DNA of 64,000 nt from Verrucomicrobiia bacterium (lineage in GTDB: Bacteria; Verrucomicrobiota; Verrucomicrobiia; Limisphaerales; DASXHY01). Made by a program: the position numbers and the translations under genes. The notes under the pieces were generated by a model, which was given only the letters and a program-made list of their open reading frames with translations, was not told where the DNA came from and did no database searches. The DNA is taken from positions 1 to 64,000 of the forward strand of contig DASPIL010000096.1 of the NCBI GenBank assembly GCA_035629175.1, read 5' to 3'. This document shows positions 1-64,000 of this stretch, in pieces. The first letter of the stretch is position 1. Every line of letters begins with the position of its first letter.

Positions 1-193
1 CTGCGGAGCTTGCAGCGCCGCGGAGTCACACTCTACGAGAGCCTTTACGCTGCCCTTCTTCCACACCAACCCGCTGCATGAAATGCGTGTGAACATCTTT
101 CAACTCCATGATTGACGGACTACCTCAGAGGTCTCTCCCCCATTCAACCCGAAAAGCCTCACGCGGAGGCCGCGAAGGGCGCGAAGGAAAGAC

Positions 194-708
194 GTTGAAC
201 AGGAGCACGCAGAGACTACCCAGAGCGGAGAAGACGCAAATTTAGGACTCGAAACTGACCCATTGATCTCTCTCGCCCCGGGAGGCACGAACGGGGAGAG
301 AGCTGGAGAGAGGGGACCTCAAAAGCAGGTAACCACGAATCACACGAACCACACGAAATGGGATCGGATATCCCGTATCTCACATCCCAATCCGCGTAAA
401 CCGTGTTTCTTGCTTCACCCTTTCAGCTTTTAGCCTCTCAGCATTCTGTTTGGAAATCCGTGTCCATCCGTGGTTAAGGTTTCTCTCTTTAATTCGCGAA
501 AATTTGCGTAATTCGCGTAAACGCCGTTGCGTCTTTTCAGCCCCCTCCGTCAAACGGCGTTCAAAAAACAAACTTTTAACAGGAGCACGCAGAGGTAGCG
601 GAGAGGGTCGAGGGATGGAAGATGGAAGATGGAAGATGGAAGATGGAAGATGGACGGTTCGGTCCGCGATTAAAATCTTTGCAGCGCCATTTAGCGTAAT
701 TCGCGTAA
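194..708. repeat. Cluster of short dispersed intergenic repeats
   Basis: This gene-poor stretch (1-811) holds several short repeated words. The purine-rich word GAACAGGAGCACGCAGAG occurs at about 197-214 and, with TTAACAGG at its start, at about 575-595; a related copy lies at 7444-7479. A second word family, CACGAATCACACGAACC followed by ACACGAAA, lies at 331-359 and recurs in altered form at 14229-14258. The 15-base word GCGTAATTCGCGTAA is present exactly twice, at 506-520 and 694-708. I see no convincing gene here; the reading frames across it are made of the repeats themselves. Confidence 0.6.
614..654. repeat. 7-bp tandem repeat, about 5.9 copies
   Basis: The unit GATGGAA is repeated five times without error from 614 to 648, then continues for six more bases. 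It lies inside the repeat-rich intergenic block before the alpha/beta hydrolase gene. Confidence 0.9.
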
Positions 709-811
709 GGGGCAGCGTAGGACGCCGGGGCGGTGCGTATGGGGTCTTGAAGGGGTTTGCATCTGCTGCGCCCCGGCGGTTTATTCCTGAAACTTAATTT
801 CTGATCAGCCC

Positions 812-1468
812 ATGAGCGCGCATGACGTATCCATCTTATTCAAAGGGATTAAACTCCAGGGAGCGTTGAACCTGCCGGACTCCAGTTCCGGGTTGGTGAT
901 CTTTGCACACGGAAGCGGCAGCAGCCGGCACAGTCCCCGGAATCAGGCTGTGGCGAAAACATTGCAACACGCGGGGCTCGGCACGTTGCTTGTCGATCTG
1001 TTGACAGCTGAGGAGGAGGAGGCCGAAGCCTACACACGACACCTGCGTTTCAATATTCCTTTCCTCTCGGAACGCCTCGTTGCCATTACCCGATGGGCTG
1101 CAGATCGCGCAACGACCCGCGACATTCCAATTGGTTTCTTTGGTTCCAGCACAGGCGCGGCGGCCGCATTGATCGCATCAACACAGCTGCGCGAAACGAT
1201 TGTGGCGATGGTGTCGCGCGGCGGCCGGCCTGATCTCGCAGCGCAGGCTCTCCCGAATGTCACCGCCGCGACGTTGTTGATCGTCGGCAAGGAGGACACC
1301 TCGGTGCTGCCCTTGAACGAGGATGCGTACACACAGCTTCAGTGTGAGAAGGCGCTGAGGATCGTGCCGGGCGCAAGCCATCTGTTTGAGGAAGAAGGGA
1401 AGCTGGAGATTGTTGCGCAAATGGCTGCCGAATGGTTCGCCAATCACTTTCACCCAATGCGCGTTTGA
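812..1468 (+). CDS. alpha/beta hydrolase (dienelactone hydrolase-like)
   Basis: A 218-residue alpha/beta hydrolase. The HGSGSS stretch near residue 33 fits the oxyanion-hole turn. The nucleophile elbow GSSTG places the catalytic serine at about residue 113, and the acid and base fit Asp162 (GKEDTS) and His190 (GASHLF). There is no signal peptide, so it is probably cytoplasmic. Its substrate cannot be read from the sequence. It sits 2 bases upstream of a phosphoribosyltransferase gene. From family knowledge, these two domains are often neighbours or fused in bacteria, which supports a joint but unknown role. The start at 812 is the first ATG and gives a full-length domain. Confidence 0.85.
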   Translation: MSAHDVSILFKGIKLQGALNLPDSSSGLVIFAHGSGSSRHSPRNQAVAKTLQHAGLGTLLVDLLTAEEEEAEAYTRHLRFNIPFLSERLVAITRWAADRATTRDIPIGFFGSSTGAAAALIASTQLRETIVAMVSRGGRPDLAAQALPNVTAATLLIVGKEDTSVLPLNEDAYTQLQCEKALRIVPGASHLFEEEGKLEIVAQMAAEWFANHFHPMRV

Positions 1469-1470
1469 TC

Positions 1471-2175
1471 ATGGGACCATTATTCCAGGACCGTTCCGAT
1501 GCGGGCCGCTTCCTCGCGGCGAAACTTGCACACCATTCCAGCGACCCATCCCTCGTTGTGCTGGCGCTTCCACGTGGCGGAGTTCCCGTGGCTGCGCGTG
1601 TCGCTGAGGAACTGAACTCGCCATTGGATGTGTTCGTGGTGCGAAAATTAGGCGTGCCGGGCTATGAAGAGTTGGCCATGGGAGCGATCGCTTCGGGAGG
1701 CGTCCGGGTGTTGAATGAAGAAATCATCCAGCGGCTTTCCATCCCATCGACCGCTGTCGAAGCGGTAACGCAGGAGGAGGAACACGAATTGCAAAGGGCG
1801 GAAGCAGCGTTCCGCGGGGATCGGGATCCCGTGGACCTGGAAGGCCGCACTGTGATCCTGGTGGATGACGGGCTGGCTACCGGTGCGACGATGCGGGCCG
1901 CCGTCCGTGCACTACGGCTTAAGAAACCGGCCTACATCACGGCCGCTGTTCCGATTGGGTCCAGGGACACATGCGATCACTTTCGCGCGGAGGTGGATGA
2001 ATTGATCTGCGGCGAGTGTCCTGAGCCATTCTTTGCCGTTGGAACGTGGTATGCGAATTTTCTTCCGACCACGGATGACGAAGTGAAGCAGATCCTCAAT
2101 CATGCTGCGCATCAGAGACGCGTCCGCCGGGTTCAGGAGCAGCGTTCGCATGCACACGCCAGCCACGAGGACTAG
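1471..2175 (+). CDS. Phosphoribosyltransferase family protein
   Basis: A 234-residue type I phosphoribosyltransferase. The PRPP-binding loop VILVDDGLATGAT is at residues 128-140, and the N-terminal LALPRGGVPV motif is typical of the branch found next to or fused with dienelactone hydrolase-like proteins. I chose the ATG at 1471 (MGPLFQDR) rather than the upstream in-frame start, because it follows the hydrolase stop by 2 bases and begins exactly at the conserved domain. The acceptor base is unknown; this branch is not a classical purine salvage enzyme by sequence. It is convergent with, and overlaps by 4 bases, the minus-strand gene that follows. Confidence 0.85.
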   Translation: MGPLFQDRSDAGRFLAAKLAHHSSDPSLVVLALPRGGVPVAARVAEELNSPLDVFVVRKLGVPGYEELAMGAIASGGVRVLNEEIIQRLSIPSTAVEAVTQEEEHELQRAEAAFRGDRDPVDLEGRTVILVDDGLATGATMRAAVRALRLKKPAYITAAVPIGSRDTCDHFRAEVDELICGECPEPFFAVGTWYANFLPTTDDEVKQILNHAAHQRRVRRVQEQRSHAHASHED

Positions 2176-2477
2176 GAGTGGTCTTCGTCCTCGGCGACGT
2201 CAAACGTCTTCCCGCTGCGCTTGAGGATGTCCCGAAGATGCGGGGCGATCCATTTCTGTTCCGTGCGTTTTTCCTTCCGCACGAGCCGGAAATGTCCTGC
2301 ACGGTCGTCTTCCACGAGACCCCTTTCAGCGAGACGAAGCAAGACAGGAAGTGCCCAGTCCTCTTCCTCCTGGAAACGTTGCTTCCCTCCGGCGCGCCTG
2401 CAGATTTCCCGCAGGCCAACAAATTGGCCGGGATATGACTTCAGGAACAGGCAGATTTCTTTCTCGTCAGCGTCCAT
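2172..2477 (-). CDS. Small hypothetical protein, winged-helix-like
   Basis: A 101-residue acidic and basic mixed protein with no membrane segment. The order of helices and the LPVLLRLAERGLVEDD stretch (about residues 43-58) resemble a winged-helix DNA-binding fold, with FRLVRKEKR as a possible wing. This is inference from pattern only. It ends inside the last codons of the phosphoribosyltransferase on the other strand. The ATG at 2477 is the only good start. I cannot name a family with certainty. Confidence 0.65.
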   Translation of the reverse strand: MDADEKEICLFLKSYPGQFVGLREICRRAGGKQRFQEEEDWALPVLLRLAERGLVEDDRAGHFRLVRKEKRTEQKWIAPHLRDILKRSGKTFDVAEDEDHS

Positions 2478-2739
2478 GAGATTCTTTGCGTCGGGAGCCC
2501 CATACGACCAGCGAAATCACGTGCAGGCTCACGAGGCTGGAGACTAGTGGGCGTCTTCGTGTCGACGCAATGTTCGATTGCCGAACAAAATGCGATCGCC
2601 GCGGCGCAGATATCCGCGTCTGCTGTCTTGTCGGCTTCTTTGCGGTATCCGCGCGTTCCCGCGCGAAGCCGCCTTGGAAGCGCCAGCCATACAGCAGGTT
2701 TGGAATTGAAAACCTGCGCCACGGGCTTATGCGAGGCGT

Positions 2740-3279
2740 CTAACGGCCGTCGCCATCAGCATCTCCGGGCATGGCGTGCTCTACTCGATGCCATGCATCA
2801 CGAGTCGCGTGTTTGGCCTTGTCCCAGCCGAGGCGGGATGTTCCGCGGGACTTCTCGTAATCCCGCTGAAGATCAGGTTCAACATCTTCGAATCGTTTCC
2901 CGGCATATCGGGAATAGCCTTCGTATCCGGTGCGATACGCGGGGCGGTACTCGTCGTATTCAGCGGTGCGATCCACATACGGCTGGTTGCGATAATTATC
3001 ACGCCAGTATGCATCCTCAACGGTCGGGTCGATCTTTTCGGCGACTCCTTTTCCGGCCAAGCCGCCGACAATACCGCCTGCGACCAATCCGACTGCTGCG
3101 CCAACGGGCCCGCCGACAGCTCCCACAGCTGCGCCAGCGGCTGCGCCACCGGCTGCCCCAACGCCCGCTCCCACTGGATGTGCGCCGGGCGCGCCCGTGA
3201 TGGGATCGCGATTCGCGTCAGTGCCCCTGCCGGTGTCCATCCGGCGGCCAGTATCTTTTTCGGTGTGTCGTTCTTTCAT
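2740..3279 (-). CDS. Glycine-zipper envelope-type hypothetical protein
   Basis: A 179-residue protein. Residues about 36-82 form a Gly/Ala-rich hydrophobic stretch with GxxxG spacing, as in glycine-zipper membrane-inserting segments; the remainder is polar and rich in Tyr, Arg and Asp. There is no classical signal peptide; the N-terminus is strongly charged. Similar glycine-zipper proteins are found with stress genes in soil bacteria, but the function is unknown. The 262 bases between this gene and the one to its left hold nothing I can support. Confidence 0.7.
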   Translation of the reverse strand: MKERHTEKDTGRRMDTGRGTDANRDPITGAPGAHPVGAGVGAAGGAAAGAAVGAVGGPVGAAVGLVAGGIVGGLAGKGVAEKIDPTVEDAYWRDNYRNQPYVDRTAEYDEYRPAYRTGYEGYSRYAGKRFEDVEPDLQRDYEKSRGTSRLGWDKAKHATRDAWHRVEHAMPGDADGDGR

Positions 3280-3327
3280 GGTTGTGTCTTTCTTGGTTTC
3301 CGTAGTTCCAATCGAAGGCTTGTCAGC

Positions 3328-3528
3328 CTAGTTTTTGGCGCTACGCGGTTGGTTGCTTCGTTCCACGCGCCGTTGCGTTTGGCGCGGCGCGGACATCATC
3401 GATGCTCCTGATCGAATTTCTGCGCGGGTTGCAGCTCCGCGCTCGTCGCGGGCCCCGGGATTTTCGCGGCGGTCCAGGGGCTTTTTCGTTCCTGCGCCGG
3501 GCGCAGTTTTTGTTTTTGAGTTCTTCAT
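3328..3528 (-). CDS. Possible small basic protein
   Basis: A 66-residue reading frame from the ATG at 3528, very rich in Arg, Lys, Ala and Gly and probably disordered (start MKNSKTKTAPGAGTKK). It is the only candidate in the 447 bases between the glycine-zipper gene and xseB. No Shine-Dalgarno sequence is visible, and the composition could come from GC-rich chance coding, so this is weak. Confidence 0.25.
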   Translation of the reverse strand: MKNSKTKTAPGAGTKKPLDRRENPGARDERGAATRAEIRSGASMMSAPRQTQRRVERSNQPRSAKN

Positions 3529-3726
3529 ATGGCGGCGTGCGCTGCGCTGATCGCAGGCGTATGGGGCAATGTCGCCCAAAGCCTGCCGGACGGCCACGCG
3601 GGTGATGTGCCCACTGCGGACAGGATGACTCACTTGTTGCGAAAGCGGCAAGGCGGCGGCCGCCGGCGTGTGCGCGAGGCGATAAGCGCACTGGACGACT
3701 ATGGGGCTTTAACCTAGAGTTTCGCC

Positions 3727-3999
3727 ATGTCGAAGTCGGCCAGGCCCGGTGACGCGGGCAAAAACGGCAACGTTCCATTTGAAGACGCTTTGAAGAAGCT
3801 CGAGTCCATTGTGGAAACGATGGAAGCGGAAGAGCTTCCCTTGGAAACGTTGCTGGCGCGTTACGAAGAGGGCACGCAGCTGGCACGCATCTGCCAGGCG
3901 AAACTTGCCGAGGCAGACCTGAAAATTCAACAACTCGAAAAGAATGCGGCTGGCGATATGACGCTGAAGCCGTTTGAATCTGACCAAGCCGAAAGTTGA
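3727..3999 (+). CDS. xseB: Exodeoxyribonuclease VII small subunit
   Basis: A 90-residue protein with the XseB signature: FEDALKKLESIVETMEAEELPLE (described here by its start FEDALKKLE at residue 18), then ARYEEGTQLARICQAKL and a C-terminal helix. The family forms short helical hairpins that bind the XseA large subunit, which processes single-stranded DNA ends. The large subunit gene xseA is in this window at 43013, about 39 kb away. dxs lies 76 bases downstream, as in the enterobacterial xseB-ispA-dxs order but without ispA. Confidence 0.93.
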   Translation: MSKSARPGDAGKNGNVPFEDALKKLESIVETMEAEELPLETLLARYEEGTQLARICQAKLAEADLKIQQLEKNAAGDMTLKPFESDQAES

Positions 4000-4075
4000 A
4001 CCGTAGAGACAATCGTTAAACCGGGTTTGAACCGATTTAACGATTGATCATTTAACGGTGCAATGCAGCCAATCT

Positions 4076-6061
4076 ATGAGCCGATACCTGGACACGGTGG
4101 ATGAACCGCAGCACGTCAAGAAATTGACGCTCGAACAGCTCCGCCAGCTCGCCGAAGAAATCCGATACGAACTGATTACCGTTCTCGCAAAGAACGGGGG
4201 CCATCTGGGGCCGAACCTCGGCGTCGTCGAGCTTACCCTCGCGCTGCATCATGTATTCAGCACGCCGCGCGACAAATTCGTGTGGGATGTCAGCCACCAG
4301 GTATACGTCCATAAGCTGCTCACGGGACGGAAGAGCCGCTTCAACACGATCCGCACGACGGACGGGTTGAACGGGTTCGCGCTGCGGACGGAAAGCCCCC
4401 ACGATTGTTACGGCGCGGGTCACGCGGGCACTGCGCTATCGGCCGCGCTCGGAATGTGCGCGGCGCGGGACAAGAACGGCACGGATGAAAACGTGGTCTG
4501 CATCTTTGGGGACGCGGCCCTTACCAATGGCATTTCGTTCGAGGCGCTGAACAACATTTCCCACACGACGAAGCGTTTCATCGGGATTCTTAATGACAAC
4601 GAATGGAGCATTGCCAAGAACGTGGGGGCGATTGCCACGTACCTGAACAAGCTCATTACGAATCCGTCGTACAACAAGCTGGCGAAGGAATTTCAAGGGT
4701 TCCTGCGTCGCCTGCCCAAGGGCGAGATTGCACTCAAGCTCGCGCACAAGGCGGAGGAAGGCTTCAAAGGCGCCATCAATGAAGTAGGCCTGCGTCAAAC
4801 GGGCAACGCGCTGGATGCAGATGGACGCGGCGGATTTGGCAGCGCTGTGCTGTTTGAGGAAATGGGCGTGCGTTACCTGGGGCCCATCGACGGGCACGAT
4901 CTTCCGCTCCTGATCAGCACGCTGGAATTCGCGAAGACCTGCGATCATCCCATCGTCATCCATATTCTTACGAAGAAAGGCAAGGGATACGACGCAGCGA
5001 TCAAGTCACCCGAAAAATTTCATGGCACAGGCCCTTACGACATCAAGACGGGTGACTCGCCGCCGGCGAAGCTTGGCGCACCGCCGAATTATCAGGATGT
5101 CATGGGGCAAACCCTCGTGAAGTTGTGCCAGAAAAACTCCACGCTGGTTGGAATCACGGCGGCAATGCCGAGCGGAACCGGGATGAAGCACCTGGAGAAG
5201 GCGATGCCGGATCGTTATTACGACGTGGGGATCGCCGAGGAACACGGGGTCATCTTTGCGGCGGGCATGGCGACGATGGGATTGCATCCAGTGGTGGCGA
5301 TTTACTCGAGCTTCCTGCAGCGGGCCTACGACTGCATTCATCACGATGTCTGCCTGCAGGATCTGCCCGTGATTTTCTGCATGGACCGGGCTGGCTTGTC
5401 GGCTAACGACGGTCCAACGCATCACGGAATTTTCGACATCGCCTATCTGCGCTGCCTGCCGAACGTGACGGCGATGGCGCCGAAGGATGAGGATGAGCTC
5501 GCGGACATGATGTTCACGGCGACACATCATCCACACCCGGCATTCATTCGATATCCGCGTGGTGCGGCGGAGGGCGTGCCGATCAAGGAACAGCCGAAGC
5601 TCCTGGAAATTGGAAAGGCGGAACTGCTCCGCAATTTCTCAAGCAATGGCAAACGCAAGGTTGCGTTGTTTGGGCTGGGCGCCATGTGCGGCATTGCGCG
5701 TTCGGCCGCGGCGCAACTCGAAGCCGAAGGGTACGACGTCGCGCTAGTTAATCCCAGGTTCACGAAGCCGCTCGACGCAGGCACCCACGAGTTCTTCGGC
5801 AAGGCAGCCGACCTGGTCGTTACCCTTGAGGATCACGTCCTCATGGGCGGGTATGGATCCGCGGTGCTGGAGCTGTTCAGCGAACTCGGGCTTTCGACTC
5901 CTGTGGTGCGAATCGGCTGGCCCGATCAATTCGTCGAACACGCCACGACCCAGGATGAGCTTCGCCGAAAGTATGGCCTGACGGCCGAACATGCGGTCGC
6001 GCGTGTGAAGGCGCAGTTCGGCGACGTGTCAGTCGTGTCCAACCTGATCGAAGTGGCATAA
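4076..6061 (+). CDS. dxs: 1-deoxy-D-xylulose-5-phosphate synthase
   Basis: Thiamine-diphosphate enzyme that joins pyruvate and glyceraldehyde 3-phosphate, the first step of the methylerythritol phosphate route to isoprenoids. The thiamine motif GDAALTNG to LNDN spans about residues 145-175; the transketolase pyrimidine domain carries VGIAEEHG, with the catalytic Glu near residue 387, followed by FLQRAYDCIHHDV; the C-terminal transketolase domain follows to residue 661. I chose the ATG at 4076 (MSRYLD) because residues before it are not conserved in style and the ATG is close to the usual N-terminus. It is slightly longer than the common 620-residue form. Confidence 0.95.
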   Translation: MSRYLDTVDEPQHVKKLTLEQLRQLAEEIRYELITVLAKNGGHLGPNLGVVELTLALHHVFSTPRDKFVWDVSHQVYVHKLLTGRKSRFNTIRTTDGLNGFALRTESPHDCYGAGHAGTALSAALGMCAARDKNGTDENVVCIFGDAALTNGISFEALNNISHTTKRFIGILNDNEWSIAKNVGAIATYLNKLITNPSYNKLAKEFQGFLRRLPKGEIALKLAHKAEEGFKGAINEVGLRQTGNALDADGRGGFGSAVLFEEMGVRYLGPIDGHDLPLLISTLEFAKTCDHPIVIHILTKKGKGYDAAIKSPEKFHGTGPYDIKTGDSPPAKLGAPPNYQDVMGQTLVKLCQKNSTLVGITAAMPSGTGMKHLEKAMPDRYYDVGIAEEHGVIFAAGMATMGLHPVVAIYSSFLQRAYDCIHHDVCLQDLPVIFCMDRAGLSANDGPTHHGIFDIAYLRCLPNVTAMAPKDEDELADMMFTATHHPHPAFIRYPRGAAEGVPIKEQPKLLEIGKAELLRNFSSNGKRKVALFGLGAMCGIARSAAAQLEAEGYDVALVNPRFTKPLDAGTHEFFGKAADLVVTLEDHVLMGGYGSAVLELFSELGLSTPVVRIGWPDQFVEHATTQDELRRKYGLTAEHAVARVKAQFGDVSVVSNLIEVA

Positions 6062-6153
6062 CCTCGCGGGACGCGGCGACTCCGCCGCGGATGGACCGGG
6101 CCGGATGAATGCCCACTGGCGCGAGTCCCTGCCTGAAAGCAACCGCTTGTTTT

Positions 6154-7230
6154 ATGAAGACGTTGAAGCAAACCGTTGTGCTCTGTGCGGCCTGGCTTTC
6201 GCTGGCTGTCCTCCAGGCGGCGGAGAGCGGCGCGACGAACTCCGCGGCTTCCCAGCTGCCTTCCGCCTCCAATCTTCGGCTTGCGAACATCCGGGTCCAC
6301 GATCCCTTCATCGTCGCACACGAACCCAGCAAGACCTACCACCTCTACACAGCGATTGGCCGCCGTTCTCCCGTCGGCCGCTCGGGCGTGGTCACATATA
6401 AGAGCAAGGACCTGCTGAACTGGGACGGACCGCACTTGGTTTTCACGGTGCCTGATGGTGTATGGGCCAATCCAAACGACGGTGTTTGGGCGCCTGAGGT
6501 GCATGAATACAAGGGCAAGTTTTATCTGTTCTGCACGTTGCACAACAACGCGGCGGTCTTCTCAGTCCCGCCCGAATCGGTGCGAACGAACCACCTCCGC
6601 GGATCGGTGGTGGCGGAAAGTGATTCTCCCGAGGGACCGTTTCGCCTGCTGAAAACCAGCGGACCGCATCCGCCCACGAATTTCATGACCCTCGATGGAA
6701 CGCTGTTCGTGGATCCTGAGGGGCAGCCCTGGATGGTGTATGCGCATGAATGGATTCAGGTTGTCGATGGAACGATGGAAGCCATTCGTTTGAAGGAGGA
6801 CCTCTCCGATTCGATCGGCGAGCCCATTCATTTGTTCAAGGCTTCGGACGCGCCGTGGATCAACGCTGAGAAGGTGCCGAGCGTTCGCGAGAATCGTTAC
6901 GTCACGGACGGGCCGCAGTTCTACCGGACGAAGGCTGGAAAACTCCTGATGCTTTGGGCGAGCTACAATCGGAACGGCTACGTCGAGACGCTCGCGCGTT
7001 CTAGGACGGGCACACTCAAGGGGCCTTGGGAGCAGCTCGAGCCGCTGGTCGGCAATGACAGTGGTCATGGCATGTTGTTCAAGACCTTCGACGGGCAGTT
7101 GATGATGGTGCTGCATCAACCCTTCGGCAGTCCGCGCACGCGCGCGAAACTGTACGAGATGGAAGACACTGGAGATGCAGTGCGTGTCATGCGCGCTCGA
7201 GAAGACCTGCATGGCGCGCTCCAGCCCTGA
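6154..7230 (+). CDS. Secreted GH43-like glycoside hydrolase
   Basis: A 358-residue protein with a signal peptide (MKTLKQTVVLCAAWLSLAV, cleavage near QAAES). The five-bladed propeller pattern of glycoside hydrolase family 43 and its relatives is clear: the catalytic base Asp50 in VHDPFIV, the pKa-modulating Asp near residue 180 in TLDGTLF, and repeated YHLYTA and KFYLFCT strands. The position where most family members have Glu in an EGP motif reads VTDGPQF near residue 250, so the general acid is Asp or lies elsewhere. A role in trimming arabinan, xylan or galactan side chains is likely but the substrate is open. The ATG at 6154 is chosen to give the signal peptide. Confidence 0.82.
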   Translation: MKTLKQTVVLCAAWLSLAVLQAAESGATNSAASQLPSASNLRLANIRVHDPFIVAHEPSKTYHLYTAIGRRSPVGRSGVVTYKSKDLLNWDGPHLVFTVPDGVWANPNDGVWAPEVHEYKGKFYLFCTLHNNAAVFSVPPESVRTNHLRGSVVAESDSPEGPFRLLKTSGPHPPTNFMTLDGTLFVDPEGQPWMVYAHEWIQVVDGTMEAIRLKEDLSDSIGEPIHLFKASDAPWINAEKVPSVRENRYVTDGPQFYRTKAGKLLMLWASYNRNGYVETLARSRTGTLKGPWEQLEPLVGNDSGHGMLFKTFDGQLMMVLHQPFGSPRTRAKLYEMEDTGDAVRVMRAREDLHGALQP

Positions 7231-7304
7231 TGCCGGAACATTCCGAGGCAGAAGTATCGCTCGACCGTACCGCAGCTTTCAAACCTCCTGTGGTTGATTT
7301 AAAC

Positions 7305-7335
7305 TCCCCCTCTGCCGAGCGAAGCCGGAGGAGGG
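7305..7335. repeat. Palindromic intergenic repeat (CCCCTC/GAGGGG type)
   Basis: Imperfect hairpin with a C-rich arm (CCCCCTCTGCC) and a G-rich arm (GGAGGAGGGG) around GAGCGAAGCC. Relatives of this palindrome lie at 22832-22863 and at 44489-44524. The 420 bases from 7231 to 7650 hold this element, the purine-rich repeat at 7444-7479 and the TetR promoter; no gene is seen. Confidence 0.5.
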
Positions 7336-7443
7336 GCCGGGGGGAGGTGGCACCCGAATAAACAGCAGGGGTCTTTTCTTCGTCCCTGCTATCTCTTCGG
7401 CCTCCTGTTAAACGCCTTTGCGGAGGCCGAACCGCACCCAAAT

Positions 7444-7479
7444 CTTTTGAACAGGAGCTGGCAGAGGAAGCAGAGGTCC
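7444..7479. repeat. Purine-rich dispersed repeat, third copy
   Basis: The word TTTTGAACAGGAGC followed by GGCAGAGGAAGCAGAGG matches the two copies at about 194 and 572 in its first half and in the GCAGAG core. It is located in the intergenic region before the TetR gene. Confidence 0.55.
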
Positions 7480-7609
7480 AGATTCACAGACGATTTCACT
7501 CCAACTCTCCCCCGATCGTGCCTCACAGGGCGGGCGTCAAGCGGTTACAGATCGCAGTGATTTTACCGACATCAATCACCTTCAGAGAAGATGCTTCGCC
7601 GAAACCCAA

Positions 7610-7643
7610 TTGACACGGGCGGATTTGAAACTACTGTTTCAAA
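7610..7643 (+). promoter_or_regulatory. Promoter with overlapping TetR-type operator
   Basis: TTGACA at 7610-7615 is a perfect -35 box; 16 bases later lies TACTGT (7632-7637) as a weak -10. A perfect inverted repeat, half-sites TTTGAAAC (7624-7631) and GTTTCAAA (7636-7643) separated by TACT, covers the -10 region. The regulator's ATG is at 7651, so the message would have almost no leader. The position fits autorepression by the TetR protein, with the pump operon read from the same promoter. Confidence 0.75.
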
Positions 7644-7650
7644 CGCTCGT

Positions 7651-8271
7651 ATGAATTGCATCGAAACGAAGACCCGAATCCTGGATGTCGCCGAGGAATT
7701 GTTCGCCGACAACGGTTTCGAGCGTGTGTCGATCCGGGACATCACCGAAAAGGCGAAGGTGAACCTCGCTGCGGTTAACTATCATTTTGGCACCAAGGAC
7801 GAGCTGATTGCCGCCGTGTTCGAGCGGCGTATCGGCCCGGTGAACCATGCACGATTGGAAGCGCTGAGTGCGCTGGAGAAGTCGACTGGCGGCAGGCGTG
7901 TGAAGGTGGAGGAGATCCTCGAGGCGGTGATTCGTCCGACGTTGACAGGCTGCGCGAAGGAGGGGAGGCATCTCACGACGTTTACGCGATTGATGGGACG
8001 CTGCCTCGTGGAGACCACGCATGGGCTTGAAGAGCTCTTGAAGAGGCAGTTCGACCCCTTGATTCGGCGCATGGATGCCCTGCTGCTCAAGGCGCTTCCT
8101 CACCTTTCGCGTGCCGAGATTTTCTGGCGCCGGAAATTTACATTCGGTGTTCTTCATCATTGGTTGCTGACGCGAGATCGCTTTGTTCCTGCCGATGCGG
8201 GCAAGGTCGATACCGAGACGCAGATCCAAATGCTGATCGCTTTTGTCACCGCCGGTTTTCGGACCGCCTGA
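7651..8271 (+). CDS. TetR-family repressor of the adjacent efflux operon
   Basis: A 206-residue repressor. The N-terminal helix-turn-helix (residues about 8-55) contains VAEELFADNGFERVSIRDI and the recognition helix VNLAAVNYHFGTKDEL. The C-terminal ligand-binding part resembles the branch that includes CecR/YbiH, whose members often control efflux pumps. The ATG at 7651 is chosen because a longer frame start (7591) would place the promoter and operator inside the gene. Three genes for a complete RND pump follow on the same strand, beginning 20 bases after the stop, so it very likely controls them. Confidence 0.9.
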   Translation: MNCIETKTRILDVAEELFADNGFERVSIRDITEKAKVNLAAVNYHFGTKDELIAAVFERRIGPVNHARLEALSALEKSTGGRRVKVEEILEAVIRPTLTGCAKEGRHLTTFTRLMGRCLVETTHGLEELLKRQFDPLIRRMDALLLKALPHLSRAEIFWRRKFTFGVLHHWLLTRDRFVPADAGKVDTETQIQMLIAFVTAGFRTA

Positions 8272-8291
8272 TTTCCTTTTTTTACTCTGTT

Positions 8292-9485
8292 ATGAAACTG
8301 ATTGTTCGTGCGCTGGGTATTTTTGTTCCATCGATCGCATTGGCGTTCCTGCTGCCGGGTTGCGGCAGGAAGTCAGCAGCTCCTGCTGAAAGGCCGCCCG
8401 CCGCGGTGTCCGTGCTGACGGTTGAAACCGAGCCCGTGAAGCTCACCACGGAATTGCCCGGCCGGATCAACCCTGTTCGCGAAGCGCAGGTCCGCGCCCG
8501 CGCCACGGGCATCCTGCTCAAGCGCCTGTTTGAGGAAGGCGCCAACGTGAAGGAAGGCGACGTCCTGTTTGAAATCGATCCTGAACCGTTGCAGGCGGAA
8601 CTCAACAGCGCCCGCGCAGCCCATGCCCGCGCTGAGGCCGCGTTGAAGGAATCGGCCGCCACCGTCGAACGCTACCGCGACCTCGTGCAGATCAATGCCA
8701 TCAGCAGGCAGACGTTTGACGAGGCGCAGGCGACTCTGGGACAGGATGAAGCCGAATTGCTGGCGGCGAAGGCCGGGGTTCGAACGGCTGAACTCAATCT
8801 TTCCTATGCGAAAGTCACGGCGCCAATTTCCGGGCGCATTGGGAGAGCGATGGTCACCGAAGGCGCGCTGGTCAGCGCCGTTGAAGCCACGCAACTCGCG
8901 GTGATCCGGCAGCTGGATCCGGTTTATTTCGACTTCACGCAGTCCAGCACTGACCTGCTGCGGCTGCGGCGTTCATTGGAAGCGGGTTCAAGCTCCTCCC
9001 GTCCGGCGCAAGCCGATGTGACGCTCATTCTCGACGACGGTTCGACCTATGACCAAACCGGGCGCGTGCTGTTCTCTGATGTGTCCGTCGATCCCACCAC
9101 AGGAATGGTGACTCTCCGCGCGCTCGTTCCAAACCCGGGCTATTTCCTGCTGACGGGAATGTTCGTGCGCGGACAGATCGTGCAGCGCGTGATTTCGGAT
9201 GCAATCACTGTTCCGCAACGGACTGTCACGTATGGAGCCGGCGGCGGCGCGACTGTTTTGGTGGTGACAGACGAAAACAAGGTGGAGTTGCGGCGGATCG
9301 ATGTCGATCGGCTGGTTGGCAACAAGGTCCTCGTCGCGCGCGGCCTGAAAGCGGGCGAGAAGATCATCGTTGAAGGTTCGCAGAAAGCGCCTCCCGGATC
9401 GGTGGTCGCGCCCGTGCCATTCAATTCCAACGGTCCCACCCCGGTTGCGGAAATCCCGGCCCGCGCGGCTGTAGCTGCGCATTAA
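8292..9485 (+). CDS. RND efflux periplasmic adaptor, lipoprotein
   Basis: A 397-residue AcrA-type membrane fusion protein. The signal ends with the lipobox LLPGC (Cys24), so it is probably a lipoprotein. The order is beta-barrel, lipoyl (VREAQVRARATGILLKRLFEEGANVKEGD), coiled hairpin (about residues 100-165), second lipoyl half (APISGRIGRAMVTEGALV), then the beta-barrel and membrane-proximal parts. It joins the inner-membrane pump to the outer-membrane channel encoded downstream. The ATG at 8292 is used; the longer frame overlaps tetR. Confidence 0.93.
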   Translation: MKLIVRALGIFVPSIALAFLLPGCGRKSAAPAERPPAAVSVLTVETEPVKLTTELPGRINPVREAQVRARATGILLKRLFEEGANVKEGDVLFEIDPEPLQAELNSARAAHARAEAALKESAATVERYRDLVQINAISRQTFDEAQATLGQDEAELLAAKAGVRTAELNLSYAKVTAPISGRIGRAMVTEGALVSAVEATQLAVIRQLDPVYFDFTQSSTDLLRLRRSLEAGSSSSRPAQADVTLILDDGSTYDQTGRVLFSDVSVDPTTGMVTLRALVPNPGYFLLTGMFVRGQIVQRVISDAITVPQRTVTYGAGGGATVLVVTDENKVELRRIDVDRLVGNKVLVARGLKAGEKIIVEGSQKAPPGSVVAPVPFNSNGPTPVAEIPARAAVAAH

Positions 9486-9495
9486 AGGATCTGTC

Positions 9496-12400
9496 ATGGC
9501 GCATTTCTTCATCCATCGCCCGGTCTTTGCCTGGGTCGTTTCGATTCTCATCATGGTGCTGGGCGGACTCGCGATCACGCGGCTGCCCATCGCGCAGTAT
9601 CCCCGCGTGGCGCCGCCGTCGATCTCCGTCAGCGCCAACTACGCAGGCGCATCCGCAGAAACACTGCAGGACACCGTCACTTCCGTCATCGAGCAGCAGC
9701 TCAACGGCATCGATAACCTCCTTTACATGTCTTCGAGCAGCGACGCGTCGGGCCAGGCGACGATCACGCTGTTCTTCACGCCGAGCACCGACCCTGACAC
9801 GGCACAGGTGCAGGTGCAGAACAAGGTGCAGCTCGCGACGCCGAGCCTGCCGCAAACCGTGCAGCAACAGGGGATTGTGATCGCGAAGGCGACGCGCAAT
9901 TTCATGATGTTCTTCACGCTGTCGACCGAGGATGACAGCCTCGATTCATACGCGCTCGGAAACTACATCGCCGCGAATGTCCTGGATCCCATCCGGCGCA
10001 TTAGTGGCGTGGGTGAGGCGATGATGTTCGGGTCGCAGTATGCCATGCGGATCTGGCTCGATCCCGACAAGATGAACAGTTTCGGGCTGGCGGCGAGCGA
10101 TGTTACGACAGCGATCCAGCAACAGAACACGCAGGTCCCTGTCGGACAATTGGGCGCGAACCCGTCAGTGGAAGGGCAGCAGCTCAACATCATCATGCAG
10201 GGACGCACAACGCTCACGACAGTTCCGGAATTCGAGCAGATCGTCCTGCGGATGAATCCCGACGGCTCGCGTGTTTTGCTCAAGGACGTTGGCCGTGTTG
10301 CGCTGGGGGCGGAGAATTACGGCACATCTGCCCGTGTAAACGGCCATCCGTCTGCAGCGGTCGCCATCCGCATGGCGCCTTCGGCGAACGCGCTCACAAC
10401 AGCAACCGCCGTCGAGGAAAAGGTCAAGGAGCTCGCCAAATTCTTTCCGCCCGGGGTGCGCGTGGACTATCCGCTGAACACGTCGACCTTCGTCCGCATC
10501 TCGATCATTGAAGTCTTGAAGACACTCGCCGAGGCGATTCTTCTCGTGTTCCTCGTCATGTATCTCTTCCTGCAGAATCTCCGCGCCACGCTGATCCCCA
10601 CGATTGTCGTTCCTGTGGCCTTGCTGGGAACGTTCGGCATGATGCTGGCCTTTGGTTTTTCCATCAATGTGCTGACGATGTTCGGGATGGTGCTGGCCAT
10701 TGGGATCCTGGTCGATGACGCGATTGTTGTGGTGGAAAACGTGGAACGCATCATGGCGGAGGAGGGCCTGTCGCCGTTGGACGCCACGATCAAGGCCATG
10801 AGCCAGATCACGGGCGCGTTAATCGGCATTTCGCTGGTGCTCACGGCAGTGTTTATTCCAATGGCGTTCTTCTCGGGATCGGTTGGAAACATCTATCGCC
10901 AGTTCTCGATGTCGCTTGTCGCATCGATGTTGTTCTCGGTATTTCTCGCGTTGTCGCTTACGCCTGCGCTTTGCGCCACGTTGTTGAAGCCGGTGGACAA
11001 GGGCCACAAGCACGGGAAAACGGGATTTTTCGGATGGTTTAATCGTGGTTTTGCCCGCGCGACCAAGCGTTACGAGGGCTGGGTTGCAAAGATTTTGCGC
11101 AAGTCAGTGGTGGCGATGATTGCATTCGCAGTCATCCTTGGCGCGGTTGCGCTGTTGTATGCCCGGCTTCCCTCAGCCTTCCTCCCTGCTGAAGACCAGG
11201 GTTATTTCATCACCAACATCCAGCTGCCGGTTGGCGCGACTCAGGAGCGGACCGATGCGGTGTTGCGGCAGGTGGAGGAGTACTATTCCAGGCAGCCCGA
11301 GATCGCGAGCTTCATCACCGTCGCGGGATTCAGCTTCAACGGCCGCGGCCAGAATTCCGCGTTGTCGTTCGCGCGGTTGAAACCGTGGGATGAACGGAAA
11401 GGCGCCGAGCATCGCGTGGACGGCGTGATTGCGCGCGCGTCGGCTCACTTCGCCTCCATCAAGGACGCGGTTATTTTCCCGGTGAATCCGCCGCCGATAC
11501 CGGAACTGGGCAATTCGGCTGGCTTTGATTTCCAGCTGCAGGACCTTGGCGGGCTGGGCCACGAGAAGCTGATGGAAGCGCGCAACCAATTGCTGGGCAT
11601 GGCAGCGGAAGACCCGCGCGTGGCGGGCGTCCGGCCGCAGGGCCTTGAGGACGCCGCGCAGCTGAAGATCGAAATCGACCAGGACAAGGCGACTGCGCTC
11701 GGCGTGTCGCTTGGTGAAATCAATTCGACGCTGCAGACGTATTTCGGGTCGGCTTACGTCAACAACTTCGTGAACGGCAACCGCGTCCAGCGCGTGATGG
11801 TGCAGCTCGATGCTCCGTATCGCATGACACCCGACGACGTGAGCAATGTGTTCGTTCGCAATCGTGCAGGATCCATGGTGCCGCTGTCGGCGTTCACGTC
11901 GATTCGCTGGACCTACGGTGCGCCCCAGCTGCAGAAGTACAATGGCTTTCCATCAGTGCAGATTGTCGGGACAGCGGCGCCGGGTCGAAGCACGGGCGAA
12001 GCCATGAATGCGATGGAAGAGATGGCGGCAAAGCTGCCGGCCGGCATCAGCTACGAATGGACGGGACAATCGTTTGAGGAGCGGCTCGCGGGCGCGCAGG
12101 CACCCATGTTGTATCTGCTATCGCTGCTCGTTGTGTTTCTCTGCCTTGCGGCCCTTTACGAAAGCTGGAGCATTCCGCTCTCTGTGGTTCTCATCGTGCC
12201 CTTGGGAATCCTGGGCGCACTTCTCGCGGCGACATTCCGCGGGTTGCCAAATGATGTTTACTTCAAGGTCGGTTTGCTGACGACAGTCGGGCTTGCGACC
12301 AAGAATGCGATCCTGATCATTGAATATGCGAAGGATCTTCAGGCCGCTGGACGCGATCTGGTTGAAGCCACTCTGGAAGCGGTTCATCTGCGGCTGCGTC

Positions 12401-12648
12401 CCATCCTGATGACATCGTTCGCATTCATCCTGGGAGTCACGCCGCTCGTGATCAGTTCGGGCGCGGGTTCGGCGAGCCAGAATGCGATCGGAACCGGCGT
12501 GGCCGGAGGCATGCTGGCGGCGACGGTGCTGGGCATTTTCTTCACTCCCGTGTTCTACGTTGTCGTCATGCGCATCTTCAAACCCAAGAAATTGATGCGC
12601 CCGTCGGCAGGCACTCCGGGTCTTCAGGAAGGCGAGCGAGCTGTATGA
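9496..12648 (+). CDS. RND efflux inner-membrane transporter, HAE-1 type
   Basis: A 1050-residue AcrB-like proton-driven drug pump, full length for the family. The proton-relay residues are present: Asp407 and Asp408 in GILVDDAIVVVEN and a Lys at about residue 936 in GLATKNAILIIEYAKD. Twelve membrane segments and two large periplasmic loops are visible. It starts 10 bases after the adaptor gene and its stop overlaps the start of the outer-membrane factor, so the three are one transcription unit. The closest family types export drugs, dyes and bile-like compounds; the real substrate is unknown. Confidence 0.96.
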   Translation: MAHFFIHRPVFAWVVSILIMVLGGLAITRLPIAQYPRVAPPSISVSANYAGASAETLQDTVTSVIEQQLNGIDNLLYMSSSSDASGQATITLFFTPSTDPDTAQVQVQNKVQLATPSLPQTVQQQGIVIAKATRNFMMFFTLSTEDDSLDSYALGNYIAANVLDPIRRISGVGEAMMFGSQYAMRIWLDPDKMNSFGLAASDVTTAIQQQNTQVPVGQLGANPSVEGQQLNIIMQGRTTLTTVPEFEQIVLRMNPDGSRVLLKDVGRVALGAENYGTSARVNGHPSAAVAIRMAPSANALTTATAVEEKVKELAKFFPPGVRVDYPLNTSTFVRISIIEVLKTLAEAILLVFLVMYLFLQNLRATLIPTIVVPVALLGTFGMMLAFGFSINVLTMFGMVLAIGILVDDAIVVVENVERIMAEEGLSPLDATIKAMSQITGALIGISLVLTAVFIPMAFFSGSVGNIYRQFSMSLVASMLFSVFLALSLTPALCATLLKPVDKGHKHGKTGFFGWFNRGFARATKRYEGWVAKILRKSVVAMIAFAVILGAVALLYARLPSAFLPAEDQGYFITNIQLPVGATQERTDAVLRQVEEYYSRQPEIASFITVAGFSFNGRGQNSALSFARLKPWDERKGAEHRVDGVIARASAHFASIKDAVIFPVNPPPIPELGNSAGFDFQLQDLGGLGHEKLMEARNQLLGMAAEDPRVAGVRPQGLEDAAQLKIEIDQDKATALGVSLGEINSTLQTYFGSAYVNNFVNGNRVQRVMVQLDAPYRMTPDDVSNVFVRNRAGSMVPLSAFTSIRWTYGAPQLQKYNGFPSVQIVGTAAPGRSTGEAMNAMEEMAAKLPAGISYEWTGQSFEERLAGAQAPMLYLLSLLVVFLCLAALYESWSIPLSVVLIVPLGILGALLAATFRGLPNDVYFKVGLLTTVGLATKNAILIIEYAKDLQAAGRDLVEATLEAVHLRLRPILMTSFAFILGVTPLVISSGAGSASQNAIGTGVAGGMLAATVLGIFFTPVFYVVVMRIFKPKKLMRPSAGTPGLQEGERAV

Positions 12649-14117
12649 TTGAGATTCTTTGTAGAACGTGTTTTTCGAGATGGCTGCTGCCGGGTTTTGC
12701 GGCTGGCGTTCTGGTAACGGGTTGCACGATGGCACCCGATTACGAGCGACCTGCTTCGCCCGTCACTGGACATTGGCCTGCAGGCGTCTCGGGAAGTCCG
12801 ACAAACGCCGCGGCTGCAGACATTCGCTGGCCGGAGTTTTTTGGCGATCCGCGCCTGCGGCAGTTGATCGCGCTGAGCCTCGAACATAATCGCGATCTTC
12901 GCGTTGCGGCTCTCAGGGTGGAGCAAACCCGCGCACAATATCGGATCCAGCGTTCCGCATTGTTTCCGGCGCTTGACGCGAACGCACTGGGGAGCAGGGC
13001 GCGGACTCCCGGCACTTATACGCTGAGTGGCGACCCGATAACCGCGAACGCCTTTGATGTGAATGTGGGCGCTGCGTTTGAACTCGATCTGTTCGGCCGG
13101 GTTCGCAGCCTGAAACGAGAAGCACTGGAACGGTATTTTGCCTCGGAGGAAACGCGGCGGAGCGTTCACATCGCACTGGTTTCCGAAGTCGCTTCCCAAT
13201 ACCTGACGTGGCTGCAGTTGAAGGAATCGCAGGCGCTGGCGGAAGAAACCCTGCGCGCAGTGGAGCAATCATTCGAATTGAACCGCCGCAGTTTCGCGGC
13301 AGGCACGGCTTCCGAGCTGGATCTGCGCACGGCGGAGGCCCAGGTGCAGACAGCGCGCGTGAATGTTTCGACCTTTGACGAACTGCGCGCCCAATCCGAA
13401 AATGCGCTGGCGCTCCTGATCGGCCGGCCGCTGCCGCAGGATGTGCCGGCTGGATATTCGTTGCGGGAGCAGCCGCTGCTCATGGACCTGCCAGAGGGTG
13501 TGCCTTCCGAAGTCCTGCTGCGCCGTCCCGACATCCTTGCGGCAGAACACATTCTGAAGGCGGCGAACGCCAACATCGGTGCGGCTCGGGCTGCTTTCTT
13601 TCCGCGCGTCCTGCTCACGGGATCCGCGGGCACCGCCAGCGCGAAATTGAGCGACCTGTTTACGGGCCCGTCGTTTGCGTGGAATTTCTCGCCGCAGATC
13701 ACGGTTCCGATTTTTCAGGGCGGACGCAACCGCGCCAACCTCGACGTCTCCGCCCTGCAGAAGCAGATTGAGATTGCGAACTACGAACGGGCGATCCAGG
13801 CCGGATTCCGCGAAGTTGCCGATGCGCTCGTCGTGCGATCGAGGGTTGGGGATCGCCTGGCCGCGCAGGAACGATTGGTTGCCGCGCAGCAGAAACGGTT
13901 TGAGTTGACGAACGCACGGTATCGGCAGGGAGTCGACAGCTACGTCACGGTATTGCTTGCGCAGCAGGATCTTTATGCCGCGCAACAAAACCTGCTGCAG
14001 TTCCAGGCCGCGCGGCTCTTGAACGCAGTGACGCTGTATCGCGCGCTGGGCGGCGGTTGGAAAGGCCCGGAGCTGCGCGCTGACCTGCAATCGACCGAGG
14101 TTTCAAGCCGACCGTGA
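12645..14117 (+). CDS. RND efflux outer-membrane lipoprotein (NodT/OprM family)
   Basis: A 490-residue outer-membrane factor. The lipobox LVTGC gives Cys27 as the lipidated residue, followed by the family start TMAPDYERP. Two repeated coiled outer-membrane-efflux domains are seen, with GIRRPLPQDV-like and RRPDILAAEHILKAANANIGAARAAFFP landmarks (quoted here as RRPDILAAEH and GAARAAFFPR). The start codon ATG overlaps the pump's TGA by 4 bases, indicating coupled translation. It provides the channel through the outer membrane for the pump. Confidence 0.94.
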   Translation: MIEILCRTCFSRWLLPGFAAGVLVTGCTMAPDYERPASPVTGHWPAGVSGSPTNAAAADIRWPEFFGDPRLRQLIALSLEHNRDLRVAALRVEQTRAQYRIQRSALFPALDANALGSRARTPGTYTLSGDPITANAFDVNVGAAFELDLFGRVRSLKREALERYFASEETRRSVHIALVSEVASQYLTWLQLKESQALAEETLRAVEQSFELNRRSFAAGTASELDLRTAEAQVQTARVNVSTFDELRAQSENALALLIGRPLPQDVPAGYSLREQPLLMDLPEGVPSEVLLRRPDILAAEHILKAANANIGAARAAFFPRVLLTGSAGTASAKLSDLFTGPSFAWNFSPQITVPIFQGGRNRANLDVSALQKQIEIANYERAIQAGFREVADALVVRSRVGDRLAAQERLVAAQQKRFELTNARYRQGVDSYVTVLLAQQDLYAAQQNLLQFQAARLLNAVTLYRALGGGWKGPELRADLQSTEVSSRP

Positions 14118-14228
14118 CATCATGGCCGCTTTATTTCCGACGGGCTCACAGCGGCGGCGGCCATTCGCGTTGAGGGGCGAGCTTCCCGTAAGATCGTTTT
14201 GCCCTTTCGGGTCGGAGGGGTGAATGAT

Positions 14229-14258
14229 CACGAATTACACCAACCACACGAAAAGAGG
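14229..14258. repeat. Dispersed CACGAATTACACC-type repeat
   Basis: CACGAATTACACCAACC followed by ACACGAAAAGAGG resembles the 331-359 copy. It lies in the 215-base gap between the efflux operon and the receiver gene, where I see no gene. Confidence 0.5.
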
Positions 14259-14332
14259 TTTTCACCCGCTCTTGGTTCCAACCGCGGCAGCCGGGTGGTT
14301 TCCCCTGCTTGCTAAACGAGACGCGTCCCACT

Positions 14333-14779
14333 ATGACTTCGAGCGTGAACAATGGGCCGTTGCACATCCTGGCAGCCGAAGACAATCCCGATGACCTCTT
14401 TCTCCTTCGAGAAGCCTTCAAAAAGGCAGCGGTCACCAGTTCCTTGCACGACGTGGGCGATGGGTTGCAGGTCGTCGCGTATCTCACGGGAAGAGATGCC
14501 TTTGCGGATCGCGGTGTTTACCCATTCCCGCACATTCTGCTGCTCGACATCAACATGCCTGGCATGAATGGGTTCGAAGTCCTTCAATGGATCAGGGGCG
14601 ACCCGGAGTGCGGAAAGTTGACAGTTCATATCCTTTCGGCTTCGTCGCGTCAGAGCGACGTGCAGCGAGCTTATGAGTTGCGGGCGAATAGTTACGTGGT
14701 CAAACCGAGCCGGTTGTCTGAGTTGGTCAAATTTGCTGCCACGCTGCATGAGTGGCATCGAGTGGTTGCGCTGCCCTGA
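14333..14779 (+). CDS. Single-domain response regulator (Rcp1-like)
   Basis: A 148-residue stand-alone receiver. The acidic pair is in AAEDNPDD, the phosphoacceptor Asp in LLLDINMPGMNG and the switch Lys in SYVVKPSRL. The spacing HILLLDINMPGMNGFEVLQWIRG is typical of the receivers paired with phytochrome-type kinases. No output domain follows, so it acts by protein contact or as a phosphate relay. The ATG at 14333 (MTSSVNNG) is preferred over 14309. It leads into a KaiC-like gene 59 bases downstream and a histidine kinase gene, suggesting a three-part signalling unit. Confidence 0.88.
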   Translation: MTSSVNNGPLHILAAEDNPDDLFLLREAFKKAAVTSSLHDVGDGLQVVAYLTGRDAFADRGVYPFPHILLLDINMPGMNGFEVLQWIRGDPECGKLTVHILSASSRQSDVQRAYELRANSYVVKPSRLSELVKFAATLHEWHRVVALP

Positions 14780-14838
14780 AACGGCGCCCTGACGGGAGCT
14801 GCGGCGGTTGGCGCGTTGCATGCGATTTTCCACACTTT

Positions 14839-16362
14839 ATGAGCGAAGCACCTGATTCGGTCCTGGACCACGACCTGCGTTGCCCGAGCGGCATTGACGG
14901 TTTCGACGAGATCACCGGCGGCGGTGTGCCGGCTGATTATTTCTATTTGATCCAGGGCGATCCGGGCTCTGGGAAAACGACCCTGGCGCTGCAATTCCTC
15001 CTTGAAGGTGTGCGGCGCGGCGAAAAGGTCTTTTACATCACATTGTCTGAAAGCAAACGCGAGCTCTTGAAGGTGGCGCGATCCCATGGATGGTCGCTGG
15101 AAAATGTGCCGCTGATGGAACTGTCCGCCATTGAAGCGCTGCTCAGGCCCGAGTCTCAAAACACCGTATTTCATACGTCCGAAGTGGAGCTCGGCAAGGT
15201 CAGCCGCCTGTTGAAGGACGAGCTGCGGCGGATCCGGCCTGCGCGCGTCGTGTTCGATTCATTGTCGGAATTCCGCCTGATGGCTGAGACCTCGCTGCGA
15301 TACAGGCGCCAGCTTCTGATTTTGAAGGAGGAATTTGCGGCAGCCGGCAGCACAGTGCTCCTGCTCGACGACAAGATGAGCAACGAAAACATTGGAGCCG
15401 ATCCACACATTCTCAGCCTCGCGCATGGGGTCGTGGAAATGGAACAGCTCTCTCCGAATTACGGCACGTCCCGGCGCCGGTTGCGCGTGCTCAAGATGCG
15501 CGGCGTGGAATTCTCTGAGGGGTATCACGATTATACGATTGTCTCCGGCGGTTTGCGGATCTTCCCGCGCCTGGTCGCGGGCGAACATCGTTCAGACACG
15601 GGACCTGAACCCGTCTCCAGCGGGCTGAAACCGTTTGATGACCTGCTTGGCGGGGGGTTCGATCGTGGAACGACGGCCCTCATCATGGGTTCTGCGGGCA
15701 CAGGCAAAACAACCCTCGCGCTTCAATACGCTGCCGAGATGAGCAAGCGCGGGGAATGCGCGATGGTCCTGACCTTTGACGAAACTCTGAGGGTTATGCT
15801 CGCCCGCGCAAAACAGCTGGGCATCGACATTGAGCCTGGTGTTCAGCGCGATTTGGTTAAAATCGCACAGCTGGATCCCGCTGAAATCTCGCCGGGCGAG
15901 TTTGTGGACCGCATTGTCCGCGGCGTCGAAGACGGTTGCAAACTGGTCGTCATCGACAGCCTGAATGGCTACCTCAATGCCATGCCCGGGGAGCAATACC
16001 TCATGGCGCAATTGCACGAATTAACCGCCTATTTAAACCAGCAGGGCGTGGTCACAATCATCGTAATGGCACTGCATGGCTTGACGGCGTCGATGTCCGC
16101 GCCCATGGATTTGTCCTATCTGGCGGACACAGTGGTGATGCTTCAGCATTTTGAAGCTGCAGGCGAAATCAAGCAGGCGATTGCCGTGGTGAAGAAGCGG
16201 AGCGGTGCTCATGAAAAGGCAGTGCGCGAGTTCAAGCTCGAGACGGGGCGCGGCATTCAAATTGGCGCGCCGCTGAGGCAGTTCAGAGGGATACTGAGCG
16301 GAACGCCGACTTTCGATGGGAATGCTGATCGCATGATGAAGGCCGGCGATGCTCCGCAATAA
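14839..16362 (+). CDS. KaiC-like double RecA ATPase
   Basis: A 507-residue protein with two RecA/KaiC domains. Walker A motifs are GDPGSGKTT near residue 40 and GSAGTGKTT near residue 283; the Walker B strands are ARVVFDSLSEF and CKLVVIDSLNGY. The first domain has SES where cyanobacterial KaiC has the catalytic EE pair, and the second has FDET. The Ser/Thr phosphorylation pair of the circadian KaiC is not evident. The family in non-cyanobacterial bacteria is widespread and its role is signalling or stress-related rather than proven clockwork. The ATG at 14839 is chosen; the next gene starts 14 bases before this stop. Confidence 0.88.
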   Translation: MSEAPDSVLDHDLRCPSGIDGFDEITGGGVPADYFYLIQGDPGSGKTTLALQFLLEGVRRGEKVFYITLSESKRELLKVARSHGWSLENVPLMELSAIEALLRPESQNTVFHTSEVELGKVSRLLKDELRRIRPARVVFDSLSEFRLMAETSLRYRRQLLILKEEFAAAGSTVLLLDDKMSNENIGADPHILSLAHGVVEMEQLSPNYGTSRRRLRVLKMRGVEFSEGYHDYTIVSGGLRIFPRLVAGEHRSDTGPEPVSSGLKPFDDLLGGGFDRGTTALIMGSAGTGKTTLALQYAAEMSKRGECAMVLTFDETLRVMLARAKQLGIDIEPGVQRDLVKIAQLDPAEISPGEFVDRIVRGVEDGCKLVVIDSLNGYLNAMPGEQYLMAQLHELTAYLNQQGVVTIIVMALHGLTASMSAPMDLSYLADTVVMLQHFEAAGEIKQAIAVVKKRSGAHEKAVREFKLETGRGIQIGAPLRQFRGILSGTPTFDGNADRMMKAGDAPQ

Positions 16363-17950
16363 TTCCGATCATTCAGTCATCATTGTTGCGCCCATTGGCC
16401 AGGACGCGGGTGCAATGGCGCAGGTCTTGTCGGAGAGCGGAGTCCAGGCGCAGGTTGGAACTGCGTTGACCGATTGTTTCGCGAGTGACGTTGTGAGTGT
16501 TGGCGCGCTGTTGATGACGCAGGAGGCATTGCAGTCGCCGGAGCTGCCGCGAATGCTGGAGTGGCTGCAGGCTCAGCCCCCCTGGTCGGAATTGCCTGTG
16601 ATCGTGCTCATCAGCGGGGGCGGCGAATCGCGTTGGGCCAAGCTGCTCAACCTGATAGCGGCTGCGGCGGGAAGCCTGACGCTGCTGGAGCGGCCGATCG
16701 CTTCGATGACGCTGCTGCACTCCATCCAGGTCGCTCTCCGTTCGCGCCGCCGCCAGTATCAGGTGCGCGATCTCTTGAACCTGAAGGACGCGCAACAAAA
16801 GGCGATTGAGGAGAGCGAGGAACGCTACCGGACGCTGATCGAGCAGGTGTCCGATTATGCCATTTATCGAACCGACACTTCAGGACACCCGAGCAGCTGG
16901 AATGAAGGAGTACGGCGCATCCTGGGGTTCGAACGCGAGGATTTTATCGGCGCGGACGTCTCGCGCGTTGTATTTCGCGACGAGGATCGCGAAGCAGGCG
17001 TGGCGGAGGGAGAACTGCGGGCTGCAGCGGAGAATGGGAGCGCCAGCTTTAATCGCTGGATGCAACGCAAGGATGGGACTTCGTTTTACGGCCGTTCCCT
17101 GACGACGGCGTTGCGCGACAAGGAAGGACAGCTCATTGGATTCAGCAAGGTGCTGCGTGACGAGACAGTCGAAAAGCAATTGCAGGACGCTCTTGTCGAA
17201 GCGCGGGCGCGGCTGGAATCTCACGCGCAACTCCTGGAAAAAGCTGTGTCTGAGCGCACGCGCGACCTGCATTCGACAAACGAACAACTGGAGGCCTTCG
17301 TCTATTCCATCGCACACGACCTGCGTTCGCCGCTGCGCTCCATGATTGGTTACTCGCAGCTGCTCGTGGACGATTTTCGGCCGGAGCTCTCCGAAAGCGC
17401 GCGGCATCTGCTCAATCGCATCCAGGCTTCCGCGGAGTTCATGGACAAGCTGCTCCTGGATTTGCTCGCGTTTGGACGCACCGCCCGCGCGGAAATAGAA
17501 CTTGTTCCGGTCGATGTAATGCGGACCTGGCAGATGGCATTGTTCCAGTGTGCAACACAAATTGAGCAGACCTCTGCGGAGGTGGAAACGGTGCCTCCGT
17601 TTCCCATGGTTCTGGCGCATGAAGCAACCCTGGGACAGATACTGGCAAATCTGCTGGGCAACGCCTTGAAGTTTGTGACTCCGGGCATTGCGCCGCACGT
17701 GAGCTTCTGGGCAGAACAGGCGGAACGTCATGTTCGCCTGTGGATCAAGGACAACGGCGTGGGAATTCCTTCAGATCAGCATGAACGCATCTTCCGCGTG
17801 TTCGAACGCCTGCATGGCACGCGGTATCAGGGAACCGGGATCGGCCTCTCGATCGTGCGCAAAGGGGTGGAACGCATGGATGGACGGGTTGGGGTGCAAT
17901 CCAACCTGGGCCACGGCGCCGCTTTCTGGGTCGAATTGCGCAAGGCATAA
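16349..17950 (+). CDS. PAS sensor histidine kinase with degenerate receiver
   Basis: A 533-residue soluble kinase. Residues about 8-130 resemble a receiver fold but lack the phosphoacceptor Asp (GALLMTQEAL in its place). A PAS domain follows (EERYRTLIEQVSDYAIYRTD onward, about 152-275), then a coiled linker. The HisKA box FVYSIAHDLRSPLRSM carries the His near residue 320, and HATPase motifs are DNGVGIP and GTGIGLSIVRKG. It overlaps the KaiC-like gene by 14 bases, so the two are coupled. The kinase probably phosphorylates the receiver encoded at 14333, or works on the KaiC-like partner; neither is proven. Confidence 0.88.
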   Translation: MLRNNSDHSVIIVAPIGQDAGAMAQVLSESGVQAQVGTALTDCFASDVVSVGALLMTQEALQSPELPRMLEWLQAQPPWSELPVIVLISGGGESRWAKLLNLIAAAAGSLTLLERPIASMTLLHSIQVALRSRRRQYQVRDLLNLKDAQQKAIEESEERYRTLIEQVSDYAIYRTDTSGHPSSWNEGVRRILGFEREDFIGADVSRVVFRDEDREAGVAEGELRAAAENGSASFNRWMQRKDGTSFYGRSLTTALRDKEGQLIGFSKVLRDETVEKQLQDALVEARARLESHAQLLEKAVSERTRDLHSTNEQLEAFVYSIAHDLRSPLRSMIGYSQLLVDDFRPELSESARHLLNRIQASAEFMDKLLLDLLAFGRTARAEIELVPVDVMRTWQMALFQCATQIEQTSAEVETVPPFPMVLAHEATLGQILANLLGNALKFVTPGIAPHVSFWAEQAERHVRLWIKDNGVGIPSDQHERIFRVFERLHGTRYQGTGIGLSIVRKGVERMDGRVGVQSNLGHGAAFWVELRKA

Positions 17951-17953
17951 AAA

Positions 17954-17977
17954 ACGGGCGGCATCGCTGCCGCCCGT
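17954..17977 (-). terminator. Rho-independent terminator after gnd
   Basis: Perfect 10-bp stem ACGGGCGGCA/TGCCGCCCGT with a TCGC loop. Read on the minus strand it is followed by a run of T, so it serves the gnd gene that ends at 18000; on the plus strand it lacks a T run but may also stop the kinase transcript. Confidence 0.8.
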
Positions 17978-17999
17978 CGGGGGTTGAATCGTCGAAAAG

Positions 18000-19484
18000 C
18001 TAAACGGTATAGGTTCCCGATGCGGTGGTTCCGCCCCGGCCCGTCCAGTTGGTGTGGAAGAATTCACCGCGGGGCTTGTCCACGCGCTCATATGTGTGGG
18101 CGCCAAAGTAATCGCGCTGGGCCTGGAGCAGGTTCGCTGGGAGGACGGCGGAACGATATTGATCGTAAAAAGCGAGGGCTGTGCTGAAAGCGGGGACGGG
18201 GATGCCCTTCTTTGCGGCGGTCGCCACGATGTTGCGCCAGCCCTTCTGCGTGCGCTTGATTTCGCCGCGAAAATAATCATCCAGCATGAGGTTGGACAGT
18301 TTCGGATTGGTATCGTAGGCGTCCTTGATCTTGCCCAGGAAACGGGAGCGAATGATGCAGCCACCGCGCCACATGAGCGCGATGCCGCCGTAGTTCAGAT
18401 TCCAGCCATATTCCTTGGCGGCGGCGCGCATCAGCATGTAGCCCTGCGCGTAACTCACGATCTTCGATGCATAGAGCGCGTCGCGAATGTCATTGATGAG
18501 CGCCTTCTTTTTCTCAGCGCTTGCCGAGATGCTGGCCAGGGCAGGGCGGGGTCCCTTAAGCTTGCGGGCCGCCTTCACGCGTTCGTCCTTCAACGCGGAC
18601 ACACAGCGTGAATAGACGGCTTCAGCCATGAGAGTGATCGGAATGCCCAGGTCCTGTGAATTGATCACCGTCCACTTGCCGGTTCCCTTTTGTCCCGCAG
18701 TGTCGAGGATTTTGTCCACGAGCGGGGTGCCGTCGTCGTCCTTCTTCGCCAGGATGTCCCGGCTGATTTCGATCAAGTAACTGTCCAGCTCGCCGTGATT
18801 CCATTCGGCAAAGACCTGGTGCATCTCGTCGGGCGACATGCCGAGGCCGGTCTTCATCAGGTTATAGGCTTCGCAAATCAACTGCATGTCGCCGTATTCG
18901 ATGCCGTTGTGAACCATCTTCACGTAATGGCCGGCTCCGCCTTCGCCGACCCAATCGCAGCAGGCAGCTTCGGCGCCATTGGTGTCCTGCACCTTGGCAG
19001 CGATTCCCTGGAAAATGTCCTTAACGTGCGGCCATGCGGCCTTGGATCCCCCGGGCATGATGCTGGGTCCGCGGCGCGCTCCTTCCTCACCACCGGAAAC
19101 GCCCGTGCCGATATAAAGCAGCCCCTTGCTCTCGACGTATTTCACGCGCCGATCCGTGTCCTGAAACAGAGAATTTCCGCCATCGATGATGATGTCGCCG
19201 GGCTCGAGGCAGGGCAGGAGGTGTTCGATGAATTCGTCCACGGGCTTGCCCGCCTTGACCATGAGCATGACACGGCGGGGACGCTTGAGGAGGCCCGCCA
19301 TTTCCTCGACGGTTCGCGCGCCGATGACATTCGTTCCCCTGGCTTCGTTGGCGAGGAACTGGTCGACCTTCTCAACGGTGCGATTGTGGGCAACCACGGT
19401 GAACCCGTGGTCGTTCATGTTCAAAATCAAGTTTTGGCCCATGACGGCCAGTCCAATGACGGCAATATCGGCTTTCGGTTCCAT
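18000..19484 (-). CDS. gnd: 6-phosphogluconate dehydrogenase, decarboxylating
   Basis: A 494-residue enzyme of the oxidative pentose phosphate route that turns 6-phosphogluconate into ribulose 5-phosphate, giving NADPH and CO2. The Rossmann motif GLAVMGQNLILNM starts near residue 11; VSGGEEGARRGPSIMPGG, the catalytic Lys in YVKMVHNGIEYGDMQ and GQKGTGKWT are all present, and the C-terminal tail FHTNWTGRGG closes the substrate site. Length is normal for the NADP-dependent dimeric form. It stands alone, read toward the convergent kinase gene, with a strong terminator in between. Confidence 0.96.
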   Translation of the reverse strand: MEPKADIAVIGLAVMGQNLILNMNDHGFTVVAHNRTVEKVDQFLANEARGTNVIGARTVEEMAGLLKRPRRVMLMVKAGKPVDEFIEHLLPCLEPGDIIIDGGNSLFQDTDRRVKYVESKGLLYIGTGVSGGEEGARRGPSIMPGGSKAAWPHVKDIFQGIAAKVQDTNGAEAACCDWVGEGGAGHYVKMVHNGIEYGDMQLICEAYNLMKTGLGMSPDEMHQVFAEWNHGELDSYLIEISRDILAKKDDDGTPLVDKILDTAGQKGTGKWTVINSQDLGIPITLMAEAVYSRCVSALKDERVKAARKLKGPRPALASISASAEKKKALINDIRDALYASKIVSYAQGYMLMRAAAKEYGWNLNYGGIALMWRGGCIIRSRFLGKIKDAYDTNPKLSNLMLDDYFRGEIKRTQKGWRNIVATAAKKGIPVPAFSTALAFYDQYRSAVLPANLLQAQRDYFGAHTYERVDKPRGEFFHTNWTGRGGTTASGTYTV

Positions 19485-19645
19485 GCTTAGCTTTCAAGTT
19501 CGCGGTGAGCTGTTGCTCACGTGGGAGCCAACGGTTGCAAATGGCCGTGAGATCGGCCAGAAGAATTTCTCTTCGAAAATTGCACTTTGCTGTGATTTTC
19601 TGTTCCCCGTGTTTGAGCGGCGTGAACGCCGCGTTCCGGAGCACT

Positions 19646-20338
19646 TTATTGCGCCAGCGACGGATTCCACAGGTCCGTTTTGTTCGACGGCTCGTACGTT
19701 GTTTTGAATTCCGTCGCGCGCGCGTGTCCATCCACAAACGCGTAGTTGGCCCGGCCTCGATGACGTTCCCGCGCGATTTCCGTCGCGTCGGCTGCGGTTT
19801 GCCAGAAGTGCGGCATGACGTGATCGGCGCTGCTGTTGCTCTCAGCGAACAGGATGGTCGCGGACGCGCGAGGCACTTGCGTGGTGCGCCGCCAGGTTTG
19901 CGGCTTGCCAATGTAATCATCGTCCGCGCCCAGTTCGAAATAGACGTTCGCGCCGTAGCTCCACGGTTGGGATCGTCGATCGGACGGACAATGGTAAATC
20001 CCCGAGAGCAGGTTTTTCCACTGGTTCGCGGTCGAACCCAGAAGGGGTGCGATGGATCGTTCCCAAGGGATCTCGCCATGTGCGAACGCGGAATGCTGGC
20101 TGCGCGGCAGTTCATCGCGGTTTTCGTCCGCGTACAGTCTTGCGGCCAATCCAATCTGACGGGTCTGGTTCAGGCATTGAATCGCGCGCGCGGACTCCTT
20201 CGCTTGCGACATCCCCGGCAAAAGGAGCGCGGCAAGAATCGCGATGACTGCGATCACCACGAGCAACTCGACCAGGGTGAAGGCGCGAACTGCGTTTTGG
20301 CCTGGCCGTTCGACATTGCCAGCGAAGAAAGGATTCAC
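19646..20338 (-). CDS. PulG-type pseudopilin with H-X9-DG ending
   Basis: A 230-residue protein. The prepilin leader is [24 protein letters not shown], described by its core FTLVELLVV, followed by the helical stalk [26 protein letters not shown]. The C-terminal half carries CPSDRR and [12 protein letters not shown], the H-X9-DG motif of this expanded Verrucomicrobia/Planctomycetes family. The GTG at 20338 overlaps the stop of the upstream secreted-protein gene (GTGA), which argues for it over the longer frame start at 20440 and for coupled translation. Such proteins may be minor pseudopilins of type II secretion; the exact job is unknown. Confidence 0.85.
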
Positions 20339-21174
20339 GGCACGTAACGCATGCGGAAGAATCTTTGGGACCCCGCCGTGTCGAGAATGACGCCGCGTGT
20401 GTCGCCCAGCGTTACAGGCGGGTTCGTCAGGCTCGTCCATGGGCCCGCGTTTAATGAAACGGTTGATTCAATCAACCAGTTCGTTGCCGTTCCCGCTGGC
20501 CAGGTCAAGGTCGCACCTTCTGCAATGCTCAACTCCGGCCGCCCGTCGGAAACATTCGTCCAGTGAAACGCGAGCACGCCGCTGCTGGAACCCGGCACGG
20601 CTTCGCCCGTTGTGGTGTTGATGAGATATACCTCGAATTCCGCCGTGCAGATGTTCGTTCCGGGTGGCGCTGCGACCACGGGATGAAACATCATGCCGTT
20701 CCAGTGAATCGCGTTGGTCACTGAATGAGTTCCGAAAATCGGTTCGAAGCGCCGCGGCACGGAACTGGAGTAACGATAAAATTTCAGAGCTTCGGGACCC
20801 GAGAGTTTTCGAATCCACATTTCTGTTCCCGAAGGCAGCGGGTCCGTGTCGCCATCCATCACAAACCCGTAACGGCTGCTGAAGGATGCGCCACCCTGGC
20901 TGGGATCCAGCGCACCGAACCATGGATCCGCAGGATTGAAGTTGTCGGCGGGATTGCTGACGAGCAACGGAGTGAGTTGCGGCACGGCAGCGGGCATCGT
21001 GACGTGCATCTGGCCGTCGGATTCACGATACGACACCATCGGCATCAGCATCCATGACGTCGTCTCCCCGCCAAAATTCTGCACGGGAATCTGCGTCAGG
21101 ACGGCTGCGGTCGCGGACAGCAAACCGCATATCAAAAACATCACGGCAGCGGATGGGCCAGGCAAGCGATTCAT
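20335..21174 (-). CDS. Secreted beta-rich hypothetical protein with F-F-R-M-R tail
   Basis: A 279-residue exported protein. The N-terminus [27 protein letters not shown] is a signal peptide (start [13 protein letters not shown]). The body is beta-rich without a family I can name. The last 70 residues ([17 protein letters not shown] onward, ending FFRMRYVP) match a module seen at the ends of other secreted proteins in this window. The ATG at 21174 is chosen for the signal peptide. It overlaps the downstream pseudopilin gene by 4 bases. The 302 bases on its other side, up to 21476, hold the divergent start region for the TlyC-type gene and nothing else I can support. Confidence 0.75.
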
Positions 21175-21476
21175 GATCAGGTTCTGGCGTTGATGGTTTT
21201 CATTGTAATCGTTCAACTGATTCCTGGTTCGGCAGCGCGGCACGCTAGCAAAGTCTTCCACACAGGTAAAAGGTCAAATGTTTCAAATGTGCACAGCGCA
21301 ACGCACGCGGATTCCATGACTCGCGGCGCAGATCCGCAGCCAGCCGGACTGGAAGCCGCCGATAGAGTCCCGAGTCGTCGGAAGAAACCTGTATAGCGAC
21401 GGGATCGCCGCCGATTTCACAGCTGCGCGGCTCATTGAACCTTTCACGCCAATCGTTGCACCCATAGAATCGCCCC

Positions 21477-22775
21477 ATGAGCCAGATTGCGTTGGAAATC
21501 GCCATCATATTCCTGCTGCTGCTCGCAAACGGCGTGTTCGCCATGGCCGAAATAGCCGTCGTGTCGGCCAGGAAGACCCGATTGCGACGGCTCGCCGAGC
21601 AGGGCCATGACAATGCGCGAATTGCGCTCGAGCTTGCGGAGTCGCCGAATCGCTTTCTTTCCACCGTGCAGATTGGAATCACACTTGTCGGCATCTTTGC
21701 AGGCGCAGTCGGCGGCGCGACGCTCGCATCGAAGCTCGCCGTGCCGATCGGCCAGATTTCGTTCCTTGCCAGCCACGCCGACAAATTCGCGTTTGGCATT
21801 GTCGTGGCCGTTCTCACTTACTTCTCGCTGGTGCTGGGGGAACTCGTGCCAAAGCGATTGGGCCTCAGCAACCCTGAAAACATAGCGATGCTGGTTGCGC
21901 GCCCGATGAACTGGGTTGCCAGGGTCGCGGGTCCTGTTGTGAATTTCCTCAGCTTTTCCACGGAAGGTTTGTTGCGCCTGATTGGATTCAAACCCGAAAA
22001 GGAAGTGACGGTTTCGGAAGAGGAGGTTCGCGTCATGATGCAGGAAGGTGTGCGTGCGGGCGCCTTCAACAAGGTGGAAAGCCACATCGTCCACAGCGCA
22101 CTCGAGCTGGATAAATTGCCTGTGCGGGAAATCATGACGCCGCGCCCCAAGGTGATCTGGCTGAACCAGAACGACGACCACGAACAGGTCTGGCACAAGA
22201 TCGTCGTGAGCGGCCATTCGCATTTTCCAGTGTATGAAGGCAATCGCGATCGCACGGTGGGCGTGGTGGCGGTGAAAGCGATTTATGCGAACCTCGCCGC
22301 GGGCGCCGGGGTGAACCTGAAGGACCTGATGACGCCGCCGCTCATTGTGCCGGAAACGCAAACCGTGTTGCAGTTGGTCGAAACCTTCAAGCAAGCCGGG
22401 AAACACATCGCGCTGGTCACTGACGAGTTCGGCAGCATGGCGGGACTGGTGACGCTGATCGATGTAATGGAAGCGATCGTGGGTGAATTTCCGTCGCAGG
22501 GCGAACGCGCCAAGCCCGAGGCGAAACGGCGCGACGATGGTTCGTGGCTGATTGATGCGATGATCGATCTCGAAGCGGTGGAGAAGGCGTTGCCTGGATT
22601 CAAGTTCGGACTGGATGCCTACACGGAATATCAAACGCTCGCTGGATTTGTCGTGAAAACCTTCGGCCGGGTTCCACGCGAGGGTGAAACCTTCGAGTCG
22701 CAGGGTTACGTCTTTGAGGTGCTCGACATGGATCGCCACCGCGTGGACAAAGTACTCGTGATGCCGAAGAGGTAG
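21477..22775 (+). CDS. CNNM/TlyC-type membrane protein with CBS pair
   Basis: A 432-residue HlyC/CorC (TlyC) family protein. The N-terminal DUF21 domain has about three or four membrane segments (LEIAIIFLLLLANGVFAMAEIA, then GITLVGIFAGAVGGATLA and IVVAVLTYFSLVLGELVPKRL, named by parts). Two CBS domains follow (REIMTPRPKVIWL and LMTPPLIVPET), then the CorC-HlyC C-terminal domain (about 345-430). The family is linked to magnesium or cobalt transport and to membrane integrity. It was long annotated as haemolysin, which is not supported by mechanism. It stands alone on the plus strand. Confidence 0.92.
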   Translation: MSQIALEIAIIFLLLLANGVFAMAEIAVVSARKTRLRRLAEQGHDNARIALELAESPNRFLSTVQIGITLVGIFAGAVGGATLASKLAVPIGQISFLASHADKFAFGIVVAVLTYFSLVLGELVPKRLGLSNPENIAMLVARPMNWVARVAGPVVNFLSFSTEGLLRLIGFKPEKEVTVSEEEVRVMMQEGVRAGAFNKVESHIVHSALELDKLPVREIMTPRPKVIWLNQNDDHEQVWHKIVVSGHSHFPVYEGNRDRTVGVVAVKAIYANLAAGAGVNLKDLMTPPLIVPETQTVLQLVETFKQAGKHIALVTDEFGSMAGLVTLIDVMEAIVGEFPSQGERAKPEAKRRDDGSWLIDAMIDLEAVEKALPGFKFGLDAYTEYQTLAGFVVKTFGRVPREGETFESQGYVFEVLDMDRHRVDKVLVMPKR

Positions 22776-22831
22776 GTCCATTACACAGCGCGGGCTTCAG
22801 CTTGCTTTGAAGAGCACCCTCTCCCCAACCG

Positions 22832-22863
22832 CTCTCCCGCGCCTGCGTCGCAGGCGAGAGGAG
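22832..22863. repeat. Palindromic intergenic repeat
   Basis: Hairpin with perfect core GCCTGCG-T-CGCAGGC flanked by CTCTCCC and GAGAGGAG. It belongs to the CTCTCC/GAGAGG palindrome type also seen at 7305-7335 and 44489-44524, and fills much of the gap before the beta-propeller gene. Confidence 0.6.
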
Positions 22864-22974
22864 AAAACCAAGACCAGTGGCATGGAGCCGCCGCAGCGCC
22901 GCGTGCCGGGAAATTCTCCCTCGCGAAATGAATTGTCATGTTTTACGGTGGGCGCAATCAGCCCGGTCAAAGCC

Positions 22975-24681
22975 ATGAAGTTGCACGTAATGTTTCGCTT
23001 AATCTTCTCTCTCGTCATTCTTTCAATCCCATCCGCGATTCCGAGTCGTTCCAATGCGCAGGACTGCGCCTACCTTCCGCCCGGCGGACCGCTTGCATTT
23101 GGATTGCTCGAGGTTTCCCGCATGCAGGTCGATTCGCAAGTTGCCGATTCTCCGATCTGGCTCGATGACGGGCGCATTGCTGTTGGAGCGGCGTTGAGCA
23201 GCCAGGACGGATATCGTCGAGGCGCCATTTGGATCATGAAACCCTACGCGTCCAGCCTCCACGACATTCAGTCGTTCATCCTGCCGCCGCTTCCCGCGAT
23301 CAAGCTTGGCACTGGCGGATTCGGACGCGTGCTTGCCTCGAGCGGATCGTGGCTCGCGGCGACGGCCCGTCTTACAAACGATTCCTTCACGGTGTGCCTC
23401 TTGCAGGCAACCAACGCCACCGAATGGGCGTTCCGCACGAATCTACTGGGCGATCCGAACGCCTCCGGCGATGCCTTCGGAAGCCAGCAGGATTCGATCG
23501 CGATGGACGGGCCCTGGCTCGCCGTGATTCGCTACGAATCATCGGGGCGCGTGCACTTGTATCGCGTCAATGACGAAGGACTTTGGGAGGAGCGCCAGCA
23601 GCTTGTGATTCCCGGATTTCAAACGGCAGCAATCAACAGCAGCACCATCGTGAAGATGCATGATCGAACGCTGGCTGTCGGGGTGCCGCAGAATGGAAAC
23701 AGCAGTTATACGGGAGCAGCGCACCTGTGGCGTCGGGACGTCGCGGGCGTGTGGAATTATGAAACAAACCTTGCGCCTGCTGATCTCGCAGCTGCGGATC
23801 GTTTCGGCACGAGCCTCGCCCTGGGACCGGACAAGGTGTTTGTTGGGGCGACGCAGTCGGATATCGTCACCACCAATGCGGGTGCTGCGTTTGTGTTTCA
23901 TTATACGAACGGTGCATGGGCGGAGGTGACACGGATCGCGCCCACGAATGCCACCACCACGCGTTTCTTCGGCGCGAACCTCGCGTATTCAGATCTCAAG
24001 GGTGAATGGCTCGTGGATGCATCGCAGAGCCGGATCAGCATGTTTCAGCCCTCGGGGCAGGGCCATGAATGGCGCATGGTGGCGCAGGGGCGCCCTGGCC
24101 GGATATTTGAGAATTGGGAATCACCCGCTGGCGTGGTCAACGATTACAGTTACGACTCCGGCAGCGCGAGCGCCAATTATGTATCAGTTCGGGCCCATCA
24201 GGTTCTGTTGGGCTTTTCGTCCATCAGCACGATCATGGAGTTCGGCTGGCACTCCATCATCACGATCCATGTCTCGTCCGATCCGCCGTGTTCGACGCGC
24301 CCCATCGGTTACGTACCCATTGGAGCTGTGCGCGACGACGGACACGAGCGTGCCGCCGACGTTGACGGGGACGGCATCAGCGACATCGCGGAAATTTATT
24401 TCGGGACCTACGGGCTGACGAACACCGTGTCTGCGGGATTGTCTGCGACAGTGTCGGACAACGTAAGGAAGATTCGATGGCCGCGTGCGGCGGACACGAA
24501 CCTGTTGATTTCTGCAACGCCGCAATGGAGTTCCAATTTTTTGCAATGGACGCAGGAGGGCATCACGCCCATCAAGGTCGGAACCGAGCCTGAAACCGGG
24601 CGGGATGTGATGGAAGTGACGCTGCCTGACTCCAGTTCCGCCTATTTTCGACTGCTGCTCAGTTTGCCGCCTCCCCAGTAG
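22975..24681 (+). CDS. Secreted beta-propeller-like (FG-GAP-type) protein
   Basis: A 568-residue exported protein. Signal peptide MKLHVMFRLIFSLVILSIPSAIPSRSNA (start MKLHVMFRLIFSLVI). The body has repeated units of the form DRTLAVGVPQNG, DKVFVGATQSD and WLAVIRYESSG, as in FG-GAP-like integrin-type propellers. Near residue 460 lies AADVDGDGISDIAEIYF, a calcium-loop motif typical of such proteins, followed by a C-terminal module ending YFRLLLSLP. The start at 22975 is chosen for the signal peptide; the longer frame from 22807 is not supported. The role is unknown, probably surface or extracellular. Confidence 0.78.
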   Translation: MKLHVMFRLIFSLVILSIPSAIPSRSNAQDCAYLPPGGPLAFGLLEVSRMQVDSQVADSPIWLDDGRIAVGAALSSQDGYRRGAIWIMKPYASSLHDIQSFILPPLPAIKLGTGGFGRVLASSGSWLAATARLTNDSFTVCLLQATNATEWAFRTNLLGDPNASGDAFGSQQDSIAMDGPWLAVIRYESSGRVHLYRVNDEGLWEERQQLVIPGFQTAAINSSTIVKMHDRTLAVGVPQNGNSSYTGAAHLWRRDVAGVWNYETNLAPADLAAADRFGTSLALGPDKVFVGATQSDIVTTNAGAAFVFHYTNGAWAEVTRIAPTNATTTRFFGANLAYSDLKGEWLVDASQSRISMFQPSGQGHEWRMVAQGRPGRIFENWESPAGVVNDYSYDSGSASANYVSVRAHQVLLGFSSISTIMEFGWHSIITIHVSSDPPCSTRPIGYVPIGAVRDDGHERAADVDGDGISDIAEIYFGTYGLTNTVSAGLSATVSDNVRKIRWPRAADTNLLISATPQWSSNFLQWTQEGITPIKVGTEPETGRDVMEVTLPDSSSAYFRLLLSLPPPQ

Positions 24682-24728
24682 TTCCCAGTACGTACAAATA
24701 AGGCAGCAGCAAGGATGCACGCCCTCTA

Positions 24729-24750
24729 CGTCAGGCAGGGATGCCTGACG
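24729..24750. repeat. Palindromic element, possible terminator
   Basis: Perfect 9-bp inverted repeat CGTCAGGCA/TGCCTGACG around GGGA, 48 bases after the beta-propeller stop. It has no T run. It may be a terminator-like hairpin or a REP-like element. Confidence 0.55.
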
Positions 24751-24794
24751 CCACCCTCGCGTTGAGCCAGCAAAACAAAGCGAAGTGTTGAACT

Positions 24795-26255
24795 TTGTTC
24801 TGGAAAATCATTAGTCTCCATTCCGTGCGCTTCGGTGATCAGGCTTCCAGACTTCCATCGTGCGGCTTCACGTTGCTGTTGTTGGCAATGCTCGCCGTCG
24901 CGTTTCCCGCCGTCGGCGCCGTCCTGTGGAGCCATCCCGAAACTGTGCTCGTCTGCGACAACGGCAAGGGCGAGGACATCCTGCACGGCGCCGTCAAGCC
25001 GCGCGATCGCAACTCGGCGGGCACGCTTTATTTCCGCATCAAGGTCACGCCGATCTCCGACACGGCCGCGAAAATGATCAAGCCCTTTGAAGCCGGCTTC
25101 ATGCTGGTGGAGAACGGGGTGGAACATCTCGGCATCGGCAATACGGACGGGGCGATGGCTTTTTCCGCGCTCAACGTTCCCACTGCGCCACGGAAATTCC
25201 AGGACTTCAATTCAAGCGTTCCGGATGCTCCGTTTTCCTACGAGTACATGCGGGCCGGCGTTCCGCGCTACATCGTATGGCGGGTGGAATATGTGCCCGG
25301 CCAGGACGCCAAAGTTACTGCCTGGCTCAATCCCGATCTTTCCCACGGCATGACTGAGTTCAACCAGCCAACCAACATCGTGGTTCATTTTCAGGCGGAC
25401 GCGACCTTCGATGAATTTAGGCTGATCCACCGAGGCTATGGCGGTGGATGGAAGTTCAGCCAGATGATGGTGGCAACCTCCTTCGAGGATTTATTGATGC
25501 CGCATTTCTGGCAGCGCGGGTGGTTCGTCGGCCTGATGATGGGTGGGCTGCTCTCAGGCGTGGCGGTCGTCGCACGGCTGGGCGAACGGCGCCGGGCACA
25601 ACGGCAAATCCGGCGGCTCGAACAGGAAAGTGCTGTCGCTGCAGAGCGCGCCCGCATCGCACGCGATATCCATGACGAAGTTGGCGCCAGCCTGACGAAG
25701 ATTGGCAAGCTGACAGAATTGATGGACTGGAAAAACAAGGGGGAAGCCGACCAGGCGGCATTCACCCGCAGCATTGCCGACACCGCGCGCGAAACGATTC
25801 GTGCGATGGACGAAATCGTTTGGGCGATCAATCCAAAGAACGACACCTTGAAGGAGATGGCCGATTATTTCGTTTACTACGCCCAGGAATTTCTTCGTCC
25901 GACTGGCATCTCCTGCGAACTGGATGTGCCTCTCGAAGTTCCTGTCATTCCGCTGACAGCCGAGGTGCGCCATCATTTGTTCATGGTAGTGAAGGAGGCG
26001 TTGCACAATGCGGTGAAGCATGCTGCACCGCGCCGCATCAAGCTTGCGCTCGAATTTCCCGCAAGGAATCGTTTGTCGATCGTTGTGAGCGACGATGGGT
26101 GCGGGTTCCGTCCAGACCAGGCTGCCGCAGTCGGAAATGGACTGGAGAATATGGACCGCAGAATGCGCGACCTCGGCGGGGGCTTGCAGGTGTGCAGCCA
26201 GTTGAATCAAGGCACCACCGTAACGCTGCAGCTGTCACTGGCGTCAGCCCCTTAA
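24795..26255 (+). CDS. Sensor histidine kinase with extracellular lectin-like domain
   Basis: A 486-residue kinase of the NarX/DesK (HisKA_3) type. The N-terminus is a signal or anchor segment (GFTLLLLAMLAVAFPAV). Residues about 60-225 form an exported domain that contains VWRVEYVPGQDAKV, AWLNPDLSH and DATFDEFRLIHRGYGG. A membrane span follows near 238-258, then the dimer helix with His near residue 290 (ARIARDIHDEVGASL) and HATPase motifs (DDGCGFRPD, GLENMDRRM). The start is TTG at 24795; a GTG at 24825 is possible. The sensor domain resembles the repeats of the secreted protein downstream. The regulator starts 5 bases after the stop. Confidence 0.85.
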   Translation: MFWKIISLHSVRFGDQASRLPSCGFTLLLLAMLAVAFPAVGAVLWSHPETVLVCDNGKGEDILHGAVKPRDRNSAGTLYFRIKVTPISDTAAKMIKPFEAGFMLVENGVEHLGIGNTDGAMAFSALNVPTAPRKFQDFNSSVPDAPFSYEYMRAGVPRYIVWRVEYVPGQDAKVTAWLNPDLSHGMTEFNQPTNIVVHFQADATFDEFRLIHRGYGGGWKFSQMMVATSFEDLLMPHFWQRGWFVGLMMGGLLSGVAVVARLGERRRAQRQIRRLEQESAVAAERARIARDIHDEVGASLTKIGKLTELMDWKNKGEADQAAFTRSIADTARETIRAMDEIVWAINPKNDTLKEMADYFVYYAQEFLRPTGISCELDVPLEVPVIPLTAEVRHHLFMVVKEALHNAVKHAAPRRIKLALEFPARNRLSIVVSDDGCGFRPDQAAAVGNGLENMDRRMRDLGGGLQVCSQLNQGTTVTLQLSLASAP

Positions 26256-26260
26256 TCACC

Positions 26261-26953
26261 ATGAATCGAAACGACAATCGTCAGCAACCCGCGCTCGTTG
26301 GCGTGGTGATCATCGAGGATGGCGCGTGGATGCGGGAGAACCTCGAGCTCGAAATCAATCGCAGCGAAGGGTTGCGTTGCCTCAAGTCGTATCGAACCGC
26401 GGAACAGGCGCTGCGCGGAATTGTCGACGACCAGCCTGACGTGGTGATCGTTGATATCAATCTGCCGGGCATGGACGGGGTGGAGTGTGTGCGGCATTTG
26501 AAGAGCATCGTTCCCAAGGCTCAGTGCCTGATGCTCACCGTTTATGAAGAGAGCGAAAAGATTTTCAATTCGCTGCTCGCGGGCGCCAGCGGTTACCTGC
26601 TCAAGCGCAGCACGACCCAGGAACTCGTTGAAGCCATTCGCCAGGTTCGGGAGGGCGGCTCTCCGATGTCGAGCAGCATTGCGCGAAAAATCGTCGCTCA
26701 CTTTCACCAGGCTGGAGAAAACAGATCGGACGTCGGCGAGCTTTCGCCACGGGAGCAGCAGGTTTTGGATCTCATGGCGAAGGGGGCATCGTCCAAGGAA
26801 ATTGCGAGCTTGCTGTCTTTGAGCATTGAAACGATCCGGATGAACGTGAAGCACATTTATGCGAAGCTGCATGTTCATTCGCGCGGCGAGGCGACCGCCA
26901 AATACCTTGGACAATTCCCGCTCGGATTTTCGAAGGCGGCAAAACCAAAGTAG
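26261..26953 (+). CDS. NarL-type response regulator
   Basis: A 230-residue regulator. The receiver has the acidic pair in VVIIEDGAWM, the phosphoacceptor Asp in VVIVDINLPGMDG and the Lys in GYLLKRSTT; the LuxR-type helix-turn-helix is LSPREQQVLDLMAKGASSKEIA with a recognition helix near residue 200. The ATG at 26261 fixes it 5 bases after the kinase stop, so the pair is an operon and surely cognate. A strong hairpin follows at 27004. The likely target is the large secreted-protein gene directly downstream, but that is inference. Confidence 0.9.
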   Translation: MNRNDNRQQPALVGVVIIEDGAWMRENLELEINRSEGLRCLKSYRTAEQALRGIVDDQPDVVIVDINLPGMDGVECVRHLKSIVPKAQCLMLTVYEESEKIFNSLLAGASGYLLKRSTTQELVEAIRQVREGGSPMSSSIARKIVAHFHQAGENRSDVGELSPREQQVLDLMAKGASSKEIASLLSLSIETIRMNVKHIYAKLHVHSRGEATAKYLGQFPLGFSKAAKPK

Positions 26954-27003
26954 ATCGCTTTCGAAACGGGGTTCCGCTGCGTGCGCGGGGGAGGCCAATG
27001 GCT

Positions 27004-27044
27004 AAGTCGGCGCTCGTGCCTGATTTGGAGCGCCGACTTTCAGT
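27004..27044 (+). terminator. Terminator hairpin and REP-like word
   Basis: Perfect 12-bp stem AAGTCGGCGCTC/GAGCGCCGACTT with a 12-base loop, ending in TTT. It lies 50 bases after the regulator stop. Its 3-prime arm and the bases beyond, GGAGCGCCGACTTTCAGT at 27027-27044, are found again on the other strand at 42135-42152, so the terminator overlaps a dispersed element. Confidence 0.7.
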
Positions 27045-27161
27045 TGGCTTACGGCTTCAACGGGACCTTCGGAAGATTTCGATCCCTCGCTCAAAACGGT
27101 TTGTTCCGCGCTGATGCGCGGTGACGACGCAGCCCGCCATCCCTCCCGGCGGATCAACCTG

Positions 27162-27183
27162 AATACCCCTGATTGCGGGTATT
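27162..27183. promoter_or_regulatory. Inverted repeat upstream of the large secreted protein
   Basis: Perfect half-sites AATACCC (27162-27168) and GGGTATT (27177-27183) separated by 8 bases, about 90 bases before the start of the 1161-residue gene. The position fits a regulator operator, possibly for the NarL-type protein encoded just upstream. The rest of the 320-base gap from 26954 holds the terminator and no gene. Confidence 0.4.
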
Positions 27184-27273
27184 GTTGAAACGCGCGCGGT
27201 AATTACTCTCCTTCGCTGTAGTCACGCTTGCACGCGGCGGCACACAACAACAACACCCAGCTACATCAGTCTT

Positions 27274-30200
27274 ATGAAAAACCGCTTACACCAAATGAAC
27301 TCACCTGGTTTGTGGGGAAAGATTCTGAGCCCGGTCCTGCGGGTGTGCGCGCTCCTCGTGCTGGTGGCGCAACCCAGCTCCGGCCAGACAACCAACGCCT
27401 TTGATGCCGCAAACGATCCCGCGTACGTTGGGTCCTTCGAAACCGGTCTGAATGGCGGGTTTGGATTCGGCCCCTGGACAGTTTCTGTTTCCGGCAATGG
27501 CGGCGCGTTCATCCAGAACAACGGCCCCAGCGGCAGTTCCTTCGATTTGTGGAACGAGTCGATCAACAGCCGAACCGTGGCAGTGAGGCCGTTCACTTCG
27601 CCGATGACGGCAGGGCAGGCGTTTTCGTTCCAGCGGCGATTGAATGGACTTGCGGGGTCGCCAAACACGAACGCAGTGATCCTGCAGGATGCGAGTGGCA
27701 ACACGATTTTTAGTTTCTGGCATGTCGGGGGTGACAACGACAACGGCCATTTCACGGATGCGGGAACAACCGACGGAGTGGCAACCGGCTTTGGATACAA
27801 TTTCCAGCAGTTCAACAGCTATTCATTCAAGCTGACGTCGCCGACAACGTATCTCTTCCGCAATCTGACGACGGGCGCATCGTTCACGGGGACCGTTTCC
27901 GGATCTATTGCACGGGTCGCCTTCTACCGCGGCAACGGGACGACGACGTCGGGAGGCGGCCAGGATTTTCAATTCGACATGCTCCAGCTGGTCTCCGATC
28001 CCGTGACTTTCGCCGGACATTCCCCAGCCGACCGCTCCTTCAGCGGCGTTCGCACCAATATCACTGTTCAGGCGGTGGATGGCGCTGTTGCAGTTAATAC
28101 CAACAGCATTGCGATGACAGTCGACGGCGCGAGCGTTACACCAGTGATCAAGCAGACAACAGGGATTACCACGATCAGTTACACGCCCGCTTCGCCCCTC
28201 AGCGCCGGAACACTGCATACCGCGAGGGTGGTCGTGGCGGACAACAACGGCACTCTTTTCACGAATGCCTGGAGCTTCACCACGGGCTTTGCTTCGCTGC
28301 CAGCGGTACTCGCTGGTCCAGTCGCTACCAGCAACGGGGTGGATGTAGTGATCTTCAATGCGGCGGGCAACCCTTGGATCGGAACGAATTACGATTCCAC
28401 CTCCAGCCGGACGCTCTTTTCGCGGATCAGCATGGTTTTCCACAACACGGCCGACGAGCCGGGCAACGGCGGGGGAGGATGCTATGGCGGGCTTCACTTT
28501 TTCAACGGCAACACCGAGCGATTGCTGACTGGCGAAACCTGGATTCGGACGACGTGGAGCGTCGATACCAAGAACGGCGGCGGCATCTCAGGTGAACCGG
28601 AATTGATTCCCAGCACCACTGTCATCGCGGGTGAATGGCACACGCTGGTGACGCGCGTCGATTACACGCCGGGTGGTAATGCGACCGCCAAAATCTGGCT
28701 CGACCCTGATTTCACCCAGACAGAAGCCGATCAGCCCAACCCGCCCCTCATCGTTTCCATCAACAACACGTTCGACAACATTCGGTTCCGATGTGGAAAC
28801 GCTCCATCCAGCGCTGAAGCCACGAACATCATCATCGCGACGCTGGGAACGGATGTTGGCTTTGCTGTTCCCGCCAACGTGACGTTCCAGGGGATTATTC
28901 CTGTGAACGGATCGGCAAGTATTCCAGCAACAACCCCGATTGGGGCACAGGTTGTAATGGGTGGTGCGCCGATCACGGGTATCACGCTGAAAGTAAATGG
29001 CGTCACGGTTTCCCCGGCCTTGAGCACGAATTCCGGCATCATCACGGTAAGCTATCAGCCGGGTGCGCCTCTGGCCGCGGGCACACTGCAGATGGTAGAA
29101 CTCGTGGTAACCGACAACAATGGAGGGGTGTTCACGAATCCGTGGAGCTTCACCACCGGTTATCCTTCCTTGCCGGTAACTGTTGCGGGACCCATCACCA
29201 CGGGTGGAGGCAATGATTACACGCTCTTCTCCGCAGCTGGCGATGCCTGGGTGGGTTCCAATTACAACACAAATTCCGGTTCGATCCTTTACACGCGTTA
29301 CAGCATGGTCTTCAACGACCTGAACAACGAAGGCGGCAGCGGCGGAGGATATGGCGGTTTGCATTTCATGCAGGACAACGACCAGAGGCTCATTGCCGGC
29401 AACGCCTGGGTCTCGCTTAATTGGAGTCTCGATGCAGCTGCAGCCCAGCAGGACCTTTTCCCGCTCACCTTTGTGAATCTCGGCGAATGGCACACCATTG
29501 TTGTGCGCACGGAATACCTGCCGGGGACGAACGACGTTGTGAAAGTCTGGCTCGATCCGGACTTCACGCATACTGAAGCCAACCAGCCAAACCCGCCTGT
29601 CGTGCTCGAAATCAATAACAGCTTCAACAATATCCGGCTTCGCTGCGGCGACGGAACGGCCAGCGCCACCTGGAGCAATATCATCATGGCTGCGACAGCA
29701 ACTGGCGTGGGCTTTCCGCCTTGGGTCGATGTGGTGTTCGATAACCAGTTCCCTGCGGATGCCGCAACTGCGGCTGCGGTCGGAACTTCAATCAGCGTGC
29801 GCGCGATTCCCGGCAGTTCCGGAATCAAAACGAGCACCATAAGCATGACCATCGATGGCAATCCCGTGACGCCGAGTTTCAGCGTCAACACGAACGGGAA
29901 TGTCATCATCAACTACCAGCCGGCCGCCGCATTCGAGGCAAATTCGAGCCATTTCGTGACTGTCAGCCTGACGGACTCAAATGACGCGCCCTATTCCGCC
30001 AGTTGGTCCTTCACGGTGGATGCGTTTCCAGCATTGCCCGTCACTCTTGAAGGGCAACTGGATGTTTTCGGCGGCGGCGGCGGCATCATCATCTACAGCA
30101 ATCTGAACGGCTGGATCGATGGCAATTACCAGAATACATCGACAAAAACGCTCTACGCTCGTTTCAGAATGACGTTCCTGGACCTGAATAATGAAACAGG

Positions 30201-30759
30201 CAACGGTGGGGGATTTGGAGGACTTCAGTTCTTCGAAGGGAATGCCGAACGGCTGATCATTGGCAACGCGTGGGCATCGGTCAATTGGAGTCTCGACGCC
30301 TCGGGCAACCAGGTGGATCTCGTTCCTCAACTTGCGGTTGCGCTGGGGGAATGGCATACGCTGGTCGTGCGAATCGACTTCAAGGCTGGCTCGAACGACG
30401 AGATCAAAGTCTGGCTCGATCCGGACTTCAACCGCAGCGAAGGCGCCCAGCTTCAGCCTGCGACGTCTCTCACGGCCAACAGCACCTTTGACAACATCCG
30501 TCTTCGTTGCGGCAATGGCAGCGCCTACGCGCAGTTCGACAGCATCATGTTCGCTGCAACGGCAGCAGGGATCGGATTCGCGGCTCCCGGTGTGCAGGCT
30601 GCCCTGACCATTCAGAACAACCAGTTGTCCTGGACGGGCACGGGTATCCTGGAGCAGGCACCAGCGCTGACCGGGCCCTGGACGGACGCCTCGACGCAAA
30701 CCAATCCGCAGGTTTTCAACGCAACGAATACAGCGACGTTTTATCGGTTGCGGCAATAG
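27274..30759 (+). CDS. Large secreted protein with three Ig plus lectin-like repeats
   Basis: A 1161-residue exported protein with a signal peptide ([17 protein letters not shown]). After a unique N-terminal beta domain (about 40-240) come three long repeats of about 280 residues, starting near 243, 535 and 818. Each has an Ig-like part, with a strand such as [12 protein letters not shown] and the closing SFTTG, then a concanavalin-like part with [15 protein letters not shown] and VWLDPDF. The last 65 residues ([13 protein letters not shown] to FYRLRQ) are a C-terminal module shared with other secreted proteins here. Probable role is binding a glycan or surface polymer. Function is unproven; the neighbouring kinase and pseudopilin suggest a system. 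Confidence 0.8.
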
Positions 30760-30856
30760 CAGGTGGTTGGTGGTTCGATCCCACGGTGGCGGGGCGCAAG
30801 CCCTGCCACCTGTTCGAAACCACTCGCTGCAGCGAGCAGCAGCCTACGACAGCATC

Positions 30857-31792
30857 ATGAATCCAATCTCGAAAGATAAATGTGACTTTTTCTCTGGGCG
30901 CCGCAACTGTTCGGTACGTTGGATACACCGCAGCGGTTTCACTCTGATTGAACTGCTCGTGGTCATTGCAATCATTGCAATCCTGGCGGCAATGCTTCTT
31001 CCCGCGTTGAGCAAGGCAAAGAGAAAAACGCAGCAAGCCAATTGCCTCAGCAACCAAAAGCAACTTTCCCTGGCGTGGGTCATGTATGCGTCCGACAATT
31101 CCGACCGTGTGGTGGGATTCAGCACCGATCCGGGTGCCGCCACGCCGAATTGGCGCGTCCAAGCCGACAGGGTGCCTGACCCCGCGCCGGCGGACGTGAC
31201 GGGCAACGCGCTCGTTGTCTGGAAAGTTGAGCGCGGTTATCGAAACGGTCCCCTTTACCCCTATGCGCCGAATCCCGGCATCATGCATTGCCCGGGTGAC
31301 ATCCGCGCCACGATTCCGAATCACTTTGCATGGACGAGTTATTCCGGAGTCAACGGTTTCGCGAATGGCGACACGGCCTACGAGAACCTTCCCGGATTCA
31401 TCATGAAACAGTCGCAGGTGTTGCATCCAAGTGACCGGTTTCTCTGGGTGGAGGAATCCGATTCACAACAGATCACGGTTGGCGGCCAGCTATGCGGAGA
31501 AAACGTCCGCACGTGGGACATGACGGTGGGAAATCCGGCAATCAATTTCGTCAACGCCCGATGGGGAGATTCCCCCGCGGCGTTTCATGGGCGAAGCAGC
31601 ACGTTTAGTTTCGCCGACGGCCACACCGAGGCGCATAAGTGGGTGAGTGATGCGGTGATCAGGTTCGCCAACAGCATGAACCCCCGCAAATTCACGATCA
31701 CCGGTGGCGCTGAAGGATCCGCAGCCCAGGCCAATGCGAAGGAGGATCTATACTACGTGGCCAGTCATAACCCGACGGTCCTCAATCCGTAG
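30857..31792 (+). CDS. PulG-type pseudopilin with H-X9-DG ending
   Basis: A 311-residue pseudopilin. The leader is [19 protein letters not shown], quoted by its core FTLIELLVV, then the stalk [28 protein letters not shown]. The C-terminal part has MHCPGD, a [11 protein letters not shown] stretch and [13 protein letters not shown], the H-X9-DG motif. I take the ATG at 30857 ([12 protein letters not shown]); earlier in-frame starts lie in the gap. It begins 97 bases after the large secreted protein and repeats the arrangement seen at 19646-21174. Probable partner or minor pseudopilin for secretion of the upstream protein. Confidence 0.85.
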
Positions 31793-31831
31793 GATTCAAA
31801 CGGGAGGGCAGGGTTGCCGGTTCGCGGACTG

Positions 31832-32185
31832 TCACGGCGGAGACTTGACTGGCAGGTGATCGTTGAATGTCACGGAAACGCGCTTGCCGCCCAGGCGCGT
31901 TATGACAATTCCCGCCTGCTCCAGAAACGCTGTCTCAATGAGCTTCAATGTGTCTTCCCGCGTCGACATGGAAGAAGAACGCGCTGTGATTGCACGGTAG
32001 TGCAGTTTCACGTCCGAAGATTCTATCATCTCACACCGTGAAAGGTCCTTGTAGATCGTCAGGACCTGTTCGGCCGGAACGTTCTTGAGCTCGACCATGC
32101 CAGCAGGCGGCTCCGCAGCGAACGCTGCGAAAGTGACAACTGCGACAGCGGTCGTTGCAACGATCCATTGATCGGGTTTTTTCAT
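31832..32185 (-). CDS. Secretin N-domain-like small exported protein
   Basis: A 117-residue exported protein. Signal segment VATTAVAVVTFAAFAAE, then a single alpha/beta unit (MVELKNVPAEQVLTIYKDLSRCEMIESSDV, quoted by VPAEQVLTIYKDLS) that resembles the small N-terminal domains of secretins such as GspD. No secretin barrel is present, so this is a stand-alone domain. It follows the STAS-like gene by 31 bases on the same strand. It could be a periplasmic adaptor, but the assignment is pattern-based. Confidence 0.6.
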   Translation of the reverse strand: MKKPDQWIVATTAVAVVTFAAFAAEPPAGMVELKNVPAEQVLTIYKDLSRCEMIESSDVKLHYRAITARSSSMSTREDTLKLIETAFLEQAGIVITRLGGKRVSVTFNDHLPVKSPP

Positions 32186-32216
32186 ATTTCAACCATCGCG
32201 TTTGTAATTAATCCAA

Positions 32217-32576
32217 TCAAAGCGCCTCGACGGCTTGAATCAGCTTCTTGAACACGAGCGTTCGGGGCGCCCGCGTGTAGTGGAACGCCGAAAGGATGTT
32301 GAAGCCGATGTCCTTGGCCTGGTCGGGGATGACGCGAATCACGCGACCAATGCCGTGCCGATCGCATAGTTCCATGGTTGCACCAATTGGCCGCGCGCAT
32401 TCCGGTTCGATGGATTCCGCACGTTCCAGATCCGTGATCAGTGTGAAGCCGGGGGTGAAATCCTTGATCACCTCGCGCAGATCGCCCTCGCCATTCTGCA
32501 GCTCAGCCATCGTCACACGCCCCGCGAAGATCAGGTGCAAGATCTGCCGGGGCTTGTTTGCGGTCACCAAATACAT
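32217..32576 (-). CDS. STAS/SpoIIAA-like protein
   Basis: A 119-residue soluble protein with the alternating strand-helix order of the SpoIIAA-like/STAS family: ILHLIFAGRVTMAELQNG, FTLITDLERAESIEP and IGRVIRVIPDQAKDIGFNIL. The Ser or Thr that is phosphorylated in true anti-sigma antagonists is not in the usual place, so it may be a structural relative rather than an antagonist. It is probably co-transcribed with the secretin-domain-like gene, from a start region shared with the divergent gene at 32734. Confidence 0.65.
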   Translation of the reverse strand: MYLVTANKPRQILHLIFAGRVTMAELQNGEGDLREVIKDFTPGFTLITDLERAESIEPECARPIGATMELCDRHGIGRVIRVIPDQAKDIGFNILSAFHYTRAPRTLVFKKLIQAVEAL

Positions 32577-32733
32577 TTGAAATAAGCTGCATCACTTCGG
32601 GGTTCGCGTCAGCATCGAATCCGTGGGCGCCCGCATGATTTTCCTGACGCGATTCCAAGTCGCATCCCGCGCCAGACGGGACGCCGTGAGGCAAAAATTT
32701 GAATCAATAACGGGGAGAAGGTGTCCGAGGAAT

Positions 32734-33366
32734 ATGAACTCGACCTCCTTCGCATCGATCATGGTCTTGGCAGCGTTCCTAAGTTTTGTCCTTGCGCCGC
32801 GCGTGAGTTTGAACGCTGCGGAAATTCATGCTGACACTGCCGTGCAACCCGACGATCGCGACAGGCAGGTTCTTCAAGCGGCGTTGCTCCACGTTCTGGC
32901 GGACCCCAAATTCAATCTGACGCGGTCCACGAATGCTAATGCTGTTTTCCTCAACGTCAGGAACCCGGACAAGACGGGGATGTTGCGGCCCGGGCAAATG
33001 GCGCAGGACATCGGTGAAGGTCGTACGATCCCGTCTTTCATCCAGACAAACTTGCTGAGCCGAAACCAAAAGCCTGGCAGCACCTACGACTCCGTGCCGG
33101 TTTCGTTTGCTGAATTGAAGTTCGATCCGAAAATCGTCGTGGCGGATATTTCGTCGGAGTCGAAGAAATGGCCGTTTGCGAAGGCGCATCCATCGGCACG
33201 TGGATGGTTTGAAGCGTGGCTGCCAGGTTATTCTGAAGACGGCAAGCAGGCAGTCGTCCGATCCTGGGTCGGACCTTCACCGCATGGCGCGATGGCGACT
33301 ATTTTCCTGGAGAAAGAGCAGGGCGGGTGGGTGGTCAAGTGGCATCATATCGCACACTTCGCCTAG
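32734..33366 (+). CDS. Exported hypothetical protein
   Basis: A 210-residue protein with a signal peptide (SFASIMVLAAFLSFVLAPRVSLNAAE). The body (DDRDRQVLQAALLHVLADPKFNL onward, ending WVVKWHHIAHFA) has a pattern of a small alpha/beta periplasmic protein but no family I recognise. I choose the ATG at 32734 because it gives the signal peptide and is preceded by GGGGAGAAGG. It diverges from the STAS-like operon and stands before the AI-2E permease gene, from which 198 bases of featureless sequence separate it. Confidence 0.6.
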   Translation: MNSTSFASIMVLAAFLSFVLAPRVSLNAAEIHADTAVQPDDRDRQVLQAALLHVLADPKFNLTRSTNANAVFLNVRNPDKTGMLRPGQMAQDIGEGRTIPSFIQTNLLSRNQKPGSTYDSVPVSFAELKFDPKIVVADISSESKKWPFAKAHPSARGWFEAWLPGYSEDGKQAVVRSWVGPSPHGAMATIFLEKEQGGWVVKWHHIAHFA

Positions 33367-33564
33367 TTTGTTTTCTAGGTTGCATCCGTACGGCCTGAGC
33401 CTGGACCGAAGGACCCGTAGGCCAGTGCGGACCTGGCACGGCGTTGATGCTGAGGCAGTGCGATCGATGTGCGAGCCACCCGTTTGGATTCTAGGGCATC
33501 ACCCCAATGGCACTTGCCGTTCACTCGCGGTAACTAAGTGCGGCTCGCGCGCGGCTTGGCACGC

Positions 33565-34683
33565 ATGACTCAACCCAATGAAAACGCCGGACCGGCATCA
33601 GAGCAGGAAAGCTTCTGGTCGAGGAACCAGCTTTCTGCAGTCGTCCTCCTGGCCGCAACAATCCTGCTCCTGATCGGATGTTTCCTCGTCACCAAACCGT
33701 TTCTTCCAGCGCTCGCGTGGGCCGTCGCGCTCGCGATCATTGGAGAGCCGGCATACCGATGGATCAAAAAGCACGTTCGAAAGCCAGGACTCGCAGCGGC
33801 GCTCTCTGTCGTGCTGGTGTCGCTCGTGATCGCAGCTCCGGTCGCGCTCATGCTGCAGGCAGTGATCAGCAAGGCATCATCCACCGTGCGATCGCTGCAA
33901 TCGGGCGAATTGCAGAAGTCGATCGAGAAAGCCGCGGAGTCCAATCCGCGCTTCGGCCAGGCGTGGGATTGGGTGAAGAAGGAGGGCGGGGCGAAAGCCA
34001 TTCTCGAACAGGCAGCGCCTGCCGGGAATGCCGTAGTGAAGCCGACTGTCGGAGGAACGATCTGGAGCCTGGTGACGTTCCTGATCACGTTGTTCATGCT
34101 GTTTTATTTCTGGCGCGACCGCTCGGTGTTCATCGATTACATCCGGGATTTCCTGCCGCTGACGGACCGCGAAACCAACCAGGTGTTCAATCGCTTCAGG
34201 GACACGGTGCACGCCAGCATTTACGGAACCCTCGTGGTGGCAACGTTGCAAGGCGTGCTGGGAGGCTTGATGTTTTGGTGGCTGGGCTTGCCCGCTCCGT
34301 TGTTGTGGGGCTTTGCGATGGGCCTGCTCTCCGTGATTCCAGTGCTGGGCGCCTTTGTAATCTGGATTCCCGCGGCCGTGTTCCTCGCGGTGCAGGGCGA
34401 TTGGACGAAGGCAGTGATCCTGACTGTTTGGGGAACGGTCGTGGTGGGATTGATCGACAACCTTCTGTATCCCGTTCTGGTCGGAAAAAAACTCCGACTG
34501 CACACTGTGCCCGTGTTTATCGGCATCGTTGGCGGCCTGATGGTTTTCGGCGCCGCCGGCCTGGTCCTCGGACCCGTGCTTCTCGCGCTCACAGATGCCG
34601 TGTTGTGCATCTGGCGCAGTCGAACTGCGAACGGAAAGACTGCTGATGCAGTTACCAACGCGACCGCTGCCAGGAAGGCCTGA
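33565..34683 (+). CDS. AI-2E family transporter
   Basis: A 372-residue membrane protein of the AI-2E (PerM/TqsA) family. Segments SAVVLLAATILLLIGCFLV, AAALSVVLVSLVIAAPVALML, WSLVTFLITLFMLFYF and a long C-terminal group with GFAMGLLSVIPVLGAFVIWIPAAVFL are visible; the family motif GLIDNLLYPVLVGKKLRLHTVPVFIGIVGGL is represented by GLIDNLLYPVLVGKKL. The proteins are known as exporters or Na+/H+-type transporters; the name AI-2E is historical. The ATG at 33565 (MTQPNENAG) is used. Downstream small membrane genes start after 87 bases. Confidence 0.9.
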   Translation: MTQPNENAGPASEQESFWSRNQLSAVVLLAATILLLIGCFLVTKPFLPALAWAVALAIIGEPAYRWIKKHVRKPGLAAALSVVLVSLVIAAPVALMLQAVISKASSTVRSLQSGELQKSIEKAAESNPRFGQAWDWVKKEGGAKAILEQAAPAGNAVVKPTVGGTIWSLVTFLITLFMLFYFWRDRSVFIDYIRDFLPLTDRETNQVFNRFRDTVHASIYGTLVVATLQGVLGGLMFWWLGLPAPLLWGFAMGLLSVIPVLGAFVIWIPAAVFLAVQGDWTKAVILTVWGTVVVGLIDNLLYPVLVGKKLRLHTVPVFIGIVGGLMVFGAAGLVLGPVLLALTDAVLCIWRSRTANGKTADAVTNATAARKA

Positions 34684-34770
34684 TGACTCTCCTGAAGCCG
34701 GTGCGGGTAACACCCAAGTTGGGATTGGCGGCTTTGCTGTGAAGTTTTGCAGGTGAAGGCATTTCCCGTT

Positions 34771-34986
34771 ATGCAGCGATGGATTTGCATCGCCGTCCTT
34801 GGAGCCAGCCTTGCATCCGCTCAAGCGTGTCCCGTCTGCCAAACGGGCACAGGCCAGGAGGTTAGGGCGAAAATATTTGGAGGGAGCTTCGCCTTGAATG
34901 CCCTGGCGCTGATGTCGCCGGTTCCGGTGCTCCTGGTTGCGGCATATGCCATTTCCCATTGGCTCGGAAGGGACGATTCGAAATGA
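34771..34986 (+). CDS. Small membrane protein with CPVC motif
   Basis: A 71-residue protein from the ATG at 34771. Signal or anchor segment WICIAVLGASLASAQA, then ACPVCQTGTGQ, then a second membrane segment PVPVLLVAAYAISHWL. The CxxC pair may bind metal or undergo redox change in the periplasm, but this is inference. Its stop overlaps the ATG of the DUF2243 gene by 4 bases (ATGA), so they are translated together. A TTG start at 34747 would lengthen it by 8 residues. Confidence 0.65.
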   Translation: MQRWICIAVLGASLASAQACPVCQTGTGQEVRAKIFGGSFALNALALMSPVPVLLVAAYAISHWLGRDDSK

Positions 34987-35498
34987 ACACAACGACTTCA
35001 GGATTCAAGCCGCTTATTCGTTCGGGAATCTTCCTCGGCATTGGGCTGGGCGGGTTCTTTGACGGGATCGTATTTCATCAATTGCTCCAGCTTCACAGCA
35101 TGATGACGGCACGGCTTCCGAAGGACACCGTCGCCAATGTTGAAGTGAACATGTTCTGGGACGGATTGTTTCACGCGTTCACCTGGACGATGTCCGTGAT
35201 CGGGCTGATCCTGCTGTGGCGCGCTGTGACCAGGCACCGCGTGCCGCTTTCGACAAAATGTTTTGTGGGTTCGATGTTGCTCGGATGGGGCCTGTTTAAT
35301 TTCATCGAAGGATTGATCGACCATCACATTCTTCACCTGCATCACGTGGTGGAGCGGTTGGGCGTTTCGGTCTTTGACTACGCTTTCCTGGGTTCAGGCG
35401 TGATTCTGATCCTGGTGGGATGGGCGATGGTTCGGACCGGAAAGAAAGATGAGAATCTCCTCGCAGCAGCTCATGCCACGCGCGCGGGCGCGCATTAA
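34983..35498 (+). CDS. DUF2243 multi-span membrane protein
   Basis: A 171-residue membrane protein. It matches the DUF2243 pattern: GIFLGIGLGGFFDGIVFHQLLQ, WDGLFHAFTWTMSVIGLILLW, GWGLFNFIEGLIDHHILHLHHV and a last segment LGSGVILILVGWAM. The conserved His residues (FHQ, LFHAF, DHHILHLHH) hint at metal or heme contact. The family has no proven function. It starts on the stop of the CPVC protein, an unusual pairing that suggests a joint metal or redox role. Confidence 0.8.
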   Translation: MNTTTSGFKPLIRSGIFLGIGLGGFFDGIVFHQLLQLHSMMTARLPKDTVANVEVNMFWDGLFHAFTWTMSVIGLILLWRAVTRHRVPLSTKCFVGSMLLGWGLFNFIEGLIDHHILHLHHVVERLGVSVFDYAFLGSGVILILVGWAMVRTGKKDENLLAAAHATRAGAH

Positions 35499-35529
35499 CG
35501 CAGGGCCCTGGCCGAGGATGTGACCACGC

Positions 35530-36516
35530 TCAGAGAAGGCCCGAGCGCGTTGCCGCATGGCGCGCAGCGCCGATCAGCGCCGCCTTGTCGTTCAAGATCA
35601 CGCGCACCGGAATTGCCCCGAGCAAATCTTTCATCCGCCCCTGGCCGATGAAGCTCCGCAAAAACGATCCATCCTGAAGTTTCGCCGCGATCTTTGGAGC
35701 GATGCCGCCGCCGAGATAAAGCCCCCCCGTCGCCAGGAATTTCAGGGAAAGATTTGCAGCTTCGGCGCCATAATAACCAACGAACAGGTCGAGGGTTTGA
35801 ACGCAGAGCGGACAGGTCTGCGCGAGGCCCGCCTTGGTGATTGCGACGGCGGGATCGACGCGCCGGAATTCTTCAGTCAGCCAGCCGGGTTCCTCACCAT
35901 GGCCGCTGTCGCGCAGGAATTGATATACGTGGTAAAAGCCGGGTCCCGATAACACGTGCTCCCAGCTGGGTTGAACAAAGCGTTCGCGGAGGTAAGCCAG
36001 CAGTTCAGCGTCGAGATCCGTCCGCGGAGCGAAATCGGCATGCCCGCCTTCGGATGCGATCGCAATATATTCAGATCCGGTCCAGAGCAGCGCCGCCTGT
36101 CCCAGCCCCGTTCCCGCGGAGATGATCGCGAGATTGCCATTGCGCGCGGGACTTCCCGCATTGAGCACGATGACCTCGCCGGGTTCCAGGGTGCTGATGC
36201 CGTAAGCATTCGCTTGCAGGTCGTTCAGGAGGAAAACGCGGTCGAGCTTCAGTTCGCGCTGCAGTTCCTCAGCATCGACGATCCATGAAAGGTTGGTCAG
36301 TTGAGCGCGGCCGTCGCGGATGGGTCCAGCAACTCCGAACGCGCCGATGCGAACTGGCACCGAGTGATCAGAGGTGAAGCGTTGAATGATGGCGCAAAGG
36401 CTGTCGTGGTCGCGGCTGCGGTAAGTCGCCTCCGGGCCGCGGACCAGTTGACCGCCTTCCACGTTGAACCAGGCGAGGTTGACTTTGGTTCCGCCGATGT
36501 CGCCAGCGAGGATCAT
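35530..36516 (-). CDS. glk: Glucokinase
   Basis: A 328-residue glucokinase of the enterobacterial Glk type, which phosphorylates glucose with ATP. The phosphate motif LAGDIGGTKVNLAW is at the N-terminus; NLSWIVDAEEL, LNDLQANAYG, GTGLGQA and SEGGHADFAPR carry the glucose contacts, followed by RVFVQPSWEHVLSGPGFY-like substrate closure (quoted by WEHVLSGPGFYHVY). A GTG at 36549 could add 11 residues, but the ATG at 36516 begins right at the fold. It stands alone, read toward the DUF2243 gene. The region 36517-36680 holds no gene I can support. Confidence 0.93.
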   Translation of the reverse strand: MILAGDIGGTKVNLAWFNVEGGQLVRGPEATYRSRDHDSLCAIIQRFTSDHSVPVRIGAFGVAGPIRDGRAQLTNLSWIVDAEELQRELKLDRVFLLNDLQANAYGISTLEPGEVIVLNAGSPARNGNLAIISAGTGLGQAALLWTGSEYIAIASEGGHADFAPRTDLDAELLAYLRERFVQPSWEHVLSGPGFYHVYQFLRDSGHGEEPGWLTEEFRRVDPAVAITKAGLAQTCPLCVQTLDLFVGYYGAEAANLSLKFLATGGLYLGGGIAPKIAAKLQDGSFLRSFIGQGRMKDLLGAIPVRVILNDKAALIGAARHAATRSGLL

Positions 36517-36680
36517 GGGCGGAAAATGTCCGGACGGGCCGGGAATCACAAGGGAGATGTTTCCCCGGCCCGTGCTCCGATCGCGGAAGGCGCTCGGCCA
36601 GCGTAAGCCTCACACATGTGAGCCGTGGAACCTGCCTGTGCGCGACTCAGTCCCAATGCTCAATCCCGCTTGCGCGATGT

Positions 36681-36854
36681 TTAACTCCCGGAGGAACGAT
36701 CGCGATCCGCCGTTCGGTCGGCATATTCGTCGTGGAGGACTTCGCCATCAGTGCGCACGCCTGCATTGGCGCGATTGCGAACGGCGAGGTAGAACGTCAC
36801 GGCAGCGATCACAAAGACCGCAAGAACTGGAATGACCCATTCATAGAAAAACAT
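36681..36854 (-). CDS. Small single-span membrane protein (57 residues)
   Basis: A 57-residue protein starting at the ATG at 36854 with a near-perfect ribosome site (GAAGGAGG, 4 bases upstream). Residues 7-25 form one membrane helix (VIPVLAVFVIAAVTFYLAV), and the C-terminal 30 residues are charged (RTDGEVLHDEYADRTADRDRS in part). Its shape resembles small inner-membrane regulators or accessory subunits, but no family is certain. It lies between glk and the receiver-kinase cluster. Confidence 0.7.
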   Translation of the reverse strand: MFFYEWVIPVLAVFVIAAVTFYLAVRNRANAGVRTDGEVLHDEYADRTADRDRSSGS

Positions 36855-36998
36855 AGTGCCTCCTTCTCGTGTTCACTGGTTGGCGGATGCTGCGCGGGCA
36901 AGCTGTCCATGCTGGAACAGGAGCCCGGAGGTCCGGGCGTGCCTTGGTATTGCGTGCCCTTGTTGGTTTCATAAAGCAATGGCTCAAGCTAGCACACG

Positions 36999-37013
36999 TT
37001 GCGATTCGCAACA
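36999..37013. promoter_or_regulatory. Perfect palindrome upstream of the receiver-kinase cluster
   Basis: Half-sites GTTGCGA and TCGCAAC flank a single T, 24 bases before the possible GTG start of the first kinase. The symmetry fits an operator or a binding site for a dimeric regulator. Confidence 0.4.
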
Positions 37014-37036
37014 TCGGGTTTTAACCGCAGCTGCCA

Positions 37037-38644
37037 GTGGGCGGCGCAACGCTGCGCACTGTTTTGCAGGCGCTTGCAGAGTTCACCCTATTCGATGCGC
37101 CCACAGGGACAGCTACTCTGGGCGATATCAAAAGCCCGCTGGTCATAAAAAAGGAAATCCGCGTTTTGATGATTGAGGACACGGCTCCTGATGTGTTGCT
37201 GATCAATCACGAACTGCGGAAGGCGGGGCTGCGTTTTCGTTCCCGGCGCGTTGAGACGCGCGATTCCTTCCTGCACGAACTGGAACATCATACCCCCGAC
37301 GTCATCCTTTCCGACCATGGCGTGCCCGGGTTTGACGGCTTCGCGGCGCTTGCTGAAGCGAGGGATCGTTGCCCCGACGTGCCTTTCATATTCGTATCGG
37401 GCGGCCCGGACGGGCGCACAGTGGAGGAAACGTTGAAGAGCGGGGCGGATGATTACGTTCTGAAACAGAATCTTCATCTGCTGGCGCCCGCGATCGAACG
37501 CGTGCTGCGCGATGCTGATACGCGCGCACGGCATCGGCAGCTCGAATCCGCCTTGCTGGATGCGGAGGAACATTTGCGGTTGGTATCGGCGGAACTCAAG
37601 GAATACTCGGCTTTCATGCTTGATAGGGACGGCCGGGTGGCGACCTGGAATCCGGGCGCGGAACAAATGCTCGGCTTCGAGCCCAACGAAATCCTTGGCG
37701 AACATTACAGCCGTTTGTTTCCACCCGAATCGCGAACCGAGGGACGTCCGGCGTTCCTGCTTGAAGAGGCGCAGCGGAAAGATCGCGGGGAAGAAAGCGG
37801 GAAGCGATGCCGCAAGAACGGGGAATCATTCTCCGCCAGCCATGCCGTGGTGGTGGTGCGCAGCGAAGGCGGCCAGCTGCGCGGCTTCCTGTCCATCGTT
37901 CGAGACCTGTCTCCCCGGGCGGCTGCCACCGAACCCGGAATGGAGGATTTGGACCGCAGTGATGCGGACGCGAAATACAAGGAACTCGAGACGTTCACCC
38001 ATAGTGTCGCTGCCGACCTGCGCATGCCGTTGCGGCACATCGAAAGTTTTTCGGAGGTTTTGCTGAAGACCGCCACAGACCGGCTTGACGGGAAAAGCTG
38101 CAGCTATTTGAAATCCATTTCCCAGGCGGCGCACAAGATGAGCAAACTCATCGACGACCTGTTTACGTTCTCGCGCATTGGCCAGACGGACATGTATCGG
38201 CTGCACCTGAGCCTGGCTGATATCGTGAAGGAGGTGATTCACGATCTACGGCCCGAGTGGGAGGGGCGGAGTGTGGAATGGAAGATCCATGACCTTCCAG
38301 AAGTGGAGGGCGATCCCGTGATGCTTTGGCTGGTGCTCACCAACCTGGTGTCCAATGCGCTGAAGTTCACGCGTCCGCGGGAGACGGCGGTCATAGAGAT
38401 CAGCGCGACGCGCGGGAAATCTGAAACGGAAGTGTGCGTGCGCGACAACGGCGTTGGGTTCGATCCGCAGCGGGCGCAGAAGTTGTTCCAGGTTTTTGAA
38501 CGTCTGCACGGCAATGAGTTTGAAGGCACGGGAGTGGGGCTGGTGAACGTCCGCCGGATCGTTGAGCGCCATGGCGGGCGCGTCTGGGCACACGCACGCG
38601 AATCAGAGGGGGCGGCGTTCTATTTTTCGCTGCCGGGCGCGTAG
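37037..38644 (+). CDS. Receiver-PAS-HATPase protein lacking the phosphoacceptor His
   Basis: A hybrid protein of up to 535 residues. The receiver (RVLMIEDTAPDVLL onward) has Asp in VILSDHGVPG and Lys in DYVLKQN. A PAS domain follows (YSAFMLDRDGRVATWNPGA). The kinase dimer helix reads FTHSVAADLRMPLRHIE where the family has SVSHDLRAPLRH: the phosphoacceptor His position (38012-38014) is Ala. A His sits four residues earlier (38000-38002). The HATPase motifs DNGVGFD and GTGVGLVNVRRIVERHGG are intact. The start is uncertain: GTG at 37037 or a codon near 37139, as the receiver begins at about 37154. It is likely a non-kinase partner or scaffold. Confidence 0.8.
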   Translation: MGGATLRTVLQALAEFTLFDAPTGTATLGDIKSPLVIKKEIRVLMIEDTAPDVLLINHELRKAGLRFRSRRVETRDSFLHELEHHTPDVILSDHGVPGFDGFAALAEARDRCPDVPFIFVSGGPDGRTVEETLKSGADDYVLKQNLHLLAPAIERVLRDADTRARHRQLESALLDAEEHLRLVSAELKEYSAFMLDRDGRVATWNPGAEQMLGFEPNEILGEHYSRLFPPESRTEGRPAFLLEEAQRKDRGEESGKRCRKNGESFSASHAVVVVRSEGGQLRGFLSIVRDLSPRAAATEPGMEDLDRSDADAKYKELETFTHSVAADLRMPLRHIESFSEVLLKTATDRLDGKSCSYLKSISQAAHKMSKLIDDLFTFSRIGQTDMYRLHLSLADIVKEVIHDLRPEWEGRSVEWKIHDLPEVEGDPVMLWLVLTNLVSNALKFTRPRETAVIEISATRGKSETEVCVRDNGVGFDPQRAQKLFQVFERLHGNEFEGTGVGLVNVRRIVERHGGRVWAHARESEGAAFYFSLPGA

Positions 38645-38702
38645 ACTTGGGGTATTGCCCTACTTCGTATGCAGCGGATATGAAATAAGCTCGAGGCGAG
38701 TG

Positions 38703-40274
38703 TTGATTTCAACCAAACAAAAACTTCGCATATTGATGCTGGAGGACGAGGTGCGGGATGCTGAACTGGTTCGGAACACCCTCAAGCAGAGCGGGTTTAA
38801 TTTCCAGTTCAAGCGTGTGGAGACGGAGGAGGAATTCCTCGGGGCGCTCGAAGCATTCCGGCCTTCGCTGATCCTTTCGGACCACGGACTGCTGGCGTTC
38901 GACGGGTTTGCAGCCCTCGAACTCGCGCGTAAGCGATCACCCGAGGCGCCTTTCATTTTCGTGACGGGCTCGCTCGGCGAGGAAATGGCCATCAAAGCCC
39001 TGAAGAGTGGCGCGACGGATTTCGTCCTGAAACATCACCTGACAACCCTGCCTCCCGCGGTGCATCGCGCGCTGCGACAGGAGGAGGCCAAGGCGGAAAG
39101 GCGGCGTGCAGAGGAGGCGCTGCAGTCGAGCGAGGAGCGATACCGCAACCTGGTCGAGATTTCACCTGACGCGCTGTTTGTGGCACGGGCAGGAAAGATC
39201 GTCTTTGTGAACAGCGCGGGCCTCAAGCTGTTTGACGGCAACGATCCAACACTTGTGGTGGGCAGGCAGGCGGTTGAATTGTTCCATCCCGATGAACGGG
39301 ACGCGGTGCGGGCACGGCTGGAACAGGTTGTGCGCGAGCAGCGCCCCATTTCGTTCACCGAGCATCGAGCCTTGCGGGTCGATGGGACGATCCGTTCCGT
39401 CGAGATGGCGGCGGCCCCTCTGACGTTTGAAGGCAAGCCTGCGGCGCAGGTGATCGTTCACGATATCACGGAGCGGAAGCTGGCGGAGGAGGAGATTCGC
39501 CGGCTCAACAGCGAACTGGAGCAGCGGGTGATCGAGCGGACGGCGGAACTGGAGGAGGCGAATGGGGAGCTGGAAGCGTTCAGTTATTCGGTGTCGCACG
39601 ACCTGCGTGCTCCGTTGCGGCACATTGAGGGATTTGTCGAGATTCTGAAGGTAACCAAGAGCGCCACGCTGGATGACGAAGCGACAGCGCACCTGCAAAC
39701 CATCTCGGATGCCGCGCGGCAAATGGGCCGCCTGATCGATGACCTGCTGACCTTTTCGCGCACGGCGCGCGCGGAACTGCGGAAGTCGCGCATCAATTTG
39801 AACGACATCGTTTCCACCGTGCGCCGCGAATTGACGCTCGACACAGCTGACCGGGACCTTCAATGGAAGATTGCCCAGTTGCCGATGGCTGAAGGCGATG
39901 CGAACCTGATCCATCAAGTGTTTGCCAACCTGATTTGCAACGCGCTGAAATACACCCGCCCGCGCAAGCCGGCGCGAATTGAAATTGGTTCGCGCACGAC
40001 CGCCAAGGAACTGATTGTGTTCGTAAAGGATAATGGCGTCGGTTTCGATGTGCGTTACGCACACAAGTTGTTTGGGGTGTTCCAGCGGCTGCATCGGGCG
40101 AGTGATTTTGAAGGAACGGGAATTGGCCTCGCGAACGTGCGGCGGATCATCCATCGTCACGGCGGCCGCACGTGGGCCGAGGGTGAAATCGACAAGGGCG
40201 CGACGTTTTATTTCACGCTGCCGCGGAATCCGGATCGGCTGCGAAAGGAAATCCCGGCCGCGTTTTCGGAATAG
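38703..40274 (+). CDS. Receiver-PAS-histidine kinase, tandem paralogue
   Basis: A hybrid of about 523 residues. Receiver (RILMLEDEVRDAELV, Asp in LILSDHGLLAF, Lys in DFVLKHH), PAS domain (EERYRNLVEISPDALFVARAG), coiled linker, HisKA box with intact His (FSYSVSHDLRAPLRHIEGF) and HATPase (DNGVGFD, GTGIGLANVRRI). GAGG lies 6 bases before the TTG at 38703 and 3 before the GTG at 38700, so the TTG is preferred; no ATG is close to the domain start. It is clearly related to the first protein and to the receiver of the third, so these arose by tandem duplication. Its stop is 1 base before the next start. Confidence 0.85.
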   Translation: MISTKQKLRILMLEDEVRDAELVRNTLKQSGFNFQFKRVETEEEFLGALEAFRPSLILSDHGLLAFDGFAALELARKRSPEAPFIFVTGSLGEEMAIKALKSGATDFVLKHHLTTLPPAVHRALRQEEAKAERRRAEEALQSSEERYRNLVEISPDALFVARAGKIVFVNSAGLKLFDGNDPTLVVGRQAVELFHPDERDAVRARLEQVVREQRPISFTEHRALRVDGTIRSVEMAAAPLTFEGKPAAQVIVHDITERKLAEEEIRRLNSELEQRVIERTAELEEANGELEAFSYSVSHDLRAPLRHIEGFVEILKVTKSATLDDEATAHLQTISDAARQMGRLIDDLLTFSRTARAELRKSRINLNDIVSTVRRELTLDTADRDLQWKIAQLPMAEGDANLIHQVFANLICNALKYTRPRKPARIEIGSRTTAKELIVFVKDNGVGFDVRYAHKLFGVFQRLHRASDFEGTGIGLANVRRIIHRHGGRTWAEGEIDKGATFYFTLPRNPDRLRKEIPAAFSE

Positions 40275-40275
40275 A

Positions 40276-41460
40276 GTGAAGAAAGAGATTCACATCCTGA
40301 TGCTGGAAGACAGTCCAGCCGATGCCGAGCTGGCGAAGCACACGCTCCGCCAGGGTGGGTTGCAATACTCCGCCGTGCGAGTGGAACGGGAGGATGATTA
40401 CATCCGCGAAATCCAGAACAATCCGCCCGACTTGATTTTATCGGATTACGCGCTGCCTGGTTTTGATGGGTACGCGGCGCTGCAGATCGCCAAGAAGTTG
40501 TGCCCAGAAACGCCGTTTATCTTTCTGACGGGCACGATGGGTGAGGAGGTCGCGATCGAAACGTTGAAGAACGGCGCCACTGATTACGTGTTGAAGCATC
40601 GCATGGTGCGCCTGGTGCCGTCCGTCAACCGTGCGCTGCGTGAAGCGCGCGAACGTCTGGAGCGGAAGCGTGCGGAAAAGCAGTTGCGGGAGTCGCATGA
40701 GCAATTGCGCGCTCTTTCGGTATACCTGCAGCGCGTGCGCGAGGAGGAACGGACGCGCATTGCACGCGAAGTGCACGATGAACTCGGCCAGGCGCTGACC
40801 AGCTGCAAGCTGGACTTGTCACTCATAGCCAGCCGCCTGCCGAAAAACCTGAAGACACTGACGGAAAAGGCGCGCGCGCTTTCGGCGCATATTGATTCCA
40901 CGATTCACACCGTCCGCCGGATTGCGAGCGAGCTGCGGCCGGGAATCCTGGATCATCTCGGTTTGGTGGCGGCGCTGGAATGGCAGGCAACGGAATTTCA
41001 GAATCGCACGGGCATTCGTTGTGATCTCCACACAAGGCTGCAGGACGCGGTTTTGGATTCGAATGTGGCGACGACCTTCTTCCGGATTTTTCAGGAGACG
41101 CTGACGAATGTAATTAGACATGCGGGTGCAACGCAGGTATCGGTTCATTTGAAAGCGGAACCCGGCCGCATTATCATGGACGTGAAAGACAACGGCCGCG
41201 GAATCGAGCCTGAGGAAATCTCGAACACGCGGTCGCTGGGATTGTTGGGAATGAAGGAACGGGCGGCGTTGCTCGGCGGGGAATTCCGGATAGGCCCAGT
41301 CCGGCATGGACATGGCACCCGGGTGACGGTGACATTGCCGGTGGCGGAAACCAGTCCTGAAGCAGTACATGAAGATCCTGTTGACAGACGATCACGCGGT
41401 GGTGCGGCACGGCCTGAAACAAATTCTCGCAGAAGAGTTCAAAAAGGCCACGTTCGGTGA
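40276..41460 (+). CDS. Receiver fused to HisKA_3-type histidine kinase
   Basis: A 394-residue protein starting with GTG at 40276, 1 base after the preceding stop. The receiver (HILMLEDSPADAELA, Asp in LILSDYALPGF, Lys in DYVLKHR) is a paralogue of the two before. The kinase half belongs to the NarX-like type: VREEERTRIAREVHDELGQALTS holds the His, and the HATPase reads DNGRGIEPEE and SLGLLGMKERAALLGG. Its last 30 residues run past the usual domain end and overlap the next gene by 92 bases. It probably passes phosphate to the NarL regulator that follows. Confidence 0.85.
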   Translation: MKKEIHILMLEDSPADAELAKHTLRQGGLQYSAVRVEREDDYIREIQNNPPDLILSDYALPGFDGYAALQIAKKLCPETPFIFLTGTMGEEVAIETLKNGATDYVLKHRMVRLVPSVNRALREARERLERKRAEKQLRESHEQLRALSVYLQRVREEERTRIAREVHDELGQALTSCKLDLSLIASRLPKNLKTLTEKARALSAHIDSTIHTVRRIASELRPGILDHLGLVAALEWQATEFQNRTGIRCDLHTRLQDAVLDSNVATTFFRIFQETLTNVIRHAGATQVSVHLKAEPGRIIMDVKDNGRGIEPEEISNTRSLGLLGMKERAALLGGEFRIGPVRHGHGTRVTVTLPVAETSPEAVHEDPVDRRSRGGAARPETNSRRRVQKGHVR

Positions 41461-42001
41461 AGCCCGGAACGCGCAGGAAGCCCTCTCCAAAATCTTTAAG
41501 GAGGAGTGGGATGTGGTGGTGCTCGACATCACCATGCCGGGCCGCAGCGGGCTGGAAGTGCTGCGCGAAATAAAGAAGTTCAAACCGAAACTTCCAGTGC
41601 TCGTGCTGAGCATGCATCCCGAGGGTCAATTCGCAGTGCGTGTTCTCAAACGCGGTGCGTCGGGCTATATGACCAAGGAAAGCGCACCTGATGAACTTGT
41701 CGGCGCCATCAAGAAGGTGCTGGCAGGCGGGCGCTATGTCAGCAACTCGCTGGCGGAAAAACTCGCCACCTATCTTTCGGGCGGCGATGGCCAGAAACCG
41801 CCTCAGGAGAAGTTGTCTGATCGCGAATTTCAGGTGTTGCGCCTGATTGCGTCGGGAAAAATTGTCAGCGAGATAGCAAAAGAACTTTCCCTCAGCGTGA
41901 AAACCATCAGCACCTATCGTTCACGCATCCTCGAAAAAATGGGAATGAAGAACAACGCGGAGCTGATGCACTACGCGATGCAACATCAATTGGTGGAGTA
42001 G
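41369..42001 (+). CDS. NarL-type response regulator
   Basis: A 210-residue regulator. The receiver carries KILLTDDHAVVRHG, Asp in VVVLDITMPGRSG and Lys in GYMTKESAP. The DNA-binding domain is LSDREFQVLRLIASGKIVSEIAKELSLSVKTISTYRSRI (named by its start LSDREFQVLRLIASG). The ATG at 41369 lies 92 bases inside the preceding kinase gene. It is the natural output partner of the HisKA_3 kinase. Nothing in the 224 bases after it looks like a gene; the dispersed hairpin at 42131 lies there. Confidence 0.9.
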   Translation: MKILLTDDHAVVRHGLKQILAEEFKKATFGEARNAQEALSKIFKEEWDVVVLDITMPGRSGLEVLREIKKFKPKLPVLVLSMHPEGQFAVRVLKRGASGYMTKESAPDELVGAIKKVLAGGRYVSNSLAEKLATYLSGGDGQKPPQEKLSDREFQVLRLIASGKIVSEIAKELSLSVKTISTYRSRILEKMGMKNNAELMHYAMQHQLVE

Positions 42002-42130
42002 CCTGGCGCTGGTTTTCTACCGGCGATGGAGCACCGGCGTGCAGTCGGATTAAGGCTCAACTCTGTCCGGCTCGCCGAATCGTGCGGCGCTGGTTGTCCT
42101 GCACCGATTGCCTTTTTTGATCCTCATAGG

Positions 42131-42152
42131 GCCGACTGAAAGTCGGCGCTCC
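42131..42152. repeat. REP-like hairpin shared with the 27.0 kb terminator
   Basis: GCCGACT-GAA-AGTCGGC forms a 7-bp stem. The 18 bases ACTGAAAGTCGGCGCTCC (42135-42152) are the exact reverse complement of 27027-27044. It lies in the gap before the YmdB-type gene. Confidence 0.6.
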
Positions 42153-42225
42153 GGTGGCTCGGAGAACTGCGCGACGAGGTGAAAACCGCTTGCTGCCTTA
42201 ATGCCGTCCATTCACTGTTTCTCCC

Positions 42226-43011
42226 GTGAAGCTCCTGTTCATTGGCGATATTGTCGGCAGCCCGGGACGTCGCGCGGTGCGCGAACTCGTTCCCAGGCTG
42301 CGGGAGCAGCATGGACTGGATTTCGTCGTTGCCAACGGCGAGAACTCAGCAGGCGGATCGGGGATCACGGCGCGCACGGCCGAGGAAATTTTCACTGCGG
42401 GCGTTGATGTGATCACGAGCGGCGATCACCTTTGGGATCAGAAGGAAGTGATGGAATTGCTGCACCACGAGCCGCGCTTTCTTCGACCGTTGAATTACCC
42501 AACCGGAACTCCAGGTCATGGAAGCGGCCTGTTTTCCGTGCGCAACCTGCAGTTGGGAATCGTCAACGCGCAGGGCCGCACGTTCATGGCGGACCTTGAA
42601 AACCCATTTCATGCGGTCAATGCGGCGGTGGACCGCCTCAGAGCACAGACAAAATTGATTCTTGTCGACATGCATGCGGAGGCGACGTCGGAAAAGATCG
42701 CAATGGCGCGCATGCTGGACGGGCGCGTGAGCGCGGTGATTGGAACGCACACGCACGTGCAGACTGCGGACGAACAGATCTTTCCTGGCGGCACGGCTTA
42801 CCTCACGGATGCGGGTTTTACGGGTCCGCACGAGAGCGTTATCGGGCGTGAAATTGAGCCTGTTATCCAACGCTTTCTCACCAACATGCCGCAACGATTT
42901 GATGTCGCCAAAGGCCGGATATTCCTGGACGGGGCGATTGTCGAGGTCGATGAGGCTTCGGGAAAGGCGCTCACGATTTCACGTCTTAACGTGCCTTGCG
43001 CGGCGGAGTAG
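42226..43011 (+). CDS. ymdB: YmdB-type metallophosphoesterase
   Basis: A 261-residue member of the TIGR00282/YmdB family. The metal motifs are KLLFIGDIVGSPGR, VVANGENSAGG, VITSGDHLWDQ and VDMHAEATSEK with GTHTHVQTADEQ. In Bacillus, YmdB is a cyclic-nucleotide phosphodiesterase that affects biofilm and motility choices; the same role here is inference. The start is GTG at 42226 (GTGAAGCTCC). It is followed after 1 base by xseA, so they form an operon, as in several other phyla where it sits with DNA or cell-wall genes. Confidence 0.88.
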   Translation: MKLLFIGDIVGSPGRRAVRELVPRLREQHGLDFVVANGENSAGGSGITARTAEEIFTAGVDVITSGDHLWDQKEVMELLHHEPRFLRPLNYPTGTPGHGSGLFSVRNLQLGIVNAQGRTFMADLENPFHAVNAAVDRLRAQTKLILVDMHAEATSEKIAMARMLDGRVSAVIGTHTHVQTADEQIFPGGTAYLTDAGFTGPHESVIGREIEPVIQRFLTNMPQRFDVAKGRIFLDGAIVEVDEASGKALTISRLNVPCAAE

Positions 43012-43012
43012 C

Positions 43013-44527
43013 ATGAGCAAGCAATTCAAATCACAATGGGAATTCGGGGACCTGTTCCCGCCCGAGGCGAAGGTTCCCGAAAGAAAGATTCATTCGGTTG
43101 CTGAATTGACGTCGAGCATCCGCCGCACGCTGGAAAAGCAGGTGGGAAACGTCTGGGTGACCGGCGAAATCACGAACCTTCGCTGCCAGAGTTCGGGACA
43201 CATATACTTCACGCTCAAGGACGCGAGCGCCCAGCTTAGCTGCGTGCTCTTCCGCGGCGAAGATGTCGCGCATCGGGAATTGCTGAAGGATGGCCAAAAG
43301 CTTCTGCTGCAGGGCGGCCTGACTGTGTACGAAGCGCGCGGGCAATACCAATTGATCGTTCGCGGATTGGAATTACAGGGAACCGGGGCGCTGCAGATTG
43401 CGTTCGACAAGCTCAAGCAGAAGCTTGCTGCGGAAGGGTTGTTCGCCGCGGAACGGAAACGTCCGTTGTCGAGGTTTCCCCAACGCATAGGAATTGTCAC
43501 TTCCCCGACCGGGGCGGCAATTCGCGATGTTCTGCACGTCATCCAGCGGCGCAATCCGGGGCTCGAAATCGTGATTGCGCCTTGCCGCGTGCAGGGCGAC
43601 GGCGCCGCGCGTGAGATTGCCGCGGCGATCCGCATGCTCAACGCATTGTCGTCGGGGCCCGCTGATGGTTTGCCACGGCACCCCGATCCCTCAGCGCCGC
43701 GACATCCCGCGAACCTTATTCACCTGGATCTGATTCTCCTCACGCGTGGCGGCGGCAGCCTGGAAGATCTCTGGGCATTCAACGAGGAGGTCGTGGCGCG
43801 AGCCATCTTCGATTCTTCGATTCCAATCGTTTCAGCAGTGGGCCATGAGATTGACTTCACGATCAGTGATTTCGTGGCTGACGTGCGCGCCGCGACGCCG
43901 AGCGCAGCAGCTGAGATTATCACGGAAGGGGTGTTTTCAAGCTGCGCGTTTGTGTCAGCTGTTTCCGGCCGGATTCGCCAACTGGCGCTGCAACAGATGG
44001 CGGACAAAGCGCATGAATTGAATCAGGCCTCTCAGCGCCTGGCGCGTGCTCATCCCCGTCGCAAGTTCAACGATTGGCTGCAGCGCCTGGACGACCTGCA
44101 GGGAAGCCTCGCCCGTTGTGCCCGCGCCGGCCTGCGGCAGCATGCTGTGGCGGCGAAAAATCTTTCTGAGCGGCTCGGCCGTATCAAGCCGGCGCATCTG
44201 CTTCGTCAGCGGCGCGAGTTGTTCGAGCAGGAGCTTCAACGGTTGCAGGAACAATTGCGACACCGCTTGCGAGAGTCGCGGCATCGGTTTGAAACCGTTC
44301 AGACAAGACTCCGGCTGCTGGGGCCCGAACAGGTGCTCGCACGAGGTTATACAATTACCACGGATGAAAATACCGGCAGGGTGGTGCACGACGCGAAACA
44401 ACTGCGCGTGGGACAAAGAATCCGCACGCGCGCGAAGTCGGGAACGGCGGTTAGTGTGGTGGAAAGCACCGAGGTTGGTGAACGCACACCCCTCCTCTCG
44501 CTTGGCTCGGAAGAGAGGGAGGGGTAA
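43013..44527 (+). CDS. xseA: Exodeoxyribonuclease VII large subunit
   Basis: A 504-residue nuclease subunit. An N-terminal OB fold (VWVTGEITNLRCQSSGHIYFTLKD, quoted by VTGEITNLR) binds single-stranded DNA. The catalytic part has GIVTSPTGAAIRDV, LTRGGGSLEDLWAFN, VGHEIDFTISDFVAD and the coiled region 340-450. It pairs with XseB (3727). The C-terminal end GERTPLLSLGSEEREG is encoded by a palindromic repeat of the type seen in intergenic DNA, so its last residues may be recent additions. ATG at 43013 is 1 base after the ymdB stop. Confidence 0.94.
   Translation: MSKQFKSQWEFGDLFPPEAKVPERKIHSVAELTSSIRRTLEKQVGNVWVTGEITNLRCQSSGHIYFTLKDASAQLSCVLFRGEDVAHRELLKDGQKLLLQGGLTVYEARGQYQLIVRGLELQGTGALQIAFDKLKQKLAAEGLFAAERKRPLSRFPQRIGIVTSPTGAAIRDVLHVIQRRNPGLEIVIAPCRVQGDGAAREIAAAIRMLNALSSGPADGLPRHPDPSAPRHPANLIHLDLILLTRGGGSLEDLWAFNEEVVARAIFDSSIPIVSAVGHEIDFTISDFVADVRAATPSAAAEIITEGVFSSCAFVSAVSGRIRQLALQQMADKAHELNQASQRLARAHPRRKFNDWLQRLDDLQGSLARCARAGLRQHAVAAKNLSERLGRIKPAHLLRQRRELFEQELQRLQEQLRHRLRESRHRFETVQTRLRLLGPEQVLARGYTITTDENTGRVVHDAKQLRVGQRIRTRAKSGTAVSVVESTEVGERTPLLSLGSEEREG
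44489..44524. repeat. Palindromic repeat inside the xseA 3-prime end
   Basis: CCCCTCCTCTC and GAGAGGGAGGGG form a long stem with one bulged base, around GCTTGGCTCGGAA. It is coding for the last residues of XseA and ends one codon before the stop. Its type resembles the palindromes at 7305-7335 and 22832-22863. Confidence 0.55.
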
Positions 44528-44557
44528 TCGAATGCTTGACCTGCCACCGCCCCGATT

Positions 44558-45376
44558 TCAGGGATTTCCGCCTGCGCCAGGGCTCCGCGGCTGGCTTTCA
44601 GGCGTGGTCTGGCTGCGTCCCAGGCCATTGGTGTTTGAGGTCGGCGACAGGATTTCTCGCGGTGAAGCGTTACTGGAGTAAGTGGATGATGTGGCCGAAA
44701 GCCGGTTCGTCCCACTGAAGGCACCTGCGGTCGCATTCGCGCTCGAACCTGTTCCCGACGCGGATCCCGAGCCTACTGTTCCATCCGACGCTCCATCCAG
44801 AGTCCCGCCAGTGCTGCTTCCCACCGCGGACATGACCTGCAGGCGATTCTCGACACTGGTCACGCCGGGAACGCCCTGCACCACGGCTTCGATGCGTTCT
44901 TTTTGCTGTTCACTCGGAACGCTGCCAACCAGTTCGACCACTCCGCTGCGCACGATGTAGTTGATTGGCAGCGCTCCTGACGAACCTGCGGAAAAACTGC
45001 TGCCTGTTACTGAGCTGATTTCCGTGGATACGCTTTGACGAACTTTCGTGAGCAGTTCCCGATCGGCGGAAACCGGATCAGACGCTGCCGTGGCTGCGCC
45101 GCTTCCGCCCGACTGGGAGGGAGTCATTGAATTGGTTCCCGACAAGCTGCCGCTCGCGGTGGTTCCATTGGTTCGACCGGCGAGGCCGGGAGGCATCGGG
45201 CGCCGGTTCTGCAATCCAGGCGGGAGTTGATCCCGCTGCTGCAGTCCGGGCGGCGTGGTGCCTGCGGGATTGCTGCCTGGTGCCGGTGTTCCCGCGGCGG
45301 CGGGTGCGCTTTGGCCGTAGGCTGTCAGGGCCGCCACGGAACCGCACAAACCGAAAAAGATAAATTTAGATGTCAT
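44558..45376 (-). CDS. Exported BON-domain protein
   Basis: A 272-residue exported protein. Signal segment SKFIFFGLCGSVAALTAYGQ, then a Pro/Gly-rich stretch (about 25-80). The BON domain spans about residues 100-165 (ELLTKVRQSVSTEISSV, LPINYIVRSGVVELVGSVPSEQQKERIEAVVQGVPGVTSVENRL, named in parts). The C-terminal third is Ser/Thr/Gly-rich and probably disordered. BON domains contact phospholipid membranes and are found with envelope stress proteins such as OsmY. The ATG at 45376 is preceded by CAGGAGA. It is followed on its strand by the low-complexity gene's terminator. Confidence 0.82.
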   Translation of the reverse strand: MTSKFIFFGLCGSVAALTAYGQSAPAAAGTPAPGSNPAGTTPPGLQQRDQLPPGLQNRRPMPPGLAGRTNGTTASGSLSGTNSMTPSQSGGSGAATAASDPVSADRELLTKVRQSVSTEISSVTGSSFSAGSSGALPINYIVRSGVVELVGSVPSEQQKERIEAVVQGVPGVTSVENRLQVMSAVGSSTGGTLDGASDGTVGSGSASGTGSSANATAGAFSGTNRLSATSSTYSSNASPREILSPTSNTNGLGRSQTTPESQPRSPGAGGNP

Positions 45377-45474
45377 TAGTGTTCTCCTGGAGAGACCGGA
45401 AGTTAAGCCGGTCGGGTTTGGCGGGAAGATCAATGTCTTCGCCGCTTCGCTCTATAGGGAAATCTGCCCAAAGG

Positions 45475-45502
45475 AAACGGACGGCATTCGCCGTCCGTTT
45501 TT
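45475..45502 (-). terminator. Strong terminator hairpin
   Basis: Perfect 11-bp stem AAACGGACGGC/GCCGTCCGTTT with an ATTC loop, 20 bases after the stop of the low-complexity gene that ends at 45520 on the minus strand, and before the BON gene. On the plus strand a T run follows the stem, so it may act in both directions. Confidence 0.85.
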
Positions 45503-45519
45503 GTGGTTCCAGCCATTGA

Positions 45520-46251
45520 TCAAGGATTGTTTCCCGGCAATGGTTGCGTCGCGCCGCCGCCGACGGGAGTTCCTGTGCGATTCGGGGTTGTCTGGAGGAC
45601 TCGATTAAAGCTGTTTGTTCCTCCAGTCGGGGTCAAGCCGCCAGGGTTAACGACTCCTGATTGATTGGTCAGATTATTCAGCTGGTTGTTGGCTGTGCCG
45701 AGCTGACGGTCGGCCGAATTCATCCCGCCCTGCAGCCCGAACTGATTCGTCATTCTTTGGAGTTGCGCGGGGTTGTTTAACGTGCGTGTCGTTGACCCAG
45801 GCGCGATCTGATTCGCTTGTCCTGCTTGTCCCGGCGCGGGATTAATTGGGGAAACCGGCGTGAACGCGCCAGGGCTCGAGGGAGCCGTGCGGGGAGCGTT
45901 GACATTGCCACCTACCGTGGTTGCGGACTGGTCTGGAATTGCTGGATTCCTGCCGCCGCCGACGCCCGTGTCTGTGTTGAATGGAGTGGTCTGTCCTGCC
46001 TGTCCTGGTTGACCTGGCTGGCCGGGTTGAAGGATGCGCGGGCCAACACTGCTGCCATTGCCGACGGTGGATCCGCCCGTCGCTGTCCCGCCGACGGATG
46101 CGCCTGTGCCGCCCGCGGCACTACCCGTACCGGCGCCTGCTCCGGTGGCGCCGCCTGCGCCAGCGCCACCAGCGCCACCGCCGGTTTGCGCACCGGCACC
46201 AAATGCCGAAAATCCTGCAATTAACGAGATGATAAGAAGTTTGCGTTTCAT
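45520..46251 (-). CDS. Secreted Gly/Pro/Asn-rich low-complexity protein
   Basis: A 243-residue protein starting at the ATG at 46251 with AGGAGA upstream. Signal peptide KRKLLIISLIAGFSAFGAGAQ. The mature part is a low-complexity chain rich in Gly, Ala, Pro, Gln and Asn, with GQPGQPGQAGQ and TGGGAGGAGAGG blocks. Such proteins may form surface layers or matrix. The preceding frame to 46425 is not supported. It and the BON protein are both exported and read the same way, separated by a terminator, so they are separate units. Confidence 0.75.
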   Translation of the reverse strand: MKRKLLIISLIAGFSAFGAGAQTGGGAGGAGAGGATGAGAGTGSAAGGTGASVGGTATGGSTVGNGSSVGPRILQPGQPGQPGQAGQTTPFNTDTGVGGGRNPAIPDQSATTVGGNVNAPRTAPSSPGAFTPVSPINPAPGQAGQANQIAPGSTTRTLNNPAQLQRMTNQFGLQGGMNSADRQLGTANNQLNNLTNQSGVVNPGGLTPTGGTNSFNRVLQTTPNRTGTPVGGGATQPLPGNNP

Positions 46252-46577
46252 GTTAGTTTCTCCTGCGAGTGCTGTTGCACGTGTTTCATAGAAGGTCGCT
46301 TGCGGGTGCTTCTTCTCAACCCGGGCTTTGACCCCAAAGCGAATGGGTGGCAAGCGAACGCCACGGGCAAGCACGCCGCTAAGTGGCAGCGACTGGGTTA
46401 TATTGCCCCCGGCATTTCGGGGCATTCACCTTCCTATTTTCCCGGAGTGTGGCGTTTTAGTCTGGGGCGGCGATTGCCGGCCCCAATCTGTAACGAATTT
46501 CATCTGCAGGTTGTTTCTCCGGCGGGGATAGCCTCGAGACATCCCTTCGTTTTCGAAACAAATAAAAGGAAGCGTTT

Positions 46578-47495
46578 ATGGCGAACAAATACGGCAACGG
46601 ATACGCGGGCAGATCTCCGGATGAACAATTGGCGCGGGCGATGGGCTGGGTGAGCCTGGGGCTTGGACTGGCAAGTCTCCTCGCACCCAGGCGTGTGGGC
46701 AAAGGCGTGGGCGTCGGAGAACATTCCACGCTGTTGCGGCTGCTCGGATTGCGGGAGCTTGTCAGTGGAGTTGGAATTCTTACACAGGCGCGGCCGTCAC
46801 CCTGGCTGTGGGGCCGCGTGGGCGGGGACCTTATGGACATCGCGCTGCTCGGCGCCGCGCTCGCGTCGAAGGACTCCCGCGCAACACGCATTGCATTGGC
46901 AGGCGCCGCGGTCGCGGGCATCACTGCCCTCGACCTGAAGGCCAGCCGCGGCATCTCCCGGAATCCCGGCGCAAACCTTCGCGCGTTTCATTACACTCGC
47001 ACCATCACGATCGAAAAGTCGCAGGAGGAACTGTTCCGGTTCTGGCGGAACTTCGAAAATCTTCCTCAAATCATGAGCCACGTTAAGTCGGTGCAGGTAC
47101 AAAATGACAAGCGGTCGCATTGGGTGGTCAAGGGACCTGCGGGAAGAAGCATTGAATGGGATGCCGAAATCGTGAATGAGCGTCCGAACGAGTTGATCGC
47201 GTGGCAATCGTGTTCGAATGCCGACGTGCAGAATGCGGGTTCCGTGCGATTCAGTCCCGCTACAGGCGGACGCGGAACCGTGATCAAGGTGGAACTCAAA
47301 TACGAGCCGCCGGCCGGGGCGTTGGGCGCGACGGTGGCGCGGATGTTTGGGCAAAACCCCGAGAAACAAATCGCCATTGACCTGTTGAGGTTCAAGCAAT
47401 TGATGGAAACAGGCGAGATCGCCCGCACGATCGGACAGACGTCGGGCAGGGCGAAGGGTGCGCCAGGCAAACTGGATCGCGTGCTTCAGGCGTGA
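46578..47495 (+). CDS. SRPBCC-domain membrane-anchored protein
   Basis: A 305-residue protein. Residues about 18-118 hold hydrophobic helices (ARAMGWVSLGLGLASLL, LWGRVGGDLMDIALLGAALA and TRIALAGAAVAGITAL), and residues about 135-280 form an SRPBCC (START-like) fold: AFHYTRTITIEKSQEELFRFWRNFENLP, the lipid-like pocket strands, and RFSPATGGRGTVIKVELKYEPPAG. The family binds hydrophobic ligands. SD AAGGAAG precedes the ATG at 46578. The next gene, a nitroreductase, follows after 12 bases, and an alcohol dehydrogenase after that. Confidence 0.82.
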   Translation: MANKYGNGYAGRSPDEQLARAMGWVSLGLGLASLLAPRRVGKGVGVGEHSTLLRLLGLRELVSGVGILTQARPSPWLWGRVGGDLMDIALLGAALASKDSRATRIALAGAAVAGITALDLKASRGISRNPGANLRAFHYTRTITIEKSQEELFRFWRNFENLPQIMSHVKSVQVQNDKRSHWVVKGPAGRSIEWDAEIVNERPNELIAWQSCSNADVQNAGSVRFSPATGGRGTVIKVELKYEPPAGALGATVARMFGQNPEKQIAIDLLRFKQLMETGEIARTIGQTSGRAKGAPGKLDRVLQA

Positions 47496-47507
47496 GCAAC
47501 CAACCGT

Positions 47508-48107
47508 ATGAGCCGGCTTCCTGATCCTGAGGCGCATCGGCAACCCGAGTTTCCGATCGAACGATTGTTCATTCGTCGCTGGTCGCCGCGCGCGCTCAGC
47601 GGCGAGTCGTTGACCGAAAAGGAGATCATGACGCTGTTTGAGGCCGCACGCTGGGCGCCGTCGACCTACAACGAACAGGAATGGCGTTTTCTCTATGCCC
47701 GCAGGGAATCGCCGCACTGGCAGACGTTCTTCGACCTGCTCATGGACGCCAACAAGGTGTGGTGCAGCAGGGCGGCGGTTTTGTCGGTTGTGCTGGCGCG
47801 CAAAACGTTCTCGCGAAACGGCAAGCCTAACCCGGTTCATCTTTACGATGCCGGGTCGGCCTGGGAGAACCTGGCGCTGCAGGCGACAGCGATGGGCATC
47901 GTCTCGCACGGAATGGCGGGGTTCGACTTCGACAAGGCGCGCATCGTGTTGCGCGTTCCCGACGAGTTTGCAGTGGCGGCGATGTTTGCGCTCGGCAGGC
48001 CGGGCGATCCCGAAGAGCTGCCGCCGGATGTGCGGGAGCGGGAGCAGATCTCCAGCCGGCGCCCCGTGCGCGAGAGCATCTGCGAGGGGCCATTTCAATT
48101 CAAATAG
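47508..48107 (+). CDS. Nitroreductase-family flavoprotein
   Basis: A 199-residue NADPH-dependent flavin enzyme. The family starts are [33 protein letters not shown] for FMN phosphate contact, and [29 protein letters not shown] (named by [17 protein letters not shown]). It is of the shorter nitroreductase type. The natural substrate is unknown. It begins 12 bases after the SRPBCC gene and the zinc-type dehydrogenase gene starts 53 bases downstream, suggesting one redox-related unit. Confidence 0.85.
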
Positions 48108-48160
48108 CGGATTTAACATTAAAAAGCTGGGAACCCATTGAGTCCCAAAAGGATTATTAT

Positions 48161-49330
48161 ATGAAAGCAGTTTGCTGGTACGGGAAGAAGGACGTGCGCG
48201 TTGAAGAAGTTCCGGATCCGGAAATTCTCAATCCACGCGATGCCATTATCAAAGTTTCGTCGACCGCCATCTGCGGATCGGACCTGCATCTGTATGGCGG
48301 TTTTGTTCCGACGATGGAGAAGGGGGACATACTTGGGCACGAATTCATGGGCGAAGTCGTCGAGACTGGTCCTGGAGTGAAGAACTTGAAGAATGGCGAT
48401 CGCGTCGTCGTGCCTTTCCCGATCTCGTGCGGCAATTGCTACTTCTGCAAGCAAAGTCTTTTCTCCCTTTGCGAAAACTCCAACCCCAACTCGGTCATGG
48501 CCGAGAAAATGTGGGGGCAGTCACCTGCCGGAATCTTTGGCTACTCGCACCTGACGGGCGGATACGCAGGAGGGCAGGCGGAGTACGTGCGTGTACCGTT
48601 TGCGGATGTGGGTCCCATCAAGATTGAAAATGGATTTACCGACGAGCAGGTCCTGTTTCTTTCGGACATCTTTCCGACCGGCTACATGGCCGCGGAGAAC
48701 TGCAACATACGCCCTGGCGACACCATCGCAGTCTGGGGATGCGGACCCGTTGGGCAATTTGCCATTCGCAGCGCGTTCTTGCTGGGAGCCGAGCGCGTGA
48801 TTGCGATTGATCATGTGCCCGAGCGCTTGCGCATGGCAAAGGAGGGCGGCGCGGAAACCATTGACTGTGACTTGGTGGACAGCGTTGTTGAAATGCTGAA
48901 GGAGATGACCGGCGGACGGGGACCCGACGCGTGCATTGATGCCGTGGGCATGGAAGCCCACGGGCACGGCGTTCAACACGTTTACGATCGCGCGAAGCAG
49001 GCAATGATGCTTGAGAATGATCGTCCCATTGCTTTGCGCGAAGCAATCATGGCGTGTCGCAGCGGCGGCACACTTTCGGTCCCTGGGGTTTACGGCGGGT
49101 TGGTGGACAAGATTCCGTTTGGCGCGATCATGAATCGTTCGTTGACCGTCAAAACCGGACAAACCCACGTGCAACGCTATCTGCGTCCGCTGTTGGAGCG
49201 CATTGAAAAAGGTGAGATTGATCCCAGCTTCGTGGTGACGCATCACATGAGTCTCGACGATGCGCCTGAGGGTTATGAAACATTCCGGTCAAAACGGGAC
49301 GAATGCATCAAGATTGTGATGAAGCCGTAA
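48161..49330 (+). CDS. Zinc-dependent alcohol dehydrogenase (formaldehyde dehydrogenase-like)
   Basis: A 389-residue medium-chain dehydrogenase. The catalytic zinc site is [14 protein letters not shown] with GHEFMGEV, and the structural zinc site is the four-cysteine run [15 protein letters not shown]. The NAD-binding motif is [14 protein letters not shown]. The [16 protein letters not shown] feature and the general pattern are typical of the glutathione-independent formaldehyde dehydrogenase-like branch; the substrate is not provable. The leading ATG at 48161 is clear. It may form an operon with the nitroreductase gene 53 bases upstream. Confidence 0.9.
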
Positions 49331-49474
49331 AGTGAGCCGCAATCGGCGCGTGTTTAGAGGCTGGATTGCACGCTTCTGAGCTGCGAAGACAATCCACGGA
49401 AAATCTGCGCTACGCAGGCGTTTCCTCGGGTGCATTGACCCGGGATTGCGGAGGCTCTACTCTGCCGGGCATCG

Positions 49475-49843
49475 ATGCGTCCCTTTCAAATCATCTTTAA
49501 TCCGACCAGCGCGGTGGAATTGGCGAAGATGCCAAAGGAACTCCAGTTGCAGATTCTTGGAGAGTTCCGCGGGTTGCCGCAACAGGTGATGCACACCGAG
49601 CTGGATGACTTCGGCAAACTGGAGCGAGCCGGGCGCGTCCTGCATCGCTTCCGCGTCGGCGACTACCGCGTCTATTTCGAGCGGCACGACCTGGGTGTCG
49701 TGGTTCATCGCATCTTAAATCGCCACACGCTCAAGGATTTCCTGTTCCGTTCAGGACTCAAGATGGAGGAAGACGAAGCGCTCCAGCAGAATCCGAAGTT
49801 CTGGGAAATGATCGAAGCGGCGCGGTCAGCAGCCAAGACGTAA
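49475..49843 (+). CDS. RelE/ParE-superfamily protein without visible antitoxin
   Basis: A 122-residue protein of the RelE/ParE fold: IIFNPTSAVELAKMPKELQLQILGEF, GRVLHRFRVGDYRVYFERHDLGVVVHRILNRHTL (landmarks GDYRVYF and VVVHRILNR). True toxins of this type cut mRNA on the ribosome or block gyrase, using basic residues in this region. No antitoxin gene lies within 200 bases on either side; the 144 bases upstream contain no reading frame of note. It may be an orphan toxin-fold protein or a housekeeping relative. Confidence 0.75.
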   Translation: MRPFQIIFNPTSAVELAKMPKELQLQILGEFRGLPQQVMHTELDDFGKLERAGRVLHRFRVGDYRVYFERHDLGVVVHRILNRHTLKDFLFRSGLKMEEDEALQQNPKFWEMIEAARSAAKT

Positions 49844-49891
49844 GTCTACTCGGCCAAACCGTCATATGAAGGGGCGCGTATGTTCCTCCGG

Positions 49892-50620
49892 CTATTTTCC
49901 CTGTTCGCTATCGTGCACTGGCCGAAGCAAAACTGTCTCAATCAACCGCTGCGTTGAAGCGGACATGTACCAGTCACTGGTCATCAAGCTGAGTTCGCGC
50001 ACCTGGGCTTTTCCAAAGTCTGTGGCGCGATGCTGCGCGAGGATGCTGGCAAATTCCTGTGGACGCGCCAGCGGCTTTCGGAATCGTGCCGCTGTGCAAT
50101 GCGCGGTAACGAGGCGATAACGCCTGTCGAGTCCTTCAGCGAGATGGCGCGATTGCAACGATCCTCGCAATCGGCCGCGTATCTCCTCCAGGCCCGCACT
50201 TGCAGGAAACCCCTGCACGAGCACCGCCCCGCGTGATGCCGTGATCCCGCGAAACTGAACTGAAAACGGCGGCGCGCCCGCAAGAGCGTCCTGCACTGCC
50301 GCGCGATAATCGTCAATGCGTGCAGTGAAGGCGGTGTGGCGTTCTGTGGCGGTGAACAGGGAGAGCGCCGTGACATGCAATTCATCCGGCCGGTAGAAAT
50401 ATTGATCCGGTTCGCACGCTTTCAACTCCGAAAGGAAGCGATCAATTGACGCGAGCACCTGCGACGACGGACGGAACAGAAGAGTCACGCCGCGGCGCAA
50501 ATCAGCGCTTCCTCGCTCGAGGACGGGATCGATTTCGACGGCACCTTCACGCACCGCGGGAAAGGATTCCGCCCACATGGTGTCGTAATGTTGCGACAGC
50601 GCGGACGCGGACGGAGTCAT
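49892..50620 (-). CDS. 2H phosphoesterase (RNA ligase-like) protein
   Basis: A 242-residue protein with two HxT motifs, His82 in ELHVTALSL and His174 in VTAHCTAARF, which is the active-site pattern of the 2H phosphoesterase superfamily (2-prime-5-prime RNA ligase, cyclic phosphodiesterases). The pair of repeats sits in the expected symmetrical fold. The substrate is unknown: it could be a cyclic nucleotide or an RNA end. Strand order and the 81-residue first half are normal for the family. It reads towards the RelE-fold gene and lies 40 bases downstream of the HNH gene on the same strand. Confidence 0.78.
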   Translation of the reverse strand: MTPSASALSQHYDTMWAESFPAVREGAVEIDPVLERGSADLRRGVTLLFRPSSQVLASIDRFLSELKACEPDQYFYRPDELHVTALSLFTATERHTAFTARIDDYRAAVQDALAGAPPFSVQFRGITASRGAVLVQGFPASAGLEEIRGRLRGSLQSRHLAEGLDRRYRLVTAHCTAARFRKPLARPQEFASILAQHRATDFGKAQVRELSLMTSDWYMSASTQRLIETVLLRPVHDSEQGK

Positions 50621-50660
50621 TGCGAATGTTCAGGCCGGTGGCGAACCAGGCAGTGCAGCG

Positions 50661-51281
50661 TCAGGCCACATCTTCGCCCAATTCAACGTTCCAGTAGGCG
50701 AGGTCGACGAAGTGTTTCCAGCTGTCGTGCTGTTGCAGGCTGAGATTGATCTGCACAAACGGCCGCCACTTCGGGCGTTTCGGCTTGCGAATCAGATGCA
50801 TGCCGGCTTCCTGCGGGGTGCGGTTGGCCTTGACCGTGTTGCACTCAATGCAGGAGCAGACAATGTTTTCCCAGCTCGTCGGGCCCCCGCGGTCGCGCGG
50901 AATGACGTGGTCGAGGTTGAGATCCTTGCGATCGAACACGTCGCCGCAATACTGGCAGGTATTCTTGTCGCGCTCGAAAATGTTGTGGCGCGTGAATTTC
51001 ACTTCCTTCTTCGGCAGCCGGTCGAATACCGCGAGCAGGATGACACGCGGAATGCGAATGCGAAACGAGATCGTGCTGATGCATTCGGGGTGGGGTCCCT
51101 GCTGCGACAGTTCGTGCCATTGCGAAAAGCTGAACGTGCGGAATGATCCGTCAGAGTCACCGAGCACTGCCTGCGCCTGGCCTTGGAACAGAAGTGTCAG
51201 TGCACGGCGGGCTGTGCAGACATTGACGGCCTGCCAGAGGCGATTCAGAACCAGCACATGTTGGTTGAGGAGTGAGTTCAT
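50661..51281 (-). CDS. HNH endonuclease-family protein
   Basis: A 206-residue protein. N-terminal LNRLWQAVNVCTARRALTLLFQGQAQAV is the DUF-like helical part common in the stand-alone HNH group (similar proteins are widespread in bacteria), and the HNH site is DKNTCQYCGDVFDRKDLNLDHVIPRDRGG with NIVCSCIECNTVKANRTP. Both CxxC zinc ribs and the DH pair are intact. Its role is not known: stand-alone HNH proteins of this shape are often annotated as endonucleases without proof. The ATG at 51281 (MNSLLNQHV) is chosen. The next gene upstream on the same strand is absent. Confidence 0.82.
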   Translation of the reverse strand: MNSLLNQHVLVLNRLWQAVNVCTARRALTLLFQGQAQAVLGDSDGSFRTFSFSQWHELSQQGPHPECISTISFRIRIPRVILLAVFDRLPKKEVKFTRHNIFERDKNTCQYCGDVFDRKDLNLDHVIPRDRGGPTSWENIVCSCIECNTVKANRTPQEAGMHLIRKPKRPKWRPFVQINLSLQQHDSWKHFVDLAYWNVELGEDVA

Positions 51282-51525
51282 ACCCGGTCCAACTCGCGTG
51301 AAACTACACAAGCAGTCTTGCAGTGTCAACGCACCCACTGGCGTGCGGGCGCATCCTGACATTGCGCCGGGCCGCAGCCTTCAGCCTGCTTCGCGGAACA
51401 CATTCGGGAGGGGTGTAACTTGCCCGCGCACCTCTCGTTCCAACGCTCAATGGGAGATTCACACTTCCGGGTGAATGACGCCGAGGGGCGGCTCGCATAA
51501 GTTGGAAGGCGACGTTCCAGCTGCC

Positions 51526-52320
51526 ATGAAACTGAATTCATCTCCATCAATACGACACGCGTTCACTCTGATCGAACTGCTCGTCGTGATCGCGATCATT
51601 GCCATTCTTGCCGCCATGCTGTTGCCAGCACTCGCGAGTGCAAAGGAACGGGCGAAGCGGATTCAGTGCATCAGCAACTTGAAGCAACTGGGAATCGGCA
51701 CAACCATCTACGCGGGCGACAACAATGATCGGGTTTTAACCGCCCGCCTGCAGGGAACGCGCTCGGTTCAAACTTCCTTGAATCCGCCTGACGCCAGCGC
51801 GGCGCGGCAGGTCGGATTGATCGTCCAATCGAACACAGTTTCGGTTTGGACGTGCCCCAATCGACCCGGGTTGCCGATGTACGAGCCGAATCCGCTCGGG
51901 ACGGGGAATCCACAGTGGGTAATAGGTCTCCAATATTTCGGGGGGGCCACAGTGTGGCACAATCCGCAAGGCGATTTCCCGGCGCGCAGTCCCATCAAGC
52001 TGGGGCAATCGCGTCCCTTCTGGACGCTGGCTGCCGATTCCGTGATGAAGGTCAACGGCCGCTGGGGCGGCCAGGACACCACTGCCGGACGCGGATTTGT
52101 CTATGCCAACATCCCCCCTCATCGCAAACGCGGCATGGTCCCGGACGGCGGCAATCAGGTGTTCACGGATGGCTCTGCGCAATGGCGAAAGTTCGAGGAG
52201 ATGCATTATTTCACCACGTGGGATGAGACAAAGGCTGCGTTTTTCGCGCAGGATTCCAGTGACTTCGCACCCGCATTGCAGCAACGGCTCGGCGCATTGC
52301 GGGCCGTCGCATTCCGTTAA
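51526..52320 (+). CDS. PulG-type pseudopilin, third in window
   Basis: A 264-residue pseudopilin with leader [23 protein letters not shown] (core FTLIELLVV), then the stalk [27 protein letters not shown]. The C-terminal end has WTCPNRPGL, a [12 protein letters not shown] stretch and a shorter [15 protein letters not shown] version of the DG motif. Start ATG at 51526 ([11 protein letters not shown]). Unlike the two others in this window it has no secreted beta-protein beside it; dapF-like follows 79 bases downstream. Confidence 0.85.
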
Positions 52321-52399
52321 CCCGAGGGGAGTTGCAGTCCTCCGCAAATCCACCGCATTTCTCTTTCAAGCGTGACGCCGACTCGCTAGCGTCGCCCGC

Positions 52400-53236
52400 A
52401 TGAATTTTTGGAAATATCATGCGCTCGGAAACGATTACCTGGTTCTCGATCCGAAGGAACTGTCTGCGCCGCTAACGGTGAACCAGGTCAAGCGGATCTG
52501 TCATCGCAACTACGGCATTGGTTCCGATGGAATCCTGCTCGGGCCCATGCCATCGAACAATGCCCCTGTCGGATTGGTTATTTACAATCCCGACGGAAGC
52601 CAGGCGGAGAAGAGCGGCAACGGGCTGCGGATTTTTTCCCGTTATCTTTGGGATCGCAAAATTGTGGGGGACACAGAATTCGCAATCGAAACTGCGGGCG
52701 GGTTGGTGAAGTCGACGGTGTTCGACAACGGAAGGATGGTGCGCGTCGAGATGGGCCAGGTGAGCTTCGCCAGTGATCGGATCCCGGTGAACGGCGAGCG
52801 TCGTGAGGTCTTGAACGAGCAGATCCAGGCTGGTGATCGATTGTTCACTTATTGTGCGGCGACGGTGGGAAATCCGCATTGTGTGTTGCCGCTGCCGGAT
52901 ATTAGTGAGGAGCTCGCGCGCCGCTATGGGCCGTTGCTGGAGGTGCATCCCTATTTTCCGAATCGAACCAACGTGCAATTCCTCAAGGTGCTGGACCGAT
53001 CCAACATCCAGATTGAAATCTGGGAACGCGGCGCCGGTTACACGCTTGCATCGGGGAGCAGCAGCAGCGCGTCCGCCGCGGTTGCGCATCGGCTGGGTCT
53101 TTGCGACCGAGCGATCACGGTTCATATGCCAGGCGGGAAACTGGCAATCGAAATTGATCCCGGGTTTCACATCCGAATGACCGGGCCCGTGACGAGGGTT
53201 GCGGACGGAGTGTTGTCGGCTGAGATCCTGGCATGA
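52400..53236 (+). CDS. Diaminopimelate epimerase homologue without catalytic cysteines
   Basis: A 278-residue DapF-fold protein. The family framework is present: KYHALGNDYLVLD, YGIGSDGILLG, YNPDGSQAE, GNPHCVLPL, FPNRTNVQFL and ERGAGYTLAS. DapF uses two cysteines as acid and base; here the first (in the CGNGxRC motif) reads SGNGLRI with Ser72, and the second (in ACGTGAC) reads ASGSSSSA with Ser218. So it cannot use the known thiol mechanism. It may act on another substrate or be a non-racemase. The gene is clean, with no frameshift. I leave the symbol open for this reason. Confidence 0.85.
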   Translation: MNFWKYHALGNDYLVLDPKELSAPLTVNQVKRICHRNYGIGSDGILLGPMPSNNAPVGLVIYNPDGSQAEKSGNGLRIFSRYLWDRKIVGDTEFAIETAGGLVKSTVFDNGRMVRVEMGQVSFASDRIPVNGERREVLNEQIQAGDRLFTYCAATVGNPHCVLPLPDISEELARRYGPLLEVHPYFPNRTNVQFLKVLDRSNIQIEIWERGAGYTLASGSSSSASAAVAHRLGLCDRAITVHMPGGKLAIEIDPGFHIRMTGPVTRVADGVLSAEILA

Positions 53237-53337
53237 AATCCGCCATTAGCGCATTGCCCCATTCGATTTTCTCCCAACTGGCGTGATGGTGGTTACGTTC
53301 CCGAAGGAATTTATTGGAACGCAACAGGAGAATTCTT

Positions 53338-53616
53338 ATGAAAGAAAACGTTGGTGAAGTGGACAGGAACCTCAGGTTTGTGGCGGGTGGCGCGCTGCTG
53401 GCGCTTGCCTTCATGTCAAGGTCAAGCGGGCCCGTGCGTCTGGGAGCGCTGCTCCTCGGATTGAGCGAATTGGTGACGGCGACGACGCGTGTCTGCCCGC
53501 TCAACTCGTTCATAGGCATTGATACCAATCGGACAGACATGTCAGACATGGAAGCGCTGGCTCAAACGACCACGGAATCGCCGATGGAGGATCGAGCCCT
53601 TGCCGGAAGCGCCTGA
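53338..53616 (+). CDS. DUF2892-type small membrane protein
   Basis: A 92-residue inner-membrane protein. Typical start ENVGEVDRNLRFVAGGALLALAFMS, then GPVRLGALLLGLSELVTATTRVCPLN and the CPLNSFIGIDT motif, as in YgaP-like DUF2892 proteins. Two membrane segments span about residues 12-30 and 35-55. SD ACAGGAG precedes the ATG at 53338. The function is unknown; relatives are linked to sulfur transfer when fused to rhodanese domains, but that domain is not here. Confidence 0.85.
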   Translation: MKENVGEVDRNLRFVAGGALLALAFMSRSSGPVRLGALLLGLSELVTATTRVCPLNSFIGIDTNRTDMSDMEALAQTTTESPMEDRALAGSA

Positions 53617-53845
53617 TTGGCCGCAGGTTGGTTCGCAAGGAGATTGGACGTCGCTGGCCAGCAAGCTCGGTGAATCCGGGTTGGAGACCTCTCGCGGGTC
53701 CGCATTTTCCGCGTTGCTGTGCCGGCGGCGCGGACACCCGATTCACGGCGCTTGGTTCCTGCTTGCGCAGGGCAGTGTGATTCACTATTTGTGTTCGCCG
53801 CGTTTGCCGGCCGCGTTTGGAGAATTGGCTGGGCAAACACGGTAA
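53599..53845 (+). CDS. Possible small unknown reading frame
   Basis: A frame of about 81 residues from a TTG at 53599 (start LPEAPDWPQ) to the stop at 53845. It overlaps the DUF2892 gene's end in another frame, and its sequence (for example GHPIHGAWFLLAQGSVIHYL) looks protein-like. There is no ATG in range and no ribosome site, so the support is weak. It ends 45 bases before the tRNA gene. Confidence 0.25.
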
Positions 53846-53850
53846 AAATA

Positions 53851-53878
53851 TTGACGGAAATTGTGGTTCGCCAATAGT
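53851..53878 (+). promoter_or_regulatory. Promoter of the tRNA-Met gene
   Basis: TTGACG (53851-53856) and AATAGT (53873-53878), 16 bases apart, lie 12 bases before the tRNA start. Both boxes are good matches to the sigma-70 consensus. Confidence 0.6.
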
Positions 53879-53890
53879 GACGGTGGCTCC

Positions 53891-53931
53891 GCCAGAGTAG
53901 CTCAGGGGTAGAGCAGAGGACTCATAATCCG
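53891..53931 (+). tRNA. tRNA-Met (CAU), 5-prime half; 3-prime half replaced
   Basis: Acceptor strand GCCAGAG, then a D arm with stem GCTC/GAGC, then the anticodon arm with loop CTCATAA (anticodon CAU at 53923-53925). The stem 3-prime side begins TCC and then diverges (GTTTTTGACC) where the acceptor, T arm and variable loop should be. A degenerate T-loop-like TTTCAAGTCCTCC occurs 25 bases later but does not pair with an upstream stem, and no complement of the acceptor strand follows. This looks like a tRNA gene split at its anticodon stem by an integrated element. A functional copy might be rebuilt at the other end, outside the window. Confidence 0.65.
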
Positions 53932-53966
53932 TTTTTGACCCTTTCGCGTGTGTTTCAAGTCCTCCA

Positions 53967-53980
53967 AAATTCGCGAATTT
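53967..53980. repeat. 14-bp perfect palindrome at the junction
   Basis: AAATTCGCGAATTT reads the same on both strands. It lies 36 bases inside the putative element junction next to the split tRNA. Confidence 0.7.
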
Positions 53981-54037
53981 CCTAAGAAAACCCCTGATTC
54001 TGCCAATATCGACAAGGGGTCCAGAAAGGGGCCTCAA

Positions 54038-54057
54038 TAGCACAACTCGTAGCACAA
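54038..54057. repeat. Direct repeats near the element end
   Basis: TAGCACAA occurs at 54038-54045 and 54050-54057, 12 bases apart, with an inverted copy TTTGTGCT at 54091-54098. Short spaced repeats of this kind near a tRNA junction fit arm-type integrase sites, but this is inference. Confidence 0.4.
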
Positions 54058-54063
54058 AAAGCG

Positions 54064-54093
54064 AAAGCCCCTGGGGTTGAATCCAGGGGCTTT
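54064..54093 (-). terminator. Terminator after the 191-residue gene
   Basis: Stem AAAGCCCCTGG/CCAGGGGCTTT with an 8-base loop, 20 bases beyond the stop of the minus-strand gene at 54114. Read on the minus strand the stem is followed by a T-rich run, so it ends the element's virion-gene transcript. Confidence 0.8.
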
Positions 54094-54113
54094 GTGCTTC
54101 AAAAAATCTCGCG

Positions 54114-54689
54114 TCAAATCGTGCGCTTGAGCAGCCCGTTGAGAATCACTCCCCCGCCTGCAATCGGACGCTCAGAAGGGTTCTCTGCACCGGCTGCGCT
54201 CTCGGCTCGGACGCCTGCAAGCTTCTGCTGGGCACCGGCACCAAGTGACGGGCGAGGCATGACCGGCACCCGGTTAGGCGTCGCCGGTTGCACGTCCTCG
54301 GCAACCGGTGCCAGGTCACCCATGACGTCAGACCCGGTGTCCGGCAACAGGTCAGTGACTGGCGGCAAAATCTCAGTCAGCTTCCCTGCCAAATCCGCAT
54401 CGCGGAGCTGCCGCGCAGGAATCAGTTTCGAGTTGAACGCGACAACTGAAATTCCCGGAGTCTTCGGCTTATAGAGCAGAACGCCGACCCGTGCGAGCGA
54501 TTCAGGTGTAACGCCTTCAACGGGCTGGGGGAGTTGCGCGCCTTCAGGCACATATACGCCGGGGACTTCGCCCGACATGATCTTGCTTATGACCGGGTCT
54601 TCAGTGGGCTGCTTGGCAGGTGCGGCTTGGTCCGCTGGCGCTACCGGAGCTGCAGGTGACGGCACACCGAGGTCAGAGAGAATGTTCAT
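54114..54689 (-). CDS. Phage-element protein of unknown function (191 residues)
   Basis: A 191-residue protein, Pro/Ala-rich at the start (SPAAPVAPADQAAPAKQP) and with a central segment ARVGVLLYKPKTPGISVVAFNSK. No membrane helix or known motif. It lies 25 bases after the giant protein's stop and ends the minus-strand block before a strong terminator, so it is probably the last gene of the late transcript. Function unknown; a small virion accessory or chaperone is possible. Confidence 0.6.
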   Translation of the reverse strand: MNILSDLGVPSPAAPVAPADQAAPAKQPTEDPVISKIMSGEVPGVYVPEGAQLPQPVEGVTPESLARVGVLLYKPKTPGISVVAFNSKLIPARQLRDADLAGKLTEILPPVTDLLPDTGSDVMGDLAPVAEDVQPATPNRVPVMPRPSLGAGAQQKLAGVRAESAAGAENPSERPIAGGGVILNGLLKRTI

Positions 54690-54702
54690 CGATATAATAT
54701 GG

Positions 54703-54715
54703 GTTGACGGTCAAC
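54703..54715. promoter_or_regulatory. Small palindrome between two phage genes
   Basis: GTTGAC-G-GTCAAC, between the giant protein's stop and the next start. In RNA it would form a 6-bp hairpin at the intergenic junction. Role unknown. Confidence 0.35.
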
Positions 54716-57700
54716 TACTCTTCCAAGGACATGGTTGACACCGGCACGCCCTTGGCGCGCGACCGGATGTCGAGGTTTGCGGGCGTCGTGCCACGCTTCC
54801 GAATCGGAAGTTCTTCGGCTGCCGCCTTCCTAGACGGCATCCACTGCTCCAACACCTCAGCAGAGCGGAGCCGGTCCAAAATTGGCATAACCGTCTGTAG
54901 CGGCTGGGCGGTGACCTCGCCGCGGGAATTTCGGATGCGTGATTCACCGCTCAGCTCACTGACGTTTTTGAACTTTTTCAGGAAGCCAATCGGACGACCC
55001 GCGACCTGGAACGGATAGCTGAAGTGGAAATCCGTTTTTTGTGGCCTCTGAGCGACCGGGATTTCCAGGAGCGCAACGACAGTGCCGAAGTCGACGTCCA
55101 CGAGCTCGGGGTCCGCGATGTCTGCGGCGACCTGGTCAGGGGCGATCCCGATTTCTTTCGCTTCGTTGGCGTGTATCGGCAGCTCCTTCTGCACCGCACG
55201 CTTCAGGTAGGTCGCGGCCAACCCAAAGTCGATTGCGCCTTCGTCAATTGCGCGTTTGAAGTCCGCCAGGGACTTTATGTTGCGGGCGATTACTTTCTTT
55301 TCCTTTGGCACGGTATCGGACGCTTTGACGCGGTTGAAAATCTCGCGGATTTGGCGATCAGCCAACTTCTGTGAGACTGCACCGGCTTCGACTGCGGCCT
55401 GCAGCGCGTCGTGATAGGCCAGTTGGCCGTAACGCGACTTGAGGTGGTTCAACGGACTCAGCACCGAGACAGCCACCAGGGCAGAATCGTTGTCACCCGC
55501 GACATCTTTTACGCGACTCAAAAAACGGCTTGCCGATTGTTGATCTGAAAAAGCCCAACCGCCGTCTGCTGCAATGTAAGAGAACCCACGACCACCTTGC
55601 GCGTCAACCGAGACGGGCTTTTTAGCACCGGTCGGCCCGACTTCCTTGACGCCGACGCCGAGACGGTCTGCAGTGAGCACCATGACAGGTCGGTCGACAT
55701 AATCGCGCAGGTCCACCTTGTTGACCGGCAAGAACGCCGGGAGAACGTCTTCAGAAAGCGTGACGCTCTCCGCGTTCGCGCGCACCTTCACGTTGCCCTT
55801 GGTGGGCATGAACATCGGCTGGCCCTCAAGCACGCTGTTGCGCATCGCTTCGGTAATAGGCAGCGAATGGACGGGGTATAGGTCGGCCTCTTTCCATGCG
55901 TGGGCTTCGTCTTCACTCCGGAACTCCGGCCCGACCGCCTCCTCATCGTCGTTGAACCATTGCCAGCGATCCTCTTCAACCTCGCGCAATGAATAGGCCA
56001 TTTCTTGCCCTTCGTGAATAGAGGCTGCAGGCACGTCCCGCATCTCGACCTTCGCGCCGAACTTCTTGCCGAACTTATTGGCGAAATCGACGAGCATCTT
56101 GTCGTAGAAGCCCTTCATGCCTTCGCCGCCGACTTTGAGGTCGAGTCCGGACAAATGAACGCCGTCGTTCGCGACTTGCGGGTCGCTGACAATTTTGTCC
56201 GCAAGCTCTTTTCCGATTAGGTCTGGCAGGCGCGATGCGGGTTGATCGTCGAACTGCTGAAAAGTCCCATCCTTCAGCTCAATGTGCATTGAGTAGAGGT
56301 CGCGCTGGTCGTCCATTCGCCAAGCCGATACTTTTTCAACCTGCTTGCTCAGGTCGTAGCGCTCGGCCTGCATTTCTCCGGTCGTCCAGCCGATCCACTC
56401 CTTGCCCTCTTCGGCAGCCTGGCGGACGAGACGGCGGAAAACGAACTCGTGCCAGGTGTTCTTGAAAGGTGCGTCTGGGACGCCCGCTGTCGTCATGTTG
56501 TCCGCCGCCCACTCTCTCTGAGCTTGGAGGGCTTCTTCCTTGGTCTTGAAAAACAGGTAATCCCCCACTTTAAGATCGAGAAACTTAAAACGATGTCCGT
56601 CCGCATACCCCACTTCACCCACTCTGACTTCTTCGAGGGGGGTGACTTCCTTCCGCTGACGGTAGCCTTCTTTTCGCCCCTTTTGGTGCCAGTCGCTCTG
56701 AATCTCTTCGACGAAAAGCCCGGGCCTGCTGTCAGCGTCCACGCGGTCGTTGACGCGGGTATGCGCGAGCACGTTGGGCTCGTCCCAGTGGCTGGAGCGG
56801 AACACCTTGTCCGCGTGCTGCTGATTTGGTCGACCCCCGCCGTGGAGCCGGTCGGCCGCAAACCGCTGTGCTTCCGCAAGAGACCTCGCTCCGAACTCAG
56901 GCCCAACACGCTTGCCGTCCGCATCGACATGCTCCCACGCATAGGGCCGCGAGGGGTCCGTTTTTCGGACAACGTGACCTTCAGGCAAAGTGAAATTGCC
57001 CTGCAGTTCCTTTGCGGGCGGCATCGTGAACAACATCTCGCGGTAGTTTTCGCCGCCAGGCAGTTGATATCGCGAGAACTTCGTCGGAGCACCGTCGTTG
57101 TCGAACTCACTCCGGCGCGTCGCTTCTTCGGCCATCTCAAAACGCCTTTGCGCCTGCCAGTCATCACCGTTTTCCTGCCAGCGTTGGGCTTCGCGCTCTA
57201 AACGGGCAGCTACGTCAACCCACGCTTCAGACGAGTTTGGTCGGTCCACTGAATTGCGTTCGAGCCAACCCTGTAAAGCCGGAGAAAGTTCCTGCGCACC
57301 GCCTTTAACCACCTCTTTGACTTCGAGCCGATTCTGCTCCAAAAAGTCGAGCACCTCTTGCTTGGTGACCTTCGTTTTCCCACTCAGGAAATCGTCGAGC
57401 CCGCTCCACTTCAGCTCTTCGCCTTTGACCCCGTTCTGCGGGTTCTTGAGCATTGCCTGGAGCTGTTCGGGCGTCGTCGAGTTTGCCATTTTCGAGCCGA
57501 CGACGCGTTCGAGCTGAGAGAACCAGACAGGGCCTTTCTCCTTGTTGCTCGAAGGCATGAAGTCGGCCTGGTCCAGCGCACCGGGTGCCGGAGCGTCCGG
57601 CGCGTCCGGAAGAGCCCGAGCGCGTTGGATGAGCGTCGGCCCGCGGCCTGCGGGAACATCTGCATCCATTGAAGGCAACTCGATCTCGTTGAAGAAATCA

Positions 57701-60700
57701 CGGATTGCTTGCTCCTTGTCCTTCGATGCAAAAATCGAGGTTGAGTCAGAGACAATCTCGCGCCCGCTTTCATCGAGCACGTTGACCGTCAGTCTGTCGA
57801 TTTTGCTTTGGTGAGCGAGCGCGTGTTCGAGCAATTTCTTGCCCTGCGTGCGCCAATATTTTGACCCGAGCTCAGCGCGGAAATTCCCGTCGTTGGGCGT
57901 GTAACGGATGCGGACGAATCCTGCTTTGATTGCGTCGAGACGTGCTGCCTGGTCCGGCGTGGCTTCAAAAGCTGTCCCAAACTTCGAGTTGAAAGCGTCG
58001 GCGTTTTTCGCCAGCGCGTTCTCGTGATACGCGTCCGCCAACGGCTGCGTTTCACCGTCCGGCAAAATCCATGCGGTTGGGTTCCCCTTGGCTTCAGACT
58101 TTGCTTTGGGAGCCTTGGGAGTGGTGTCGATCTGCGGCACGTATGCGTCGCGTGCTGCCTGCTCTTCGGCCGCCCAGCGCTCGTAATCGATTAGGCCGTT
58201 GGCCTTGAGCGGACGACCTTCGGCATCGCGCGCCGGTTCGGTGCCGGTCTTCGGAGCCTTCGGACCACGCTTGCCCGCCATGAACTGCGCGACGGGCTCT
58301 TCGTCAGTCCACTGCACCTTTTTCTCGAAGTCGAGACCGAGCGTGAACGCAGGACCGTTATCGACCTGGGAGTAGAAATCCTGGGTCTTCGCGACGTCGC
58401 CGACGATTGTGCCGCTGTGATCGACCGGATTGAGCGTGCTGTCTTGGTAGAGCAGCCCTTCGGGCACGAGCACGGATTCCTGCTTGAAGTGCTTGGAGAT
58501 TTCGAGCGCGGTTTTAGGCGAGATATTCGTAACCAAAAAGTTCTTGCCCTGGTCGACCCCCTTGTAAAATCCCTTGACCTCGACGAAGTCAAAACCCTGC
58601 TGCTTGAGCATGGCTGCAAGCTGCGCGTTGGCTTCGACGTTCGGCTTTGCGGTTGCGTCCCCGAGCGCTTCCTGCGTCGCCGTGAGGACAGACCAGCCCT
58701 TTTTCTTGAGTGCGCGCTCGATCTGCTTTGCGTTCTGAAACTCCGACGCTTTCGGAGCGCCGCGGACTTCGCTCGGCATGAAGCCAGCGTTCACCAAGTC
58801 GTCAGCAGGGAGCGCGAGGCGGTTTTGCTGCATCGGCTCTGCTTTGAGAATGTCGCGGACGTTGATCCACTCCGTCGTCTCCGTGAGTTCGCGAGTGTTG
58901 ACTCCTTCGTTGTCCAATTTCTTGCGCAGCGGATTCATTTCGACGATTGGGCGGTCGTCAAAGCTCTTGTAACGCTGAATCGGAAACTCGCCTTTTTTGT
59001 TCGGGAAAAGTTTGGGCTCCGTGATTTCGTTCGGATGCGTTTGCGCCTTGTTCAGGTCCTGGGCGCGAAGGTTTGTTGGATACTTCGTCACGCCTGCAAC
59101 CGTCATCTCACGCGCCGATTTCGGCGGGGCGATGCCTTGAACCAAGTTCAAGAATTGCATGCGTTCCTTGGAAATCTTCACAGGCGTGTAGTCGGGATTC
59201 TCTGCCGGGATGAAGCCCGAATAATTCTCCGGACGAACGACCTTCTCGCCGTTGCCCAGGTAGCCGTTGTCCTGGTTGGCGAGGTAGTCCTCAATGTCAC
59301 GGTTGAATTCAGCCTCCCCTTTGGCGGTGAGGCTGCCTTCTGCGTTCTCGTAGGGTAGTAAATCTCCCTTGCCTTTTTTGCCCGCTCGGGCGACAACTTC
59401 CTTGGCGTTGGCAAGCAGCTTGTCTGGACTAAAAACATTAACCTGCTGAACGCCCTCCTTTGTTACGCGAAAAGCGAAAGGAATGGCGGTCTTGCCAACG
59501 CCCTCTTCAATCCTCGGTCCTCCGTCACGTCCTTCCTCGATTTGTTCGCGCCGCGCCGTGCGGTTCATGTTTCCGTCCGTCTCCGCAGAGCGATACAGCA
59601 ATTGGACTGGGCGGCGGGTGTTCTCTGATAGCGTCGCGAATGCCTGCTTTTGCTCGGGCGTGAGTGCGGCGTCGGCTTCTACCGCTGACGCGGTCTCCGT
59701 CAAACCGATTTCATCGCGCGACCGCCGCGGGCCTTCGAATGGCTTGTAATCTTGCCGCGCGACCCCGCGCAGGTTCGGTGCTTCAGCGGCTGGAGCAGCT
59801 TCAGGCGAGGGGGCTGGGACAGCAGGTGCTTCGGCAGGCTTCACCGCTTCTTCAGGCAACGGGAAAAGTTCGACAATGCCCGACTCTTCGCGCGCTTTGC
59901 GCACCTGGGCCGTGGCTTCCGGTGTCGCGTCGAAATCATCCGTCAGCGTTTCAATGATGCGGGGAGGCTCCTGCGCTTTCTGCACAGGAACCTCGATAGG
60001 CTGCTTCGGTGCTGCGGGTTGAACCGGAATCTGGTTGACGGCTTCCTGCGGAATGGGTGGGGGAGTAGCGGCCTGCTTCGCCACCGGCGTCGGCGTTGCC
60101 TTCGGCTGGCCCGCCACAGGCGGCTTGGCGATCTCATTCATCGCGGCGGAGACTTCAGGGTCCGCAAGCCAGCCCTGCACGACGTCGTCAATGATGTTCG
60201 AGACACGTGGGGACGATTTAACCCCCATCACGGTTGACACCGGCTGTCCAGCCTCCGCAGTAGGAGAAAACTCGGTGCGGAAAAAGCCGAGTCGGTCGAG
60301 CGCGCCTGCGATAGAGCGCACGATTTTATCGCGTCCGGAAAGCGAGAGTCCGTCCAGGCGAGTCCCTTCAAGGTGCGCAGAAACCAGTTCCGTCACCAGT
60401 TCCATGTTGGGGTCCGCTGCGGCTCGTTGTTGATCGGTGAGCCCCTCGCGGCCGAGGTAAGCGTCTGCGAACTCTTTCTGGAAGTCCTTTCCGACCGCGT
60501 TCAGAATTTGGTTCCGGTCGGCTTCTGACATCACATATTTCGTGATGAAATGGGAGCCCTCGTGAGTTACCGCTGGGTCGGCGACCCACAGCAGAACTTT
60601 TTTCGCCGCACCATTGGCATCAGCCACTGTAACTTCGAAAGCACCGTCCTTATTGGCCATTCCCGGATTCGCTTTTTCTGCGAACTCTGGGGAAACCAAG

Positions 60701-62277
60701 TAAGCTTCCATTGTCGGCTTGTCTGATCCCGACGACAGGGCGGCGCGCATGCGGTTGACGATGCCTGCGGTATCTTTGTCGCGCTGATTCAGGTCGGAAA
60801 GCATGCGCGAATGCTCTGCCTCGAAAGCTTCCATCCCAGGAACATTCAGAGGAACGTCCTGCACAGTTTTCAAGGACCCCGCACGATAGTAAGCCGAGTT
60901 GAGTAGCTGGCGTGCGCGTGCGACCCCGCTGGCCACGGTCTGGGAAGCTGCGCCACCCGCCGCGCCAAGTGCAGTGCCGATACCAGCCATCGTGACCGCC
61001 TCTGCAGGGTCATCTGTGGCCGCCGCAAAAGGCATCGACCACGCGGTGCCGTGGGCCGCGCCGCGGGCTGTTGCGCCCAATCCTTTGACCACCGCATCAG
61101 AACCTAAAACCTTCGCTGCAAAATCGGTGGCACCGACCGCGCCGCGGGCTGCAAGCTTTGTTCCCAAGGAAGCCAGAATGCTCGGTCCAGGGTTACCCGT
61201 GACGACAGACAACACTGTTGCCGGGACGGCGGCGGCGTGGACCAGCGGGGTTTTTTGGACAAGGTCGCGACCCTTGTCAGCACCTTTTTGCATCAGTCCC
61301 GCGGTCGAGCGAATGAACCTCTCGGCTGCGCCTTCGGTCGCTGCGGTCCCGATTGTCTTCCCCGCGGCGTTAACTAACTGCATGCCGCCGTTGGCTGCTT
61401 TTACTGCGCGAAGTCCCGCGAGAAAAGGCACCCACAGCGTGGGGTCCGACAGGATAGCGGCTCCGCCGATGACCTTGGGGTCTAACTCAATTCCTTCCTT
61501 TGCAAGCGTCTCTGCATCGAGACCGGTAAGTTCACCGTAGACGCCTTGTCCTTGGGCGGTTTTACCGACCTGTTCACGGGCGGCGGCATCGTCGAAAAAG
61601 CGTTTGAGGTTGTCTTCAGGGAGCGCGAACGAGCCTGGGTCCATGATGTCGGCTTGAACCCGCTTGCCGAGCACCTTGTCAGCGACAGCTTCGCTGACTC
61701 CGACTTTGTTGAGAATCCCGCGTTCGACTTCGTCATTAACGAGAGTGCGGATGCCGCTGCGTGCCAGTCCGGCAAACCCCGTTGCCATCGTCTCCACGCC
61801 GCCCAGGGCTTCGCCGAGCTTCTTTTTGCCAACCGCAAGGGCAGCCTCCAGGGCCGACTTACCCTTACCGGTTTCCTTGGAGTAATCGTTCAGCGCAGCC
61901 TGCAGATTGAGTTCTGAGGCAGCCTTCGCTCCCGACTCGATGAAATGGCCAACTGTCTCGGGCAGCCGAGAAACACCTTCCACCACGGCACCTGCAGTAA
62001 CACCTTTGGTGCGGCGGGCCGACGCGATGTTGGCAAGCTTTTCAACTTGCTCGGGTTTCAGATACGACTTGTGCTGATTGTAGAAGTCGTGTGGCTCAAA
62101 CTTGTAGTTGGTGGCGAGCCCGTCGACTGACGCCGAATTGAAGAACTGCAAATCCTCGTCAAGTTGACGGTCTTCTGGCGGAGCCTGGAAGGAGGCGTCT
62201 TTGTCCGTTTCAGGGACCTGAAACGGACTGTTTGTAGCGGTGGGTTCGCGATCCTCGACAGGTATTTCAAAAGCCAT
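54715..62277 (-). CDS. Giant phage polyvalent protein (about 2520 residues)
   Basis: The largest gene here. From the N-terminus: a helical part with Gly/Ala-rich hydrophobic segments (about 230-420); a peptidase-like site HEGSH near residue 572; a Pro-rich linker (about 705-780); several domains with phage landmarks, including the WFSQLERVVGSKM domain with GVKGEELKWSGLDDFL near 1585, EEIQSDWHQKGRKEGY near 1855, NTWHEFVFRRLVRQAAEEG and AERYDLSKQVEK near 1945, and GEGMKGFYDKMLVDF near 2060; and a C-terminal VLTADRLGVGVKEV plus RGFSYI domain (about 2190-2300). These match the polyvalent proteins described by Iyer, Aravind and colleagues in 2017, injected with phage DNA. I use the ATG at 62277 (MAFEIPVED); a TTG at 62319 has AAGG before it. 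Confidence 0.85.
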   Translation of the reverse strand: MAFEIPVEDREPTATNSPFQVPETDKDASFQAPPEDRQLDEDLQFFNSASVDGLATNYKFEPHDFYNQHKSYLKPEQVEKLANIASARRTKGVTAGAVVEGVSRLPETVGHFIESGAKAASELNLQAALNDYSKETGKGKSALEAALAVGKKKLGEALGGVETMATGFAGLARSGIRTLVNDEVERGILNKVGVSEAVADKVLGKRVQADIMDPGSFALPEDNLKRFFDDAAAREQVGKTAQGQGVYGELTGLDAETLAKEGIELDPKVIGGAAILSDPTLWVPFLAGLRAVKAANGGMQLVNAAGKTIGTAATEGAAERFIRSTAGLMQKGADKGRDLVQKTPLVHAAAVPATVLSVVTGNPGPSILASLGTKLAARGAVGATDFAAKVLGSDAVVKGLGATARGAAHGTAWSMPFAAATDDPAEAVTMAGIGTALGAAGGAASQTVASGVARARQLLNSAYYRAGSLKTVQDVPLNVPGMEAFEAEHSRMLSDLNQRDKDTAGIVNRMRAALSSGSDKPTMEAYLVSPEFAEKANPGMANKDGAFEVTVADANGAAKKVLLWVADPAVTHEGSHFITKYVMSEADRNQILNAVGKDFQKEFADAYLGREGLTDQQRAAADPNMELVTELVSAHLEGTRLDGLSLSGRDKIVRSIAGALDRLGFFRTEFSPTAEAGQPVSTVMGVKSSPRVSNIIDDVVQGWLADPEVSAAMNEIAKPPVAGQPKATPTPVAKQAATPPPIPQEAVNQIPVQPAAPKQPIEVPVQKAQEPPRIIETLTDDFDATPEATAQVRKAREESGIVELFPLPEEAVKPAEAPAVPAPSPEAAPAAEAPNLRGVARQDYKPFEGPRRSRDEIGLTETASAVEADAALTPEQKQAFATLSENTRRPVQLLYRSAETDGNMNRTARREQIEEGRDGGPRIEEGVGKTAIPFAFRVTKEGVQQVNVFSPDKLLANAKEVVARAGKKGKGDLLPYENAEGSLTAKGEAEFNRDIEDYLANQDNGYLGNGEKVVRPENYSGFIPAENPDYTPVKISKERMQFLNLVQGIAPPKSAREMTVAGVTKYPTNLRAQDLNKAQTHPNEITEPKLFPNKKGEFPIQRYKSFDDRPIVEMNPLRKKLDNEGVNTRELTETTEWINVRDILKAEPMQQNRLALPADDLVNAGFMPSEVRGAPKASEFQNAKQIERALKKKGWSVLTATQEALGDATAKPNVEANAQLAAMLKQQGFDFVEVKGFYKGVDQGKNFLVTNISPKTALEISKHFKQESVLVPEGLLYQDSTLNPVDHSGTIVGDVAKTQDFYSQVDNGPAFTLGLDFEKKVQWTDEEPVAQFMAGKRGPKAPKTGTEPARDAEGRPLKANGLIDYERWAAEEQAARDAYVPQIDTTPKAPKAKSEAKGNPTAWILPDGETQPLADAYHENALAKNADAFNSKFGTAFEATPDQAARLDAIKAGFVRIRYTPNDGNFRAELGSKYWRTQGKKLLEHALAHQSKIDRLTVNVLDESGREIVSDSTSIFASKDKEQAIRDFFNEIELPSMDADVPAGRGPTLIQRARALPDAPDAPAPGALDQADFMPSSNKEKGPVWFSQLERVVGSKMANSTTPEQLQAMLKNPQNGVKGEELKWSGLDDFLSGKTKVTKQEVLDFLEQNRLEVKEVVKGGAQELSPALQGWLERNSVDRPNSSEAWVDVAARLEREAQRWQENGDDWQAQRRFEMAEEATRRSEFDNDGAPTKFSRYQLPGGENYREMLFTMPPAKELQGNFTLPEGHVVRKTDPSRPYAWEHVDADGKRVGPEFGARSLAEAQRFAADRLHGGGRPNQQHADKVFRSSHWDEPNVLAHTRVNDRVDADSRPGLFVEEIQSDWHQKGRKEGYRQRKEVTPLEEVRVGEVGYADGHRFKFLDLKVGDYLFFKTKEEALQAQREWAADNMTTAGVPDAPFKNTWHEFVFRRLVRQAAEEGKEWIGWTTGEMQAERYDLSKQVEKVSAWRMDDQRDLYSMHIELKDGTFQQFDDQPASRLPDLIGKELADKIVSDPQVANDGVHLSGLDLKVGGEGMKGFYDKMLVDFANKFGKKFGAKVEMRDVPAASIHEGQEMAYSLREVEEDRWQWFNDDEEAVGPEFRSEDEAHAWKEADLYPVHSLPITEAMRNSVLEGQPMFMPTKGNVKVRANAESVTLSEDVLPAFLPVNKVDLRDYVDRPVMVLTADRLGVGVKEVGPTGAKKPVSVDAQGGRGFSYIAADGGWAFSDQQSASRFLSRVKDVAGDNDSALVAVSVLSPLNHLKSRYGQLAYHDALQAAVEAGAVSQKLADRQIREIFNRVKASDTVPKEKKVIARNIKSLADFKRAIDEGAIDFGLAATYLKRAVQKELPIHANEAKEIGIAPDQVAADIADPELVDVDFGTVVALLEIPVAQRPQKTDFHFSYPFQVAGRPIGFLKKFKNVSELSGESRIRNSRGEVTAQPLQTVMPILDRLRSAEVLEQWMPSRKAAAEELPIRKRGTTPANLDIRSRAKGVPVSTMSLEE

Positions 62278-62366
62278 AAGTCTAAAAGTGATATGTGAAG
62301 TGGGAGGCCCTCGCGTCAACCGGACCTTGACCGGAACGCAAAATAGTTGCTACCCTGGATCGTTTT

Positions 62367-62546
62367 ATGGCTACCAGCTACACCCCCAAGTCAGGCCCGG
62401 AAGCAGAGGCGCGAATGCGCGCCAAGAGCTCCTACCCCGAGGCAAAGCGCACATCACCCAAAACCAGCCCCCTGTCGGGCTGGGAATGGCTGGGGGCGCT
62501 GCTTGCGGTCCTCGGATTCATTTTCGTCCTTGTCCGATACCGTTAA
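62367..62546 (+). CDS. Small C-terminally anchored protein, antisense to the block
   Basis: A 59-residue frame on the plus strand, in the gap between the two large minus-strand genes. The N-terminal 35 residues are basic and polar (KSGPEAEARMRAKSSYPEAKR); residues 39-55 (WEWLGALLAVLGFIFVL) form one membrane helix, ending VRYR. The stop overlaps the stop of the converging gene by four bases (TTAA). A tail-anchored protein in phage could be a holin-like or superinfection factor, but no family is recognised. The ribosome site is weak. Confidence 0.5.
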   Translation: MATSYTPKSGPEAEARMRAKSSYPEAKRTSPKTSPLSGWEWLGALLAVLGFIFVLVRYR

Positions 62547-63826
62547 CGCCGAGTCGCTGTTTCGCCCGACTCCGTTCGGTAACGCGTGCCGATAGGCAGG
62601 TTTTGCCGGTCTGCAGCGGTGCGGACTAAGGGGAGGGACGTGATGTCCTCTGCAGCCGGGCGCGCTGCAGGAGGGGCCTCGGACGGTGCTTCGCCTACGG
62701 AACTCTTGCGCGCTGCCAATGCATTGCGCAGAGTCTGCTGAGCCTTCGTCAGAGTCGCGATCCAGACCTCTTCGTCGTCAGGGATTTGAACAACGGCCGC
62801 CTTGATGAATTCCAACTCACGATTCGACAGCGCACCCTTCAAAATCTGGGTCTTTTCTGCCGTGAGGTTGTTCACGAACTTCTCGGCCTCTGTCTGCAAA
62901 ATACGACGCTTTCTGGCGTCCTCACTTCCAAGGATGGCCAGGCCGCTGTTCACGCCGCGAGCAACAGGACTTCCGACTCCGGCACCGAAAATGTTCATTC
63001 CGTCGCCTTTGCCTTCCTCCGCTGCCTTGCTGGCTTTGGCGAGTTCGATCATGCGAGTCATGTCCGCGTCCATGGACTCCGCAAGAACGATTGCCTGCTC
63101 TTGCTCGGCTTTTTGTGCTGCTGTAAGGGGTTTGTCTTCGGCCACGGTTCGGACCTTTGCGACCGCCTGGGTAAGCTCCCCGACCGACTTAACGGAACCG
63201 TCCGGATTGTAAGCTGCATCGGGATAACCCGCTTTCGTCAAAGTCCCGACAAGATCGTGTTGTGCCGGAGTAAGGGATGTCTTCGACCTCATGGAGTTGA
63301 TTTGCAGGTCGGAGTAAGTGTTGCTTCGCTTGCGCGAGTCCTCTGACAACGTATCCAATTCCGATGTCATAAGTTCCAGGTCAAGCGTCCCATCGGCCTT
63401 CACCTGGGGCGGTTTACCGGTAGATTTCGTGTAGAGTTCAGCAATGCGGAATGGGTCGGCCATGGCCCGTCCCAAATCGCTCTCCGCGACGTCGTTCGAT
63501 TTGATACGCAAATCCAAATCGTCGAGGATAGCCGCTGTTTTCTTCGGCAAAACCTGGAGCTCCGAATCCAACCGGGCGTTGGTGGCTTCCTTCGCTTTCG
63601 GCATGATCTCGATGCGGTCTTTCGACGCCAAAATTTCCTCGTCAGCGAGTTGTCGGCGCGCTGAGTCGGTTTTGGCCTTGGTGAACATGCTGTTGATTTG
63701 GTCAAAATTGATCGCCCCTTGCTGGAACGCTTGAGCTAAAAGCTGCAGCGCAGGCGTCGTGCTGGAACGCGCCGGTAAGGCGAGCTGCGGATTGATCGTT
63801 GCGCCGGAATGACTTGTTGGGAGCAT
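62543..63826 (-). CDS. Phage virion-type coiled protein (427 residues)
   Basis: Almost entirely helical: QLLAQAFQQGAINFDQINSMFTKAKTDSARRQL, then long stretches of charge-repeated helix (ASKDRIEIMPKAKEATNARLDSELQVL) and a Ala/Pro tail. The GMNIFGAGVGSPVARGVNSGL segment near residue 290 is Gly-rich. The ATG at 63826 is chosen because it lies 4 bases after the stop of the preceding gene (TAA-TTTT-ATG); a longer frame to 63928 reads through that gene. Position and shape suggest an internal or ejection virion protein next to the giant one. Confidence 0.65.
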   Translation of the reverse strand: MLPTSHSGATINPQLALPARSSTTPALQLLAQAFQQGAINFDQINSMFTKAKTDSARRQLADEEILASKDRIEIMPKAKEATNARLDSELQVLPKKTAAILDDLDLRIKSNDVAESDLGRAMADPFRIAELYTKSTGKPPQVKADGTLDLELMTSELDTLSEDSRKRSNTYSDLQINSMRSKTSLTPAQHDLVGTLTKAGYPDAAYNPDGSVKSVGELTQAVAKVRTVAEDKPLTAAQKAEQEQAIVLAESMDADMTRMIELAKASKAAEEGKGDGMNIFGAGVGSPVARGVNSGLAILGSEDARKRRILQTEAEKFVNNLTAEKTQILKGALSNRELEFIKAAVVQIPDDEEVWIATLTKAQQTLRNALAARKSSVGEAPSEAPPAARPAAEDITSLPLVRTAADRQNLPIGTRYRTESGETATRR

Positions 63827-63830
63827 AAAA

Positions 63831-64000
63831 TTATTGGTAGAGTGCCTGCGTGCTGTAGAATTGGTTCCACTGCTGCGGGGAGCGCGAGATTTGCATACCT
63901 CCATTAGGGGTCGCAGAGTAACTCCCATAGGCGTTACTCATTTGCTGACCACCTCCGCCCATAAGGCCGCTGATCCACGAAGAGCCTCCGCCGGTGCCGC
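63831..64000 (-). CDS. C-terminus of a Gly-rich phage virion protein (partial)
   Basis: The right edge cuts this gene. The 56 visible residues are GSSWISGLMGGGGQQMSNAY, then GSYSATPNGGMQISRSPQQW and NQFYSTQALYQ, followed by stop at 63831-63833. The Gly/Ser/Gln composition with short polar ends resembles internal virion or tail-tube accessory proteins. It precedes the coiled-protein gene with a 4-base gap, so they are translated as a pair. Confidence 0.6.
   Translation of the reverse strand, partial: GTGGGSSWISGLMGGGGQQMSNAYGSYSATPNGGMQISRSPQQWNQFYSTQALYQ

Follow-up and report, generated by a model that had tools for sequence, protein, structure and literature searches.

The DNA analysed here is a 64,000-nt window of assembly GCA_035629175.1, from a Verrucomicrobiia bacterium (Limisphaerales, DASXHY01), read on the forward strand of contig DASPIL010000096.1. 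It encodes a predicted sensor histidine kinase, a response regulator, a large secreted protein and a pseudopilin (Table 1), with the kinase and secreted protein genes lying where an earlier note on this DNA had placed them. The kinase possesses the HisKA_3 and HATPase_c domains and the phospho-accepting histidine of NarL-type two-component systems, with HDEVGA (including the phospho-accepting H293), NAVKH, DDGCGF and GNGLENM as its catalytic motifs. The regulator ATG lies 5 bases past the kinase stop codon, and the protein encoded there combines a receiver with a LuxR/GerE domain, as in NarL-type systems. The pseudopilin has both an N-terminal methylation motif and an H-X9-DG motif. The N-terminal domain of the secreted protein is also found in three relatives, and twice in one GH31+GH76 protein.

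Table 1. Features of the kinase–pseudopilin region, in positions of the window
Feature	Position	Strand	Basis and remarks
Sensor histidine kinase, 486 aa	24795..26255	+	Signal peptide, ConA-like ectodomain, one TM segment, HisKA_3, HATPase_c (Pfam); TTG start uncertain
Kinase ectodomain, residues 42-236, predicted ConA-like, homologous to repeats	24918..25502	+	BLASTP, hhalign, AF2, VIA
Probable transmembrane segment, about residues 242-264, GWFVGLMMGGLLSGVAVVARLGE	25518..25586	+	Judged from sequence by eye
HisKA_3 + HATPase_c transmitter	25644..26240	+	Pfam, E 3e-8 and 6.5e-13
NarL/LuxR-type response regulator	26261..26953	+	Response_reg 2.9e-21, GerE 3.4e-15; recognition helix SIETIRMNVKHIYAKL
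Putative operator AATACCCCTGATTGCGGGTATTGT, two NarL-like heptamers, 7-4-7 dyad	27162..27185	+	Sequence scans
Secreted multidomain protein, 1161 aa, putative glycan binder	27274..30759	+	Sequence, Pfam, relatives
N-terminal domain, residues 44-243	27403..28002	+	No Pfam match
First Big_5 Ig-like spacer	28000..28293	+	Pfam Big_5 E 1e-6, three stretches
Predicted ConA-like repeat D1, residues 341-535	28294..28878	+	Homology to kinase ectodomain
Other Ig-like spacers	about 28885-29166 and 29737-30030	+	Big_5 stretches
Predicted ConA-like repeat D2, residues 632-820	29167..29733	+	Homology to kinase ectodomain
Predicted ConA-like repeat D3, residues 920-1107	30031..30594	+	Homology to kinase ectodomain
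Pseudopilin with X9-DG motif	30857..31792	+	N_methyl 4.7e-9; ORF opens 30767, likely ATG 30857

Homology and fold of the kinase ectodomain and the secreted repeats

The earlier note had claimed that the exported part of the kinase resembles the repeats of its secreted neighbour. The strings it quoted were located and do align, and both BLASTP and hhalign bear out the likeness. In pairwise BLASTP, kinase residues 147-210 are 39% identical to repeat 2 over 64 aa (E 1e-8), with E-values of 4e-6 and 1e-4 for repeats 1 and 3, whilst a profile–profile comparison of three sequences with three gave a probability of 98.7 and an E-value of 1.8e-16 over 142 columns, each E-value, here and below, applying to a single comparison. 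A deeper hhalign comparison, of 49 kinase domains with 18 repeats, raised the probability to 99.4 (E 1.3e-21, score 137). Set against a score of 16 for a reversed profile and a mean of 15 (maximum 24) for 100 column-shuffled profiles, a score of 137 places the resemblance far above chance, and the span of the alignment extends it beyond the quoted strands to about 150 of 190 columns. These sequence comparisons confirm that the kinase ectodomain is homologous to all three repeats of the secreted protein.

The kinase ectodomain has no match in Pfam or NCBIfam, and searches of PDB sequences with the secreted protein, the kinase-domain profile and the repeat profile returned nothing convincing. 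Structure prediction was more informative. The AF2 model of the ectodomain (pLDDT 72.7, pTM 0.77) has the beta jelly roll of the ConA-like lectin/glucanase fold, a fold typical of lectins, glucanases and lyases. Its best VIA match is the glucuronan lyase 2zzj (Z 13.4, rmsd 2.9 over 164 residues), and polysaccharide lyases, a GH131 glucanase and calreticulin lead its Foldseek matches. AF2 modelling of repeat D2 from three sequences was poor (pLDDT 47.4), and for D1-D3 a ConA-like fold is predicted by homology to the kinase ectodomain. Sequence homology and the modelled kinase domain together uphold the shared fold family that the earlier note had proposed; of the two outcomes set beforehand as refuting it, an unrelated fold and the lack of a significant mutual score, neither was observed.

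We considered whether the kinase domain had recently been copied into the neighbouring gene, and rejected this. Other family kinases match the repeats better (E down to 1.6e-14) than the adjacent kinase does (1.1e-7), which supports neither a recent duplication nor a binding pocket specially shared by the two neighbours.

A conserved locus and its putative operator

Among 320 genomes of the order, six have strong matches to the repeats. All five loci with enough flanking sequence, the window included, encode a kinase of the ectodomain family within about 7 kb of the repeat gene, together with a NarL-type regulator. These five module kinases form one exclusive clade (support 100/100; none of 500 shuffles scored as low), and the stem leading to it is long (1.08 changes per column). 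An X9-DG pseudopilin gene lies downstream of the repeat gene in five loci, and a GH31 gene in three, two of these GH31 proteins possessing a further domain of the same family. Across these genomes the genes for the predicted kinase, its NarL-type regulator, the repeat protein and the pseudopilin stay together as a conserved locus. G369, a genome of another class, encodes a repeat protein with no kinase beside it. Domains of the ectodomain family also occur in GH31 proteins and in other secreted proteins.

Further clues come from a palindrome found upstream of the repeat gene in five of six loci. All strong sites in the 634 kb of loci scanned fall within module loci, and in the 1.3 of 5.4 Mb (24%) scanned of its own genome the window's site is the sole copy. 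The NarL heptamer consensus is TACYYMT (PMC4886647); the half-sites here, TACCCAT or TACCCCT, fit or nearly fit it, with a spacing of 4 rather than the 2 of the E. coli NarL 7-2-7 arrangement. An engineered NarL site, TACCCCTAAAGGGGTA, contains the half-site TACCCCT, identical to the first half-site in the window (PMC4549865). The locus without the palindrome is that of G158, whose regulator falls outside the clade of the others (AU p 0.013) and has NYIRF in its recognition helix where the others have MNVKH; the link of palindrome to regulator by co-loss rests on this one replacement. A TACCAG-CTGGTA dyad was seen at G158 and rejected as a replacement operator, such dyads being expected by chance; a scan for sigma-70-type promoters revealed no excess. 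Taken together, these observations suggest that the regulator controls the secreted repeat protein via the conserved putative operator. Retention of the module in other genomes, with a NarL-type palindrome that tracks the module regulator, also supports the earlier description of a self-contained circuit.

Possible ligand and proposed circuit

What the sensor and the repeats might bind is suggested by the wider kinase family. GH13 or GH31 genes lie within 12 kb of 19 of 54 family kinases, where 1.5 would be expected, and the neighbours of family kinases include GH77+CBM20, CBM25, GH57 and GH31-PA14 proteins. No SusC/SusD pair, the mark of a Sus-type locus, came to light among the neighbouring genes scanned. 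Downstream of the pseudopilin gene the window has no recognised glycoside hydrolase and the GH31 genes of G000 are on other contigs, so the ligand has to be read from relatives. This alpha-glucan-type hydrolase neighbourhood makes a shared alpha-glucan-type ligand of sensor and repeats plausible, although G158 also carries GH76, making alpha-mannan possible as a ligand. Of the earlier interpretation, then, the shared fold family and the self-contained circuit are supported, whilst the shared ligand goes no further than gene neighbourhood makes plausible.

On balance we favour a dedicated glycan-capture circuit that runs from sensor to regulator and then to the secreted binder and pseudopilin. 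The ConA-like ectodomain would bind an oligosaccharide or polysaccharide, an alpha-glucan or a related alpha-linked glycan being the likeliest, whereupon the kinase would phosphorylate the regulator. The regulator would dimerise on the 7-4-7 palindrome and turn on the repeat protein and pseudopilin and, in relatives, also the GH31 enzyme. Outside the cell the secreted protein, its ConA-like domains spaced by Ig-like domains, would bind the same class of polymer, perhaps acting together with a pseudopilin fibre. We propose that the fold common to sensor and binder reflects the one class of ligand that both read. More tentatively, since the odds are somewhat against the whole of it, the locus may belong to a family of operons for polysaccharide capture in Limisphaerales-like Verrucomicrobia. 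Each would combine a sensor kinase with a single ConA-like domain, a regulator of NarL type acting at a 7-4-7 operator of its own, a secreted protein containing two to three copies of the sensor domain, and a pseudopilin, all functioning as a unit; sensor and binder would read the same alpha-linked glycan, and the binder might sit on the pseudopilin fibre.

Secreted proteins of Verrucomicrobia commonly contain ConA-like domains, and a shared fold family could accommodate different ligands: the genes would be co-regulated, with the kinase sensing, for example, a small oligosaccharide cue and the repeats binding another polymer or a surface. That the repeats are not specially near the module kinase's domain, that the domain family extends to GH31 and other secreted proteins, and that the long stem of the module kinases leaves room for a diverged pocket all speak for this; the perfect correspondence between module kinase clade and repeat protein speaks against it, as does G158, where the regulator was replaced yet sensor domain and repeat protein stayed together. 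We regard it as unlikely, though the strongest of the alternatives. Distinctly less probable is a feedback sensor, in which the kinase would monitor the secreted protein itself by domain–domain contact, responding to how much of it is present, to its secretion or to whether it has bound ligand. The exclusive co-occurrence of sensor clade and repeat protein and the palindrome upstream of the repeat gene would suit such an arrangement, but other family kinases that lack the repeat protein adjoin glycoside hydrolases, favouring glycan sensing as the ancestral role. Least probable of all is a lyase reading, with catalytically active polysaccharide lyases in the repeats and a dead lyase serving as sensor in the kinase, like the GH10 domain of RsgI6: Pfam Polysacc_lyase PF14099 (PL20-like) does match the secreted protein over the cut-off (E 1.9e-10) and the best fold match of the ectodomain is a lyase, but the best stretch covers only 111-170 of 210 profile positions, the sequence match to 2zzj in a PDB profile search is weak (E 0.094) and tandem copies between Ig-like spacers resemble a binder.

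Comparison with known systems

Verrucomicrobia are known degraders of complex polysaccharides and, to our knowledge, little is known of their substrate sensing. We found neither this kinase family nor the module described in the open-access literature that we searched, a result that is not proof of absence. Conserved gene neighbourhood connects one family of sensor ectodomains with a probable target operator and with a secreted putative binder belonging to that family, making ligand, signal and output testable. If the glycan-capture circuit is correct, the X9-DG pseudopilins that abound in the phylum would also be tied to a specific glycan circuit. In Verruconatronum alginivorum a pseudopilin gene is among those over-expressed on alginate, which likewise ties pseudopilins to polysaccharide loci in Verrucomicrobiota; that work concerns alginate loci, and the term histidine kinase is absent from the main text of that report, so no sensor sharing the binder's domain is described there (PMC13274419).

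Like NarX-NarL, the module combines a HisKA_3 kinase, a LuxR-type regulator and, as putative operator, TACYYMT-type half-sites in a palindrome (PMC4549865, PMC4886647), but it has another sensor domain, a half-site spacing of 4 rather than 2 bases and, as predicted targets, secreted glycan-locus genes. A second parallel is with the Reg_prop sensors of polysaccharide utilisation loci: in the same genome and in the order, long relatives have this ectodomain before Reg_prop, Y_Y_Y and HisKA_3 and adjoin GH genes; the window kinase, in contrast, has no Pfam match to the Reg_prop propeller or Y_Y_Y present in its paralogues, and the ConA-like domain is predicted to be its sole exported part.

In its logic the module resembles the RsgI/SigI system of Clostridium thermocellum, in which RsgI6 has a GH10 domain with 57% identity to Xyn10D and CBM3 modules are found in RsgI1, 2 and 4 (PMC4711584). 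In both, the domain that the sensor exports is of one family with a module of its secreted target proteins (predicted targets here), and it senses, or here would sense, an extracellular polysaccharide. The output differs, however: Pfam and NCBIfam identified a kinase transmitter here in place of an anti-sigma domain and SigI factor, and the signal would pass through a NarL-type kinase and regulator rather than an anti-sigma factor. The domain is also of an unassigned ConA-like family, and phylum and secretion context are different. If the proposed circuit holds, the principle seen in Clostridium RsgI, whereby the sensor shares the binder's module, would extend to a two-component system.

Shared domain of the sensor kinase and the secreted protein

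The kinase and the 1161-residue protein named in the earlier note both lie at the coordinates it gave (see table), and the resemblance it had seen between the exported part of the kinase and the repeats of its neighbour proves to be real homology over most of the domain, as judged from sequence by BLASTP, hhalign and shuffled controls. In BLASTP, repeat 2 matches kinase residues 147-210 with an E of 1e-8, the two other repeats giving 4e-6 and 1e-4. The proposed profile-profile check, with three sequences on either side, returned an hhalign probability of 98.7 (E 1.8e-16, 142 columns). With 49 kinase domains against 18 repeats the score rose to 137 (E 1.3e-21), compared with a maximum of 24 among 100 column-shuffled profiles and 16 for the reversed profile. 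The majority residue is identical in the two families at 42 columns, which include TLY, a GN pair, WLxPD, E..Q and an F..IRLR strand. A special pocket common to the repeats and the neighbouring kinase is disfavoured, since the repeats score higher with other kinases of the family than with their neighbour.

Coordinates of the features discussed (window positions unless a locus is named)
Feature	Location	Strand	Remarks
Sensor kinase	24795-26255		Signal peptide, single exported domain (residues 42-236), a probable TM segment, HisKA_3, HATPase_c
Palindrome, putative operator	27162-27185		Before repeat gene
Secreted protein	27274-30759	+	N-terminal domain, then three units of Big_5 + ConA-like repeat
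Secreted FG-GAP protein	22807-24681	as kinase	Immediately upstream of kinase
2534-aa ORF	54715-62319	-	No Pfam match at 1e-5
Split paralogous kinase	L023 (own-genome contig C103), 8088-11829		Overlapping frames 8088-10874 and 10624-11829
PEP-CTERM protein gene, 251 aa	L098 (G051), 14399-15154		Palindrome at 15258; between regulator and repeat gene
GH31 + GH76 + 2x N-terminal domain ORF, 1923 aa	L148 (G158), 7348-13119

The signal peptide and TM segment of the kinase were assigned by eye; its HisKA_3 and HATPase_c motifs are intact. The regulator gene, encoding receiver and GerE domains, starts five bases past the kinase stop codon. The N-terminal domain of the secreted protein is without a Pfam match, and a pseudopilin gene with an X9-DG motif follows. 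No counterpart of the FG-GAP gene was seen in the relatives' modules.

The modelled ectodomain is an all-beta jelly roll (pLDDT 72.7, pTM 0.77, nine-sequence input) whose best VIA-align match is glucuronan lyase 2zzj (Z 13.4), followed at Z 11-12 by numerous ConA-like domains that bind or act on carbohydrates. Foldseek ranks lyases, a GH131 glucanase, calreticulin and comparable proteins highest. The repeats would share this fold by homology; Pfam Polysacc_lyase matches the secreted protein above cut-off, though partially.

A conserved module and its putative operator

Strong repeat matches (E up to 1e-20) were found in six of the 320 genomes of the order. In all five loci long enough to judge (the window, G158, G051, G183 and G271), a family kinase and its regulator lie within about 7 kb of the repeat gene, in line or divergent; the sixth genome, G262, offers a 4.5-kb contig on which the repeat gene and pseudopilin are visible. 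The pseudopilin lies 3' of the repeat gene in five loci, the G183 contig stopping short of that point. In three loci a GH31 protein follows, two of these carrying PA14 plus one more ConA-like domain of this family and the third (G158) combining GH76 with two copies of the secreted protein's N-terminal domain; past the window pseudopilin no glycoside hydrolase was recognised. When 53 ectodomains are placed on a tree, those of the five module kinases group in a single clade (support 100/100), which is exclusive to the module.

Within its own genome the repeat type is confined to the secreted protein, besides weak kinase matches and a marginal match on contig C16. In G369, from another class, a repeat protein occurs without an adjoining sensor of the ectodomain type. 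At locus L147 of that genome, a secreted 1042-aa protein is encoded beside amylase-like genes and a kinase-regulator pair, and the ConA-like-family domains sit in this protein instead of the kinase.

The block TACCCAYGTTYATGGGTATTGT precedes the repeat gene in G051, G183, G262 and G271 amid differing surrounding sequence, its window counterpart being AATACCCCTGATTGCGGGTATTGT. There are two extra copies, one ahead of the PEP-CTERM gene in G051 and one in the G271 interval that separates the kinase from a divergently oriented gene. All strong sites in 634 kb of scanned loci fall within module loci, and the window site (score 32.4) is the sole one in 1.3 Mb of its own genome, where other positions reach at most 14. 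The half-site agrees with the NarL heptamer consensus TACYYMT (PMC4886647), and the first window half-site is identical to that of an engineered NarL site, TACCCCTAAAGGGGTA (PMC4549865), but the spacing is 7-4-7 rather than the 7-2-7 of E. coli NarL sites.

The palindrome is absent from G158, whose regulator does not group with its four module counterparts, which form a clade of their own (AU p 0.013), and has the recognition helix TVRNYIRF in place of T[IV]RMNVKH (the G183 regulator is cut off before the helix). G158 nevertheless keeps a module-type ectodomain, so the palindrome follows the regulator, and the ectodomain follows the repeat protein. The strongest evidence for a tie between palindrome and regulator thus comes from G158, a single replacement event.

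Candidate ligand and relation to known systems

The ectodomain recurs in two further kinases of the same genome (44-46% identity), both continuing into Reg_prop and Y_Y_Y domains. One has a GH97 gene nearby; the other, split by a frameshift or assembly error, is flanked on both sides by GH99/GH71-like genes. Kinases of the wider family lie near genes for CBM20-GH77, GH57/CBM25, GH13, CBM53 and GH31-PA14, and at least 19 of 54 have GH13 or GH31 within 12 kb against 1.5 expected, in 37 genomes whose kinship makes them non-independent. Because such genes adjoin them, alpha-glucan-type substrates are pointed to for the family, and we infer a substrate of this type at the window locus too. Several short family kinases, at L104, L105, L106 and L109, have a carbamoyltransferase gene a few kb downstream, a recurrence that is odd for a glycan locus.

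In the circuit we propose, the ectodomain would bind a glycan and the kinase would act by phosphotransfer on the regulator, which at the palindrome would activate rather than repress; the repeats would bind the same glycan, with the pseudopilin as a possible carrier.

We found no account of this kinase family in the open-access literature searched. Glycan-linked pseudopilins have already been noticed in the phylum, since Verruconatronum alginivorum, with 67 homologues of a pulG-like pseudopilin, over-expresses a pseudopilin on alginate (PMC13274419). The RsgI anti-sigma factors of Clostridium thermocellum carry sensor modules from the families of the secreted enzymes under their control (PMC4711584). 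The module described here shares this principle but uses different machinery.

Follow-up and report, generated by a model that had tools for sequence, protein, structure and literature searches.

A cysteine-free sister clade of diaminopimelate epimerase with serine at both catalytic positions in Verrucomicrobiota and Cyanobacteria

The locus and its protein

The window analysed here, by which we mean the whole stretch of 64,000 nucleotides from a Verrucomicrobiia bacterium (contig DASPIL010000096.1, positions 1 to 64,000), carries a dapF homologue in which serine stands at both positions of the catalytic cysteines of diaminopimelate epimerase (Table 1). The neighbouring genes encode a prepilin-like protein and a YgaP-like membrane protein, and no dap genes adjoin it. 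The window also holds a long ORF on the minus strand, which gives a weak Pfam DUF3293 match below the cut-off and one PHROG match (phrog_7348, labelled endolysin, 8.5e-14, a profile of 2564 positions); judging from these matches, it possibly encodes a giant phage or mobile-element polyvalent protein.

Table 1. Coordinates of the Ser/Ser dapF gene, of four of its codons and of the long ORF in the window
Feature	Position	Strand	Description	Basis
Ser/Ser dapF gene	52400..53236	+	278 aa, ATG start, TGA stop	ORF and translation
Lys71 codon AAG	52610..52612	+	invariant specific to the clade; Met in 30/30 aligned Cys/Cys sequences	
Ser72 codon AGC	52613..52615	+	site of the first catalytic Cys; directly precedes model helix 73-85	
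Tyr214 codon TAC	53039..53041	+	invariant specific to the clade; Glu, Ile or Val in aligned Cys/Cys sequences	
Ser218 codon TCG	53051..53053	+	site of the second catalytic Cys; directly precedes model helix 219-231	
Long ORF	54715..62319	-	2534 aa	

In the translation of the window ORF, the context of Ser72 is AEKSGNGLRIF and that of Ser218 is ERGAGYTLASGSSSSA. Alignment to solved DapF structures places both serines at the catalytic cysteines ('ksgnglr' against 'qCGNGVR' and 'lasgsss' against 'laCGTGA'), as the initial annotation had proposed from the letters of the window. The same annotation held that the substrate-site motifs are kept, and the DAP contacts Asn11, Asn63, Asn74, Asn158, Asn191, Glu209 and Arg210 are indeed invariant in the Ser/Ser rows that were aligned; for most of these contacts, this extends to relatives of only 48% identity. 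Researchers have found that Ala mutants of N15, N74, N85, N159, N194, E212, R213 and T223 almost abolish the activity of Corynebacterium glutamicum DapF (PMC5296763); by alignment, the first seven are N11, N63, N74, N158, N191, E209 and R210 of the window protein, and the T223 position is Ser220, a change from T to S.

The NCBI DapF model TIGR00652 scores the window protein at 241.8 bits, about twice its cut-off of 114.65, so annotation pipelines would call it an ordinary diaminopimelate epimerase. The model of the bifunctional DapF/glutamate racemase of the Chlamydia type (NF038284) gives 67.8 bits, far under its cut-off of 350, and a glutamate racemase side function was rejected on this score. 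The AlphaFold (AF2) model has the DapF fold (pLDDT 90.9), and both acid/base positions lie at the N-termini of two opposed central helices. In VIA comparisons, this model reaches Z scores of about 33-35 with many DapF entries, among them those of H. influenzae and Anabaena (best DapF 34.8), and lower values of 28-31 with the C. glutamicum and Mycobacterium tuberculosis enzymes (C. glutamicum 30), and the top match is O-ureidoserine racemase (7vdy) at 36.1.

The window protein thus agrees with DapF in profile, fold and DAP contacts, and also in its place in the pathway as the sole copy beside DapL and LysA, the operon being seen in relatives only, but it lacks the two cysteines. As two catalytic cysteines define DapF, we file it as a Ser/Ser sister clade that probably works like DapF. 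Compared with the Cys/Cys enzymes (TIGR00652; Haemophilus influenzae 1gqz, Anabaena 9mro, C. glutamicum 5m47), the clade shares the fold, the DAP contacts, the dapF-dapA-dapB context in relatives and the single copy per genome, whereas it differs in the Ser pair, in Lys71 for Met, in Tyr214 for Glu or Ile and in an SGSSS loop in place of CGTGA. The single laboratory mutants C73S and C217S of H. influenzae DapF (2q9h, 2q9j) have Ser at one equivalent site in a solved fold, but their catalysis is hindered and they are without Lys71, Tyr214 and the SSSS loop. O-ureidoserine racemase and the histidine racemases CntK and HisR show that a DapF-like fold is annotated for other amino acids; they serve other substrates and pathways, and the histidine racemases depend on Cys pairs (PMC11602996). 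The closest natural parallels are in the proline racemase superfamily, where the 4-hydroxyproline 2-epimerase B9JQV3 works with Ser93/Cys255 and the trans-3-hydroxyproline dehydratase B9K4G4 has Ser90/Thr256 (PMC4113996). Both have a catalytic Ser at a catalytic Cys position in the same fold, but they keep Cys on one face or perform dehydration, act on proline substrates and are only about 13-16% identical. The window protein, with Ser on both faces and DapF-type contacts, does not show the Ser/Thr pair and proline-type substrate site of such a dehydratase (t3HypD).

Conservation, distribution and pathway context

Serine occupies both sites in 145/145 distinct relatives (at least 45% identity). 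By codon, these sequences split into 106 AGY and 39 TCN at Ser72 and into 50 AGY and 95 TCN at Ser218. Since a switch between AGY and TCN takes two steps, this indicates that serine itself is under selection. The 145 relatives and the codon switching rule out a sequencing error, a frameshift or a pseudogene, and a recoded Cys or Sec codon is ruled out as the codons are ordinary AGY/TCN Ser codons. Besides Lys71 and Tyr214, Ser221 is also a clade-specific invariant. The initial annotation had allowed that a conserved Cys elsewhere could substitute, which was not found: C152 is invariant among the first 111 sequences but gives way to S, T, N, H or Y in wider ones, many Cys/Cys DapFs also have C34, and some have C161, which one Ser/Ser member has lost. 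Thus, no clade-specific Cys replaces the lost pair.

In a likelihood tree of 108 proteins, the 62 Ser/Ser sequences form a single clade (support 100/100) on a long stem (1.73 changes per column), so that the Ser/Ser branch presupposed earlier does exist. That the Ser/Ser gene arose in place by mere mutation of the Cys/Cys version of its neighbours is ruled out, because the two types share only about 30% identity and fall into separate clades. The hosts are Verrucomicrobiota (Limisphaerales, Opitutales and others) and some Cyanobacteria. An orthologue at 65-79% identity is present in 76 of 320 Limisphaerales (Verrucomicrobia subdivision 3) genomes, about 215 of which give only matches of at most 39%. 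The best 80 loci from a scan of 85,000 species genomes were all Ser/Ser (80/80); their hosts are Limisphaerales, Opitutales, Nostocales with related Cyanobacteria, and a handful of odd bins. In the tree, some inner forks of which are weak, the genes of Nostocales nest beside those of Limisphaerales, which points to a transfer of the Ser/Ser gene between phyla. A phage origin was rejected, as phage records give only matches below 60% identity, the best at about 36%. Three genomes of one genus (G565, G628 and G641; family f66, genus g157) have a Cys/Cys DapF of a different branch in a family that is otherwise Ser/Ser, which on tree position is a further replacement. In another otherwise Ser/Ser family (f99), a lone Cys/Cys DapF (L206, genome G597) stands on a very long branch (2.47).

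The genome of the window is 96% complete, and a search with PF01678 or TIGR00652 found no second DapF-like gene or Cys/Cys DapF in it, which makes the window gene the only copy, a case that the initial annotation had raised conditionally. DapL, also suggested there, is present (577 bits), as is LysA (473 bits), which decarboxylates meso-DAP. A single TIGR00652 match was obtained in each of 35/35 Ser/Ser Limisphaerales genomes from 12 families, in each of the 22/22 Cys/Cys Limisphaerales genomes sampled and likewise in each Ser/Ser Opitutales genome tested; family f60 has both types, and some other Verrucomicrobiota hold both within one genome. LysA was above the cut-off in 21 of the 23 Ser/Ser Limisphaerales genomes tested. 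The meso-DAP dehydrogenase C-domain (PF16654) was found in 0/48 genomes, a set that includes the window genome (the cyanobacteria G801 and G957 lie outside it), and the dehydrogenase route to meso-DAP was rejected on this basis. Several Ser/Ser genomes are without plant-type DapL; LL-DAP must therefore be made otherwise there. Four small genomes of the same class (G490, G517, G637 and G701; family f71, genus g146; 1.6-2.1 Mb, 97-98% complete) have no DapF match, no plant-type DapL over the cut-off and LysA only below the cut-off, and a loss of the DAP pathway is possible in them.

Downstream of dapF, about 13 distinct Ser/Ser loci carry dapA on the same strand and mostly also dapB, and folK closes the order dapF-dapA-dapB-folK where the contig extends far enough. 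Ten Cys/Cys loci have the same order, dapA again following dapF in the same orientation, with dapB and folK wherever these were tested. Several loci also have a squalene-hopene cyclase gene upstream of dapF in divergent orientation. In most other Ser/Ser loci, including that of the window, dapF is away from the dap genes, as it is in part of the Cys/Cys set. The slot shared within one order indicates that two dapF types of about 30% identity interchange at one chromosomal position.

In Cyanobacteria, a Cys/Cys DapF (316-325 bits) accompanies the Ser/Ser gene in 12/14 genomes, before counting G746, which also carries both. The Ser/Ser gene is the only DapF in G801 and G957, single contigs of 2.84 and 3.05 Mb, which, in addition to LysA, encode an LL-DAP aminotransferase assigned to the PRK09276 family. 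In three Rivularia/Richelia loci (L063, L070 and L083), only 29-34 bases separate the Ser/Ser dapF from an LD-carboxypeptidase-like gene that precedes it on the same strand, an arrangement that suggests a peptidoglycan-recycling pair and thus a wall-related link.

Predicted function and competing readings

In our reading, to which we give a probability of roughly 0.7, the window protein is predicted to act as the diaminopimelate epimerase of its cell and represents a separate clade that is free of the catalytic cysteines. Conversion of LL-DAP to meso-DAP by the window protein is the simplest reading of the pathway, and this role is well supported by inference from the sole copy, the slot common with Cys/Cys dapF, the presence of DapL and LysA and the lack of a meso-DAP dehydrogenase match. 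The two cyanobacterial genomes with the Ser/Ser gene alone, the retention of the residues that C. glutamicum DapF needs and the codon switching also speak for it, and the 4-hydroxyproline epimerase with Ser93/Cys255 is a precedent (PMC4113996).

In the proposed mechanism, LL-DAP from DapL would bind with its distal L-centre held by N63, N158, N191, E209 and R210 and its proximal carboxylate between the two helix N-termini; one Ser would remove the alpha proton, and the other would return a proton on the opposite face. Since Ser is a poorer acid than Cys, helper residues are proposed: Lys71, which adjoins Ser72, Tyr214, which is near Ser218, and the helix ends may assist the Ser chemistry and lower its cost. 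Alternatively, Lys71 and Tyr214 may themselves be the acid and the base, like the Lys and Tyr that alanine racemase uses in this way. This part played by Lys71, Tyr214 and the helix ends is the weakest step of the proposal, and we put it forward tentatively, with the odds somewhat against it. As for the benefit of the Ser/Ser form, H2O2 inactivates C. glutamicum DapF via a disulfide between its catalytic cysteines (PMC5296763), which makes resistance to oxidation a candidate; by this analogy, it is plausible that the Ser/Ser protein would be immune to the oxidative Cys-Cys disulfide that disables ordinary DapF. We lean towards the combined picture of a thiol-free epimerase of the DapF fold that forms meso-DAP through a Ser on each face, possibly helped by Lys71 and Tyr214 as an acid-base pair, and that displaced the Cys/Cys form in place within one order and independently in some Cyanobacteria, perhaps owing to its immunity to oxidation.

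Several observations speak against the epimerase reading. Engineered Cys-to-Ser changes are described as a hindrance to catalysis, both in DapF and in racemases related to it (PMC12039745, PMC11602996), Cys-to-Ala changes kill C. glutamicum DapF, in which C83A and C221A almost abolish activity (PMC5296763), and the superfamily member with a Ser/Thr pair catalyses dehydration rather than epimerisation (PMC4113996). Most Ser/Ser Cyanobacteria and some other Verrucomicrobiota keep a Cys/Cys DapF, which allows a second function, and the window gene itself has no adjoining dap genes. One genome (G624) has DapL and LysA without a DapF match, which in a draft that is 97% complete is perhaps a draft gap.

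Retention of the Cys/Cys enzyme in most of these Cyanobacteria also speaks for a rival reading, in which the protein would act on DAP or a closely similar compound in another way, for example as a racemase, isomerase or dehydratase of a diamino acid, with another enzyme supplying meso-DAP. Fold members without one or both cysteines include the Ser/Thr dehydratase, PhzF has the same fold, the clade-specific Lys71 and Tyr214 hint at new chemistry, and the best VIA match is O-ureidoserine racemase rather than a DapF. However, the Cys/Cys dapF was replaced in the dapF-dapA-dapB-folK slot, the two types exclude each other within one order, the two single-contig cyanobacterial genomes carry the Ser/Ser gene alone and the DAP contacts are unchanged, so we consider a different reaction unlikely. 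A non-catalytic homologue retained for binding or regulation would explain the loss of both cysteines, and DapF does have a known non-metabolic partner, as the E. coli enzyme activates RppH (complexes 6d13 and 6vck); but invariance of the substrate contacts and of both serines across two phyla, the gene's status as the only copy where DapL and LysA are present, and the dap operon context make this highly improbable. The initial annotation had inferred a distinct activity or a non-catalytic protein, with meso-DAP made by another route if this is the only copy, and these options have lost ground through the same-slot replacement, the usual presence of LysA and the lack of a meso-DAP dehydrogenase match.

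Cell-wall chemistry bears on the remaining alternative. The genomes G440 (5,957,605 bp) and G616 (4,199,284 bp), which we tentatively take to be Opitutus terrae PB90-1 and Lacunisphaera limnophila IG16b, have one DapF each, of the Ser/Ser type. Rast et al. found by GC/MS that DAP in O. terrae and Lacunisphaera is at about 1/10 of the E. coli amount, and listed DapF without remark in the Lacunisphaera paper (PMC5303756). Taken together, DAP is probably present in cells whose sole DapF is cysteine-free. Against the epimerase reading, Opitutales, with mostly Ser/Ser DapF, have little DAP, and TLC detected no DL-DAP in Opitutaceae (PMC5303756). Such data would suit lineages that use LL-DAP in the wall, in which the protein is weak or specialised and little meso-DAP is needed, and DapL yields LL-DAP directly. 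Against this stand the occurrence of the meso-DAP decarboxylase LysA in nearly all Ser/Ser Limisphaerales genomes tested, the authors' explanation of the negative TLC by a low overall amount of DAP, and the facts that GC/MS did not resolve DAP isomers and that the walls are from Opitutaceae, not Limisphaerales (PMC5303756). We regard an LL-DAP wall as very unlikely, and keep the epimerase as the preferred reading.

Significance

DapF is the textbook example of an epimerase with two thiols, and some inhibitors owe their design to reaction with these cysteines. We found no description of a natural Ser/Ser DapF in the openly readable literature, and as far as that literature shows, epimerisation with Ser on both faces would be new. 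The clade exposes an annotation gap, as standard models call the Ser/Ser protein ordinary DapF, and it is relevant to the status of DAP in the walls of Opitutae, which is still debated.
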